A DNA stretch of 43,555 nt. Source: an uncultured Clostridia bacterium. GTDB lineage: Bacteria; Bacillota; Clostridia; Christensenellales; Borkfalkiaceae. The stretch's first letter is position 1. Each line of letters begins with the position of its first letter. Both the position numbers and the translations under genes were made by a program. Below the pieces are notes generated by a model. It was not told the origin of the DNA, did not search any database, and worked only from the letters and a program-made list of their open reading frames with translations. Below are positions 1-43,555 of this stretch, piece after piece. The stretch covers positions 1 through 43,555 of the forward strand of contig CALVMD010000013.1 in the NCBI GenBank assembly GCA_944342025.1. The letters run 5' to 3'.

Positions 1-127
1 CTTCGCTTTACTCTTCTTAGTATTGCCTTTCGTACTTGTCTTTCGTCTTTAAGTCTATGCAGTTGTCAATCTTCTTGAATCTCTTCAACAGAAGAGAAAG
101 GATGCTGCCTCAATCGACAGCTTAGAC
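1..127 (-). other. Untranslated leader, possibly of an rRNA operon (partial)
   Basis: This stretch lies downstream of the strong leftward promoter and has no open frame of note. On the minus strand it is purine-rich, with TTGACAACTGCATAG followed by AAGACGAAAGACAAG-like sequence, the style seen in rRNA leaders and 16S-23S spacers. No mature rRNA sequence is visible inside the window, so it is only a candidate leader. Confidence 0.4.
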
Positions 128-156
128 ATAATATCACTTTTACTTTTATATGTCAA
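128..156 (-). promoter_or_regulatory. Strong leftward promoter, probably of an rRNA operon
   Basis: On the minus strand a perfect -35 box TTGACA (151-156) is followed, after 17 bp, by -10 box TATTAT (128-133). Transcription would leave the window at the left edge. The 127-nt leader contains no convincing start codon and has a GATTGACAACTGCATAG stretch that resembles boxA-like leader sequence before 16S or 23S genes in Firmicutes. The promoter is seen directly; the rRNA identity is inference. Confidence 0.65.
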
Positions 157-250
157 GCAATTTTTCGAATTTTTTTGAATTTTATCGAATCGGACGAATA
201 TAGCACCCTCCGAATGCTTTTTCTATCCTTAATATTATAATATGAAAAGC

Positions 251-287
251 CAAACGGGCGGTGCGCGTTTCGCGCACCGCCCGTTTG
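251..287 (-). terminator. Terminator of the phosphoglucomutase operon
   Basis: A perfect 17-bp stem (251-267 with 271-287) closes a 3-nt loop. It starts 16 bp past the phosphoglucomutase stop codon. On the minus strand it is followed by a short T-rich run (TTTGGCTTTT). Confidence 0.85.
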
Positions 288-303
288 AACGTTTTTATAG
301 GTG

Positions 304-2013
304 TCAGCGGAGGAAAGCCTCGAAAGCCGCCTTCATCTTTTCATACGCTTTTTCAGCAGCCTCTTCGTCCTTGGCGCGGACGGAGTAATAGATCTTGAGC
401 TTGGGCTCGGTACCGCTCGGGCGGACGCAGATGAAACTGCCGTTTTCCAATTCGTAATACACGGCGTTGGTCTTGGGGATGTTCAGCGTTTCCTCCGTAC
501 CGTCCGCCAGCCTGCGCACCGATGCGGAATAATCGCGCACCGCGACGACGTTGTAGATATCAAATTTTTCCGCCTTTTTCGTCTTGCAGGCGTTGACGAC
601 GGCGTTCATCTCCTTCATCGCGTTCAGTCCGGAATATTTGATGCTGATATTCCTGTCGAGAACGTAGCCGTAATGCGCGTAAATGTCCATCAGGCGGCCG
701 TAAACGCTCTGTTTTTTATAAGTGTAATAGCAGACCATCTCTGCGCAGAGCATGCTCGCAACGACCGCGTCTTTATCGCGGCTGCCCTCCGTGCCGCGCA
801 GATAACCGCAGCTCTCTTCGAAACCGAACAGGAAAGTATGCGAATGATCCGCCTCGTATTCCTTGATCTTTTCGCCGATGAATTTGAACCCGACGGGAAC
901 ATCGACAAGCTCCACGCCGAAATCGTCGCAGATCGCTTTCGCCATGCCGGTCGTGACGAAACTCTTGACGACGACGCCGTTTGCGGGAAGTTTTCCGTCC
1001 TCTTTAAGCCGCGTGAGGATGTAATCGAGGAGCAGGATGCCGACCTGATTGCCCGAAAGCGCGACGAACTCGCCTTTGTCGTCTTTGACGGCGACGCCCA
1101 GGCGGTCGCTGTCGGGATCGGTGCCGAATACGACGTCGGCATTGATCTTCTGCGCGAGCGCGATACCCATCGAAAGCGTCTCTTTAAATTCGGGGTTCGG
1201 AACTTCGACCGTAGAAAATTCGGTATCCTTTTTCACCTGTTCGGGCACGACGGTGACGTTGATCTTCAGCTTTTTGAGGATGGTCGTCACGGGCACATAG
1301 CCGCTGCCGTGCACGGGCGTATAGACGAGTTTGAGGTCCTTGCCGACCTTTTTGACCGCCTCGGGCGAGAGGGTGAGTTTGGTCAGTTTTTTATAATAGC
1401 TCTTATCGACGGACGCAGGCACCTTTTTGATGAGGGAGGAACCCGCCGCCTCTCTGACCGAGAAATAATCGGCGATCTTTTCGATGAATCCTACGACGAC
1501 TTCGGTCGCCTCGGGAGACATCTGCGCGCCGTCTTCGCCGTACACTTTATAGCCGTTATATTCTTTGGGATTGTGGCTGGCGGTGATCATGATCCCGGCG
1601 ATCGTGCCGAGTTTGCGCACCGCATACGAGAGCATGGGCACTGGATGCACGTCGGAGAAGAGATACGCGACGATCCCGTTTGCAGCGAGGACGCCTGCCG
1701 CCGCGCGCGCGAATTCGTCCGATTTGCGGCGGGTATCGTAAGAAATGACGACGCCCCGTTTCATCGCAACGGCGCCGAGCGACTTGATATATTCGGAAAG
1801 CCCCTGCGTGGCGCGGCGGACGGTGTATACGTTCATCATGTTCGTTCCGTAACCGATAATGCCGCGCATGCCCGCCGTACCGAATTCGAGTTCGGCGCCG
1901 AATCTGTATTCGATCGCCTTGTCATCGCCGGAAACGGACGCGAGCTCTTTCTTCCCCTCCTCGTTCATGGCGGGAGAATTCAGCCACTTTTCATACTCTG
2001 CTTTATAATCCAT
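304..2013 (-). CDS. Phosphoglucomutase/phosphomannomutase family enzyme
   Basis: A 569-residue cytoplasmic alpha-D-phosphohexomutase that interconverts hexose 1- and 6-phosphates, linking glycolysis to cell-wall and glycogen precursors. All four active-site signatures are present: the phosphoserine loop TASHNP (144-149, Ser146), the metal loop GTDPDSDR (297-304), the sugar-binding GFEES (397-401) and the phosphate-binding RPSGTEPK (531-538). Length matches PgcA-type bacterial enzymes. The ATG start follows GGAGG (2024-2028). It is the last gene of a leftward operon behind two membrane-protein genes. Whether glucose or mannose phosphate is preferred cannot be read from the sequence. Confidence 0.95.
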   Translation of the reverse strand: MDYKAEYEKWLNSPAMNEEGKKELASVSGDDKAIEYRFGAELEFGTAGMRGIIGYGTNMMNVYTVRRATQGLSEYIKSLGAVAMKRGVVISYDTRRKSDEFARAAAGVLAANGIVAYLFSDVHPVPMLSYAVRKLGTIAGIMITASHNPKEYNGYKVYGEDGAQMSPEATEVVVGFIEKIADYFSVREAAGSSLIKKVPASVDKSYYKKLTKLTLSPEAVKKVGKDLKLVYTPVHGSGYVPVTTILKKLKINVTVVPEQVKKDTEFSTVEVPNPEFKETLSMGIALAQKINADVVFGTDPDSDRLGVAVKDDKGEFVALSGNQVGILLLDYILTRLKEDGKLPANGVVVKSFVTTGMAKAICDDFGVELVDVPVGFKFIGEKIKEYEADHSHTFLFGFEESCGYLRGTEGSRDKDAVVASMLCAEMVCYYTYKKQSVYGRLMDIYAHYGYVLDRNISIKYSGLNAMKEMNAVVNACKTKKAEKFDIYNVVAVRDYSASVRRLADGTEETLNIPKTNAVYYELENGSFICVRPSGTEPKLKIYYSVRAKDEEAAEKAYEKMKAAFEAFLR

Positions 2014-2079
2014 ATCATATACCTCCGAAGGGCGAACCCTTCTAAATTTTATCCTTTAAAGCGCGTTTCGCGCACGGGA

Positions 2080-3054
2080 TCAAAGTTCGAAATCGTCGTA
2101 AAAATTTTCCTGCTCTTTCGCCTCTTTCGGCTTTACGATCTTGTCTTCCGCCAAAAAATATTTTTTCTTTTCAAAAGTATAATAGGAAACAAACTGAATA
2201 CACACGAGCATGACAAAAGACATGGGCACCACTAAAAGGAGCGCCGCACCGAAAGAGCAGAACGCCCCGCCCACGCCGAGGCAGAGGATCAACAGGCAAG
2301 TCACCAAATACGTAGAAAAAAGGGTTCCGAAATTACCGCGGCATTGAGAAAAGCCTTTTCTGAACGCAGCCGACAATTTGCATTGATCGCTCACAAGGGC
2401 GGGTACCATGCTGTTGAAAACGGTGAGTTTGACCGCCTGCGAAACGAGGAACAGGGCCACCGACAACATCAGCGCGGCCGCCGTCGCCACGACGGCAAAC
2501 GAAATGATGTTCAGAAGGATGAGAAAAAATACATAGCAAAGCGCCAATACCGCAGCGTCGTAAACAAATGTAACAGGGACATAAATGACCTGCCACAGCG
2601 CAGCTTTTCCGAGATTTTTTATATATGCGGAAGAAAAGGGCGTCTTGGCATAGCTGGACATATTATCGTCGATCAGCCCGCCGAGCACAAAATTGCCCAT
2701 GCCGCTGAGAAAACGGAAAAGCAAAAGCACAACGACGGCGGATACGACGACGAACACCAGCCTTCCCGTTTCCGCAGAAATCAGCCTGCCGAGCGCGGCA
2801 ATCCCGGAACTGAATTCCGACGGAAATCCGTTCAGAAATTCCGTATTGCCCGAGACGAGAGCGCGCAGAAAGTCCTTGATCAAAACAACGAGAGATGAAA
2901 ATTCTTCGCTGCTGAAAATAAACGCGACGTTGGGAACGATGAGCGCAGCAGCCAATCCAACGCATACGACGGAAATAATGATCTTATAAAGCAGAAATTT
3001 ATAATTGAGCGAAAAATTATCGATCAGCAGATGAAAGGCATTTTTGAAAAGCAC
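2080..3054 (-). CDS. Polytopic membrane protein, unknown function
   Basis: A 324-residue integral membrane protein that I do not recognise. It has about six hydrophobic segments: an N-terminal one around residues 23-48, a pair around 95-130, another around 155-200 and two near 245-290. The C-terminus is charged and cytoplasmic in character. The gene starts 12 bp past the stop of the upstream membrane-protein gene and lies upstream of phosphoglucomutase, so the three are probably co-transcribed. The N-terminal style (FKNAF..., aromatic and hydrophobic) resembles that of its upstream neighbour, and the two may be distant paralogues. A role in cell envelope or secretion is only a guess. Confidence 0.75.
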   Translation of the reverse strand: MLFKNAFHLLIDNFSLNYKFLLYKIIISVVCVGLAAALIVPNVAFIFSSEEFSSLVVLIKDFLRALVSGNTEFLNGFPSEFSSGIAALGRLISAETGRLVFVVVSAVVVLLLFRFLSGMGNFVLGGLIDDNMSSYAKTPFSSAYIKNLGKAALWQVIYVPVTFVYDAAVLALCYVFFLILLNIISFAVVATAAALMLSVALFLVSQAVKLTVFNSMVPALVSDQCKLSAAFRKGFSQCRGNFGTLFSTYLVTCLLILCLGVGGAFCSFGAALLLVVPMSFVMLVCIQFVSYYTFEKKKYFLAEDKIVKPKEAKEQENFYDDFEL

Positions 3055-3066
3055 CCTGCTCCCTCC

Positions 3067-3885
3067 TCAATATCTTTTTCTGAGATCGGCGCGCTCCTCT
3101 CCCGCCGCATCGAAATACGCGACGAACATGAGCGCACAGAAATACAGAAAAAGCAAAATGAAAATGATCTCGATAAAAACAAACACGGGCACGATCACGT
3201 CGAACGCGCTGCAAACGCCGACAACCAACAAAAGCAGCGCCACGCCCGCCAAATAGGGCAACATTACGGCCAAATACAATTTTTTCCTTTTGGACGAAAT
3301 CGCCTGATTGGCAAACACCATCGCATCCGCAAAGCTGTATCCCGTAATCTGACGGCAAGGCAGCCAAAGCCAAAACAAAGAAAATATATAGGACAATAAG
3401 AGGCACATACCCAGCGCGACGACGATCGCCACGACCGTGCGCGCCGCGCCCCCGAACGCGATGACGGCGACATACACGAGCCCCGACGCAAGCAACGCCC
3501 ATAGTTCGTAAACCGCGATCGCGACGATCAGCATCAAGAAGGTGGAAAGAAAATTATAATTGATCCTGCCGAAGATCCCCTTCAACGAGCGTGACCCTAT
3601 GCGCATATGCTTTTCTATAAACGCCAGGATCATCGGCATGAAAATCGCCAAGCACGCGAAACATACCAGCGCAAACGGCCAACGGCTTCCGTTGATAAAC
3701 GAGAAACAGTTGAACACGGTGACAAACGAAACTTCGGCATTCAGTTCGAGCAGATTTCTGGCGATCGTCTCCAAACTCTGCAGATCGAGCGCCAACGCAA
3801 AAAAGTAGGAGGGAATGAGCGCAAACAGGAACAGGAATATGAAATTTTTGAAAACGTATTTCCATGCACTGCCGATATAACCCAC
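3067..3885 (-). CDS. Polytopic membrane protein, unknown function (GTG start)
   Basis: A 272-residue integral membrane protein with about six hydrophobic segments and no recognised family. I chose the GTG at 3885 because GGAGG (3893-3897) sits 7 bp before it. Starting further upstream would run the reading frame through the promoter at 3953-3981. It is the first gene of the operon that continues into the second membrane protein and phosphoglucomutase. Its short hydrophilic loops and repeated paired helices resemble general membrane-insertion or stress proteins, but nothing supports a specific role. Confidence 0.7.
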   Translation of the reverse strand: MGYIGSAWKYVFKNFIFLFLFALIPSYFFALALDLQSLETIARNLLELNAEVSFVTVFNCFSFINGSRWPFALVCFACLAIFMPMILAFIEKHMRIGSRSLKGIFGRINYNFLSTFLMLIVAIAVYELWALLASGLVYVAVIAFGGAARTVVAIVVALGMCLLLSYIFSLFWLWLPCRQITGYSFADAMVFANQAISSKRKKLYLAVMLPYLAGVALLLLVVGVCSAFDVIVPVFVFIEIIFILLFLYFCALMFVAYFDAAGEERADLRKRY

Positions 3886-3952
3886 GTTTTGTCCTCCGTA
3901 CCGCGTCCGTGCGCCATGACGCACCGCACCGAAGCAGACGCTTACCGGATAC

Positions 3953-3981
3953 ATTATATAATAAAAAAAGCGTGATGTAAA
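3953..3981 (-). promoter_or_regulatory. Promoter of the membrane-protein/phosphoglucomutase operon
   Basis: On the minus strand, TTTACA (3976-3981) is followed after 17 bp by a perfect TATAAT (3953-3958). It lies 68 bp upstream of the GTG start at 3885. The remaining intergenic stretch, 3982-4144, shows no gene and no clear motif. Confidence 0.75.
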
Positions 3982-4144
3982 GCCTTTCCCGAATTTTTAT
4001 GCCAAAGTTTTGCGCCAAACCGCGCTTTCGACGGCATCACGGTCGTCTTTTTTAGGCAAACGGTACTTTAAAACGGCGTCCGATTTTCTGTTTTGTCTCA
4101 AAATATGCGTTTTTGCGCCGCAAAACGCTTTCCCGCCAAACGCA

Positions 4145-4176
4145 ATCGGGGCGCCCGCAAAAGCGGGCGCCCCGAT
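4145..4176 (-). terminator. Stem-loop at the end of the phage head module
   Basis: A perfect 14-bp stem (4145-4158 with 4163-4176) closes an AAAA/TTTT loop and touches the stop codon of the last phage gene. The following minus-strand bases are only moderately T-rich (TGCGTTTGG), so termination strength is uncertain. Confidence 0.6.
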
Positions 4177-4643
4177 CAGACCTGCGTCATGAGAAGCTGC
4201 AACAGATAATTGTAATACACGCCGAGATAATCCTCGGCGATCTTGTCCTCTCGGTAATCCGCAAGAGCCTCCTCTTTGTCCTCATATGCGAGATAGTATG
4301 CCTTGACCTCCGCATAGCGTTCGCTCATGGGCAGAGTATAATCGACCTCGTATGGCGCCTCGCCCGGATCGATCCCGGACGAAGGCCCCGAGCCCTCTTC
4401 CCCCGCATACAGGTCTTCGAGATCTTCTTCCAACTGTCGCCGTATGTCGGCGACGGCGGCGTCCAGTTTTTCTTTCAGATCGGCCAGGATCTTTTCCAGA
4501 ATGCTCGAACGCGCAGTCCGCCGCGCCGACGCCGCGGCGCGCTCTCTGTACGATTCACGCGCAAATTCGTCCTCCTCGGCGGCGATTTCACGCTCCGCCC
4601 CGTCGATCAGCCGCTGCGCCAATACATCCGTTCCCACAGCCAT
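4176..4643 (-). CDS. Phage module protein, helical/coiled-coil, unknown
   Basis: A 155-residue acidic protein, the last gene of the head module. Residues about 10-85 are strongly charged and helical in character, with many Ala, Arg and Glu residues, suggesting a coiled coil. The C-terminal part is rich in Tyr and acidic residues. The ATG follows GAGGAGG with good spacing and comes 12 bp after the stop of the preceding gene. In P22-like phages the gene after the gp10-type plug encodes the trimeric coiled-coil tail needle (gp26). Position and helical character fit loosely, but no specific gp26 motif is visible. Confidence 0.6.
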   Translation of the reverse strand: MAVGTDVLAQRLIDGAEREIAAEEDEFARESYRERAAASARRTARSSILEKILADLKEKLDAAVADIRRQLEEDLEDLYAGEEGSGPSSGIDPGEAPYEVDYTLPMSERYAEVKAYYLAYEDKEEALADYREDKIAEDYLGVYYNYLLQLLMTQV

Positions 4644-4655
4644 AAAAACACCTCC

Positions 4656-5957
4656 TCAGCATGCGCGGGAGTAACCCGCCGTCAGCGCTTCGACGCGACC
4701 TTCCTTTCTCGCGACGATGCAAAAACGGAACCGCGTCCCCCGCAACGACGTGCGCATCTTCTTGGTCTCCCCCGTCAGACACACGTCGAACGTTCGGCTG
4801 CCCCACTCGCTCTCCGCCGTCACGGTAAATTCACCCGACGCGGTCAGCGCGATCTCTTCGAGTATGGCGGGCGCACCGTCGAACGGCGGCAAAACGCGCC
4901 CGTACCATCTCCCCGGCACGTCACCCGTCCCCCGCAACGCGCGCACCCCGCCGTCCGCATAAAAACAGGCGATCGCGCCGGCAGGCGAAGGCATGCGCGA
5001 AAGAGCAGTGCGGCGCCCCTTCATGAAAAGTGCGCCCGAGCCGTCCTCCGCAAATACGGCGGTAACCGCGCCGTCTTCCGTATCGCCGCAAAAATACACC
5101 TTCCCGCCGCAGGCCGCCGCCGCGCAGCAGCCGCCCGAAAACACGCCGGCGTATGCAGGATAAAACGCCTCCGCACCGCCCGCGTCCAGCCGATACAGCG
5201 TACCGTCCGCGAGGAAAAAGATCTCACCGTTCTCCCCGCAGACCGACCCGCGGCAAATCTTTGCGAAAGGCGCGTCTATATCCGTCAACTCAAATCCGTC
5301 CTCTTCACCCGCGACGGTCAGCTTCTGCACGCCGAATTCACGGACGAGAAAGAACGCGCCTTCCGTCTCCGCAAAGGCAAGGATCTCCCCTCTTTCGTCG
5401 GGAAGATCGATATATCCGCCCTCCTCTTCAAAATCGTGCGCGTCGAGCAATGCGGAAAAGCGCACGCGCGGGACGCCGTTTTCCGTTCCGGCTGTCCACA
5501 GCCTGTCGTACGCATACCCCGCGCAGGAAAAGGCGGGAATATCCGTACAGACAACGGCGCCCCCGCTTTTAACGAGGCACACGTCCTCTCCGTCGGACAG
5601 CACCAGCGCTTCCTCTCCGTCATACAGCCGAGCCGCGGCGGGCGGCGCGGAAAAAGTCAGACCCGTATCCGAAAAAGCGCCGCCGTCGCCCGCACAGAAA
5701 TACAACTTGCCCGCCGCATACGCGGCGGCGCACATCCCCGCCGATGTGCGCAAAAAATACAGTCTTTCCGGTGCACAGTCTTCGGGAAAAGAAAATTCGC
5801 CAGCCCCGCCGCAGTATATCGGTTCGCCCGCCGTCTTGACAAGGCTTCCGTTTTCAACGAGCAGCCCCTCTGCGCTCGCCCCTTCTCCCGAAAAATCGCA
5901 TGCGACGCGCGTGAGGCTGCCTTTCGGCGAAAAAACCTGTTTTCTGACTCCGATCAT
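4656..5957 (-). CDS. Phage neck protein, P22 gp10-like plug candidate
   Basis: A 433-residue protein made of repeated short beta-strand units such as GKLYFCAGDGG, GEIFFLADGTLYRL and GKVYFCGDTEDG, suggesting a beta-propeller. The C-terminus ends in a beta-rich segment around RFRFCIVARKEGRVEAL. Its position two genes after the capsid gene, directly after a small connector-like gene, and its length match the packaged-DNA stabilisation protein gp10 of P22-type podoviruses (about 470 residues). I prefer ATG 5957 to the GTG at 5963: it forms an ATGA overlap with the upstream stop and has GAGG 8 bp ahead. The gp10 assignment is inference from order and fold character. Confidence 0.6.
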   Translation of the reverse strand: MIGVRKQVFSPKGSLTRVACDFSGEGASAEGLLVENGSLVKTAGEPIYCGGAGEFSFPEDCAPERLYFLRTSAGMCAAAYAAGKLYFCAGDGGAFSDTGLTFSAPPAAARLYDGEEALVLSDGEDVCLVKSGGAVVCTDIPAFSCAGYAYDRLWTAGTENGVPRVRFSALLDAHDFEEEGGYIDLPDERGEILAFAETEGAFFLVREFGVQKLTVAGEEDGFELTDIDAPFAKICRGSVCGENGEIFFLADGTLYRLDAGGAEAFYPAYAGVFSGGCCAAAACGGKVYFCGDTEDGAVTAVFAEDGSGALFMKGRRTALSRMPSPAGAIACFYADGGVRALRGTGDVPGRWYGRVLPPFDGAPAILEEIALTASGEFTVTAESEWGSRTFDVCLTGETKKMRTSLRGTRFRFCIVARKEGRVEALTAGYSRAC

Positions 5958-6502
5958 ATCCACCGCCTCGGCCTTATGTGCCCGTTTTTCTGTCTGCCCG
6001 CCGCGGCAAGCGCGTCTTTATAGCGCGCGTCCAGCTCGGCGGCGCGGTCGAGCGCACCTTCCATGAGCGAAAATTCGCACGCCGCGCCGAGCGCCAGAAA
6101 GCGCCCGCCGCATCCGAAATCCGTCTCGTCCCCTTCGCTCTTCACGTCGGGTCGGAAACGGTACCGCACCGTCGTTTCGCCCTTGCGGACGAAAATACCG
6201 TCAGCGTCAGCGCGGAAATGGAGCTTTTCCCCGTTTTCGCCGTGCACCGCAAGCACCTCGACGGGCCGCCCGGAAAAGGCGGAAAACAAAATTTTTCCGT
6301 CCGACAGGAACGTCTCCTCCCTGATGAGCGGGACAAAGTCGAGCGCCGCCTCGTTTTCGGTCAGGTTGAAACAGCGCAGCATTTGCGCCGCGTCCCTTTG
6401 CAGGGCGGCCGTATCCGTCCCGCCGGCGCCCGCCAGATAGTCGGAAAGATCCCGTCTCCCCGCCAATTCCGCCGCCGCCCGCATGATCTCTTTGACTTTC
6501 AT
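5954..6502 (-). CDS. Head-tail connector-like phage protein (gp4-like position)
   Basis: A 182-residue protein directly downstream of the major capsid gene. The N-terminal third is helical, and the central part contains beta-rich segments (FSAFSGRPVEVLAVHGENG). A helical C-terminal stretch (AELDARYKDALAAAG) follows. In P22-type genomes this position holds tail accessory factor gp4 (about 166 residues), which extends the portal, so a gp4-like adaptor is likely. The start at 6502 is set by GGGAGGTGAAA immediately before the ATG; a longer upstream reading would run back through that site. It overlaps the next gene by 4 bp (ATGA). Confidence 0.6.
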   Translation of the reverse strand: MKVKEIMRAAAELAGRRDLSDYLAGAGGTDTAALQRDAAQMLRCFNLTENEAALDFVPLIREETFLSDGKILFSAFSGRPVEVLAVHGENGEKLHFRADADGIFVRKGETTVRYRFRPDVKSEGDETDFGCGGRFLALGAACEFSLMEGALDRAAELDARYKDALAAAGRQKNGHIRPRRWI

Positions 6503-6628
6503 TTTCACCTCCCGCGCGGCCAAGCGCCGCGCCTTCGTGCGGCAAAAGCCGCTTTTGACCACAAACGGCAAAAAGCGGGCGGAAAGCGCCTCCGTGCCGC
6601 CGCTCTCCTCCCGCCGCCGTTCACATCG

Positions 6629-7792
6629 TCAGGCCTCGGTAATGCCGGACAGCATCGCCTGTCCGCAGGGACGGGTGCAGATGAGGTCGGCATACTTCAC
6701 GAGCGTCGCCGTATAAACCGGCTTGCCCGCGACCTGTTTGAGCACTCTCCCGTCGTCCCCTTCCAACCACTTCCAGTCGCACAGCTGATGCAGGCAGAAA
6801 TCCTGCGTATTGAGCAGATACATCGTGCCGTCGGGGCAGAACCTGTCCGCAACGACGGGAATGCCGTTGTACGAAATGGTACGGTAACCGCCCTCCAGCT
6901 CCATGACGTCGGTATTGCGCTTGCTTTCGGAAAACAGCTTCTGCAAGGCGCGCTTCACGCCCCAGCTGCACACGATAAAGTCCACACGGCTGCCTGCCGT
7001 CTCTTCCAACCTGTCGATGGCCGTCTGGATCGCAGTCTCGGTGATCGCACCGACGCTCGTCTTGATGTACGGGATCATCCACTTGTGCGTAGCCCTGTCA
7101 ATGCCGTAAAGGGAACCCGTCGTCTTAAAGATCGCGCCGAGGCCCGTAAGTTCGAGGTTATACGACCCCTGCACGCATACCTGGGCGCCCTCGTCGACGC
7201 CTGTGAGCGTCCCGCCCGAAACGGTGAACGTTTTATTGTCCCTGTCCACGGACAGAATGCGTCTGCCCTCCGCGCCCGATACGGCGCTGCCCTCATCGAG
7301 AAAATCGACGACCATCCCCTCGACGATGTTCTTCACGCTGCCGACCGTGACCGTCGTGCCCGACACGGACGACACCTCCGCAAGGACGCCGCTGCCGTCG
7401 CCGAACAGCATCCTGCCGAAATTGAAGGACGAAGAGCGGACCAGCCCTTCCATCTCCGCGCTGAGCAGGTTCACGAACGCACCCACGTTATTTTCGGACG
7501 CGCGCACAGCCTTGTCGCTGATCTCGATGGTACCGTACAGGTTTTTGAGCGTGGTGACGAACTGTTCGTAATTGTTGCCCGCAGCGGAAGGGAGATCCCC
7601 CTCTTCCGTACCCGCGCCCACGCCGCCGTTGACGCCGTAACGGGCGAGCCTTCTCACCTCTTTGCCCCACACGTCCGCCGTAGACTGCCTGATCCTGGCA
7701 AGAAGGGGATTAACCGCCGTGTTCAGCTGATCGGAGATCACCCCGAGATATACGCTTTTGAGCGCGTTGTCCGCGCTTGTCATCGTTACCAT
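6629..7792 (-). CDS. Phage major capsid protein (HK97-fold candidate)
   Basis: A 387-residue coat protein. The long N-terminal helical region, the E-loop-like stretch around residues 50-75, and the C-terminal segments with CSWGVKRALQKLF and a late GIPVVADRFCPDGTMYLL motif are typical of P22/HK97-fold capsid proteins. Residues about 138-210 form a beta-rich inserted domain (VSGTTVTVGS, NKTFTVSGGTL), like the surface insertion domains seen in some capsid proteins. The gene lies between scaffold-like and connector-like genes, the canonical order. An AAGGAG lies 13 bp before the ATG, longer than usual spacing. No truncation or frameshift is seen. Confidence 0.85.
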   Translation of the reverse strand: MVTMTSADNALKSVYLGVISDQLNTAVNPLLARIRQSTADVWGKEVRRLARYGVNGGVGAGTEEGDLPSAAGNNYEQFVTTLKNLYGTIEISDKAVRASENNVGAFVNLLSAEMEGLVRSSSFNFGRMLFGDGSGVLAEVSSVSGTTVTVGSVKNIVEGMVVDFLDEGSAVSGAEGRRILSVDRDNKTFTVSGGTLTGVDEGAQVCVQGSYNLELTGLGAIFKTTGSLYGIDRATHKWMIPYIKTSVGAITETAIQTAIDRLEETAGSRVDFIVCSWGVKRALQKLFSESKRNTDVMELEGGYRTISYNGIPVVADRFCPDGTMYLLNTQDFCLHQLCDWKWLEGDDGRVLKQVAGKPVYTATLVKYADLICTRPCGQAMLSGITEA

Positions 7793-7840
7793 TGTTCCGT
7801 TAAAACTCCTTATGAATTTATTGAGAGAGAGCCGCCTGCG

Positions 7841-8314
7841 TCAGTCCCCTTTCGAAAAGAGATCCCTCGCAAGCTCTGCCGCCTCCCTGAAATCGCGCGG
7901 CCGCCTTTCCGGCGCGGAAACGTGCGTTCCGTCCCCCGCCATCACGGGCGGTGCGCCCTTGCGGACGGAAACGAGATATTCGGCGATCACTCTTTTGCGC
8001 AGCTCGTCCGAAACCCCGTCCGTCCCTTCTTCCGATCCCGTGACCTGCCCCGAGTGCACGGCCGCCGCGGGCGGCTGTGCGTTATCGCCCGCAGGTCCGG
8101 CCGCCTCATTGCTCGAAGCGCGCCCTTCCAACTCTCTGAGCCGCTGACTGCGGCGGGTAAATTCAGCTTCCAGCGAGTTGTACGCATTCAGAAGGGCATC
8201 CACGCTCTTGAATTTCCCCAGATCCGCAGGCGCCGCCGCGCCTCCTTCCGTACGGGCCTCCGCCCCGTGCGCCGCTGCCTGCGGCGCGCCGATGTTCTCC
8301 TTCTCCTGTTCCAT
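7841..8314 (-). CDS. Scaffolding-like phage protein
   Basis: A 157-residue, Ala-, Glu- and Gly-rich hydrophilic protein of low complexity. It has a helical, coiled-coil-like centre (residues about 35-70, with heptad-like Leu spacing) and a basic, charged C-terminus. Small, disordered and charged proteins coded between portal and coat protein are usually scaffolds that guide capsid assembly through a C-terminal helix. The position supports that role, but the sequence alone does not prove it. GGAGG lies 7 bp before ATG 8314, and the start is 2 bp past the portal stop codon, indicating translational coupling. Confidence 0.65.
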   Translation of the reverse strand: MEQEKENIGAPQAAAHGAEARTEGGAAAPADLGKFKSVDALLNAYNSLEAEFTRRSQRLRELEGRASSNEAAGPAGDNAQPPAAAVHSGQVTGSEEGTDGVSDELRKRVIAEYLVSVRKGAPPVMAGDGTHVSAPERRPRDFREAAELARDLFSKGD

Positions 8315-8316
8315 AT

Positions 8317-10218
8317 TTAAACCTCCGTATTTTTTGCGGCGTCTGCCGCCGCATTTTTTTCGCGCATCGCCTTATGCAGGGCGATGTGTTTCAAAAATCT
8401 CTCCTTTGCGCCCGCTCCGCACTTTTTGAACTCGCCCGACAAGAGATAGCGTACATGTTCTTCGATGTGCAGCGCATGGTCGTCATAGTCGTCCGCCGAG
8501 ACTTCTTCCTTTGCAAGCCGCAGATTTTCTTCCGCCGCCTTGTCCGCGTGCAGCTGCCCGAGCCCGCGCGCGTTTTCCAATCCGCCGAACCCGAGCGCGT
8601 TGAGCACGCGCCGCTTCGTATCGGCGGAGACTTTTCCGTCTTCGCCCGCAAGCAGCCCCATATTGTAGATCTCATAGATGAGCGAGCGATTCTCCGAAGG
8701 CGTGCGCGCGCCGTCCGACTCCGTTTCGAACACCACGTCGTCGGACGAGATGTCGCCGGAGGAAAAGTAGAACAGTTCCACCTTGCCGCCTTCGCCCGTC
8801 ATGCGCATCAGCCGCTGCGGCCCCGCAAACTCGCGCATCAGCCGCAAGATCTGTTTGGCGGCGCCCTTTACGGCGCGGCCGATGCTCGCCCGCGTCACCG
8901 AAAGGCGGGTATCGTCCAGATCTATCAAAAGTTGCAGCCCCGTCGCGCTCGTGATGCCCGTGCCGTTGCCGGAAGTCGAGCTGATCTCGCTGACCCCGCT
9001 CACGAGGGTAAATTCATCCAGAAGCCTCTCCTCTTCCTCCCGGAAATCGGACGGCATGGAATCGGACCCTATCATCTGCGGCGGCGTGGCGCCCTGTCTG
9101 TACACGAGTATTTTACCGGGCGCAAGCCCTTCTTCGGCGAGTTCGTCCGTATCCACCGAGCCGTCTTCGACCGCGAGGACACCCATCGTCAGGCGGTTGA
9201 GATATTCGTGTTTCCTGTTTTTTACGGCATTGAACGCTCGCTGAACGGGGATCAGCCTGTCCACGATGCTCCCGCCGAAAAAACTGCCCGAAAGCTCCAC
9301 CGCGCACTGTTTCGTGAACGGGAACGTGCGCGTCCCTTCCGCACCGTTCGCGTACGGCAGCGGTCCGTCGTAGACCAAAACGTCCCCCGCCACGACGGTA
9401 AACCGCCCCGCAGGATAAGCCGGAGTCGGCTTTTTATACCGCTCGATAACGATCTCCGCATCGCGCACCGCCGTCTCCGCGCGGCTCCCCTGCCCGCCGA
9501 TGAAGTGCATGGGCGAAGAGCGCGGCGCAAAGGAAAATTCCCGTATCTCCCGCCCCGGCACGCGCACGCCGTACAGCCTTTCGATCTCGTCGGTGCGCAT
9601 AGCCCTTGCGTGGATCAGCCCGGAAAGCTCTTCCACCGTTTCCGCGCTCAGATCGTCGGGATAGATCTCGAAGGGCGACACCGCCGCCACGCGCACCGCG
9701 CCTTCATAGACGGGAGAACCGTCCGCCGCACCGATCTTTTTGCCGCCCGTCTCGTCCCACACGATCTTATAGAACGCGGTGCCGCACGTCTCGCTCCAAA
9801 CCGTCGCCTTGTCGATCATGCCGTCCATATCGCACTCTTCGCACACCGCTTTGAGCACATTGGACGAGATCTTCGCCGTGCGCAGATCGCTTTCCTGATC
9901 GCTCGCCGCGCGCACGCTCAGCGCCGGGCGCATGGACGAGAGCTTTGCACAGCGGGTATCGATCGCGGGCGCGATATGATTGAATACCCGCCTGTACTGC
10001 CACGAATAGCGCGGCTCTTCCTCTTCCAGTTCGCCCGCCGGGTTGATGTCGCAGTACTGGTTTCCCGCAAGAAAATTCATGTTCAGCTCCCAGCCCCGCT
10101 CCAACAGCCTGCGCTCCGTCTGCCGCTTTGCAAACTCTTCCTTCACCTTGCGCACCAGCCGTTCGGCCGCGCGCCCGTCCGCAGCGCTTATGTAAACGCC
10201 GCCGTCATTGTCCTGCAT
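8317..10218 (-). CDS. Phage portal protein (P22-like)
   Basis: A 633-residue portal protein. The dodecameric portal is the DNA entry channel at one capsid vertex and the docking site of the terminase. An N-terminal helical segment is followed by a conserved-looking block (FLAGNQYCDINPAG and YRRVFNHIAPAIDTRCAKL). A DNA-channel region follows, and a long helical C-terminal region (residues about 430-620) resembles the crown and barrel helices. Length is closest to P22-type portals (about 725) rather than shorter HK97-type portals. The ATG follows GAGGAGGTAAAAA and overlaps the upstream small gene by 14 bp. Confidence 0.85.
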   Translation of the reverse strand: MQDNDGGVYISAADGRAAERLVRKVKEEFAKRQTERRLLERGWELNMNFLAGNQYCDINPAGELEEEEPRYSWQYRRVFNHIAPAIDTRCAKLSSMRPALSVRAASDQESDLRTAKISSNVLKAVCEECDMDGMIDKATVWSETCGTAFYKIVWDETGGKKIGAADGSPVYEGAVRVAAVSPFEIYPDDLSAETVEELSGLIHARAMRTDEIERLYGVRVPGREIREFSFAPRSSPMHFIGGQGSRAETAVRDAEIVIERYKKPTPAYPAGRFTVVAGDVLVYDGPLPYANGAEGTRTFPFTKQCAVELSGSFFGGSIVDRLIPVQRAFNAVKNRKHEYLNRLTMGVLAVEDGSVDTDELAEEGLAPGKILVYRQGATPPQMIGSDSMPSDFREEEERLLDEFTLVSGVSEISSTSGNGTGITSATGLQLLIDLDDTRLSVTRASIGRAVKGAAKQILRLMREFAGPQRLMRMTGEGGKVELFYFSSGDISSDDVVFETESDGARTPSENRSLIYEIYNMGLLAGEDGKVSADTKRRVLNALGFGGLENARGLGQLHADKAAEENLRLAKEEVSADDYDDHALHIEEHVRYLLSGEFKKCGAGAKERFLKHIALHKAMREKNAAADAAKNTEV

Positions 10219-10477
10219 TTTTTACCTCCTCTTCCCGCAAGAGTGCCAACAGCCTCTCTTTTTCCGCTCTGAGCTGCTCGTCCGTGAGCGCCCGCACGGG
10301 CGTCTCCTCTTCCGAGAGCATTTTTGCCGCCGTCACGTCGGGCGGCACCGCCTTTTTTGTCACTTTCCGCCGCAAAAGCACCGCCTCACCCTCCTGAAAA
10401 GCGAACTCTTCCACCACTTCGTCCGCCTCGAACCCGAGGGCGCGGCGGCGAAGGGCGTCTTCGATCTCCCTATCCAC
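10205..10477 (-). CDS. Small phage packaging-region protein, unknown (GTG start)
   Basis: A 90-residue, highly charged helical protein between the large terminase and portal genes. Its centre (LLRRKVTKKAVPPDVTAAKML) resembles the C-terminal segment of small terminase subunits or related packaging proteins of clostridial phages, where a lysine-rich stretch is followed by PPD and helical residues. The C-terminal half is a likely coiled coil. GTG 10477 is chosen because AAGGAGG sits 4 bp before it. It overlaps the terminase stop by 8 bp and the portal start by 14 bp. A small-terminase role is possible but unproven; no other terminase small subunit is visible in the window. Confidence 0.6.
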   Translation of the reverse strand: MDREIEDALRRRALGFEADEVVEEFAFQEGEAVLLRRKVTKKAVPPDVTAAKMLSEEETPVRALTDEQLRAEKERLLALLREEEVKNAGQ

Positions 10478-11912
10478 CGTACCTCCTTCGATCGCGCAGC
10501 CTGCGCATCAGTTTCTGTTTGTCGCGCTGTACGTCCGTCAGCGGCTTTGCGGGCGGGTCTCCTTTCGGCTTGGTCATCAGGTAATACCGAAGTTCGTCCA
10601 GCGCATGATCGTCACGCTTTCTCGGCACGTCGCCGCTGCCCCAGAAATACCCCTTGATCTCGCGGATCAGGTTGACGCAGTTGCTGAAAATGTACAGCCT
10701 CTGTCCGCCCCCGCCGCCGAGAAGATAGCTTTTCACCCGCGCGATGCCCGCGAACAGGTCTTTGTTCACGTTGGCGTTCACATTGATGCCGCGCTCGTAA
10801 AACAGCTCGCTCACGCTCTTTACGCCCGCCAGCGTGCGCTGGTTGGCGGCCGAATCGATGAGTGCGCCCAGCCTGCCCTGAAAGTCGGTGTGCCACCCGA
10901 GTTCTTCGCTGATCTCTTTGATGCGGCGCGCGTGATAGTCGATGTCGCGCTTTGCCTCGTAATGCTCGGCGACGGCGTAAACGTTCCCGTCAAAATCGAC
11001 GGCGTACCAGTGCGCCGAGAGCGGATTGTTCAGCCCGGGATCGATCGAGATCATGTCCTGCCATTCGAACGGGACGGGAAAGGGCTCAATTACGTGGATA
11101 CGTTCGTCGAATTCCGGGTACACCAGCCCTTCTTCCACGCAAAAGCGGCCGTAGCGCCGGCTCTCCAATTCCCGTTCGCCGAGCGCCGCGCTCATGCGCT
11201 CCGTCTCCTTTTTATCCAGAAACGGATTGTCCGCCCATTCCATGAATTCGTACCACACTTCGGGGTCTCCCCGTTTGTTGAGATAGATCTCGTCGAACAG
11301 AAAGGTCAGCCCCTTGAGCGGAGTCATCGTGCCGAAAATGTCTCCCTTTCTGTCCAGCACGCGCATGCGGCACTCCTCATAGATCTCGCGGGGCGGTTCC
11401 TCGTCGAACCAGACGAAATCGAGCGAACTGCCCTGAAATTTTTCCCGCCCCTGATCGCAGCTTTTGAACCCGATGACCGAAACGCCGCCGAACACGTTCC
11501 GCACGCGTATCTGATCGATCACGCCCGTGTCGGGAGAACTTTTTTTGCCCGAAAGCATGGTGATGTCTTCGATCCAGTCGGGGTCGAGATAGGAAAGCAC
11601 CTTTTTCTGCGCAACGTCGCGCTGTACCTGCTGCGAAAGGGATACGACCCAGCCGAACACGCCGTCCCTGTTCTTTCTGTACGGGTGTACGCCGCGCGCC
11701 AGATACGCGCATTCGGCGGCGCCGCACTCCGTTTTTCCGCTCCGGTTGCCGCCGAACACCCAGCGGTTGCGCTTTTTGCATTTGTGGAAGGCGATCTGCT
11801 TTTTATGCTTGACCCGCCCCGCATTGTAAAGCTCGAGCGCACCCTTTTTCGCGCGGCGGCGCTCCTCGCCTTCGATCTCCAAAATTTTTCCGATGATGTC
11901 TCTTTCCTGCAT
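10470..11912 (-). CDS. Phage terminase large subunit (DNA-packaging motor)
   Basis: A 480-residue terminase that translocates and cuts DNA during head filling. The ATPase half has Walker A GGNRSGKT (54-61), Walker B VWFDEE (167-172) and coupling motif GTMTP (194-198). The nuclease half shows the expected acidic residues: SIDPGLNNP (Asp291), LIDSAAN (Asp353) and DDHALDE (Asp435/436 and Asp439). All catalytic positions appear intact, so the motor could still be active. Unusually, no good Shine-Dalgarno sequence precedes ATG 11912 (minus strand TTATTTTGTCAT). A divergent secreted-protein gene starts 93 bp upstream, separating this gene from the regulator at 12700. Confidence 0.93.
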   Translation of the reverse strand: MQERDIIGKILEIEGEERRRAKKGALELYNAGRVKHKKQIAFHKCKKRNRWVFGGNRSGKTECGAAECAYLARGVHPYRKNRDGVFGWVVSLSQQVQRDVAQKKVLSYLDPDWIEDITMLSGKKSSPDTGVIDQIRVRNVFGGVSVIGFKSCDQGREKFQGSSLDFVWFDEEPPREIYEECRMRVLDRKGDIFGTMTPLKGLTFLFDEIYLNKRGDPEVWYEFMEWADNPFLDKKETERMSAALGERELESRRYGRFCVEEGLVYPEFDERIHVIEPFPVPFEWQDMISIDPGLNNPLSAHWYAVDFDGNVYAVAEHYEAKRDIDYHARRIKEISEELGWHTDFQGRLGALIDSAANQRTLAGVKSVSELFYERGINVNANVNKDLFAGIARVKSYLLGGGGGQRLYIFSNCVNLIREIKGYFWGSGDVPRKRDDHALDELRYYLMTKPKGDPPAKPLTDVQRDKQKLMRRLRDRRRYGG

Positions 11913-12004
11913 ATGACAAAATAAGTGATAATACGCCCCTTTCTCCCTCTCCCCTCGTCTGCGGGCGGGGTAAAATGGTACCCAACCACAGAAAGGAGGC
12001 TTTC

Positions 12005-12727
12005 ATGAAAAAATTCCTTTTAATGCTGACGCTCCTGTTCGCGTGCGCGTCAGCCGTCTTTGCGTTCCCTTCCGCCGCACGCGCCGAAGGAGAAACGGAA
12101 ACTTATGCGCGCGTCACCCGCGACGGCGTATACTTTTACAGCACTCCCGCATCCGGCGCGGGGCTTTTCGTCTTGCCGCGCACCTATTTCGTAAAGATCG
12201 TGGATACGGCGGGCGAATATTACCGCGTCCGCTACCTCGATTCGTCGGGCGACGGGCGGGCGCTGGAAGGCTATTGCCTGGCCGACGAGATCGAACCCGT
12301 CGGCTACACGCCCGAAACGCCCTATCTCGTTTACAGCGTGACGGTGACTTACCGCGCCGGAGGAGATTATTCCCTGCCCGACTCTTCCCTTTCCGAATAC
12401 ACCGTCACGGCAGACTATTACGGAGAATTCGATTACGGGTCCTCCACGTGCTACTACGTGCGCCTGAACGGACAATTCGGCTATGTACCTGCCGCCTCCT
12501 GTTCGGTCGTCGACTATCCCGAAAACACCGAACATACCGTCCAGGAGACGCCTTCCTCCGACGGCGGCACGGCCGAAAACGAAAATTCGTTCGGAGCGCT
12601 CAACGTCGTCCTTATCTGCGTGCTCGCGGTCGCCGCGCTCGGAGCGATCTATTTCCTCTTCCGCCCCGCAAAGGGCAAAAAAGAAGGATCTCCGAGCTTT
12701 TACGACGAGACGGAAGACGTGTTCTGA
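12005..12727 (+). CDS. Secreted, membrane-anchored protein with SH3-like units
   Basis: A 240-residue exported protein. Residues 1-29 form a signal peptide (MKKF, hydrophobic core, ASAVFA and ARA cleavage-like sites). Two SH3-like beta units follow, ending in phrases such as GRALEGYCLADEIEPV and LNGQFGYVPAASCSVV. A low-complexity Thr/Glu/Ser linker precedes a transmembrane helix (about residues 196-215) and a short basic-acidic tail. AAGGAGG sits 6 bp before ATG 12005, which rules out the upstream ATG. The gene is antisense to the phage head module and converges on the regulator gene with a 28-bp overlap. It resembles the C-terminal part of the 13556-16180 protein. Binding to cell wall is plausible; the exact role is unknown. 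Confidence 0.75.
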   Translation: MKKFLLMLTLLFACASAVFAFPSAARAEGETETYARVTRDGVYFYSTPASGAGLFVLPRTYFVKIVDTAGEYYRVRYLDSSGDGRALEGYCLADEIEPVGYTPETPYLVYSVTVTYRAGGDYSLPDSSLSEYTVTADYYGEFDYGSSTCYYVRLNGQFGYVPAASCSVVDYPENTEHTVQETPSSDGGTAENENSFGALNVVLICVLAVAALGAIYFLFRPAKGKKEGSPSFYDETEDVF

Positions 12728-13263
12728 ACGCGCTCCGCACAGACCCTGCGCCCCGACGAACAAAAGAGACCGCCTTCCGCCCGCTTGTCCGAAAACATCT
12801 TTTCGCCTTCCGAGCGAAGCCTCTCCAACGCGCCGCAAATAGAGGGAAATTCCCCGAAAGTGCGCATAAACCAGTCCTCGTCCAGCCCGCACACGGTAAA
12901 AACTCCCGAAAGTTTTGCCGCCAGTCTCGACTGCCGCCTGAAATAAGTGCGCTCGGAAAAAGCGATCCGCCGCCCCGCAAACTCTCCTTCGAGCTTGCTC
13001 CTGCGGCGGAAATATTTATATTCCAGCAAAAACCGCTCCTCGTCGGAGAGGAACGAAAGCGCTTTTTCCGCCCTCTCCCGCAAAACGAGCAGCCCGTCCC
13101 GCAGCCGCAGATACCCGAGAATCTTTTCGATACACCGCTCCGTCGCAAAATCGGACGCAGAGGCGAGCGCCCTGCCCCGCACGACCTCCTCCGCGCACCC
13201 GATCAGCCGGCCCAGCTTCGGATACAGATATAAAATGATTTTCTGATACTCTTTCAACCTCAT
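12700..13263 (-). CDS. Possible phage late-gene regulator (ArpU/sigma-like)
   Basis: A 187-residue basic protein. Two helical regions are followed by a putative helix-turn-helix around LSDEERFLLEYKYFRR and FSERTYFRRQSRLAAKL (residues about 85-130), the style of ArpU/RinA-type late regulators and sigma region 4. Its position just upstream of the large terminase on the same strand fits a late activator of packaging and head genes. ATG 13263 has only a weak ribosome site (GGGG close to it). A frame can be extended upstream but lacks start support. The 3' end overlaps the convergent gene by 28 bp. The family call is tentative. Confidence 0.5.
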   Translation of the reverse strand: MRLKEYQKIILYLYPKLGRLIGCAEEVVRGRALASASDFATERCIEKILGYLRLRDGLLVLRERAEKALSFLSDEERFLLEYKYFRRRSKLEGEFAGRRIAFSERTYFRRQSRLAAKLSGVFTVCGLDEDWFMRTFGEFPSICGALERLRSEGEKMFSDKRAEGGLFCSSGRRVCAERVQNTSSVSS

Positions 13264-13385
13264 GCACCCCGCATACTTTTTGCCGTTCGCAAATTTATTA
13301 TTACATACTTTTTTGCCGAAATACAGCGTACCTGCCACAATTTTACAAACATATGTTCGTATTTTTTGAGCAGTATAGCACATAT

Positions 13386-13407
13386 AACAGGCATACGTAT
13401 GCATGTT
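13386..13407. repeat. 22-bp near-palindrome, copy 1
   Basis: AACAGGCATA, CG, TATGCATGTT forms a hairpin with 9 of 10 bp paired. It matches 19 of 22 positions of the perfect palindrome at 23901-23922. It lies between the regulator and the rightward secreted-protein gene. On the plus strand it is followed by TTTT. Confidence 0.7.
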
Positions 13408-13465
13408 TTAAAAAATTGATCGAAAAATGAAAACGCGGGCCGAGCGCGAAAAAGCAAAAAACTTG

Positions 13466-13494
13466 TCGACAAACGGAGAATTATATGATATAAT
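13466..13494 (+). promoter_or_regulatory. Promoter of the large secreted protein gene
   Basis: TCGACA (13466-13471) is followed after 17 bp by TATAAT (13489-13494), with an extended TG two bases upstream of the -10. The predicted transcript would start near 13501, giving a leader of about 55 nt. The leader contains an 8-bp hairpin (13518-13525 with 13530-13537) before the start at 13556. The rest of 13264-13465 shows no gene. Confidence 0.75.
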
Positions 13495-13555
13495 CGTTCA
13501 TATTAAGGAATACAAAAAAACGCGCCTGAGCGCGTTTCGGGAAAAACGGAAGACG

Positions 13556-16180
13556 ATGAAAAAGAAACTGATCACGATTTTAACGGCGGCCGCGGCGCTC
13601 TGCGCCCTGCTGTGCGGCGCCGTATTGGCAGGCGCGGAGGACGGCGACGCGGGGGATCCCACTCTCCTCATGCCCACATCTTACGAGCAATACCTCTCCC
13701 TCGACGCGCCCACCGATTTTGCCGTGAACGAGCGGTATATCGTCATCGCGGACAAACAGGGCGGCAGCGCCGTATTTTATATCTACGACAAGCAGAGCGA
13801 AGCCCCTTCTTATACCTCTTACAACTATGAAACGTCCAGAGACATCTCTTCCCTGAACCTTTATTCCTGCGCGGAAGGAGATTTTCTCTTTTATATCGAA
13901 ACGGGCAACTATATCTGTTACTTCGACCTGAATGCTCCCGAGCGCACCGAATTTACGGGTCTGAACGCCTCGTCCATGCTCATATACGACGGCGGTATTT
14001 ATTCTGCCGTACAGACAGGGGCATCCTGCGAACTGCGCTATACCCCCCTTGACGGCCTCACCGCGGGCACATCCGTCATTATCGAAGAGTCTCTCGCCTG
14101 CGCCAACCGCCCCGCATTCGCTCTCTATCAAGAGACCGTCTATTTTGCCGCCGATACCGGCGTCTATCAGTTTAATACTTCTTCCCTCTCCGCGGCCCTC
14201 TTTTCCGTCGGCAGAAACATCACTTCGTTTGCCATGCGCGGCACGACGTCGGCGGACATCGTTTACTGCGACAACGACGGATATCTGCACGTCGGCAGCG
14301 ACGAAGACGGCGTGCGGCTGAACGCGGGCGCGATCAAAAGCAGCGCCGGCACGATCGAAGCGGAAAATCCCGAAAACATCTTCTTTGTGCTTTGCGGCAC
14401 AAACATTTCCGCCTACGACGCGGAGACAGCCTCTTTTATCGGATATGAGATCGGAAAATATTCTTCCGCAACCAACCGCATCGGGCAAAGCGCCGCCGAC
14501 ATCTCCGCAAACGGAGACAGCCTCGTCATCGCGGATACCTCCAACAACCGCGTTCTTTTGGCGGTAAAGGGCGAAGAGGACTATTCTTACACCGCGATCG
14601 CGACCGACGGGACGCCCACCGCCGTCTGCGCGGGCGACGACGGGTTCGCCGTCGCGCTCGGCAGAGAACTTCTGCTGTACTCGTACGAGGGCGCCCTGCT
14701 CAAACAGTACGCGCCGCTTACGACCAATGTCGGCAGCATCGCCTTCTCCTACGGAAAGTACTATGTGACGGCGGACAGCCAAAACGTGCTGTACGAATTC
14801 GACCCCGATGCCGACGAACCGGCTACATACGCCCAGACATCCGAACTGAGCGGCGTGACGGCGGACATTTACGGCTCGCTGTACGTTCTGAGCGGCGGCA
14901 CGAACACCGCGTGGCGGCTGAACGCAGATTTTTCCGCCGAGACCGATTCCGCACTGACCGTCCCCGCCGATACCCAAAAGATCCTTTCCGACTTTGACGG
15001 CAACCTCTATGTCCTGGCAAACAACGCCGTCTACAAATTGAGTGCGGAGGGCTACGGTTCGGCGCTCGTTTCTTCAAACGGCGCGGACGGCAGCCCGAAT
15101 ATCACCGAGCTTGTGAACTACGACGGTACGGCGGCACCCATCGTATCCTTTGCCTTCGATTTTGAGAGCGGCGAAGCGTATCTCCTTTCGGACGGCTTTA
15201 TCGCGTCCACCGATTCCCTCGGCATCCGCTCCCTGGACAATCTTGCCGCGGGCGGCGCCTATGCGGAGATCTTTGCCGATCTCCCCGGAGAAACCGGCGC
15301 ACAGTCGCTGCAACTCGTCACGGTGAACGCCGGAGCGGTGACGGTAGCGCTCGATCTGAACGAACTGAACGAAAGCGCGTCCGCACTCCCCTATCACGGC
15401 TACGAAAAGGCATCCGAAACCAAAACCGGCGTCGTGCTCGCGCAGACGGAAAACGGGCCGATCGTCGCCTTTTACACGCGCGAACCCGAAGGAGAAGTCA
15501 ACGTACGCCACACGTACGAAGTAAAGCTCGTCCTCGGCGACGAGAGCGTCACGCCCGTCTCTTCATCCGAATATCTTCCCGACGCCGACATCACGGAAGG
15601 ATATGCCGTCAGCCCCGTCGGGCTGTACCGCTATCCGCTCATGCGCATGGGCACCAACGGCAGTTTTTCGGATTTCCGCAGGATGGTCGAACTGCCCCGC
15701 TCTTCCCGCCTCGCGGTTTTGGCAAAAATCAGCCACGCCGCGCTCGACGCGGACTACTACTATGTGTCCGTGACGATAGACGGAACGACGCGCTACGGCT
15801 ATGTTCCCGCAAATTTCGTCGTGGAATATGAACCTACGGGCGGCGTATCCGAAACGGCTTTCCGCTATGCTCGGCTGGACAGGAACGAAAGCGCGACCCT
15901 CACGGAGATCGGCGGCATCGAGACCGTTCTGCTCGAAAACGAGGAAGAGCTTAAAGTCTTCTACGAGCGCACGGACGAAAACGGATTTGTCTACGCGGAG
16001 TACAGAAAAGAAGACACAAACGGGACCGTCCGCACTTATGCAGGTTACATCGACCCCGACATCCTGTACGAGGCGACGCCCTCTGTCCTCGTCACACTCG
16101 TCATCGTACTCGTAGCCACGGCGACTATCCTGGTGTCCGTATGTTATCTGATTTTGCGAAAACCTCCGACCCTGCAATGA
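13556..16180 (+). CDS. Large secreted beta-propeller-like, membrane-anchored protein
   Basis: An 874-residue exported protein. The signal peptide is residues 1-26 (MKKKL, hydrophobic stretch, AGAED). A long beta-rich region has repeated blade-like units: RYIVIADKQGGSAVFYIYD, DSLVIADTSNNRVLLA, KYYVTADSQNVLYEFD and GNLYVLANNAVYKL. Two SH3-like units follow near residues 700-830, one ending GTTRYGYVPANFVVEYEP. A C-terminal transmembrane helix (VLVTLVIVLVATATILVSV) and short basic tail anchor it. The ribosome site is modest (GGAAG). The C-terminal layout matches the smaller protein at 12005. Function is not known; a cell-surface sensing or adhesion role is inferred only from architecture. Confidence 0.8.
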   Translation: MKKKLITILTAAAALCALLCGAVLAGAEDGDAGDPTLLMPTSYEQYLSLDAPTDFAVNERYIVIADKQGGSAVFYIYDKQSEAPSYTSYNYETSRDISSLNLYSCAEGDFLFYIETGNYICYFDLNAPERTEFTGLNASSMLIYDGGIYSAVQTGASCELRYTPLDGLTAGTSVIIEESLACANRPAFALYQETVYFAADTGVYQFNTSSLSAALFSVGRNITSFAMRGTTSADIVYCDNDGYLHVGSDEDGVRLNAGAIKSSAGTIEAENPENIFFVLCGTNISAYDAETASFIGYEIGKYSSATNRIGQSAADISANGDSLVIADTSNNRVLLAVKGEEDYSYTAIATDGTPTAVCAGDDGFAVALGRELLLYSYEGALLKQYAPLTTNVGSIAFSYGKYYVTADSQNVLYEFDPDADEPATYAQTSELSGVTADIYGSLYVLSGGTNTAWRLNADFSAETDSALTVPADTQKILSDFDGNLYVLANNAVYKLSAEGYGSALVSSNGADGSPNITELVNYDGTAAPIVSFAFDFESGEAYLLSDGFIASTDSLGIRSLDNLAAGGAYAEIFADLPGETGAQSLQLVTVNAGAVTVALDLNELNESASALPYHGYEKASETKTGVVLAQTENGPIVAFYTREPEGEVNVRHTYEVKLVLGDESVTPVSSSEYLPDADITEGYAVSPVGLYRYPLMRMGTNGSFSDFRRMVELPRSSRLAVLAKISHAALDADYYYVSVTIDGTTRYGYVPANFVVEYEPTGGVSETAFRYARLDRNESATLTEIGGIETVLLENEEELKVFYERTDENGFVYAEYRKEDTNGTVRTYAGYIDPDILYEATPSVLVTLVIVLVATATILVSVCYLILRKPPTLQ

Positions 16181-16201
16181 TCTGTTCAGACAGATACGGC
16201 C

Positions 16202-16238
16202 GCGCCGCCGCACTTTTTAGTGCGGCGGCGCATTTTTA
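16202..16238 (+). terminator. Rho-independent terminator after the large secreted protein
   Basis: A perfect 13-bp GC-rich stem (16202-16214 with 16219-16231) closes a TTTT loop and is followed by ATTTTTAT. It sits 22 bp after the stop codon. Confidence 0.93.
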
Positions 16239-16263
16239 TATCCGGCGTATACGGCAAAAGCGG

Positions 16264-16303
16264 AAAAGGGATGCGCCCGCATGACTGCGGGCGCATCCCT
16301 TTT
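16264..16303 (-). terminator. Terminator of the two-component operon
   Basis: An 18-bp perfect stem (16264-16281 with 16286-16303) overlaps the histidine kinase stop codon. On the minus strand it is followed by CCCTTTTCCGCTTTT. Confidence 0.88.
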
Positions 16304-17744
16304 ATTTTTCGGGAAACAGCACATAGAACGTACTGCCCTTCCCGACTTCGCTCTCCACTCCGTATTCAAAATTATGTTTGATGAGAATGGTCTTGACGAT
16401 CGAAAGCCCCAGCCCCGTCCCTTTGATGGGGCGCTTGTGCGTTTCGCTCGAACGGTAATACCTGTCCCAAATGGTCGAAATCTCTTCGGGCGGGATCCCT
16501 TTTCCCGTATCCGAAACCGAAAACCTGATCTTCCCGTTCTCCGTCCGTTTGAGAGCCACGCCGATCTTCTTATCTTCGCCCGTATAGTTGACGGCATTGC
16601 CCACGAGATTATACACGACCTGTTCGATCTTTTCCATGTCCGCTTCGGTATACAATTCATCCTCGATGTCCCGCTCCATCGTATACCCCATTTTCTCCGT
16701 GAGGTATCCGAACCGCTCCAACACGGTATGGATAAACTCGGACAGATTAAAGGTCTGCAATTTCAGGGTATCCATCCCCGAACGGATCTTGGAAAGGTTG
16801 AGAATATCGTTCACGAGCGCGGTCAGCCTGTCCGACTCGTCGATGATGACCTGCGTGTGCTTGGCGCGCTTTTCGGGATCGCCGCCCGAGATCTCCTGGA
16901 TCATCGAAGCGTAGGCCTTGATCATGGTGAGCGGCGTTTTCAGATCGTGCGTCACATTGGCGAGCACCTCTTTCTGCAATTCGTCCGATTTGCCGATCTC
17001 TTCCTTCGCGTAGTCGAGCGTTTCGGCCAGGGCGTCCATCTCCGCATAGGTATAATTCCCCTTGAAATCGACCGTGAAATCCCCTTTCGCCATTCGCCTT
17101 GCCGCTCGCGTGAACCGCGCGATCGGCCGGGTCAGTTCCATAGACAACAGCGCCGAGATGATGAGCGCGACGAACACGACCACGATCGCCACGACGACAA
17201 GTTCCCTCTGCATCAAAGAAAAGGCGCTGTTGGATAGTTCCGTGGAATAATTTACGTACACATAATTTCCTTCGTTCTGCCCGACGCTTCTCAGCCTCGC
17301 CGAATAAACATAATTGCCGTCGTCGATCTGAACGATGACGCCCCTGTCCGAACCGGCAAGTTCGAGCTGGTCGAGGATGAAAGAAAATACTTCTTTATCC
17401 ACCCCCTCGATGCCGAATTCTTCCCCGTCCGCAAGATTTGTCGGGTATAAGCAGACGCTGTTCTTATCCAGAACGTAAATGTTGATGGAAGGGTTATCGT
17501 ACTGCGCCAAAGCGATATAGGCGTCGATGGATTCCCCTGCATTTTCTCCCACAAGCTGGAGTGCGGAAATATTCCTGTAAACGTCCCCGCCGATCTCTTC
17601 CAGGTCGCTTTTGACTTCGTCCGTAAAAAAGCGTCGCAATAGCGTCGTCTGAAAAACCCAGGTCATGAGCAGGATAAATGCCGCAAAAGCAAGAAAGCTG
17701 ATCCACAATATGAAGTTTATGCTGCGAAACCTCTTTCCTTTCAT
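16302..17744 (-). CDS. Membrane histidine kinase (PhoR/ResE type)
   Basis: A 480-residue sensor kinase. Two transmembrane helices (about 11-31 and 182-203) flank an extracytoplasmic sensor region of about 150 residues, which is followed by HAMP (about 203-255). HisKA has THDLKTP with phospho-His266. The catalytic domain shows an N box (NLVGNAVNY), G1 (DTGKGIP) and G2 (GTGLGLS). All catalytic motifs are complete. The kinase ATG overlaps the regulator stop (ATGA), so the two are coupled. The signal sensed is not evident; a wall or phosphate stress role is typical of this class but not shown here. The gene ends at a strong terminator. Confidence 0.95.
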   Translation of the reverse strand: MKGKRFRSINFILWISFLAFAAFILLMTWVFQTTLLRRFFTDEVKSDLEEIGGDVYRNISALQLVGENAGESIDAYIALAQYDNPSINIYVLDKNSVCLYPTNLADGEEFGIEGVDKEVFSFILDQLELAGSDRGVIVQIDDGNYVYSARLRSVGQNEGNYVYVNYSTELSNSAFSLMQRELVVVAIVVVFVALIISALLSMELTRPIARFTRAARRMAKGDFTVDFKGNYTYAEMDALAETLDYAKEEIGKSDELQKEVLANVTHDLKTPLTMIKAYASMIQEISGGDPEKRAKHTQVIIDESDRLTALVNDILNLSKIRSGMDTLKLQTFNLSEFIHTVLERFGYLTEKMGYTMERDIEDELYTEADMEKIEQVVYNLVGNAVNYTGEDKKIGVALKRTENGKIRFSVSDTGKGIPPEEISTIWDRYYRSSETHKRPIKGTGLGLSIVKTILIKHNFEYGVESEVGKGSTFYVLFPEK

Positions 17745-18409
17745 GCTTCGAATTTATAGCCCATCCCCCTGAGGGTAACGATGAATTTTCTGTACTCTTT
17801 CAGGCTGCTGCGCAACATCTTGATGTGCGTGTCCACCGTCCTGTCGTCCCCGTAAAAATCGAATCCCCACACATCGGAGAGCAATTTCTCGCGCGAAAGC
17901 GCGATACCGTTATTGCGGACAAGATAGAACAAAAGCTCGTACTCTTTCGGGGTCAGTTCCAGTTTTTCGCCGTCCACATATACGTTGCGCCCCTTCATGT
18001 CGATCTCCAGCCCCTCGAATTTGAGCGTCTCGCGAGAGGCGGCAGCGCCCGCTTTGTGTCGTTTGGTCACTGCGGCGATGCGCGCCATCACTTCTTTCGG
18101 AGAGAAAGGCTTGGTCACATAATCGTCCGCGCCCACTTCGAACCCGAACAGTTTATCATACTCCTCACCCCTTGCCGAAAGCATGATGACGGGGATATCT
18201 TTGAACTTGTGTATCTCTTTGACGGCGGAAAAACCGTCGAGAGCGGGCATCATCACGTCCATCAGAATGATGTCGTAATCGTTTTCGCGGCACATCTTCA
18301 CTGCCTGGATCCCGTCGCACGCCTCGAACGCTTCGTTCCCTTCGAACTCGACGTACTCTTTCAGAACGTTGCGGATCATTTCTTCATCGTCTACGATCAA
18401 AACTTTCAT
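17741..18409 (-). CDS. OmpR/PhoB-family response regulator
   Basis: A 222-residue two-domain regulator. The receiver domain has Asp7 and Asp8, phospho-acceptor Asp51 (MDVMMP), a switch Ser/Thr (SARGEE) and Lys101-type TKPF. The C-terminal winged helix contains LTPKEYELLFYL and the recognition region RTVDTHIKMLR, ending at GMGYKFEA. It is the first gene of the two-component operon. GGGAGG lies 9 bp before ATG. Phosphorylation by the adjacent kinase would trigger dimeric DNA binding. Targets are unknown; the operon promoter region has no obvious direct repeat that I could name as its own box. Confidence 0.95.
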   Translation of the reverse strand: MKVLIVDDEEMIRNVLKEYVEFEGNEAFEACDGIQAVKMCRENDYDIILMDVMMPALDGFSAVKEIHKFKDIPVIMLSARGEEYDKLFGFEVGADDYVTKPFSPKEVMARIAAVTKRHKAGAAASRETLKFEGLEIDMKGRNVYVDGEKLELTPKEYELLFYLVRNNGIALSREKLLSDVWGFDFYGDDRTVDTHIKMLRSSLKEYRKFIVTLRGMGYKFEA

Positions 18410-18475
18410 TTTTTCATCCTCCCTGTCCCGCGCGTCTCTCCGCGCGCGTCAGCTCCATTATAAAGGGTATATATT

Positions 18476-18505
18476 ATTATACCACTATCATCTCATGAAA
18501 AACAA
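18476..18505 (-). promoter_or_regulatory. Promoter of the two-component operon
   Basis: On the minus strand, TTGTTT (18500-18505) and a perfect TATAAT (18476-18481) are separated by 18 bp. The start lies 67 bp upstream of the regulator ATG. The -35 is imperfect, so activation by a bound regulator is possible. Confidence 0.6.
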
Positions 18506-18552
18506 GTGAAAACTGCAAAAATTTGGCGCACGATAAAAACACGAACAAATGT

Positions 18553-18581
18553 TTGACTTTTTATCAAAAGCGCGCTATACT
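18553..18581 (+). promoter_or_regulatory. Promoter of the radical SAM gene pair
   Basis: TTGACT (18553-18558) and TATACT (18576-18581) are separated by 17 bp. The start would be near 18588, just ahead of the GGAGGGG ribosome site (18599-18605). Confidence 0.8.
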
Positions 18582-18611
18582 ATACTTACCGCAAAAAAGG
18601 AGGGGCGCAAG

Positions 18612-19871
18612 ATGATCGACGCCGAACGGCTGAAAATACTTACGGAAAGCGCCAAATACGACGTATCCTGCTCTTCATCGGGCTCTGGCAGGAAAAACAC
18701 AAAGGGCGGCATCGGCAATGCGGATGCCGCGGGCATCTGCCACTCCTTCACCCCCGACGGGCGGTGCATTTCCCTCTTGAAGATCCTTCTGAGCAACCGC
18801 TGCTGCTACAATTGCCTGTACTGTCCCAACCGCGCCGAGGCGGACGTACCGCGCGCTTCCGCCACGCCCGACGAGATCTGTCAGCTCGTCATGGCTTTTT
18901 ACAAGCGCAATTATATCGAAGGGCTTTTTCTCTCTTCCGCCGTAGAAGGCTCGCCCGACTCTACGATGGAGCGGCTGCTCGACACGGTGATACGCCTCAG
19001 AAAGATCTATCGTTTCAACGGATATATCCACCTGAAAGGGATCCCGCTGGCAGACAGATCGCTCATTTCCCGCGCGGGACTGTATGCAGACAGGATGAGC
19101 TTCAATGTGGAACTCCCCTCCGAGCGCAGCCTGCGCCTGCTGGCACCGCAAAAATCCAAAGAAGGCGTCCTTATGCCCATGAAACAGCTCGCCGCCGAAA
19201 AAAAGGCGGTCGGCGAAGAAAAGGGAAAACACCGGCACGTCTTTCTGCCCGCGGGACAAACGACGCAGCTCATCGTGGGAGCCTCTCCCGAATCGGACGG
19301 GCAGATCTTAAAGCTGAGCCAGGCGATGTACCGCCGTTTTTCCCTCAAACGGGTATATTTTTCTTCGTATATCCCCGTCGTCAGACACTCCCTTCTGCCC
19401 GACAAATGCGCGGGGCTTTTGCGGGAACACCGCCTCTATCAGGCGGACTGGCTGATGCGCTTTTACGGGTTCAGCGCGGAAGAGATCGCGGGAAAAGGCG
19501 AAAACCTGCCCGAGGAATACGACCCCAAATGCGCGTGGGCGCTCAGGCACATGCAGTACTTTCCCGTCGAGGTCAACGCCGCCCCGTTAGAGGCGCTCCT
19601 GCGGGTGCCCGGCATCGGCAATCTGGGCGCCTACAAGATCGTAAGGGCGCGCAAATACGCCAAACTGGATTTTGACGACCTTGCCAAAATGCGCATCGTA
19701 CTCAAACGGGCGAAACATTTCATCACTTGCGGCGGAAAATTTTTCGGGAGCGAAAACGTGAACACGGTCAAAACCATGCTCGCGTTGGAAGACAAGGGCC
19801 CGCGCTATGAACAGCTTTCCCTCTTTTCCACGCCCGAAACATCCCTATCCGCGCTCACGGGGCAGCTATGA
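18612..19871 (+). CDS. Putative DNA modification/repair radical SAM protein
   Basis: A 419-residue radical SAM enzyme. The cluster motif is C64-x3-C68-x2-C71 within RCCYNCLYCPNR, and a helix-hairpin-helix DNA-binding segment appears near residues 325-345 (LLRVPGIGNLGAYKI). The early KYDVSCSSSGS and GICHSFTPDGRC blocks match the family described as radical SAM linked to uracil-DNA glycosylase (TIGR03916). ATG 18612 is set by GGAGGGG six bases upstream. The next gene overlaps by 4 bp (ATGA) and is the usual partner. The reaction is not established in the family; DNA base processing is inferred from the HhH and the partner. Confidence 0.88.
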   Translation: MIDAERLKILTESAKYDVSCSSSGSGRKNTKGGIGNADAAGICHSFTPDGRCISLLKILLSNRCCYNCLYCPNRAEADVPRASATPDEICQLVMAFYKRNYIEGLFLSSAVEGSPDSTMERLLDTVIRLRKIYRFNGYIHLKGIPLADRSLISRAGLYADRMSFNVELPSERSLRLLAPQKSKEGVLMPMKQLAAEKKAVGEEKGKHRHVFLPAGQTTQLIVGASPESDGQILKLSQAMYRRFSLKRVYFSSYIPVVRHSLLPDKCAGLLREHRLYQADWLMRFYGFSAEEIAGKGENLPEEYDPKCAWALRHMQYFPVEVNAAPLEALLRVPGIGNLGAYKIVRARKYAKLDFDDLAKMRIVLKRAKHFITCGGKFFGSENVNTVKTMLALEDKGPRYEQLSLFSTPETSLSALTGQL

Positions 19872-20599
19872 ACGTATACATCACCGACGGAACGGAAGAA
19901 TGCTTTTACACCGCCGTCTTTAACGCCTGCACCGACCGCGACTGCGTCGTGACTTCATCTCACACGGTACAGCTTTCGCTCGGCGCGTCCGTCACCGCCG
20001 TCAGAACGGACAGGCAAAAATGCGAACGGGTCAGAAACAAACTGACGGAGTACGCGCCGCACTCCCTGCGCGACGTTTCCGTCATTCTGCGCCGCGGTTC
20101 TTCGGACAAAGAGCAGGTCGCGCTCGAATACATCCGCCTCATCGTACAAAAAAAATCGCCCGTGGGCGGCATGCTCTCTCACCCCGCCGTCATCGCCGCG
20201 CGGGATGAGATGAAAAAGGTGACGCTCGAAGCGCACCGTTTCAAGGGCTTTCTGCGGTTCATGGAGGCGCAGGGCGGCATCTATTACGCTCCGTTTGCCC
20301 CCGACAACGATATTTTGGAGATGATCCTCCCCCATTTTATCGCACGGCTGAAAAATCAGCCCTTCATCATCCACGATACGCTGCGCGGCAAGGCCGCCCT
20401 GTACAATACAAAGGAATGCGTCGTCGCCGCCACGGGAGAAAAGGTGGACGTCCCCCTCTCCGAATGCGAAGCGCACTTTCAGGCCCTTTGGAAAGAATAT
20501 TATGCCGCCGTAAACATAGCCTCACGCCCGCACGAAAAGCAGATGAAAAACTACATGCCCGTCCGCTATTGGAAGTTTATGCCCGAAAAGCGCGGCTGA
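19868..20599 (+). CDS. DNA metabolism partner protein (TIGR03915/DUF4130 type)
   Basis: A 243-residue protein coupled to the radical SAM gene (4-bp overlap). The N-terminal half and the block FLRFMEAQGGIYYAPFAPDNDILEM resemble the family of proteins found beside TIGR03916, which is sometimes fused to a uracil-DNA glycosylase domain. Here no glycosylase domain is fused, and I see no separate glycosylase gene close by. The C-terminus carries the ACxALWKEYYAAVNIASRPHEKQ-like stretch. It probably acts with the radical SAM protein on damaged or modified DNA. That role is inferred from co-occurrence, not from catalytic residues that I can name. Confidence 0.85.
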   Translation: MNVYITDGTEECFYTAVFNACTDRDCVVTSSHTVQLSLGASVTAVRTDRQKCERVRNKLTEYAPHSLRDVSVILRRGSSDKEQVALEYIRLIVQKKSPVGGMLSHPAVIAARDEMKKVTLEAHRFKGFLRFMEAQGGIYYAPFAPDNDILEMILPHFIARLKNQPFIIHDTLRGKAALYNTKECVVAATGEKVDVPLSECEAHFQALWKEYYAAVNIASRPHEKQMKNYMPVRYWKFMPEKRG

Positions 20600-20640
20600 A
20601 CGGCGCTTTTCGCCGACCGTTCGGAATCATGCATAAAAGA

Positions 20641-20667
20641 GCGGGGGCGGCCGACGGCCGCCCCCGC
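20641..20667 (-). terminator. Convergent terminator stem-loop
   Basis: A perfect 12-bp GC stem (20641-20652 with 20656-20667) closes a 3-nt loop. On the minus strand it is followed by TCTTTTATG, which fits the leftward gene ending at 20695. On the plus strand the T tract is missing, so only partial bidirectional action is likely. Confidence 0.7.
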
Positions 20668-20694
20668 AAGCGCATATGCACAGCTGCACAAAGA

Positions 20695-21150
20695 TCAAAG
20701 CTTTCCCTTTTCTTTCAGAAAATCGGCAAGCATATCGGCGGCCTCCGCGCAAAATTCGGGGCACGGCCTCTTTTTGTAATACGCCTCGGTGCGCTCTTCC
20801 GCAACGGGTGAGTCGTCCTCTGTGACCCCGCTGAGAAGTTCACGGCAGACAATGCTGCCGAACCTCGCCTTGAACCGCGCGGCAAATTCCTGCTCGAGAG
20901 CATACAGCGCCCGTTTTTCTTCGGTCGTCGGGTGCTCTGCGTCGTAAAACAAAAGGCCGATCACCATGGCGGACGCGCTTATGCAGCCGCATACTTCGCG
21001 CATGCGCCCCACGCCGCCGCCGAGCGGCGCCGAAATTTTGAGAGCGGTCGCCCTGTCCAGCCCCGTCAGATCGCAAAACGCCATAAACACCGATTGCGCA
21101 CAGTTCAGCCCGGTATAAAAGTTTTTCTTTGCAGACTCCCCTCTTTCCAT
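20695..21150 (-). CDS. C_GCAxxG_C_C family redox-type protein
   Basis: A 151-residue cysteine-rich protein. The spacing of NCAQSVF (Cys17), the glycine-rich GGGVGRM, REVCGC (two cysteines) and later ACxx-type cysteines near the C-terminus (CREL, CPEFC) match the C_GCAxxG_C_C family, known for conserved cysteines and a possible redox or metal role. The usual second-motif residues are slightly varied (CGCISASAMVIG). The ATG follows AGAGGATAAAAA. Cytoplasmic location is expected because no signal peptide is present. Its function in the family is not settled. It is monocistronic with a terminator at its 3' end. Confidence 0.8.
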   Translation of the reverse strand: MERGESAKKNFYTGLNCAQSVFMAFCDLTGLDRATALKISAPLGGGVGRMREVCGCISASAMVIGLLFYDAEHPTTEEKRALYALEQEFAARFKARFGSIVCRELLSGVTEDDSPVAEERTEAYYKKRPCPEFCAEAADMLADFLKEKGKL

Positions 21151-21177
21151 TTTTTATCCTCTTTTTTTAAAAAATCC

Positions 21178-21205
21178 TTGCCTTACGTGCAATTTATGAT
21201 ATAAT
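21178..21205 (+). promoter_or_regulatory. Promoter of the Sfp-like gene
   Basis: TTGCCT (21178-21183) and TATAAT (21200-21205) are separated by 16 bp, with an extended TG (21197-21198) ahead of the -10. The start of the gene lies 31 bp downstream of the -10. Confidence 0.7.
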
Positions 21206-21235
21206 AAAATTAACAAAACACAAGGCAGAAAAAAT

Positions 21236-21760
21236 ATGATAGAAATTTACTATACCTATCAACCCGTCGATTCAGAAAGTTTTACGCGTTTCATCCTCGC
21301 CCGTTATTATAATATACCAAACGCCGAAATTTGTAAAACGATTAACGGTAAACCGTACGTCAAAAACGACAAAGTTTATTTCAACGCCTCGCACAGCAAG
21401 GGGCTTTTGGCGCTTGCCGTGGGAAAAAGTGAAGTCGGCCTGGATATCGAATCGTTTTCGGGCAAGCCCCGCCCCGCCGTCCTCGCCAAATTTTCCGCCC
21501 GCGAAAAATACGAGATCGTGACCACCGCCGATTTTTACACGCATTGGACCGCCCGAGAAAGTTACATCAAATACATCGCCGGTTCTCTCGCCGCGCTGTG
21601 GCGCAGGGTCGAGTATTACGGGAACGAGATCTATTTTCTCGGCAAGGCGGTAAACGTGCCGCTGATGCAATTTACGCTGGACGGATATTCTTTCAGCGTG
21701 TGCGGAAATTTTTCAAAATACACGCTCAGGAAAATCGAAAAGCTGCCCGAAAATCGTTGA
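21236..21760 (+). CDS. 4'-phosphopantetheinyl transferase family protein (Sfp-like)
   Basis: A 174-residue enzyme of the Sfp/AcpT type, which transfers phosphopantetheine from coenzyme A to carrier proteins. Visible motifs are FNASHS (49-54), the metal-binding GLDIE (68-72), FSAREK (86-91) and WTARESYIKY (104-113). The last is unusual because the common WxxKE lysine is replaced by Arg. The protein is shorter than B. subtilis Sfp (about 224 residues). ATG 21236 follows a modest AAGGCAGAA site. Its acceptor is unclear, since no NRPS or PKS genes lie in the window; fatty-acid ACP is possible. Confidence 0.8.
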   Translation: MIEIYYTYQPVDSESFTRFILARYYNIPNAEICKTINGKPYVKNDKVYFNASHSKGLLALAVGKSEVGLDIESFSGKPRPAVLAKFSAREKYEIVTTADFYTHWTARESYIKYIAGSLAALWRRVEYYGNEIYFLGKAVNVPLMQFTLDGYSFSVCGNFSKYTLRKIEKLPENR

Positions 21761-21785
21761 CAAAACCCCAAAAAATCGCTAAACT
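21757..21785 (+). promoter_or_regulatory. Promoter of the tRNA-Ser gene
   Basis: A perfect TTGACA (21757-21762) overlaps the stop codon of the Sfp-like gene. After 17 bp comes TAAACT (21780-21785). A 10-bp GC hairpin (21799-21808 with 21812-21821) lies between it and the tRNA. Confidence 0.7.
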
Positions 21786-21827
21786 AATAAAGTATCTTGT
21801 GCGCCTGCAAAGCGGGCGCACTGTTAT

Positions 21828-21918
21828 GCAGAGATGTCTGAGCGGCCTAAGGAGCACGACTGGAAATCGTGTGTACCTCGCAAGGGTACCGAGGGTTCAA
21901 ATCCCTCTCTCTGCGCCA
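21828..21918 (+). tRNA. tRNA-Ser (anticodon GGA)
   Basis: A complete class II tRNA. The acceptor stem pairs GCAGAGA (21828-21834) with TCTCTGC (21908-21914). The anticodon loop CTGGAAA places GGA at 21862-21864, which reads UCC and UCU. A variable arm follows (TGTACCTCGCAAGGGTACC), then a canonical T arm (GAGGG, TTCAAAT, CCCTC). Discriminator G and genome-encoded CCA (21916-21918) end it. Confidence 0.97.
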
Positions 21919-21920
21919 AA

Positions 21921-21958
21921 AAAACGGGCTACGGTTTTAACCGCATCCCGTTTTTTTT
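21921..21958 (+). terminator. Terminator of the tRNA-Ser gene
   Basis: The stem pairs AAAACGGG (21921-21928) with CCCGTTTT (21947-21954), and an inner ACGGTT/AACCG stem lies between. A run of eight T residues follows (21951-21958). Confidence 0.85.
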
Positions 21959-21976
21959 GATACCGATAGGTCGAGA

Positions 21977-22210
21977 TGAACGACACGCGCCATTCGGTCG
22001 GCGTATCGTACCCGGCTTCCGTGTGTCGTTCACGCGAGGGGCATAGCCCCGACGCTCAGCCGAGGGAACCCCTTCAGGAGTTTCGGCCGTATGCATCTCT
22101 CTGCGTCAAACGAGTATCATCCGAACCTCAAACCGATTTCTGTCGTTTTTCAGGTTTCAAACCGCACCGCGCTCTGTGAACTGAACTTCCGTCTGCTGAA
22201 CGGTTTGAAA
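21977..22210. other. Non-coding stretch with two inverted repeats
   Basis: No gene is supported between the tRNA terminator and 22252. Two 10-bp inverted repeats are seen: TGAACGACAC (21977-21986) with GTGTCGTTCA (22023-22032), and TTTCAAACCG (22155-22164) with CGGTTTGAAA (22201-22210). A short GGGGC-ATAG-CCCC hairpin lies near 22038. At 22096-22110 a 15-nt sequence matches 14 of 15 bases of the tRNA 3' end (21906-21920). This could be the scar of a mobile element, but that is inference. Confidence 0.5.
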
Positions 22211-22251
22211 ACAGAACAATCCATACGACAACCCCTTTAAAAGGAGAAAAT

Positions 22252-22815
22252 ATGCAAAAATCACTCAGCCAGATTTTAGAGAAGGACATACGCGGCTTTT
22301 TCGATGCGGTCCGCGGCATCCGTTACGGATACGCCGATACAGACGGCAAGATTCATCCCTTAAACGTGGGAGATAATTACGCCGACCAAAAAGAAAAATT
22401 CACCTACGCATTCTCTTCTCCCGAAGCCGTCGTCAAAAACAATTGCGGCTGGTGCTGGGACGTCGCCAACCTTATCAGGAGCTATTGCAGGCACAACGGC
22501 TTAACGTATAAATTTATATTCATGGAATATAAAACGGCCGATTTGCATCTGACGCATACGCAGGTCTTTGTTCTGTTTGAAGGCAAATGGTGCGAAGCGC
22601 CCGACAATTCTTCCCCCGTCGCTTTCGGAGAAACGGGTTACGACAGCGCGGAAACATGCATTGCATCCTTTGTTTCCGCCTTTTCAGACTATCTGAAATA
22701 CGCGCTCAAAGACCGCTACGACGAATCGGCACTGCTTGTAAAAGAGAGCGACTGCAACGTCCCCGCAGGCATTTCGGACGAAGAATATCTCAATTTGATG
22801 CGCACCTGCAAATAG
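22252..22815 (+). CDS. Transglutaminase-like cysteine protease-fold protein
   Basis: A 187-residue cytoplasmic protein with a papain-like Cys-His-Asp arrangement. NNCGWCWDVANLI supplies Cys65 or Cys68, THTQVF supplies His102 and EAPDNS supplies Asp118, in the order and spacing of transglutaminase-like domains. It lacks a signal peptide. The substrate is unknown; similar small proteins act as peptidases or deamidases. AAAAGGAG sits 6 bp before ATG. The gene is alone between the tRNA region and its own terminator at 22893. Confidence 0.7.
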   Translation: MQKSLSQILEKDIRGFFDAVRGIRYGYADTDGKIHPLNVGDNYADQKEKFTYAFSSPEAVVKNNCGWCWDVANLIRSYCRHNGLTYKFIFMEYKTADLHLTHTQVFVLFEGKWCEAPDNSSPVAFGETGYDSAETCIASFVSAFSDYLKYALKDRYDESALLVKESDCNVPAGISDEEYLNLMRTCK

Positions 22816-22892
22816 GTTATAAAGCGGCCGAACAGTTGCCTGCCTCTTCCAAAACGCCCGGAACAACGTAACTATCTAAAAAACAGAGAAGT

Positions 22893-22932
22893 GCGGTGCG
22901 CCCGTATATCGGGCGCGCCGCCTTTCTCTTTG
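22893..22932 (+). terminator. Terminator of the transglutaminase-like gene
   Basis: A 12-bp stem (22893-22904 with 22910-22921, one wobble pair) closes the loop TATAT and is followed by CTTTCTCTTT. Confidence 0.75.
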
Positions 22933-22956
22933 CATAATTTCATTATCCTCAAAACG

Positions 22957-23865
22957 TCACTTCAGGAACAGATCTTTATTTTCATAAAAAAATCGGAAAT
23001 ACGTCTGCGCGTTTTCAAGCTCCCACCACTTTTTCAAAGAGACAGGCGCACTGTCGAGATCGTAAATTTTCGCCCCCTTCAGCGCGAGCAAAAAGGGAGA
23101 ATGCGTGGCGATAACGAACTGACAGCCGCAATAGCGCGCTTTTTTTTCGATCAGCTCTTTTACGGAAAGCTGCATCTTGGGCGAAAGACTGTTTTCAGGC
23201 TCGTCCAAAAGGTACAGTCTGTCGTTCTGCAAGACGGAAGCGAAAAACTCCAACGCTGTTTCTCCGTTGCTGTTGAGCTTGACCGCTCTGCCCGCAAAGC
23301 GACGCAAAAACTTGCGGCGGGAAAGCGACTTGGTGCGCGCGAGCACCTGTTTGCGGTATAAATCGTAATCCTCTATCCCGCGGAAAGGCAGCGTTTCGCC
23401 GAATTTGAGCGACGCATAATCTTCTTTCCCCTGCTCGAGATCCTCTTCGATCTGCTCATTTCGCGTGCGCGCGGCAAGCATATACTCAAAAACATCGTCG
23501 CTGGAAACGATGCGGCTTTCCTCGGGCAAAGGCAGCGGCTCTCCCTCGTCGTCCAGCCCGAACCGCACCCCGCACGCCTCGGCGAAGGGCAAAAACAGCT
23601 CCCCGCCGTTGTAAGGCGCCTGCCTTTTGAGCCGCAGCTTTTCGGCGATCAGATTCAGAAGAGTGCTCTTTCCGCTCCCGTTTCCGCCGTACAGGATGGT
23701 GATCGGCTCGAAATCGAGTTCTCCGAGCCCGCGCTCGGGAAAAAGCCCGCAGGGATAACCGTTTTCAAGATATCCGAACGCTCCGCCGTTTTCTTCTCTT
23801 CTCTTACGCGCGATCTGCCACTCTCTTTCGGCGTCCGGCAGCACAAATTTTTCCAGCCAAATCAT
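22957..23865 (-). CDS. AAA ATPase of the ABC/SMC-like class
   Basis: A 302-residue ATPase with a full Walker A (YGGNGSGKST, about residues 56-65), a Q-loop region, Walker B (LYLLDEPENSL) and switch-like CQFVIATHSPFLLAL with the H-loop His. This arrangement is that of single-chain ABC-ATPase proteins such as RecF-like and OLD-like families that act alone or with a nuclease. The sequence between Walker A and B is mainly helical and charged. No nuclease partner gene is adjacent. ATG 23865 is supported by AAGGAGG 8 bp upstream. Role unknown; DNA- or RNA-linked defence or repair is possible but not indicated by neighbours. Confidence 0.85.
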   Translation of the reverse strand: MIWLEKFVLPDAEREWQIARKRREENGGAFGYLENGYPCGLFPERGLGELDFEPITILYGGNGSGKSTLLNLIAEKLRLKRQAPYNGGELFLPFAEACGVRFGLDDEGEPLPLPEESRIVSSDDVFEYMLAARTRNEQIEEDLEQGKEDYASLKFGETLPFRGIEDYDLYRKQVLARTKSLSRRKFLRRFAGRAVKLNSNGETALEFFASVLQNDRLYLLDEPENSLSPKMQLSVKELIEKKARYCGCQFVIATHSPFLLALKGAKIYDLDSAPVSLKKWWELENAQTYFRFFYENKDLFLK

Positions 23866-23900
23866 TCCCTTACCTCCTTTTTCTCCACGATAACACAAAA

Positions 23901-23922
23901 AACAGGCATAGCTATGCCTGTT
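23901..23922 (-). terminator. Perfect 22-bp palindrome, terminator of the DUF4275 gene
   Basis: AACAGGCATA, GC, TATGCCTGTT folds into a fully paired hairpin. On the minus strand it is followed by TTTTTGTG just after the leftward DUF4275 gene ends at 23933. The 22-mer differs in only three positions from 13386-13407. Confidence 0.8.
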
Positions 23923-23932
23923 TCAAAAATTT

Positions 23933-24373
23933 TTATGCGTTTTCTTTTTTTGCAAAATACGGGCCGAGTCCGCAACCCGTTTCATGCGTGACGACATACG
24001 TCCACGCGAAATTTTTGCCGACGATAAACACCTCTGCCTCTTCTGCAAGGTCTGCGCTCTTCAGTTCGGGCGGACATCTGCGGAAGGAATACGCGACGTT
24101 TTTACCTCCGCCGTTGAATGAACATTCCTCGGCGATGAACGCGCCCTCTTTATCCGCTTTGTCGAACGCGGCAGACGCCGCCCCGCATTCGAGGCAGAGC
24201 GCTTTCCCCCAAGTGAAAACGTGCCAAAGATAGCACCCTTTCGCATCGACATACTCTGCCAAAACCTCTGCCGGAACGGTTGCGGCAAACGCGCGTTTCC
24301 ATTTTTTTACGAATTCCGCGCTGTCCATCCCTTCAAAGGATCTTTTCGGTTTTTCGATCTTCTTTGCGCTCAT
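23933..24373 (-). CDS. DUF4275 family protein
   Basis: A 146-residue cytoplasmic protein. The segments GCYLWHVFTWG (about residues 46-56) and FAWTYVVTHETGCGLGPYF (about 122-140) match the signature of the uncharacterised DUF4275 family of Firmicutes. The centre has four cysteines (CLECG and others). The ATG follows GAGGAAAAT. It stands alone between the terminator at 23901 and the intergenic element upstream. No enzymatic role is known in the family; stress response has been suggested for relatives but nothing here shows it. Confidence 0.8.
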   Translation of the reverse strand: MSAKKIEKPKRSFEGMDSAEFVKKWKRAFAATVPAEVLAEYVDAKGCYLWHVFTWGKALCLECGAASAAFDKADKEGAFIAEECSFNGGGKNVAYSFRRCPPELKSADLAEEAEVFIVGKNFAWTYVVTHETGCGLGPYFAKKENA

Positions 24374-24458
24374 ATTTTCCTCTTTTCACGCGTTTCTCGC
24401 GCATAAGCGCTGCGAAACGCCGTGAGGCTATGGTTTTATATTATTTAAATGCTTAAAT

Positions 24459-24580
24459 GCGCGTTTGAGAACCGCACTTCTCAAAAAGCGCACCCAATTT
24501 GTCGCACGCTTGCTAAACAATTACGCGAAAAAGGCAAAACCACGCTTTTGGATTAGTCACTCAATTTGTCGCATACCTGC
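24459..24580 (-). repeat. Structured intergenic element, copy A
   Basis: On the minus strand the element ends in hairpin GCGCTTTTTGAGAAGTGCGG-TTCTCAAA (24459-24491; stem 24464-24471 with 24478-24485, plus an outer GCGC pair). Further upstream on that strand lies AAGCGTGG (24540-24547), next to TTTTGCC. It shares GCGCTTyTTGAGAA and AAGCGTGG with copy B at 37895-37960. Two 12-nt direct copies of CAATTTGTCGCA are at 24495-24506 and 24562-24573. The whole 24374-24723 gap has no supported gene. Confidence 0.6.
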
Positions 24581-24723
24581 GACTTACGAAAAGGGTGAAG
24601 CGGCGGCATTGCGACAATATGCGCGCCTTGAAAAATGCCGATGCGAGAGGAAAGCCGTTCGGTTTTCCCTCTGATTCGCAGTAAATCGTTTCGTCAGCTC
24701 GAAACAATTTACGCGAGAGTTTT

Positions 24724-25722
24724 TTAAAATTCAAATTTCGTATCCCGCGAAAAGAGCTGCGAAATGCGAGACATGCACAATTTTTTCCACTCTTCGCCCG
24801 TCTGCGGCTGATCGCTGAAACACACGTCGTACACTGCATCGGTGATGGGCAATTCCACGCCTTTCTGCTCGCCGAGCTTTTTCATCGCCGCCGCCGTCAT
24901 GACGCCTTCGGCAAGTTTTTCAAATTTCTGCCCCTTGACGAGCATCTCGCCGTACATGCGGTTGTGCGAATGGCGGGAAAACAGCGTCGTCTCGTAGTCC
25001 CCGAGGTGCGCAAGACCATAGGCCGAAAGCTCGTTGCCGCCGAGCGCTTTGATAAGGCGCGCGACTTCCCTTGCCCCGCGCGACATGAGCGGACCTTTCA
25101 GCGTAGACACGCCGCCCCCGTCCAAAACGCCCGCCGCGATTCCCATGACGTTTTTTGCCGCCGCGCCGATCTCGGTGCCGATGATGTCGTTGCCGTAATA
25201 AAAACGGATGAGATCGCTCTTGAAATCGTCCGCAAGCGCCATTTTCAGCCCGGTGTTGTGGCTGTCTATGACCATGCAGTTGGGAATGCCCGCCGTAAAA
25301 TCCTGAATATGCCCGGGCCCCACCCATACGGCGATCTTCTGCGGGTCGATCCCCGCGCCGATGAGGATCTCGGAAAGGCGGTCGCCCGTTTCCACTTCGA
25401 TCCCCTTCATGCAGAGGACGAAGATCTTATCGGAAACACCCGCCGCCTCTTTGATCCGCTCGATAAAGCCGCGCAGCCCCTGCGAGCTGATCGAAATGAT
25501 GACGATCTCCGCGCGAGAAACGGCCGCGGACAAATCGGATGTGAGCACGATGGACTTGTCCAGCGTGACATATTCGTTTTTCCCCGTCTCTTTGAGAACC
25601 TTGTATGAATAGTCCTCTTCCGGTCCCCAGGACCAGACTTCCTTCCCCTTTTTCGTCGCCAGGTACCAGGCAATGAACGAGCCCCACCTGCCGCAGCCGA
25701 GAACGGTAATTTTTTGTTTCAA
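24724..25722 (-). CDS. gpsA: Glycerol-3-phosphate dehydrogenase (NAD(P)+)
   Basis: A 332-residue GpsA-type enzyme that makes sn-glycerol 3-phosphate from dihydroxyacetone phosphate for membrane lipid synthesis. The NAD-binding loop is GCGRWGSF near the N-terminus. GAAAKNVMGIAAG (about 196-208) is the substrate-lysine motif and HLGDYETTLFSRHSHNR is the equivalent of the LGDLxxT signature with a slightly divergent sequence. A TTG start at 25722 is required because GGGAGG sits 6 bp before it. It lies downstream of the recR group, separated by about 68 bp, and may be transcribed with it. Confidence 0.92.
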   Translation of the reverse strand: MKQKITVLGCGRWGSFIAWYLATKKGKEVWSWGPEEDYSYKVLKETGKNEYVTLDKSIVLTSDLSAAVSRAEIVIISISSQGLRGFIERIKEAAGVSDKIFVLCMKGIEVETGDRLSEILIGAGIDPQKIAVWVGPGHIQDFTAGIPNCMVIDSHNTGLKMALADDFKSDLIRFYYGNDIIGTEIGAAAKNVMGIAAGVLDGGGVSTLKGPLMSRGAREVARLIKALGGNELSAYGLAHLGDYETTLFSRHSHNRMYGEMLVKGQKFEKLAEGVMTAAAMKKLGEQKGVELPITDAVYDVCFSDQPQTGEEWKKLCMSRISQLFSRDTKFEF

Positions 25723-25790
25723 AACTGACCTCCCTTATTTTTATGACCGGGCGTTGCGCCGCCCCGCCTTATCCTTTGCGCAAGAGCGCT

Positions 25791-26384
25791 TTACACTTCC
25801 TTCCTTTCGATAAACGCCCGCGCCAGCGTCACGTCGTCGGTATATTCGATCTCGCTGCCGATGGGGATCCCGTGCGCGAGACGGGTGACTTTTATGCCGA
25901 GCGGCTTGATGAGCCTTGCGATATACATCGCCGTCGCATCCCCCTCCACATCGGGATTGGTCGCCACGATCACCTCTTCCACCCCGCCCTCGCGGATGCG
26001 CTCCAAGAGTTCACGGATGCGGATATCGTCCGGCCCGATCCCCTCCATGGGGCTGATAACGCCGTGCAAAACGTGATAGACGCCCTTATATTCGTGCAGC
26101 TTTTCCAGCGCGATGACGTCTTTCGGCTCTTTGACCACACAGATCGTCCGTTTGTCCCGCGTTTTGCAGATGTCGCACACGTCGCTTTCGGTAAAATTGC
26201 CGCATACTTTGCAGTATCTGACCTTCTTTTTGACGTTCACGATCGCGGCGGCAAACTCCTGCGCCTCGCTCTCGCTCATGCTGATGATCTTATAGGCGTA
26301 GCGCTGGGCGCTCTTTTTCCCCACGCCCGGCAGCTTGGAAAATTCATTGATGAGCCGCCCGATCGGCTCGATAAAGACCTGCAT
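25791..26384 (-). CDS. recR: Recombination mediator protein RecR
   Basis: A 197-residue DNA-binding ring protein that works with RecF and RecO to load RecA on single-stranded gaps. It has an HhH-like N-terminal region ([16 protein letters not shown]), a C4 zinc finger ([16 protein letters not shown]) and a Toprim domain ([17 protein letters not shown]). It starts at ATG 26384 with a weak ribosome site and lies 3 bp after the stop of ybaB, consistent with translational coupling. The recR-ybaB-dnaX order is conserved in many bacteria. Confidence 0.97.
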
Positions 26385-26387
26385 ACC

Positions 26388-26726
26388 TTACAGCAGACCT
26401 CCCATGCCGCCCATACCGCCGAACGGAGCCATCTTTTCCTTGTAAACCTCGTCCGCCTTTTTATACCCGTCAAGGATCGCCGCCATGATGAGGTCTTCCA
26501 GCATCTCCACGTCTTCGGGATCGACCGCTTTGGGGTCGAGCTCGATGCCGTCGATGATCTTTTTCGCGTTCATATACACGACGACCGCCTCGCCGCCGCT
26601 CGTGCCGACGATCTCCCAGTCGTCGAGAAGTTTTTCCGTTTCCTGCAGCTGCTCCTGCATCTTCTGCGCCTGCTTCATGAGGCTCTGCATATTGCCGCCT
26701 CCCATACCGCCTTTGAATCCTGCCAT
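26388..26726 (-). CDS. YbaB/EbfC family nucleoid-associated protein
   Basis: A 112-residue small DNA-binding protein. The methionine- and glutamine-rich N-terminal helix (MKQAQKMQEQLQETEKLL) and the GTSGGEAVVVYMNAKK block are typical of EbfC/YbaB, dimeric tweezer-like proteins that bind DNA near dnaX and recR. AAAGGAG precedes the ATG by 6 bp. It ends 3 bp before recR starts. A glycine- and methionine-rich C-terminus (GGMGGMGGLL) is common in the family. Confidence 0.95.
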   Translation of the reverse strand: MAGFKGGMGGGNMQSLMKQAQKMQEQLQETEKLLDDWEIVGTSGGEAVVVYMNAKKIIDGIELDPKAVDPEDVEMLEDLIMAAILDGYKKADEVYKEKMAPFGGMGGMGGLL

Positions 26727-26750
26727 ACCGTCTCCTTTCTATCTCCGAAT

Positions 26751-28418
26751 TTATTTTTCACGTATATCCGCGCCCGAAAAGTCCCTTTTCAGCCGCGCGA
26801 TGTCCTCTTCCAGCCGATCCGTTTTCGCGCCTTGCTGCCTGATCTCGAAATCGGTGATGCCGATCCGTTCGAGTGCGTCCTGCACGCACTTGTAATGCTC
26901 CTGCCTGTTCAGCGAGCGATAGATGACCTCGCTCGACGCGGTGAGGATAAATTTGTCCCCCTCGAACGAAGGCTCCAGATCCTGGCACATCGTAAAGAGA
27001 ACGCCGTTTTTGCTCCCCGAGCGCAGGGAACGCATGAAATAGCCGAACGCCCCCTTCCGCTTTGCGGGATCGAGCGCGTTTACCTTTTCTTCCGACCGCT
27101 TCGGCGCGGAAAAATCGGCGACGGGCGGGGGCGGCTCGTCAAAGGGCGGCTCCTCGAACGGAGCTTCCTCCAATACGGGCACAGCGTGCCCTGCCGCAGG
27201 CGCCGCTCCCGTCTCCGCAAACGCCGCACCCGTCTCGGCGGGGGCAGCCTGCCGCGCGGTAAATTGACCGCTTTTGAGTTTGCCCTCCAGAATATCCAGT
27301 CTTCTTGAAAGAGTGAGGACGTCTCTGTCCGTCTCGGGCATGCACGCCTTGACGAGCGCCGTTTCAAACACGATGCGCGGCGATACCGAATAGCGCAGGT
27401 CCGCCTCTATGCCGGAAAAGATCTCCGCGCACCGCAAGATCTTGCGGCCGTCCGCCTTTTCCGCAATGCGCATGATCTCCGCAAACATCTCTTCTGGCAG
27501 ATTGAGGATCCCGTTCGCGTTTTTACACGATTTTGCGATGGAACACTGATTGATAAAATTCAGAATATCTTTGGTCAGCACCCCCACGCCCTTACCGGAA
27601 GCGAGCACGCGTTCCGTTTCGGTGAGAGCGTCCGACGCATTTTCGGACAAAACCGCCTCTCCGAGCTTTGCGACCTCATAAAAATCGGCGCTGCCCAGCA
27701 CTTCGTTCACGTCTTCGTACGTCAGTTTGCCGCGGCTGTACGAAACGCACATGTCCGCGACAGACAGGCTGTCGCGCACGGACCCGGCCCCCGCCCGCGC
27801 GATCGCGGCGACGGCGGCGTCTTCATACTCCTTGCCGATCTTTTTGAGAACGTTTTTGATGTGTTCTTCCAGATCCTTCTGCGGGATCAGTTTGAAATCG
27901 AACCGCATGCAGCGGGAAAGAATAGTCGCGGGCAACTTTTGCGGCTCGGTCGTTGCGAGGATGAACACGGCGTGGCGGGGCGGCTCTTCCAGCGTCTTCA
28001 ACAGCGCGTTGAACGCCGAATCGGAGAGCATGTGCACTTCGTCGATGATATACACTTTATACCGCACCGCGACGGGCGGATACTGCACCTTTTCGCGGAG
28101 GTCGCGCATCTCGTTGACGCCGTTGTTCGACGCGGCGTCGATCTCCGTCACGTCCAGATTGGAAGGGTCGGCAAGAGCCTTGCAAGACGGGCACTTGCCG
28201 CAGGGCGAACCGTTTACGGGATGTTCGCAATTGATCGCCCGCGCAAAGATCTTCGCCGTGCTCGTCTTGCCCGTGCCCCGCGGGCCGCAGAAAAGATAGG
28301 CGTGGCCCACGCGGTCCGTCTCGATCTGGTTGACGAGGATCTTTACGATATGTTCCTGCCGCACCAGCTCGGAAAGAGTCTGCGGCCGGAAAGTTCTGTA
28401 CAAAGCCTGATAGGACAT
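26751..28418 (-). CDS. dnaX: DNA polymerase III subunit gamma/tau
   Basis: A 555-residue clamp-loader ATPase. Motifs are Walker A GPRGTGKTST near residue 45, a zinc site (CEHPVNGSPCGKCPSC), Walker B IIDEVHML and the SRC motif (LSRCMRF). The proline-rich region (about 390-440) is followed by a C-terminal tau-type domain. ATG 28418 is preferred to an upstream GTG because GAGG lies 5 bp before it. The gene is head of the dnaX-ybaB-recR set. The short gap to sigma-H (28419-28497) has a weak hairpin but no recognised small RNA. Confidence 0.96.
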   Translation of the reverse strand: MSYQALYRTFRPQTLSELVRQEHIVKILVNQIETDRVGHAYLFCGPRGTGKTSTAKIFARAINCEHPVNGSPCGKCPSCKALADPSNLDVTEIDAASNNGVNEMRDLREKVQYPPVAVRYKVYIIDEVHMLSDSAFNALLKTLEEPPRHAVFILATTEPQKLPATILSRCMRFDFKLIPQKDLEEHIKNVLKKIGKEYEDAAVAAIARAGAGSVRDSLSVADMCVSYSRGKLTYEDVNEVLGSADFYEVAKLGEAVLSENASDALTETERVLASGKGVGVLTKDILNFINQCSIAKSCKNANGILNLPEEMFAEIMRIAEKADGRKILRCAEIFSGIEADLRYSVSPRIVFETALVKACMPETDRDVLTLSRRLDILEGKLKSGQFTARQAAPAETGAAFAETGAAPAAGHAVPVLEEAPFEEPPFDEPPPPVADFSAPKRSEEKVNALDPAKRKGAFGYFMRSLRSGSKNGVLFTMCQDLEPSFEGDKFILTASSEVIYRSLNRQEHYKCVQDALERIGITDFEIRQQGAKTDRLEEDIARLKRDFSGADIREK

Positions 28419-28497
28419 ATTCACCTCGAAATAACTGACAAAACGCCGACCTTACCGCACATGCGGCGGTGCGGCCGGGCGCAAAGCGAAAGCGCAA

Positions 28498-29058
28498 TCA
28501 CCTGCTTTTCAAAAGAGCGGAGACCTTTTTTTTGGCGCGCTGCACCGCATTGTCCGCACTTTTCAAAGAAATCCCGCGCCGCTCGGCAATGTCGGCAATG
28601 CGAAGCCCCTGCACGTACAGAGACAGCGCCTCATACTCGTTTTCGGTAAGCGCCCCGCGGACGGAACGCCAAAATTCTTCTGCCTCTTCTCCCGAAATGA
28701 GTTCCGCCTCAGGATCGCCCGCCGCCGCAAGCTCGCCGCGCTCCCCTTCTCCCGGGAAAGGCACGCCCGTATTCAGCGGCAGATGTTTTTTCCTCGCCGC
28801 ACTCCTGACCGCGCTCACGATGCGGCGGTCGATGCAAAGGTACGCGAAGTTTTTAAAGCTCATGCCGCCCGCTTTGTAATCGCTGACGGCAAGATACAGC
28901 CCGATCATCCCCTCCTGTACGAGGTCTTCCGCATCGCCGCCCTCCAAAAAATAGCGGCGCGCCGTACTTCGGACGGCATTTTTATATTTTTCCATGAGCG
29001 CCTGCATGGCGGCGCGGTCGCCGTTTTGCGCCGCCAGCGCGCGTTCTTCGTCCGTCAT
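28498..29058 (-). CDS. Sigma-70 family factor, probably sigma-H
   Basis: A 186-residue RNA polymerase sigma factor. Region 2 shows GDAEDLVQEGMIGLYLAV and FKNFAYLCIDRRIVSAV (core binding and promoter melting), and region 4 shows LTENEYEALSLYVQGLRIADIAERRGIS with a helix-turn-helix. Length and the rlmB-sigH order match sigma-H (Spo0H) of Firmicutes, which controls early sporulation and stationary-phase genes. The ATG overlaps the rlmB stop by 4 bp (ATGA). This start, rather than an upstream extension of the frame, is required by that coupling. Confidence 0.92.
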   Translation of the reverse strand: MTDEERALAAQNGDRAAMQALMEKYKNAVRSTARRYFLEGGDAEDLVQEGMIGLYLAVSDYKAGGMSFKNFAYLCIDRRIVSAVRSAARKKHLPLNTGVPFPGEGERGELAAAGDPEAELISGEEAEEFWRSVRGALTENEYEALSLYVQGLRIADIAERRGISLKSADNAVQRAKKKVSALLKSR

Positions 29059-29765
29059 CTTCTCTGTCTCACCGCCTCGTACGCAGCGATCCCCAGCGCG
29101 ACGGACGCATTGAGCGAATTGACTTTGCCCAGCAGCGGAAGAGACAGCACCTTGTCGCACTTCTTTTTGGTCAGTGCGCCTACGCCGCTGTTTTCTCCGC
29201 CGATCACGAGCGCGATGTCGCCCGTAAGATCGCAGGAATAGAGATCTTCCCCCTCCGCTTCGAGGGCATAGACCCAATAGCCGTTCTTTTTCAGCTCGTC
29301 CACCGCGTAATTGACGCCCGGCACGCGCGCCACGCGGATATGATTTGCGGCGCCCTCGCTGATGCGGACGACCGCGCCCGTGACCTGTGCGCTTTTGTTT
29401 TTGGGAATGATCACCCCGTCCGCGCCCGCGCACTCCGCCACGCGGAGAATGCTGCCCAAATTGTGCACGTCCTCGATCCCGTCGCACACGATGACAAAGC
29501 GCGCTCCCTCTTTTGGCTCGAGCAGCCGGGCAAGGTCGGCATATTCATAATCGGAAACGAACGCGATGACGCCCTGCGCCCTGCCCGTTTCGCTCTCTTT
29601 ATCCAAAACCTTTGCGTCGACGAACTGCACGCGGATATTTTTCTGCCGCGCCAGAGCGAAAATGCGGCCGAGCGACCCTTCCGCCCCCTTCAAAAGCAAA
29701 AGTTTATCGATCTCTTTGTCCGTTTTCAGAAGTTCCAAAACGGCGTTTTTCCCTTCAATCTTCAT
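29055..29765 (-). CDS. rlmB: 23S rRNA 2'-O-methyltransferase (RlmB, SpoU family)
   Basis: A 236-residue SPOUT-fold methyltransferase that modifies 23S rRNA (G2251 in E. coli). It has an N-terminal RNA-binding L30-like domain and a C-terminal SpoU domain with motifs NLGSILRVAECAGADGVI, VIGGENSGVG and LSLPLLGKVNSLNASVALGIA, forming the knotted AdoMet site. It is coupled to mrnC upstream (11-bp overlap) and to sigma-H downstream. All three key motifs appear intact. Confidence 0.95.
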   Translation of the reverse strand: MKIEGKNAVLELLKTDKEIDKLLLLKGAEGSLGRIFALARQKNIRVQFVDAKVLDKESETGRAQGVIAFVSDYEYADLARLLEPKEGARFVIVCDGIEDVHNLGSILRVAECAGADGVIIPKNKSAQVTGAVVRISEGAANHIRVARVPGVNYAVDELKKNGYWVYALEAEGEDLYSCDLTGDIALVIGGENSGVGALTKKKCDKVLSLPLLGKVNSLNASVALGIAAYEAVRQRR

Positions 29766-30156
29766 CGTTCACCGCCGAAAGCAATTCATCTATCCGCCGA
29801 TAATCCCCCGTCAGGTACAGGTAGCCGATGACCGCCTCGAACCCCGTAGAAACGTTATATTCCGCGACGGTCGCCGCCTTGCTTTTGGTCGGCTTTTTCG
29901 CATTTCTGCCGCGCAGAAAGATCTCCCGCTCCGTCTCCGTCAGGCGGCTTTCGATCTCGGAAAAGAGCTTTGCCTGCCCCTTGGCGGAAACCAAAGCGGA
30001 AGCGCGCTTTTGCAGTTCTCCCGTCTTATGTTCAGAGCCGAAAACCAACCCTTCCCGCACATACAGAGAATAGGCGGCGTCGCCCACAAAGGCGAGCACC
30101 ACAGGCGAAAGCATTTTTGCCCTGCCCGCCTCCATGACTTCGTTGAATTTCACCAT
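29755..30156 (-). CDS. mrnC: Mini-ribonuclease III
   Basis: A 133-residue RNase III catalytic domain without a dsRNA-binding domain, used in 23S rRNA maturation. The catalytic signature FVGDAAYSLYVRE contains Asp26 and FEAVIGYLYL contains Glu108. It overlaps rlmB by 11 bp, as in many Firmicutes. The ATG at 30156 starts exactly where transcription should begin from the promoter at 30163-30191, so the message is probably leaderless. No Shine-Dalgarno sequence precedes it. Confidence 0.95.
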   Translation of the reverse strand: MVKFNEVMEAGRAKMLSPVVLAFVGDAAYSLYVREGLVFGSEHKTGELQKRASALVSAKGQAKLFSEIESRLTETEREIFLRGRNAKKPTKSKAATVAEYNVSTGFEAVIGYLYLTGDYRRIDELLSAVNDED

Positions 30157-30162
30157 GTAACG

Positions 30163-30191
30163 ATTATAGCATATTCCTTGAAAAATTTCAA
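30163..30191 (-). promoter_or_regulatory. Promoter of mrnC-rlmB-sigma-H
   Basis: TTGAAA (30186-30191), 17 bp, and TATAAT (30163-30168) with an extended TG. The expected start, about 7 bp past the -10, falls on the A of the mrnC ATG at 30156. Confidence 0.85.
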
Positions 30192-30233
30192 CACCCGCGG
30201 CGGCTTTTCTGACAATTCGCCGAGATCGCGCTC

Positions 30234-30270
30234 AAAAAAACGCCCGCTTTCACGAGAGAAAAGCGAGCGT
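30234..30270 (-). terminator. Terminator of the CwlD-like amidase
   Basis: An 11-bp stem (30240-30250 with 30260-30270, one wobble pair) overlaps the end of the gene and is followed on the minus strand by a T run from 30240 to 30234. Confidence 0.85.
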
Positions 30271-30960
30271 CCCCATAAAGACCGCGCCTGCCAGTTTTTC
30301 CCTGTAATCTCCGTCCGCAAGGAGCCTCTCCTCCTCCGCGTTGGATAAAAAACCGCACTCGACGATCACGGAAGTATAAGCGGTGCAATTGAGCATATAA
30401 TAATCGCCCGCAAGCGCCGACAACGCCTTTCCCGAAAGGACATTCAGATTGGCCTGAATATGTTCCGCAAGCGCCCTGCCCTCGGCACTTAAAACATTGT
30501 AAAAGACCTGCCCGCCCCGTCTGGACGGCTGTGCGGGGAAAGAATTCTGATGGACCGAAATGACGGCCGCGGGCGCGGCGCTTTCAATGATCTCCTTTCG
30601 CTTCTGCATGTCGCGCCGCTTGAATCCGGACGAGAGTGCGCCGTATAGTCCGCCTTCGCCTTCGCGCGTGAATACGACGCGAAACCCCGCGCTGCGGAAC
30701 TTTTCGCCGAGGGCCTTCGCGACGGCAAGGTTGATCTCGCTCTCCCTCGTCCCCGAGGCGCCGATCACGCCCGGATCGGCGCCTCCGTGACCCGCGTCGA
30801 TCACGACCGTGAAAATACCCGGCGAACTCATGGCGGACGATATGTGCGCAAAACAGACGCTGAGCGCAATGACGGCGGCAAGCGCGGCGGCCGCCGCAAC
30901 GATCATCCCTTTTTTGACGGTAAAAACGATAGGGATCCCCTCCTCTCCCAAAGCGGGCAA
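30250..30960 (-). CDS. N-acetylmuramoyl-L-alanine amidase, CwlD-like
   Basis: A zinc-dependent amidase_3 enzyme with N-terminal hydrophobic segment (KGMIVAAAAALAAVIALSV) for export or anchoring. Metal and catalytic residues lie in VVIDAGHGGADPG (His), ESEINLA (Glu), SVHQNS (His) and VECGFLSN (Glu). Length and single-domain plan are like CwlD, which makes the spore cortex muramic lactam. The start is uncertain: TTG 30960 has a poor ribosome site, a GAGGAGGGG follows it inside the frame, and the ATG at 30906 is another possibility. It is monocistronic with its own terminator. Confidence 0.85.
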   Translation of the reverse strand: MPALGEEGIPIVFTVKKGMIVAAAAALAAVIALSVCFAHISSAMSSPGIFTVVIDAGHGGADPGVIGASGTRESEINLAVAKALGEKFRSAGFRVVFTREGEGGLYGALSSGFKRRDMQKRKEIIESAAPAAVISVHQNSFPAQPSRRGGQVFYNVLSAEGRALAEHIQANLNVLSGKALSALAGDYYMLNCTAYTSVIVECGFLSNAEEERLLADGDYREKLAGAVFMGTLAFLS

Positions 30961-31093
30961 AGACTTTTCTCTATCCTATGCGCACGGCATGCCTTTTAGA
31001 AGGCGTGCCGCATACCCGTCATATAAGGTCGCACCCGCAAAAGAGGGCGCCGAAAGTCAAAGCGCAGTGCGGATATTGTGCCGGCAGCGCCGT

Positions 31094-32878
31094 TTATTCG
31101 AACTGCGCCGAATAGATCTCCGAATAAAACCCTTTCCTCGCAAGAAGTTCTTCGTGTCTGCCCCGCTCCACGATGTCGCCGTCCTTTACGACGAGGATCA
31201 GGTCCGCATTGCGGACGGTCGTGAGCCGATGCGCGATGACAAAACACGTCTTGCCCCGCATCAGCCGCCCCATCGCGTCGCGGATGAGAAGTTCGGTGCG
31301 GGTGTCCACGTTGCTCGTCGCCTCGTCCAGAATCAGAAGTTTCGCGGGCGAGAGCATGGCGCGCGCGATGGTCATCAGCTGTTTCTGCCCCTTAGACAGC
31401 GCACCGCCGTCCGTAAGATAGGTGCCGTACCCCTTCGGAAGCCCCTCGATGAAATCGGAAATATGCGCCTCTTCGGCAACGCGGCGGACCTCTGCGGGCG
31501 AGGCGCCTTCCCTGCCGTAGGCGATGTTTTCAAATACCGTGCCCTCGAACAGCCATGTGTCCTGCAACACCATGGTAAAGGCGGCGCGAAGGCTCTTTCT
31601 GGTATAATTGCGGATATCTTCCCCGTCCAGCAGGATCCTGCCGCCGCGCGGGTCGTAAAAGCGCATCATGAGGTTGACGAGCGTCGTCTTCCCCGCGCCC
31701 GTGGGCCCCACGATGGCGATCGTCTGCCCCGCCTCCGCGCGGAAAGACAAATCTTTGATGATGTCTTCCCCCTCGTCGTACCCGAACCGTACGTGATCGA
31801 ATCGGACGTCGCCGCGCACGTCTTTCAGCTCCTTCGCGCCGGGCGCGTCCGCCTGTTCGGAAGGCCGGTCTAAAAGCCGGAACACCCGCTCCGCGGCCGC
31901 CAGAGCAGACTGGATCTCGCCGAGGATATTTGCGAACTCGTTGACGGGACCCGAAAAGCGCCGCGCGTACAGGAGAAAAGAGGAAATGTTTCCCACGCTG
32001 ATCATGCCGTACAGATAAAAAAACGCGCCCGCCGTGCTGATGAGCACGGTGCCGAAGTTATTGACGAAGTTGACGGACGGGCCGATCAGGCTGCCGATAT
32101 AATCCGCCCTGTAATAGGCGTCGGCGGACTCGGTATTCTTTTCGCAGAATTTTCCGTAGATCTCCTCTTCGCGCCCGTACGCGCGGATGGTGTTCAGCCC
32201 CGAAAGCATCTCTTCGGAAAATCCGTTGAGTTCCGCAAGTTTTGCCGAGCGCTTGCGGAAGAGCGGCCGCATCGATTTGCTCCGCACGACGGTGATGACG
32301 ACCGAAACGGGGATCGTGACGGAAAAGACGCCCAAAAGAGCGGGAGAAATGGCGACCATGCCGACGAACGCGCCGACAATGGTGATGATGCCCGTCGCGG
32401 CCTGCAATACGTCGTTGGAAAGTGACGCGTTGACGGTGGAAATATCGTACGAAATACGGTTGATGAGATCGCCCGCCGCAATGCGGTCGAGGTCCCCGAC
32501 GGGGAGGGCGAGAATCTTGTCGAATACGTCCTGCCGCATTTTCCGCACGATCCTTTGGCTGAGCCTGATCATGAGAACGGACAAGATATAAGAAAACCCC
32601 GCGGAAAACAGATAGAAAAACGCCATCAGAAGGCAGTACTTTCCGACCAGGGCAAACTGCACGCCCCCTTCCGCGCCGATCGCGTCGATCGCCTCGCCCG
32701 AAAGCCAGGGGCCGAGCAGGGCAAACAGGTTGCTGCCCAGCATGAGAAGAAATGCCGCCGCCACCTGCCACTTATACAGCATATAATACCGCACCAGCCT
32801 CGCCGCGACGGCGCGGCGGTTTTGCCCGGAAACGGGCGCACCCTTGGGCGCGGGCGGCAGATATTCGATCTTAGGCAT
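31094..32878 (-). CDS. ABC exporter half, catalytically complete Walker B subunit
   Basis: A 594-residue half-transporter with six transmembrane helices (about 30-320) and a C-terminal ATPase. The ATPase has Walker A GPTGAGKTT, signature LSKGQKQ (noncanonical) and Walker B LLILDEATSN with the catalytic Glu. It pairs with the overlapping upstream gene to form a heterodimer, probably an exporter of drugs or lipids like BmrCD/YheI-YheH. ATG 32878 is supported by AAGGGGGTG 6 bp ahead and overlaps the upstream stop by 8 bp. The export substrate is not evident. Confidence 0.95.
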   Translation of the reverse strand: MPKIEYLPPAPKGAPVSGQNRRAVAARLVRYYMLYKWQVAAAFLLMLGSNLFALLGPWLSGEAIDAIGAEGGVQFALVGKYCLLMAFFYLFSAGFSYILSVLMIRLSQRIVRKMRQDVFDKILALPVGDLDRIAAGDLINRISYDISTVNASLSNDVLQAATGIITIVGAFVGMVAISPALLGVFSVTIPVSVVITVVRSKSMRPLFRKRSAKLAELNGFSEEMLSGLNTIRAYGREEEIYGKFCEKNTESADAYYRADYIGSLIGPSVNFVNNFGTVLISTAGAFFYLYGMISVGNISSFLLYARRFSGPVNEFANILGEIQSALAAAERVFRLLDRPSEQADAPGAKELKDVRGDVRFDHVRFGYDEGEDIIKDLSFRAEAGQTIAIVGPTGAGKTTLVNLMMRFYDPRGGRILLDGEDIRNYTRKSLRAAFTMVLQDTWLFEGTVFENIAYGREGASPAEVRRVAEEAHISDFIEGLPKGYGTYLTDGGALSKGQKQLMTIARAMLSPAKLLILDEATSNVDTRTELLIRDAMGRLMRGKTCFVIAHRLTTVRNADLILVVKDGDIVERGRHEELLARKGFYSEIYSAQFE

Positions 32879-34586
32879 CCTCTTCACCCCCTTCTCCGTG
32901 CTGAGAGCGGTAAATGCGGCGATATTCGTCGCAACTTCGCATCAGCTCTTCATCCGTGCCGAACCCGACCATCTTTCCGCCGTCCAGAACGAGGATATGA
33001 TCGGCAAAGCGCACCGAACTGATGCGCTGGGCGATGAGAACGACCGTCGTATCCGGGAGATTTTCGAAGAGCGTTTTGCGCAACAGCGCGTCCGTTTTAT
33101 AGTCGAGCGCGCTCGACGAATCGTCCAGAACGAGAATTTCGGGCGACGCCGCCAAAGCCCGCGCGATGAGAAGGCGCTGTTTCTGCCCGCCGCTGAAATT
33201 GGAGCCGCGCGCCGTCAGCATCCCCCCGAAGCCTTCGTGCGCGGCGATGAATTTTTCGGCGCGCGCGTACTCCGCCGCCCGCTCGACCTCTTCGTCGGCA
33301 AGCCCGCGCTCGAAATCGATATTTTCGCGCACGCTCGCCGCCATCAGAAAGTCGTTCTGAAAGACGACGCCGAATTTTTTGCTCAGTTCCTCTTTGCCGT
33401 AACTACGCACGTCCTTCCCGCCGATGTACACGGCGCCGCAGTCAGGGTCGTAAAAGCGGAGGAGCAGGGATACGAGCGTGCTTTTCCCGCTCCCCGTGGC
33501 GCCGATAATGCCGAGAGACTCCCCTTTTTTAATGGAAAAACTGATATTTTCCAGCGCCGGCGCGCCCCTGTACGAAAAAGTGACGCCGTCGAAGCGTATG
33601 TACGCGCCGCTCTCGTCGGGCTCACCTTCCTCGGGCAAAAGCTCCGGCGGAAGGTCCAGCACCGCCGCGATACGCCGCGCCGATGCACTGCCGCGCGAAA
33701 TTTCGACGAAGATCCTGCCCACGGCGATGACCGCATTGAGCATGACCGTGAAAAAGGAAGTAAAGGCGAGGAGATCCCCCACCTGCACCCTGTCCGCCGC
33801 CACGCGGTAAGCGCCGATAAAGATGACCGCCGTCATCCCTATATTCAGGACCGCCGTCATAACGGGATTGGTCACGCCGGTAATGACGCTCGCTCGCGTC
33901 TCGTTGCGCACGATCTCATCGTTGACGGCGGCGAAAGACCGGCTTTCCCTATCTGTTTTGGAAAGCGCCTTGATGACGCGGATGCCCGTATGGTCGTCGC
34001 GCACTTTGCGCACCATTTTATCCATCGACTCCTGCAGCCTCGTATACAGCCCGACCCCCTTTTTCGCCACAAACGCGGAGACGAGCGCGAGAAAGGGCAC
34101 CGTGACGAGAAGCACGAGCGCGAGGACGGGATCCACCGTAAACGTGAGCGCGACGCCGCCGATCAATAAGATGGGCGCACGAACGCCCATGCGCTGCACC
34201 ATGCCGAGCATGGTATGCACGTTATACGTGTCGGTAGAGAGCCTGGAAACGAGGGACGGGAGAGTCGCCTCGTCCGTCTGCCGCGCGGACAGGCCGAGCG
34301 TTTTCGAAAACAGATCCGCCCGCAGGCGTTCGGTCGTGTCCCGCGCGACTTTCGAAGCGAAGCGGTTGGCGACCACGTTGCCCGCCCAGGCGATGACCGC
34401 CACGAGAAACATCCCCGCGCTCCAAAGGGAAAGCGCGAGCACGCTGCGCGTCGGCACGACGTCGTCGATCATATGCGCCATGATCAGCGGCAAAAAGAGT
34501 TCCGCGACCGATCCCGCAATTTTTAACACAAACCCCGCGAACATGCGCCCTTTGCACCGCGCAAGATAAGAGAGCAGTTTTCTCAT
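32871..34586 (-). CDS. ABC exporter half, degenerate-site subunit
   Basis: A 571-residue half-transporter with N-terminal membrane domain and C-terminal ATPase. Walker A is GATGSGKST, the signature is canonical FSGGQKQR, and Walker B is ILVLDDSSSALD where the catalytic Glu is replaced by Asp. With the noncanonical signature of its partner, this places one degenerate and one consensus ATP site, a hallmark of asymmetric heterodimeric exporters. ATG 34586 overlaps the MarR stop (ATGA). A longer upstream frame exists but would run through the marR gene. Confidence 0.94.
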   Translation of the reverse strand: MRKLLSYLARCKGRMFAGFVLKIAGSVAELFLPLIMAHMIDDVVPTRSVLALSLWSAGMFLVAVIAWAGNVVANRFASKVARDTTERLRADLFSKTLGLSARQTDEATLPSLVSRLSTDTYNVHTMLGMVQRMGVRAPILLIGGVALTFTVDPVLALVLLVTVPFLALVSAFVAKKGVGLYTRLQESMDKMVRKVRDDHTGIRVIKALSKTDRESRSFAAVNDEIVRNETRASVITGVTNPVMTAVLNIGMTAVIFIGAYRVAADRVQVGDLLAFTSFFTVMLNAVIAVGRIFVEISRGSASARRIAAVLDLPPELLPEEGEPDESGAYIRFDGVTFSYRGAPALENISFSIKKGESLGIIGATGSGKSTLVSLLLRFYDPDCGAVYIGGKDVRSYGKEELSKKFGVVFQNDFLMAASVRENIDFERGLADEEVERAAEYARAEKFIAAHEGFGGMLTARGSNFSGGQKQRLLIARALAASPEILVLDDSSSALDYKTDALLRKTLFENLPDTTVVLIAQRISSVRFADHILVLDGGKMVGFGTDEELMRSCDEYRRIYRSQHGEGGEEDA

Positions 34587-35023
34587 TTCGTCTCCGCTCC
34601 CCTGCCGACACAGCGTTTCGCGTTTTCCGAAAGGCGCTCGATATACGCCGCCGCTTCTTCGCGTTCCTTCTCCGTAAAGCCGTCGAACAATTTTTCCCGC
34701 CATTGCGCATGCACCGCGCGGATCTTGCCCAGTACGGAAAACGCCTTCTCCGTCGGGTAGACCAGGAGATTGCGCCTGTCCGCAGGATCGGGGCGGCGTT
34801 CTATGAACCCCTTTTCCTCCAAGGCGCTCATCTGCCGCGCCACGTTGCTCTTGTGGACATACATGATCCTGGAAAGCTGCTCCTGTGTGATGCCCGGGTG
34901 CGCACATATGTCGACGATATACGAATCCTGATAACTGCCGATGCCCAGCTCTTCATATTCTTCCAGCCTGTAAAGGTTGGCGCACCGCCATACCTCCCCC
35001 AGATTTCTCATGACCGTTGCCAT
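34583..35023 (-). CDS. MarR family transcriptional regulator
   Basis: A 146-residue winged-helix regulator. The helix-turn-helix core is HPGITQEQLSRIMYVHKSNVARQMSALEEKGFIERR followed by the wing PDPADRRNLLVYPT, the classic MarR pattern. ATG 35023 is set by AAAAGGAG 7 bp before it. The gene overlaps the ABC exporter gene and probably represses this operon by binding the two palindromes at 35057-35083. The ligand that releases it is unknown; exporter substrates are common ligands. Confidence 0.92.
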   Translation of the reverse strand: MATVMRNLGEVWRCANLYRLEEYEELGIGSYQDSYIVDICAHPGITQEQLSRIMYVHKSNVARQMSALEEKGFIERRPDPADRRNLLVYPTEKAFSVLGKIRAVHAQWREKLFDGFTEKEREEAAAYIERLSENAKRCVGRGAETK

Positions 35024-35056
35024 AACGTTCTCCTTTTCCGTCCGGACGAAAAACTG

Positions 35057-35083
35057 TTGCGCCCGCAATCGTTGCGCACGCAA
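35057..35083 (-). promoter_or_regulatory. Two tandem MarR operator palindromes
   Basis: Two copies of TTGCG-NN-CGCAA occur at 35057-35068 and 35072-35083. They lie between the -10 (35088-35093) and the marR start, where a bound dimer would block transcription. Confidence 0.75.
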
Positions 35084-35087
35084 CTAT

Positions 35088-35117
35088 ATTGTATAACAAA
35101 TGCTCCCGCTCTGTCAA
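35088..35117 (-). promoter_or_regulatory. Promoter of the marR-ABC exporter operon
   Basis: TTGACA (35112-35117) and TACAAT (35088-35093) are separated by 18 bp. The -35 lies inside the loop of a hairpin formed by 35102-35110 with 35123-35131. Confidence 0.8.
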
Positions 35118-35131
35118 CCATAAGCGGGAGC
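35102..35131 (-). terminator. Hairpin covering the -35 box, possible DUF3810 terminator
   Basis: A perfect 9-bp stem (35102-35110 with 35123-35131) surrounds a 12-nt loop that contains the marR -35 box. On the minus strand it comes 79 bp after the DUF3810 stop and is followed by ATTTGTTAT, so it may end that message. Confidence 0.5.
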
Positions 35132-35209
35132 CTGAACAAAATATTATCATCTTATCCAGGTTTACGGGCGCACCGCAGAGAAAGTGCCGTCATAACCTTG
35201 CCGGAACAC

Positions 35210-36301
35210 TTATGACGAAACGAGCTGTTCGTAAAGGGAAACCAATCCGCGCTGCGTCATGCCGTAACTGCGCGTGCCGCCTTCGACGCCGTTGGCTTTC
35301 AGGAAAATATCGTTGAAAAACCCGGAAATGCGGTCGATGATCCCCTCGTACTTTGCATAATGCGCGTTCGCGTTGCGGTACTCCAAGGCGATCTTTTCGT
35401 CCAGCATGCCGTACAGCTGCCGATATTCCTCCTCGGGCAGGGAATTCATGAGATTTGCGACGGCGCGCATCAGCCCGCTGTAACGGATATACGCCGAATC
35501 GGAGCGGATGCACAGCACATACGCCGCAATATTCGCCTCCGTCTCGTGCGCGACACCCTTTGCATGCGCCGTCTCGTGCGCCATCGTAAAGGGCAGTTCG
35601 TAAGAAGGGATATTGACATTGACGTTCGCCTCTGCATAAAACGGAAAATAGATGCCCGTGATCCCCAGATAGCTCATCGGCACGGAGAGAGCGACCTGCT
35701 TGGGCCGGACTTTATAGCTTGCAAAATAGCCCGAATCGAAAGCGCCGAACGCCCCGTCGATCTTTTCCGCCAGTTCTTCAAAACTGTAAGGAGGGACCAC
35801 ATTCCCCTCCGCGTCCCGCGGGAGCGCGGAAGAGAGTTCGTTGAGCTGCCCGATGTAATATTCGGCGGCGGCATACACCTTTTCTTCCGTGACCTGCGTA
35901 TCGGAAAGCCCGAGCGCGGAAAAACAGGAATCCCTGTTATAGAGGGGCGCATACAGCACCGAAAAGGCGAAAAATACGCACAGGCACGCCATGCCCGCCC
36001 GATACAGCCATATCCCCGCGCGGGCAAACTTTTTTTTGCACAAAAGCACGATGAGGGCGACGGCAAACGCCGGCACGCCGAACAGCAGCACGACCGCCGT
36101 GCATTCGTAAAAAGAAACGGGGATAAAATTGGTGATCAGATTGATCGCGCCGCTGAAAAGCCGGGTGATCCCGCGCGCAAAGAGATACTCCGCCGGCGCG
36201 GGGAGCTGCGCGAGCGCAAAGACGAGCGCCGAAAACAGTGCGCAAAAAATGAGTTTTTTCGGGCGAGAGCGCGTTCTTTTTCTCCCGAGCAGACTTTCCA
36301 T
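35210..36301 (-). CDS. DUF3810 family membrane protein, zinc-peptidase-like
   Basis: A 363-residue protein with three hydrophobic segments near the N-terminus (about 17-40, 55-85, 98-120) and a soluble C-terminal domain. MAHETAHAKGVAHETEAN contains an HExxH-like zinc motif (His, Glu and His, with a further Glu later) and matches the DUF3810 family. The conserved His and Glu positions suggest a metallopeptidase, but no substrate is known. It lies alone between the hydrogenase operon terminator and the marR operon. Confidence 0.88.
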   Translation of the reverse strand: MESLLGRKRTRSRPKKLIFCALFSALVFALAQLPAPAEYLFARGITRLFSGAINLITNFIPVSFYECTAVVLLFGVPAFAVALIVLLCKKKFARAGIWLYRAGMACLCVFFAFSVLYAPLYNRDSCFSALGLSDTQVTEEKVYAAAEYYIGQLNELSSALPRDAEGNVVPPYSFEELAEKIDGAFGAFDSGYFASYKVRPKQVALSVPMSYLGITGIYFPFYAEANVNVNIPSYELPFTMAHETAHAKGVAHETEANIAAYVLCIRSDSAYIRYSGLMRAVANLMNSLPEEEYRQLYGMLDEKIALEYRNANAHYAKYEGIIDRISGFFNDIFLKANGVEGGTRSYGMTQRGLVSLYEQLVSS

Positions 36302-36356
36302 ACCGTCGTTTTACCCCTTCCGTGTGTATTTTGCGTCATCCGAAGGTAAAATTTAC

Positions 36357-36392
36357 GTAAAAACGCGGGCAGAGCCGACCGGCCCTGCCCGC
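36357..36392 (-). terminator. Terminator of the hydrogenase operon
   Basis: A 12-bp stem with one mismatch (36365-36376 with 36381-36392) is followed on the minus strand by GTTTTTACG. It lies 7 bp after the last hydrogenase stop codon. Confidence 0.85.
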
Positions 36393-36398
36393 ATTCGA

Positions 36399-37868
36399 TC
36401 ACTCTTTCGCCTGCGGCGCTTCATCCTGATTCCCCAAACTGAGTTTATACAGTTTGACCGAATTGTCGATTGTTTTTTCCTTGGCGGATGCGCCGTATTT
36501 GTCCACATCGACGGCATTTTTCGGGCCGTGGGTGAGGCAGAGCGGACCGTTGAGGCACCCGCCGTCACACGCCATCCCCTCGAAAAAGTTTTCGGTCGCG
36601 CGGTTCATTTTCAATTTCATGAGCGCGGCGCGGCACTCGTCGATGCCGTTCATCGCGATCGGCTTTACGCCCTCCACGCCGTACTCCGCGGCGACGTCCG
36701 CGATGCCCTGCGCAATGCCGCCGCTCTTCGCAAAGATACGGCCGTAGAAAGACGCGTTGTCGAGAGACGTCTCCTCCAAAGACCCGACATCGATGTCGCG
36801 CGCGTCCAGAAACGCCTGCAATTCTTCGAAGGACAGCACGCTGTCGATCGCGCCCTCCGTTTTGGGAAGCTTATACTCGAGCTTTTTGCTCGCACAAGGA
36901 CCGATAAAGATGACTTTTCCTTTCGGATCGGTGCGCTTGATCAGCATCGCCGCCTCGACCATCGGAGAGACGGAATGCGACACGTACTTTGCAAGCTCGG
37001 GGAAATTTTTCTCCACGAACATGACGAAAGACGGGCAGCAGGAGGTCGTCAGCGTTCCCTTTTCCTTCCACTCCTCCGCCTCGTGATAGAGGGTAATATC
37101 GGCGCCGAGCGCCGCCTCGACCACCTGATGGAATCCGAGTTTGCGGATACCGGTTACGACCTGTTCGATCTTGGCGTATTTGAACTGGCTGACGATGGAA
37201 GGCGCAATGACCGCATACACGTGATAATTTTTGCCGCCGTCGGACTTTTTGAGAATATCGATGCTCTCCATGATCAGAGACTTGTCGACGATCGCGCCGA
37301 ACGGGCACTGATACACGCATGCGCCGCACGAAATGCACTTTTTGTTGTCGATGACCGCCTTTTTGTCCTCCCCGACCGTGATCGCCTTGACCTTGCAGGA
37401 AGAGACGCAGGGGCGTTTCTGATGAATGATCGCGCCGTACGGGCACGCCTGCGTACATTTGCCGCACTCGATGCACTTCGACTTATCCACGACCGCTTTA
37501 TGGTCGATGATCTGGATCGCGTCGCGCGGGCAGACCTCCTTGCAGCGGTGTACGATACAGCCGCGGCAGGCGGGCGTCACGAAAATGCCGCCGATCGGGC
37601 ACTCGTCGCACGCGATGTCGATGACTTCCACAATGTTGGGGTTGCTCTTGTCGCCGCCGAGCGCGAGTTTGATGCGCTCCTGCACAATGGCGCGCTCTTT
37701 GAAGATGCAGCAGCGCATCGTCGCTTTGGGCCCGGGAGAGATCTCCTTGGGGATGTCCATATAAATGTTGTCGTAACAGTGTTCGTATTCGTTTCGGATG
37801 ATCGCTTTCAGAACGTCGTATTTGAGTTTTTGAACCGCGGTATCGAACAAGCGCTTGTTGTCTGCCAT
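36399..37868 (-). CDS. [FeFe] hydrogenase, group B type
   Basis: A 489-residue hydrogenase. N-terminal cysteine-rich segments bind several [4Fe-4S] clusters (CDECPIGG, CRGCIVHRCKEVCP, CIECGKCTQACP and CISCGACVYQCP, residues 87-189). The H-cluster motifs are L1 TTSCCPS (274-280), L2 IGPCASKK (322-329) and L3 EGMACDGGCLNGP (430-442). The shortened L3 and the extra N-terminal cysteines match group B (TIGR04105-type). It would make or use H2 in fermentation. ATG follows AGGAGATAAT. It is the last gene of the four-gene module and sits after a structured gap. Confidence 0.92.
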   Translation of the reverse strand: MADNKRLFDTAVQKLKYDVLKAIIRNEYEHCYDNIYMDIPKEISPGPKATMRCCIFKERAIVQERIKLALGGDKSNPNIVEVIDIACDECPIGGIFVTPACRGCIVHRCKEVCPRDAIQIIDHKAVVDKSKCIECGKCTQACPYGAIIHQKRPCVSSCKVKAITVGEDKKAVIDNKKCISCGACVYQCPFGAIVDKSLIMESIDILKKSDGGKNYHVYAVIAPSIVSQFKYAKIEQVVTGIRKLGFHQVVEAALGADITLYHEAEEWKEKGTLTTSCCPSFVMFVEKNFPELAKYVSHSVSPMVEAAMLIKRTDPKGKVIFIGPCASKKLEYKLPKTEGAIDSVLSFEELQAFLDARDIDVGSLEETSLDNASFYGRIFAKSGGIAQGIADVAAEYGVEGVKPIAMNGIDECRAALMKLKMNRATENFFEGMACDGGCLNGPLCLTHGPKNAVDVDKYGASAKEKTIDNSVKLYKLSLGNQDEAPQAKE

Positions 37869-38013
37869 ATTATCTCCTATAAAAAATTTGTTTACGCTTC
37901 TTGAGGAACACAGTTCTCAAGAAGCGCAAATCATTGCCCGCAACAGCAAAAGCCACGCTTATTTGCCTTTGCTCTCAGTCAGGCAATCCCTTTAAAACTT
38001 TTCCGTAAATTTT
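37869..38013 (-). repeat. Structured intergenic element, copy B
   Basis: This gap has no gene. An 11-bp perfect stem (37895-37905 with 37916-37926) has arm CGCTTCTTGAG and on the minus strand precedes TAAACAAATTTTTT. AAGCGTGG lies upstream on that strand (37953-37960). These features repeat copy A at 24459-24580. It lies after the phosphatase gene and before the second hydrogenase gene. Confidence 0.65.
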
Positions 38014-39174
38014 TTAATCGTAATCGATGACGACCTCTTTGCCCATCTTTTTGAGATTGGCGGCAAGGCTTTCGACCAGTTTTAACTTCATTGTGATGTC
38101 GATGGGTAATCCCTGATGCGCCGCGTTGATGCTCTGCCCCACAAAGAAATGCACGCTCGTCGCCTCTTCGAACAGCATCTGCGCCAAAAGAGACGCTCCG
38201 TCCTTTTTCGTAAACGTTTTGGGCGTCAGGTCATGCACGTCGACGTATTTTTCGGACAGCTCCAAAAGTTTGCGCATGGTGAGAACGCCTTCCGTCGTTA
38301 GGTCGATGCCGTCGATAAATCCGATGGGCGGCACGTCTTTATCCGGAAAGTCGAAGGATGCGCGCACCGTCGTTTTGAGATGCCGCGCGACGATCTGCGA
38401 ACTCGTGCCGCCGCAGACCACCTTTTTTCCGTCTCCCGCAAGAAAACGGGAAATGTAAAAATCGTCCTTTTCTTTGTCGACGGGCGGCCCGATCATCAGG
38501 TTGACGTTCAGCTCTTCGCGCACCTTTACGGCGGCGACCGTCGTGTCGTCGCCCGGCGTACCGAGATAGAGATCGTTGCACACGCCCGCGAGCAAACACG
38601 CCACGGCGCGCGCACTCATCGAGGGCTTGACGTTGTTGTCCAAAAATTCCATGACTTCTTCGCGCTGCCAGCCGAGGTTGAGGGTCATGCCGATGCCCGC
38701 ATGGATCACGCCGTCGCTCATGACGACGATGACGTCTCCCGCCCTTAAATCGAGCGGAGATTTATAGACCGTCTTGCCGAGAATATCCATCCCCTCGCGG
38801 GGCAGATCGCAGCACTTCGAATCGCGCACGAGGATCGCCTGCGGATTGTCGAATTCGAAGAGATACCCCCTGCCCTCCCTGTTCATGTGAATGACGGAAA
38901 AGGTGGAGTAAGCGACGCCGCGCACTTTGCAGACGGGGAGAGACTGAATGATCGTCTCCACACACTCCTCGATGTCGATGTCGTTGGAAACCATCGTGCA
39001 GAGTATCTTAGACGTGAGCGTGGAGAGGATGTTCGCTTTGACACCGCTCCCCAGCCCGTCGGCAAGCACGAGCGTGGTATAATCGCCCGAAACGATGCTC
39101 TCCACGCGGTCGCCGCACAGCTCCTCGTTCTTTTTGTTGAGCGACGTATAGCCGCTTTCCAGACAGAGAGCCAT
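38014..39174 (-). CDS. SpoIIE/PPM-type serine phosphatase
   Basis: A 386-residue protein phosphatase. The metal-binding pattern of PPM enzymes is seen as VLADGLGSG near residue 38, VVMSDGV near 150 and GTPGDDTTVAAV near 210. The C-terminal third is a helical domain without a clear homologue. It starts with a 1-bp overlap (TAATG) with the PAS-hydrogenase gene, showing tight coupling. It likely reads a signal from the neighbouring sensory hydrogenase and dephosphorylates a regulator, but the target is unknown. Confidence 0.9.
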   Translation of the reverse strand: MALCLESGYTSLNKKNEELCGDRVESIVSGDYTTLVLADGLGSGVKANILSTLTSKILCTMVSNDIDIEECVETIIQSLPVCKVRGVAYSTFSVIHMNREGRGYLFEFDNPQAILVRDSKCCDLPREGMDILGKTVYKSPLDLRAGDVIVVMSDGVIHAGIGMTLNLGWQREEVMEFLDNNVKPSMSARAVACLLAGVCNDLYLGTPGDDTTVAAVKVREELNVNLMIGPPVDKEKDDFYISRFLAGDGKKVVCGGTSSQIVARHLKTTVRASFDFPDKDVPPIGFIDGIDLTTEGVLTMRKLLELSEKYVDVHDLTPKTFTKKDGASLLAQMLFEEATSVHFFVGQSINAAHQGLPIDITMKLKLVESLAANLKKMGKEVVIDYD

Positions 39175-40877
39175 TACTTCTTCTCCTCTTCGCCCTGAAG
39201 CGTCTTTTTGAGTTTGAGGAGAGCGACCTTGGTCTCGGCCGTCGTTTCGCCGAGGAGAGAAGCGATCTCCTGCGCCACGCGCATCTGTTTTTTGATCACC
39301 TCGTCCGTCGTGGCGAGCGTTTCCAGCTTAACTTTATCCAGCTGTTCTTCGCTCTTGGTCTCCTGCGTGATGTCCTTCATGACGGCATAAGTGCCCTTGT
39401 TGTCTTTCATCACGATGATGGTCAGCTCGATATAGCTGCCCGTCTTTTCGATATAAACTTTTTTGTTGTGAACGCTCTTGTTATCGTTTTGGGCGAGCAC
39501 GAATTCGGTCGGATTGAAATAGTGGAAGATCCCCTTCCCCTTCACGTCGCGCTCTTTGATGCCCAAAAGCTCCTTCGCCTTGCCGTTGATCTCCAAAATA
39601 TTGAGGTCGGTATCGAGCAAAACGATCCCGTTCGGGCTGGTCTGAATGATCTCGTAGCTCATGCTCTCGGCGCGCTCGCGCATGTACGGGACGCACATAT
39701 CGATGTTTGCATAGCCGTTGGCGACCGCCCACGCCTTCTCGTAACAGGTATTGTAGCCGCACGCGCCGCAGTTGAGCATATCCTCGGGGCGGGTCTTGCC
39801 CGTCTTTGCAAGGATCTCCGCGATCTGCCTGTCGGTCGGGATAAAATCTTCGGTGCGCTTTCTTTCGTGCACGCAGGTAAAATCGATGTCCTTGGCCTCT
39901 TCGTACGGCGCGGAGCCGTTTTCCGCAAGGTCACGGCTGACATATTTGCGTATATCCGCGTTCGCTTTGAGCGCGCCCGCTTTCAGCGCCAAAGAACACG
40001 GGCCGTTGACGCAGGCAGAATCGCAGCTGTTCATCTCGATGAACATACCCGAAAGGCTCTCGATGTTCTCCAAAACTTCCTTGCACTTTTCCGCGCCGTC
40101 TACGGCGACGAATTCGTAGCCGTCGATGTAATTTTCGAATGATTTGATGATACCGCGGCTGATGGGATAATATTTGGCGCGGTTGACCCCGCCCGCAGGC
40201 TTGGACGGAATATGCGCGATCTCGGAAAGGACGATCCCCTTATCCTCGAACATCGCGGCAAGATCTTCGAACGTCAGCACGCCGTCCACCACGCCGCTTT
40301 CGTGCGCCTCGCGCTTTTTCGCGATGCACGGGCCGATAAACACGACTTTCGCGTCCGGCCGCTTTTTGCGGATCATCTTCGCGTGCGCGATCATCGGCGT
40401 ATCCACGGGCGCAAGGTAAGCGAGCGCCTTCGGATAGTACAGCTCGATCATCGTATTGACCGCGGGGCAGCAGGATGTGATAAAATTTTTGAACGTGCCC
40501 TCTTCCAGCAGTCTCTTGTACTGCGCGGTCACTTCGCGCGCGCCGATGCTCGTCTCCTCCGCGTCGGCAAATCCGAGCCTGCCGAGTGCAAGCTTCATCA
40601 CGTTGAAATCCTGCAAATCGAAACTGGACACAAAGGACGGCGCGACGGACGCGACCGCCTTGCCCGTTTTGAGCAACTTTTCAACTTCCTGACGCTCAGT
40701 GTGCACGCTTTTCGCGTTCTGCGGGCAGACTTCGGTGCAGTGGCCGCAGAGGATGCAGCGGCTTTCGATGATCTTCGCGTGGTGATCGACGACCTTGATC
40801 GCCTTGACGGGACATTCGCGCAGGCATTTATAACAGTCTTTGCAACGCGCGTCTTTGAAATCGAGATAGCTGATCAT
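39174..40877 (-). CDS. Sensory-type [FeFe] hydrogenase with PAS domain
   Basis: A 567-residue fusion. Two [4Fe-4S] sites occur at Cys12-15-18-22 and Cys41-44-47-51. The H-cluster domain has L1 TSCCP (134-138), L2 IGPCIAKK (181-188) and an atypical L3 EMNSCDSACVNGP (281-293). A further FeS segment CGACGYNTC lies near 373-381. A PAS domain (about 412-510) precedes a helical coiled-coil tail. This plan matches group C (HydS) hydrogenases thought to sense H2. It overlaps the phosphatase gene by 1 bp. The L3 change suggests sensing rather than bulk catalysis. Confidence 0.92.
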   Translation of the reverse strand: MISYLDFKDARCKDCYKCLRECPVKAIKVVDHHAKIIESRCILCGHCTEVCPQNAKSVHTERQEVEKLLKTGKAVASVAPSFVSSFDLQDFNVMKLALGRLGFADAEETSIGAREVTAQYKRLLEEGTFKNFITSCCPAVNTMIELYYPKALAYLAPVDTPMIAHAKMIRKKRPDAKVVFIGPCIAKKREAHESGVVDGVLTFEDLAAMFEDKGIVLSEIAHIPSKPAGGVNRAKYYPISRGIIKSFENYIDGYEFVAVDGAEKCKEVLENIESLSGMFIEMNSCDSACVNGPCSLALKAGALKANADIRKYVSRDLAENGSAPYEEAKDIDFTCVHERKRTEDFIPTDRQIAEILAKTGKTRPEDMLNCGACGYNTCYEKAWAVANGYANIDMCVPYMRERAESMSYEIIQTSPNGIVLLDTDLNILEINGKAKELLGIKERDVKGKGIFHYFNPTEFVLAQNDNKSVHNKKVYIEKTGSYIELTIIVMKDNKGTYAVMKDITQETKSEEQLDKVKLETLATTDEVIKKQMRVAQEIASLLGETTAETKVALLKLKKTLQGEEEKK

Positions 40878-40895
40878 ATTCCCCTTCTCCCCCCG

Positions 40896-41144
40896 TTACT
40901 TACTGAGGCGCGGATAGATCTCGGTGAGGAACAGCTCTTCGCAGTTGTCCTTATTCGCGTTATGTACGAGAACCTCGTCCGCGAGCATACTTACGCCGTT
41001 TTGGCAGTTTCCCATACAAAAACTTGCCTGCAGATCGACTTTGTCCTCCACGCCGTACTTTTTGACGAGGCGTTTCATCTCCTCGATCACGTCGTACGAA
41101 CCGCGCAAATGACAAGAACTGCCCACACAAACCTTGACTACCAT
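40896..41144 (-). CDS. 2Fe-2S thioredoxin-like ferredoxin
   Basis: An 82-residue protein of the NuoE/2Fe-2S ferredoxin type. Cysteines CVGSSC (Cys6 and Cys11) and CMGNC (Cys43 and Cys47) have the C-x4-C...C-x3-C spacing of the cluster site. It is first in the hydrogenase module, 18 bp before the PAS-hydrogenase start, and probably passes electrons to or from it. The ribosome site GAGG is about 11 bp before ATG, longer than usual. The roughly 190-nt leader starts at the promoter near 41341. Confidence 0.88.
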   Translation of the reverse strand: MVVKVCVGSSCHLRGSYDVIEEMKRLVKKYGVEDKVDLQASFCMGNCQNGVSMLADEVLVHNANKDNCEELFLTEIYPRLSK

Positions 41145-41332
41145 AAAACAATAACCTCACAGATTGAAAATTCAAAACAAGCGGCACCCGATCCGATTTT
41201 TGCAAGAAAAAGCACCGCTTTGCCTTTGACCGCGCCGCCTTCTTTTTTCCGTCGTCCGCAGAGCCGCACGGCACACAAAGACCGCGCCGCAGAGCGTCTC
41301 TGCACGCGATCCTCGAATCGATATTTTTTTAT
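41145..41332 (-). other. Long 5' leader of the hydrogenase operon
   Basis: This 188-nt stretch lies between the -10 box and the ferredoxin start, with no gene. It has small hairpins, including a perfect GCAGAG-ACG-CTCTGC. I cannot match it to a known riboswitch. Confidence 0.45.
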
Positions 41333-41369
41333 CGATTTATATTATAATATAAATCGCTTTTTTCGTCAA
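41333..41369 (-). promoter_or_regulatory. Hydrogenase operon promoter with 24-bp palindrome
   Basis: TTGACG (41364-41369) and TATAAT (41341-41346) are 17 bp apart. A perfect 24-bp palindrome (41333-41356), with half-site CGATTTATATTA and its reverse complement, covers the -10 box. This position fits a repressor operator. Extra ATCGAT copies lie at 41317-41322 and 41331-41336. Confidence 0.85.
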
Positions 41370-41417
41370 TAGTTTTTACAAATTTGCCGCAGACAATTTC
41401 AGGCATTCCCCGACTCT

Positions 41418-41466
41418 CTAAAAAACGCAAAGAGGGCGGCAGAAAAATTCCGCCGCCCTCTTTGCG
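41418..41466 (-). terminator. Terminator of the cupin gene
   Basis: A 15-bp perfect stem (41426-41440 with 41452-41466) is followed on the minus strand by TTTTTTAG (41418-41425). Confidence 0.92.
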
Positions 41467-41485
41467 CCTGACATTCCGTCAAAAG

Positions 41486-41836
41486 TTATACCGCCGCGTC
41501 GGACATTGTATACCCTTCGAGCGAGTTTTCCTTCACCTGAATGCAGATATATCGGATCCCGCAGTCTCCCGCGGCAAAAAACTGCCTTTTGCCCGCAGGC
41601 GCTATGCGCAGCCAGTCCCCCGCTTTCAGTTCGACGGTTTCTCCGTCGATGACCGCTTTGCCCCTGCCTTCCAGAACGCCGTAGATCTCCTCATTCTGTT
41701 TGTGCGCATGCACGAACGGCACGCACGCCCCTGCGGGGAGAGAATTGACGCTGACCTCCGCGCCGGTCAGACCGAGTTTGTCGTGCAGTTCCGTGCGCGC
41801 TTCGTCCGCGACGCTTACCTTCGCATAATTTGCCAT
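41486..41836 (-). CDS. Cupin domain protein
   Basis: A 116-residue cytoplasmic single-domain cupin. The metal-binding core has FVHAHKQNEEIYGVLEGRGKAVIDGE (two His and Glu) and the second motif AGDWLRIAPAG. It is typical of small regulators of sugar or toxic-compound metabolism, but the substrate is not evident. Its promoter at 41864-41892 faces the divergent HxlR gene, so that regulator probably controls it. GGGAGG lies about 11 bp before ATG. Confidence 0.9.
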   Translation of the reverse strand: MANYAKVSVADEARTELHDKLGLTGAEVSVNSLPAGACVPFVHAHKQNEEIYGVLEGRGKAVIDGETVELKAGDWLRIAPAGKRQFFAAGDCGIRYICIQVKENSLEGYTMSDAAV

Positions 41837-41863
41837 AAAAAACGACCTCCCGTTTTTTCTTTT

Positions 41864-41892
41864 ATTTTAACACGTCCGCCCGAACATGTCAC
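41864..41892 (-). promoter_or_regulatory. Promoter of the cupin gene
   Basis: GTGACA (41887-41892) and TAAAAT (41864-41869) are separated by 17 bp. It is divergent from the HxlR promoter. Confidence 0.7.
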
Positions 41893-41902
41893 GACCGTTA
41901 CT

Positions 41903-41925
41903 ATTTTATTAGTCGAAAATAAAAT
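41903..41925. promoter_or_regulatory. Candidate HxlR operator
   Basis: A perfect 8-bp inverted repeat, ATTTTATT (41903-41910) and AATAAAAT (41918-41925), lies between the two divergent promoters. Confidence 0.5.
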
Positions 41926-41957
41926 TGTTACTTAGTATCTTTTTGAAACTTACATAC

Positions 41958-41986
41958 TTGACTTTACCGACTGCTTGCTGTATGAT
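41958..41986 (+). promoter_or_regulatory. Promoter of the HxlR regulator
   Basis: TTGACT (41958-41963) and TATGAT (41981-41986) are separated by 17 bp. The expected start near 41993 leaves a 16-nt leader with AAGGA before ATG 42009. Confidence 0.75.
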
Positions 41987-42008
41987 AAAAGAAAAAAGGA
42001 TGGCAACT

Positions 42009-42335
42009 ATGCTGACCAAACAAGAACTGCCCGAATGCCCCGTTGCGACCACGGTGCAACTGATCGGCAACAAATGGAAATTATTGATCATCCGCAACCT
42101 GCTGGCAGCTCCTCAAAGATTTACGGAACTGAAAAGAGGGATAAACGGCATATCCCAAAAAGTTTTGACGGATAACCTTCGCGCAATGGAAAGCGACGGC
42201 ATCGTCTCACGCGAAATATTTGCAGAGATCCCCCCGAAAGTCATCTATTCCCTCACAGACATCGGGAGATCGCTTCTGCCCGTGATCGACGCCATGGCCG
42301 ACTGGGGCGAAAGCTATAAAGGCCTGATCAAATGA
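42009..42335 (+). CDS. HxlR family transcriptional regulator
   Basis: A 108-residue winged-helix DNA-binding protein. CPVATTVQLIGNKWKLLII is the HxlR hallmark, with a conserved Cys10 often used for redox or electrophile sensing. The helix-turn-helix and wing lie in QRFTELKRGINGISQKVLTDNLRAMESDGIVSRE. ATG 42009 is preferred because AAGGA lies 8 bp upstream; ATG 42000 would be almost on the ribosome site. It is divergent from the cupin gene and probably regulates it and itself. Confidence 0.92.
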   Translation: MLTKQELPECPVATTVQLIGNKWKLLIIRNLLAAPQRFTELKRGINGISQKVLTDNLRAMESDGIVSREIFAEIPPKVIYSLTDIGRSLLPVIDAMADWGESYKGLIK

Positions 42336-42418
42336 AAATTCCCAACCCGGAAAATCAGATCATCTCAGAACGTTCCCGGTAAATGATCCGATCGGACACA
42401 TTCGAGGCAACCGATCAA

Positions 42419-42991
42419 TTAAAACGAATTCAGGATGCGTTGAATGAAATCATGCTTATGCGCCGTATATTCTTCCCGATGATCGGCATATTTTTGACAT
42501 AACCTTATTTTTAGATTTTCGTATTCTTGGGCAACAAGCGGATGCGAATTAAGATAATCACGAAACTTTATATAATCCCGCCATTCTGCGCTTTCTGCCT
42601 TGACAACATGAACAAAATGCGTTTGAAACGCATTTGAACCATCATAATATCCGCCGCAGGCATATAACAGTTGCCGGATATTCTTTGTTGTAAAATCAGT
42701 TTCGCCCCTCAAAGTGTTATTCATATCATCTGTTGCATAACGATAATAAAAACCCCGCATTTCTAATTCGCGGTTACATCTTACAATGTCTGCAAAATCA
42801 GAAACAGCGACCGCAATATCGATTATAGGCTTTGCCCGTATGATGTTGACGGCAGTGCTGCCCACATGAGCAACTTCTGTTGCAACATTCCCCAAGATGT
42901 CTTTGAGCGCCTTGATTGTACGGCCGGCCTCTTCGTTCCATTCATCATTATGAGGATATAAAATTACTTTCCCGCGTTCTAAACCGATCAT
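42419..42991 (-). CDS. GrpB family (UPF0157) nucleotidyltransferase-fold protein
   Basis: A 190-residue protein that begins MIGLERGKVILYPHNDEW, the normal GrpB/UPF0157 start, and contains VAHVGSTAV and PIIDIAV (NTase-fold motifs). Its base composition is less GC-rich than its neighbours, which suggests transfer. The ATG lies at the expected transcription start of the promoter at 42999-43027, so the message is probably leaderless and no ribosome site is seen. Its biochemical role is not established; some relatives are linked to CoA or antibiotic resistance. Confidence 0.9.
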   Translation of the reverse strand: MIGLERGKVILYPHNDEWNEEAGRTIKALKDILGNVATEVAHVGSTAVNIIRAKPIIDIAVAVSDFADIVRCNRELEMRGFYYRYATDDMNNTLRGETDFTTKNIRQLLYACGGYYDGSNAFQTHFVHVVKAESAEWRDYIKFRDYLNSHPLVAQEYENLKIRLCQKYADHREEYTAHKHDFIQRILNSF

Positions 42992-42998
42992 GCCGTTT

Positions 42999-43027
42999 AT
43001 TATATCGGTTCGACTTTGAAAAGTCAA
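42999..43027 (-). promoter_or_regulatory. Promoter of the GrpB gene (leaderless arrangement)
   Basis: TTGACT (43022-43027) and TATAAT (42999-43004) are 17 bp apart. The predicted start is 1-2 bp from the ATG at 42991. Confidence 0.85.
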
Positions 43028-43119
43028 CCACACAATTTTTCAAAGCAGTCTTTTGCTATCCGTCGCACACGCCCGGCGCACCCCAGTGCCCGCGCACCCT
43101 CCCTCAAAGCATGGCGTAT

Positions 43120-43342
43120 GCCCTAAGGAGTTTTGCCCCTGCGGGGCAAGGCACTCCATGCCCGAATAGCTCGCCGCAGGCGGCAACCGACTCGAGCCTG
43201 CTTGTGACACACGACAAAAACAGCACAGACATAAGCGTGCGCCCTAAGGAGTTTTGCCCCTGCGGGGCAAGGCACTCCGTGCCCGAATAGCTCGCGCCTT
43301 CGGCGTGACCGACTCGAGCCTGCTTGTGACACATAACAAAAA
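43120..43342. repeat. Tandem 121-bp repeat with variable hairpin
   Basis: Two near-identical units (43120-43220 and 43241-43342) contain TTGCCCC-TGC-GGGGCAA and CGACTCGAGCCTGCTTGTGACAC. A second hairpin differs between units but stays paired: GCCGC-AG-GCGGC in unit 1 and GCGCC-TTC-GGCGT in unit 2. They lie between the GrpB promoter and the recombinase 3' end. This is not a CRISPR array: units are long and few. Confidence 0.85.
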
Positions 43343-43555
43343 AGCCGCAGACAAAAGTCTGTGGCTTTTTTGTGGCGCACCTACGCATTTTATATCCGAA
43401 CTTTTTGCGCTTTCCAACTCGGAAAGCGTTATCGTTTCCGTTCCGTCCTTGTAATTGTATGTAAAAGTTATCCTGTCATCATACACATAGATCGCATTGA
43501 TAAAACCGTCTATCAATCGCTGTTTTCCTTCTTGTGTGGTTAAATCTAACTTTTT
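43244..43555 (-). CDS. Serine recombinase, C-terminal end (partial)
   Basis: The frame is open to the window edge, so the gene begins outside. The visible part, LIDGFINAIYVYDDRITFTY then NYKDGTETITLSELE, is the C-terminal end of large serine recombinases of Clostridia, which integrate mobile elements. After SSDIKCVGAPQK, where relatives would usually stop, the frame continues about 40 residues through the terminator and into repeat unit 2. The native stop seems to be lost or displaced. Recombinase catalytic residues are outside the window. Confidence 0.75.
   Translation of the reverse strand, partial: KKLDLTTQEGKQRLIDGFINAIYVYDDRITFTYNYKDGTETITLSELESAKSSDIKCVGAPQKSHRLLSAAFLLCVTSRLESVTPKARAIRARSALPRRGKTP
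43338..43371. terminator. Bidirectional terminator next to the repeat
   Basis: A 15-bp stem with one wobble pair (43338-43352 with 43357-43371) has A-rich and T-rich arms, so it could end messages in both directions. The recombinase frame runs through it. Confidence 0.75.

Follow-up and report, generated by a model that had tools for sequence, protein, structure and literature searches.

Is the run of phage-like genes in this 43,555-nucleotide stretch of DNA from an uncultured Clostridia bacterium (order Christensenellales, family Borkfalkiaceae; the whole stretch is called the window below) the debris of a prophage, or a particle-making system kept by its hosts? A sequence-only reading had described it as a tail-less phage head module, and had left it between a domesticated particle, resembling a gene transfer agent (GTA) or a capsid-only satellite, and a prophage remnant. 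We favoured the domesticated, GTA-like option over a prophage remnant, a mobile capsid satellite or a capsid-only element, because the module is nearly universal in the family, is congruent with RpoB, is under purifying selection and keeps its motor motifs intact. Judged from its genes, it is a vertically inherited, domesticated podovirus module and most likely a gene transfer agent.

The domesticated-phage-type module lies at positions 4176-13263, with all nine genes intact on the minus strand and ordinary chromosomal genes on either side (Table 1). Each gene is an open frame without internal stops in the window sequence. They encode, in order, a regulator, the terminase large subunit (TerL), a TerS-like protein, a P22-type portal, a scaffold-like protein, the capsid, an adaptor, a nozzle and a coiled-coil protein. 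In phage P22 the genes run portal, scaffold, capsid, adaptor and nozzle, and P22- and SU10-type podoviruses share with the window module both this order and matching adaptor and nozzle folds. The order on one strand seen earlier was borne out, but tight spacing with overlapping stops and starts holds for only part of the row: overlaps of 8, 14 and 10 bases join TerL to TerS, TerS to portal and adaptor to nozzle, and gaps of 2, 12, 48 and 126 bases lie between portal and scaffold, nozzle and coiled-coil gene, scaffold and capsid, and capsid and adaptor, respectively.

Table 1. Genes of the module and two neighbours, with the basis of each assignment.
Feature	Position	Strand	Basis
Coiled-coil-looking protein	4176..4643	-	place directly after nozzle
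Tail nozzle, beta-propeller-like, in the place of P22 gp10	4656..5963	-	predicted fold
Head-to-tail adaptor, in the place of P22 gp4	5954..6502	-	predicted fold
Major capsid protein	6629..7792	-	NF033394 capsid_maj_Podo 1.7e-83; phrog_14242 8.9e-64
Scaffold-like protein	7841..8314	-	name from position alone
Portal, P22 type	8317..10218	-	PF16510 P22_portal 2.6e-17; phrog_156 3.8e-37
Small packaging protein, TerS-like	10205..10477	-	phrog_309 terminase small subunit 3.4e-7
Terminase large subunit (TerL)	10470..11912	-	PF03237 4.1e-9; phrog_2 2e-28
Secreted or membrane protein between regulator and TerL	11975..12727	+	conserved neighbour
Regulator, sigma-region-4-like	12700..13263	-	phrog_36 transcriptional regulator, E 3.2e-5 to 3.8e-5
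Large secreted or membrane protein, frequent neighbour upstream of regulator	13427..16180	+	profile

Several assignments drew on relatives of the window proteins. The phrog_36 match recurred in 19 of 31 aligned relatives of the regulator, whose profile had a SigF domain as its top PDB match (7.9e-6); a sigma-like regulator stands close to the operon in 52 of 70 loci. The phrog_309 match of the TerS-like protein is limited to residues 2-53. Family searches with the scaffold-like protein gave zero matches, and its profile matched in 69 of 70 loci. The window copy of the coiled-coil protein had no Pfam match; longer proteins at its place in other families matched PF25588 (4 of 4 tested), and in one family this DUF7934-type protein carries a fused LysM wall-binding domain. 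The window protein may be a shortened version of this DUF7934-type protein, and we would guess at a needle-like role. An Rfam search of window positions 1-18000 found nothing.

Whether the module encodes a tail was examined by structure prediction. Neither the adaptor nor the nozzle of the window had a PHROG match at 0.01. The AlphaFold2 model of the adaptor (pLDDT 93.3) matched podovirus tail adaptors in Foldseek (7wmp_m, 2.6e-5; 9nwi_A, 5.4e-4, TMq 0.68), as against E values of 0.099 or worse for the neck proteins of RcGTA. The nozzle model (pLDDT 89.9) matched 9nwi_Y (5.4e-16, TMq 0.76) and the P22 tail 9jg6_a (2.1e-10, TMq 0.61). With two of its products folding like a podovirus adaptor and nozzle, the description of the module as tail-less or capsid-only is unsupported.

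The surroundings of the module agreed with the sequence-only reading. Eight of ten flanking genes tested gave ordinary chromosomal matches (phosphohexomutase, histidine kinase, response regulator, a radical-SAM DNA repair pair, phosphopantetheinyl transferase, glycerol-3-phosphate dehydrogenase and DnaX), and the two membrane proteins adjoining the module gave no such match. The nine module and ten flanking genes included no recognisable gene for an integrase, replication or lysis, the remainder of the window's genome (77.9% complete) having been searched for the portal, the capsid family and the holin BhlA only, and no receptor-binding fibre was recognised within the window. BhlA was absent from all 16 genomes of the window's family that were searched; BhlA and Phage_holin_1-like holins do occur at the operon end in several other related families. 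The protein encoded between regulator and TerL had no Pfam match above cut-off and reads as having a signal peptide, SH3-like stretches and a C-terminal transmembrane segment; in 57 of 70 loci its gene stands upstream of TerL. The large protein upstream of the regulator belongs to no Pfam family, and its profile matched in 56 loci, compared with 128 for the portal profile.

We then asked how widely the module occurs. The portal was found in 283 of 301 sampled genomes of the window's family, representing 17 of 18 genera, and in 164 of 173 good genomes (at least 90% complete and at most 5% contaminated); matches were single in 270 of the 283 and double in 13. TerL was checked in four of the nine good genomes without a portal match. 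Four genomes of the family, each more than 97% complete, have a broken module, which is therefore dispensable. Across the order, the capsid gene was present in 237 of 396 genomes and 18 of 33 families, with no match in the sampled genomes of the other 15; none of 14 control genomes matched the capsid family. Strong TerL matches (E <1e-100) were obtained in 40 of 41 genomes of family f19 and 35 of 43 of f3 (the TerL count keeps 35 of 36 matches, leaving out a weak one of 1.5e-13 in G595), and f31 had no TerL matches beyond weak ones of a prophage-like kind (7 of 18 genomes). Family f28 has split the locus: among 16 genomes, 7 have 39-104 kb between TerL and the capsid gene, and 5 have the two genes on different contigs. 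All 16 capsid-bearing f28 genomes tested have kept TerL, and the sole capsid-less one tested (G327) lacks TerL too.

Gene order and dN/dS were compared among relatives, as the earlier reading had proposed. The seven structural genes all keep their order in 56 of 70 loci, a count that used 70 of 113 portal loci (43 were dropped for short flanks) after removal of six duplicates; two further loci had no portal. Among the 14 loci that depart from the strict order, five contain the full set of seven and were flagged by ordering on ORF starts, seven have no TerL within 9 kb, and L197 and L198 come from outside the taxonomic order. Being in order does not mean being side by side, as TerL and TerS are separated by other genes, about 6 kb of them, in L096, L098, L111 and L115. 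Median dN/dS for the nine genes ranged from 0.09 to 0.29 over 14 close pairs (fewer for some genes, with dS often near or above 1), indicating purifying selection: 0.09 for TerL, 0.10 for capsid, 0.10 for portal and 0.14-0.29 for the other six, with a highest single value of 0.43 for the regulator. TerL residues K60, D170, E171, D291, D353, D435 and D439, which we take to be those of the motor and nuclease motifs, are conserved in at least 98% of 94 distinct rows (only rows longer than 440 aa, which favours whole genes), as expected from the intact motifs noted earlier. Of 20 stop-flagged matches inspected among the matches listed, 18 had a stop at or past the natural end or none. The TerL of G623 stops at residue 422 of 480, ahead of the final nuclease aspartates, and the capsid of G573 at residue 372 of 387.

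The history of the module was compared with that of RpoB in 33 genomes from 12 families. The tree from TerL, portal and capsid together shared 25 of 30 branches with the RpoB tree, compared with 0.23 on average and 5 at most for shuffled labels; all 14 well supported branches of each tree were present in the other, with no supported conflict, and path lengths correlated at 0.66. The trees leave out G772, which has RpoB and lacks TerL and portal in its module piece, and the row of G350 is without TerL. Agreement with RpoB was lower for single-gene trees, at 13-18 shared branches out of 29-30. No supported conflict arose for TerL, portal or capsid, and the nozzle tree gave two, both due to one f19 genome. 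Phage-derived structural and packaging genes thus sit in a host chromosome under vertical inheritance and purifying selection, with no autonomous replication or integration gene among the nine module and ten flanking genes, as would be looked for in a GTA.

These data bear directly on the alternatives. An ordinary prophage remnant, or a prophage returning to a favoured site, would draw on the decay in single genomes and on IMG/VR contigs L007-L010, whose portals are 38-40% identical to that of the window and two of which (L007 and L010) show the same portal-scaffold-capsid order. Those contigs span 35-65 kb with many extra genes (read in L007 and L010), mostly unidentified here, compared with nine genes in the window module. 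A prophage should be sporadic in its spread, with gene trees at odds with the hosts', and would need recent site-specific integrations leaving tree conflicts; this is not the pattern seen, with a portal in 283 of 301 family genomes, congruence with RpoB, supported conflict confined to the nozzle of one genome, purifying selection, and no integrase in the module or in the flanking genes tested. We consider it very improbable. A capsid-forming satellite, or a mobile island, exploiting helper phages would account for the small packaging and head gene set, and is no more credible than a prophage in view of the vertical inheritance, the f28 locus split and the lack of a gene for integration or replication in the module and in the flanking genes tested.

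The two remaining alternatives accept domestication. Use of the capsid as a DNA-free compartment or scaffold would fit its place among the best conserved module genes, but TerL and portal are conserved equally strongly, and this use seems very improbable as well. Less remote, yet still unlikely, is a released particle that kills or inhibits relatives instead of delivering genes. No fibre or ejection protein was recognised, the DUF7934-type protein of one family carries the wall-binding LysM domain, and the authors of PMC12946183 voice the same doubt about their Faecalibacterium element, citing PBSX. Arguing against a killer, the conserved TerL nuclease and ATPase, together with the adaptor and nozzle, would be better suited to packaging and ejecting DNA.

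Our preferred reading, to which we give a probability of about two in three, is that domestication of a P22-like short-tailed phage took place early, in an ancestor shared by much of the order, and that the host lineages have since retained its packaging, head and short-tail genes in their chromosomes for a DNA-delivering particle. The sigma-like regulator would turn on the operon in a subset of cells, and scaffold and capsid would assemble a small procapsid on the portal. TerL and its TerS-like partner would then package DNA, most likely the host's own, since no gene for replication or excision was recognised in the element. The vertex would be sealed by adaptor and nozzle, which would also make a stubby tail. 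Particles may leave by lysis, proposed because holin genes stand at the operon end in several related families, and would carry their DNA to kin.

Rhodobacter-type GTAs of Alphaproteobacteria are likewise products of long vertical inheritance, do not propagate themselves, and have a longer, siphovirus-like tail. The window module, known here from genes alone, shares the long vertical inheritance and, as far as its gene content shows, the lack of self-propagation; it differs in having a portal of P22 type and an adaptor and nozzle with podovirus folds. According to PMC12946183 (2026), well described GTAs are few and mostly alphaproteobacterial, and a podovirus-like GTA (FpGTA) is present in all 12 Faecalibacterium genomes examined. 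By description rather than sequence, FpGTA resembles the window module in belonging to Gram-positive gut Clostridia, in an operon with TerS, TerL, portal, scaffold and capsid, in its authors' verdict of podovirus-like and in the absence of replication genes (PMC12946183). It differs in having TerS upstream of TerL, where the window module has TerL upstream of TerS, and in a further operon that encodes a tail fibre, a holin and an endolysin, none of which was identified here. PBSX of Bacillus subtilis, which acts as a tailocin (PMC12946183), is also a domesticated phage-like element of a Gram-positive host; the window module differs in its order-wide vertical spread and in encoding no long tail. 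The same source reports GTA-like packaging in faecal Christensenellaceae (3 of 25 events), there without naming genes or an operon, and the literature covered, which included few subscription journals, names no GTA gene cluster for this order.

We hold in even balance the broader proposal that a podovirus-derived GTA was fixed near the base of much of the order and has diverged together with its hosts in 18 sampled families, one lineage having separate motor and particle loci, and that it is the gene set behind the GTA-like packaging in faecal Christensenellaceae. If so, it would be among the widest and oldest GTA lineages known. If the preferred reading is true, a large group of gut bacteria, most of them uncultured, would have a new system of gene transfer in this module, the domestication of phages to package DNA would be old and widespread outside Proteobacteria, and existing faecal particle data could be searched for this gene set. 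It would also point to a way in which genes may move among these gut Clostridia.

The module is nearly universal in the window's family (f1). Its portal gene was present in 283 of the 301 sampled genomes, in 164 of the 173 good ones and in 17 of the 18 genera; 270 genomes had a single match and 13 had two. The window's own draft genome (1.57 Mb, 77.9% complete, the window being contig 13) has, as assembled, a single copy each of the portal and capsid families. Across the sample of the order Christensenellales, the capsid gene was detected in 237/396 genomes and 72/142 genera, and in at least 18 of the 33 families among the matches listed. TerL was found in 40 of 41 genomes of family f19 (34/34 good ones) and as a strong match in 35/43 f3 genomes, none of them among the three from its genus g143. 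In family f31 the TerL matches were all weak (28-33% identity) and came from 7/18 genomes, as expected of scattered prophages. In the class sample, 26 of 391 genomes matched, 12 of these outside the order, including each of the five genomes sampled from genus g207 (loci L195 and L272). The g207 genomes carry a related capsid gene, which sits among host genes in G772, the genome of L272; TerL (53-55% identity) lies on a separate contig from the capsid gene in three of four tested genomes, and the two are perhaps a second fixed, split element.

Named relatives in the portal search included Candidatus Borkfalkia, Gallimonas, Coproplasma and Faecicola, along with many uncultured Clostridia; NCBI places Borkfalkia in Christensenellales. 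Because the portal of a Gallimonas locus (L074) is identical to that of an f1 locus (L218), the window's family can be tied to these names. IMG/VR seems to list pieces of the module as viruses. One of its 'viral' contigs (L005) and a bacterial draft contig (L117) have all portal 4-mers in common.

We compared a combined TerL, portal and capsid tree with an RpoB tree for 33 genomes from 12 families. The trees had 25 of 30 branches in common, against a mean of 0.23 (maximum 5) with shuffled labels and 15.2 (maximum 18) when labels were shuffled within f1 alone. Each tree had 14 well supported branches, all of which recurred in its counterpart; no conflict was supported, and path lengths correlated at 0.66. 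The single-gene trees were less resolving (branches in common with RpoB: TerL 16/29, portal 18/30, capsid 15/30, nozzle 13/30); those of TerL, portal and capsid showed no supported conflict with RpoB, and the nozzle tree showed two, both due to one f19 genome. In the f19 locus L186 (G511), the nozzle gene clusters with f1, contrary to the RpoB tree, which may be a sign of tail-part exchange. The capsid of another locus, L212 (G149, genus g8), is only 47% identical to the window's, against 55-75% for the remaining f1 genera examined; the portal and TerL of L212 are not unusual. The tree comparison shows that the module is inherited vertically, and since RpoB identity to the window's genome in the tree set reaches down to 58%, its association with the host is old.

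The module's nine genes are open, without internal stops, and comprise a regulator, TerL, a TerS-like gene, a P22-type portal, a scaffold-like gene, the capsid and three genes with no or weak family hits (Table). Of the 70 loci with enough flank, 56 had a common order for all seven structural genes; upstream of TerL, a regulator was found in 52 and an opposite-strand secreted protein in 57 of the 70. The sequence-only reading had called the flanks ordinary chromosomal genes, which held for eight of ten tested, the other two being membrane proteins without a hit.

Coordinates of the module and associated features (window positions unless a locus is named)
Feature	Position	Strand	Observation
Module	13263 to 4176	-	Nine genes
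Adaptor	5954-6502	-	182 residues
Nozzle	4656-5963	-	435 residues
Coiled coil	4176-4643	-	155 residues; last module gene
Two membrane-protein genes	2080-3954		Directly after module; no NCBIfam hits; relatives beside module in two f19 loci (L186; inverted in L187)
Secreted-looking protein	13427-16180		917 residues; no Pfam family; often adjoins module; median dN/dS 0.26
LysM fusion, family f33	L194:4451-5446		LysM wall-binding domain fused to module's DUF7934-type protein
Capsid gene pair, one f28 genome	G388:C2:8035-10367		Tandem
Insert in TerL, G007	L253:2061-9522		Type II methyltransferase and Thoeris genes (ThsA, two ThsB-like)

Selection was estimated by the Nei-Gojobori method in 14 close pairs. 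Median dN/dS in all nine genes fell between 0.09 and 0.29 (TerL 0.09, capsid and portal 0.10, coiled coil 0.14, TerS 0.16, adaptor 0.18, nozzle 0.20, regulator 0.23, scaffold 0.29). The TerL residues that we take to be Walker A and B and the four nuclease aspartates were kept in at least 98% of 94 distinct rows, with the exception of S58 (91%), in agreement with the earlier impression of intact motor and nuclease motifs. When 20 stop-flagged matches were read, 18 had the stop at or past the natural end, or none; the truncated genes were TerL in G623 (residue 422) and the capsid in G573 (residue 372). The module is under selection, with an intact motor.

The description 'tail-less' was contradicted by the predicted folds of two genes of formerly unknown function, modelled with AlphaFold2 from 36 and 34 aligned sequences. 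The nozzle model (pLDDT 89.9) resembled podovirus tail nozzles (Pa223, 5.4e-16, TMq 0.76; P22 tail, 2.1e-10), and the adaptor model (pLDDT 93.3) matched podovirus adaptors more weakly (KHP30, 2.6e-5; SU10, 1.3e-4; Pa223, 5.4e-4). The P22 order, portal-scaffold-capsid-adaptor-nozzle, is the same as in the module. At the place of the last gene, other families encode a longer coiled-coil protein, which matched DUF7934 (Pfam) in 4/4 tested; a Pfam search gave no such match for the window's copy. Its position allows a guess at a needle role. Holin genes lie at the operon's end in several families; BhlA holin was found in none of 16 f1 genomes tested.

In family f28, whose genomes span 0.8-1.4 Mb, all 16 tested genomes with a capsid match also had TerL, and the one tested without capsid lacked TerL too. 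TerL and capsid were 39-104 kb apart in seven genomes, on separate contigs in five and within 7 kb in three, one having no listed place. Both parts are retained despite the split, which is survivable for a host system and could hardly be so for a self-mobile phage.

Within f1 the module can be lost. Four genomes from two genera, each >97% complete, have no portal match and a TerL cut at about residue 278, at the same place between motor and nuclease (L253 in G007, L266 in G123, L267 in G075, L268 in G053). The first bases of the inserted DNA are alike in all four, the insert being visible for just ~40-50 bases in two loci (contig ends), and AAAAGTCT-type repeats occur near its end in the two longer pieces. 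It looks like a site-specific mobile element targeting TerL. G007 lacks TerS, portal and scaffold, together with the end of TerL and most of the capsid gene, and retains adaptor, nozzle and coiled coil.

We found no report of a gene transfer agent (GTA) gene cluster in Christensenellales in the literature searched. The nearest published case, likened by description, is FpGTA of Faecalibacterium, podovirus-like in its authors' judgement, with packaged fragments of 8.4-8.9 kb and capsids of ~40 nm (PMC12946183). Its terminase gene order differs from the module's. The sections consulted also give GTA-like packaging in Christensenellaceae as 3/25 events, without naming genes for it (PMC12946183). 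Known from its genes and predicted folds, the module is most likely a GTA in the features tested here: a domesticated podovirus module whose predicted product would be a small short-tailed particle packaging host DNA.
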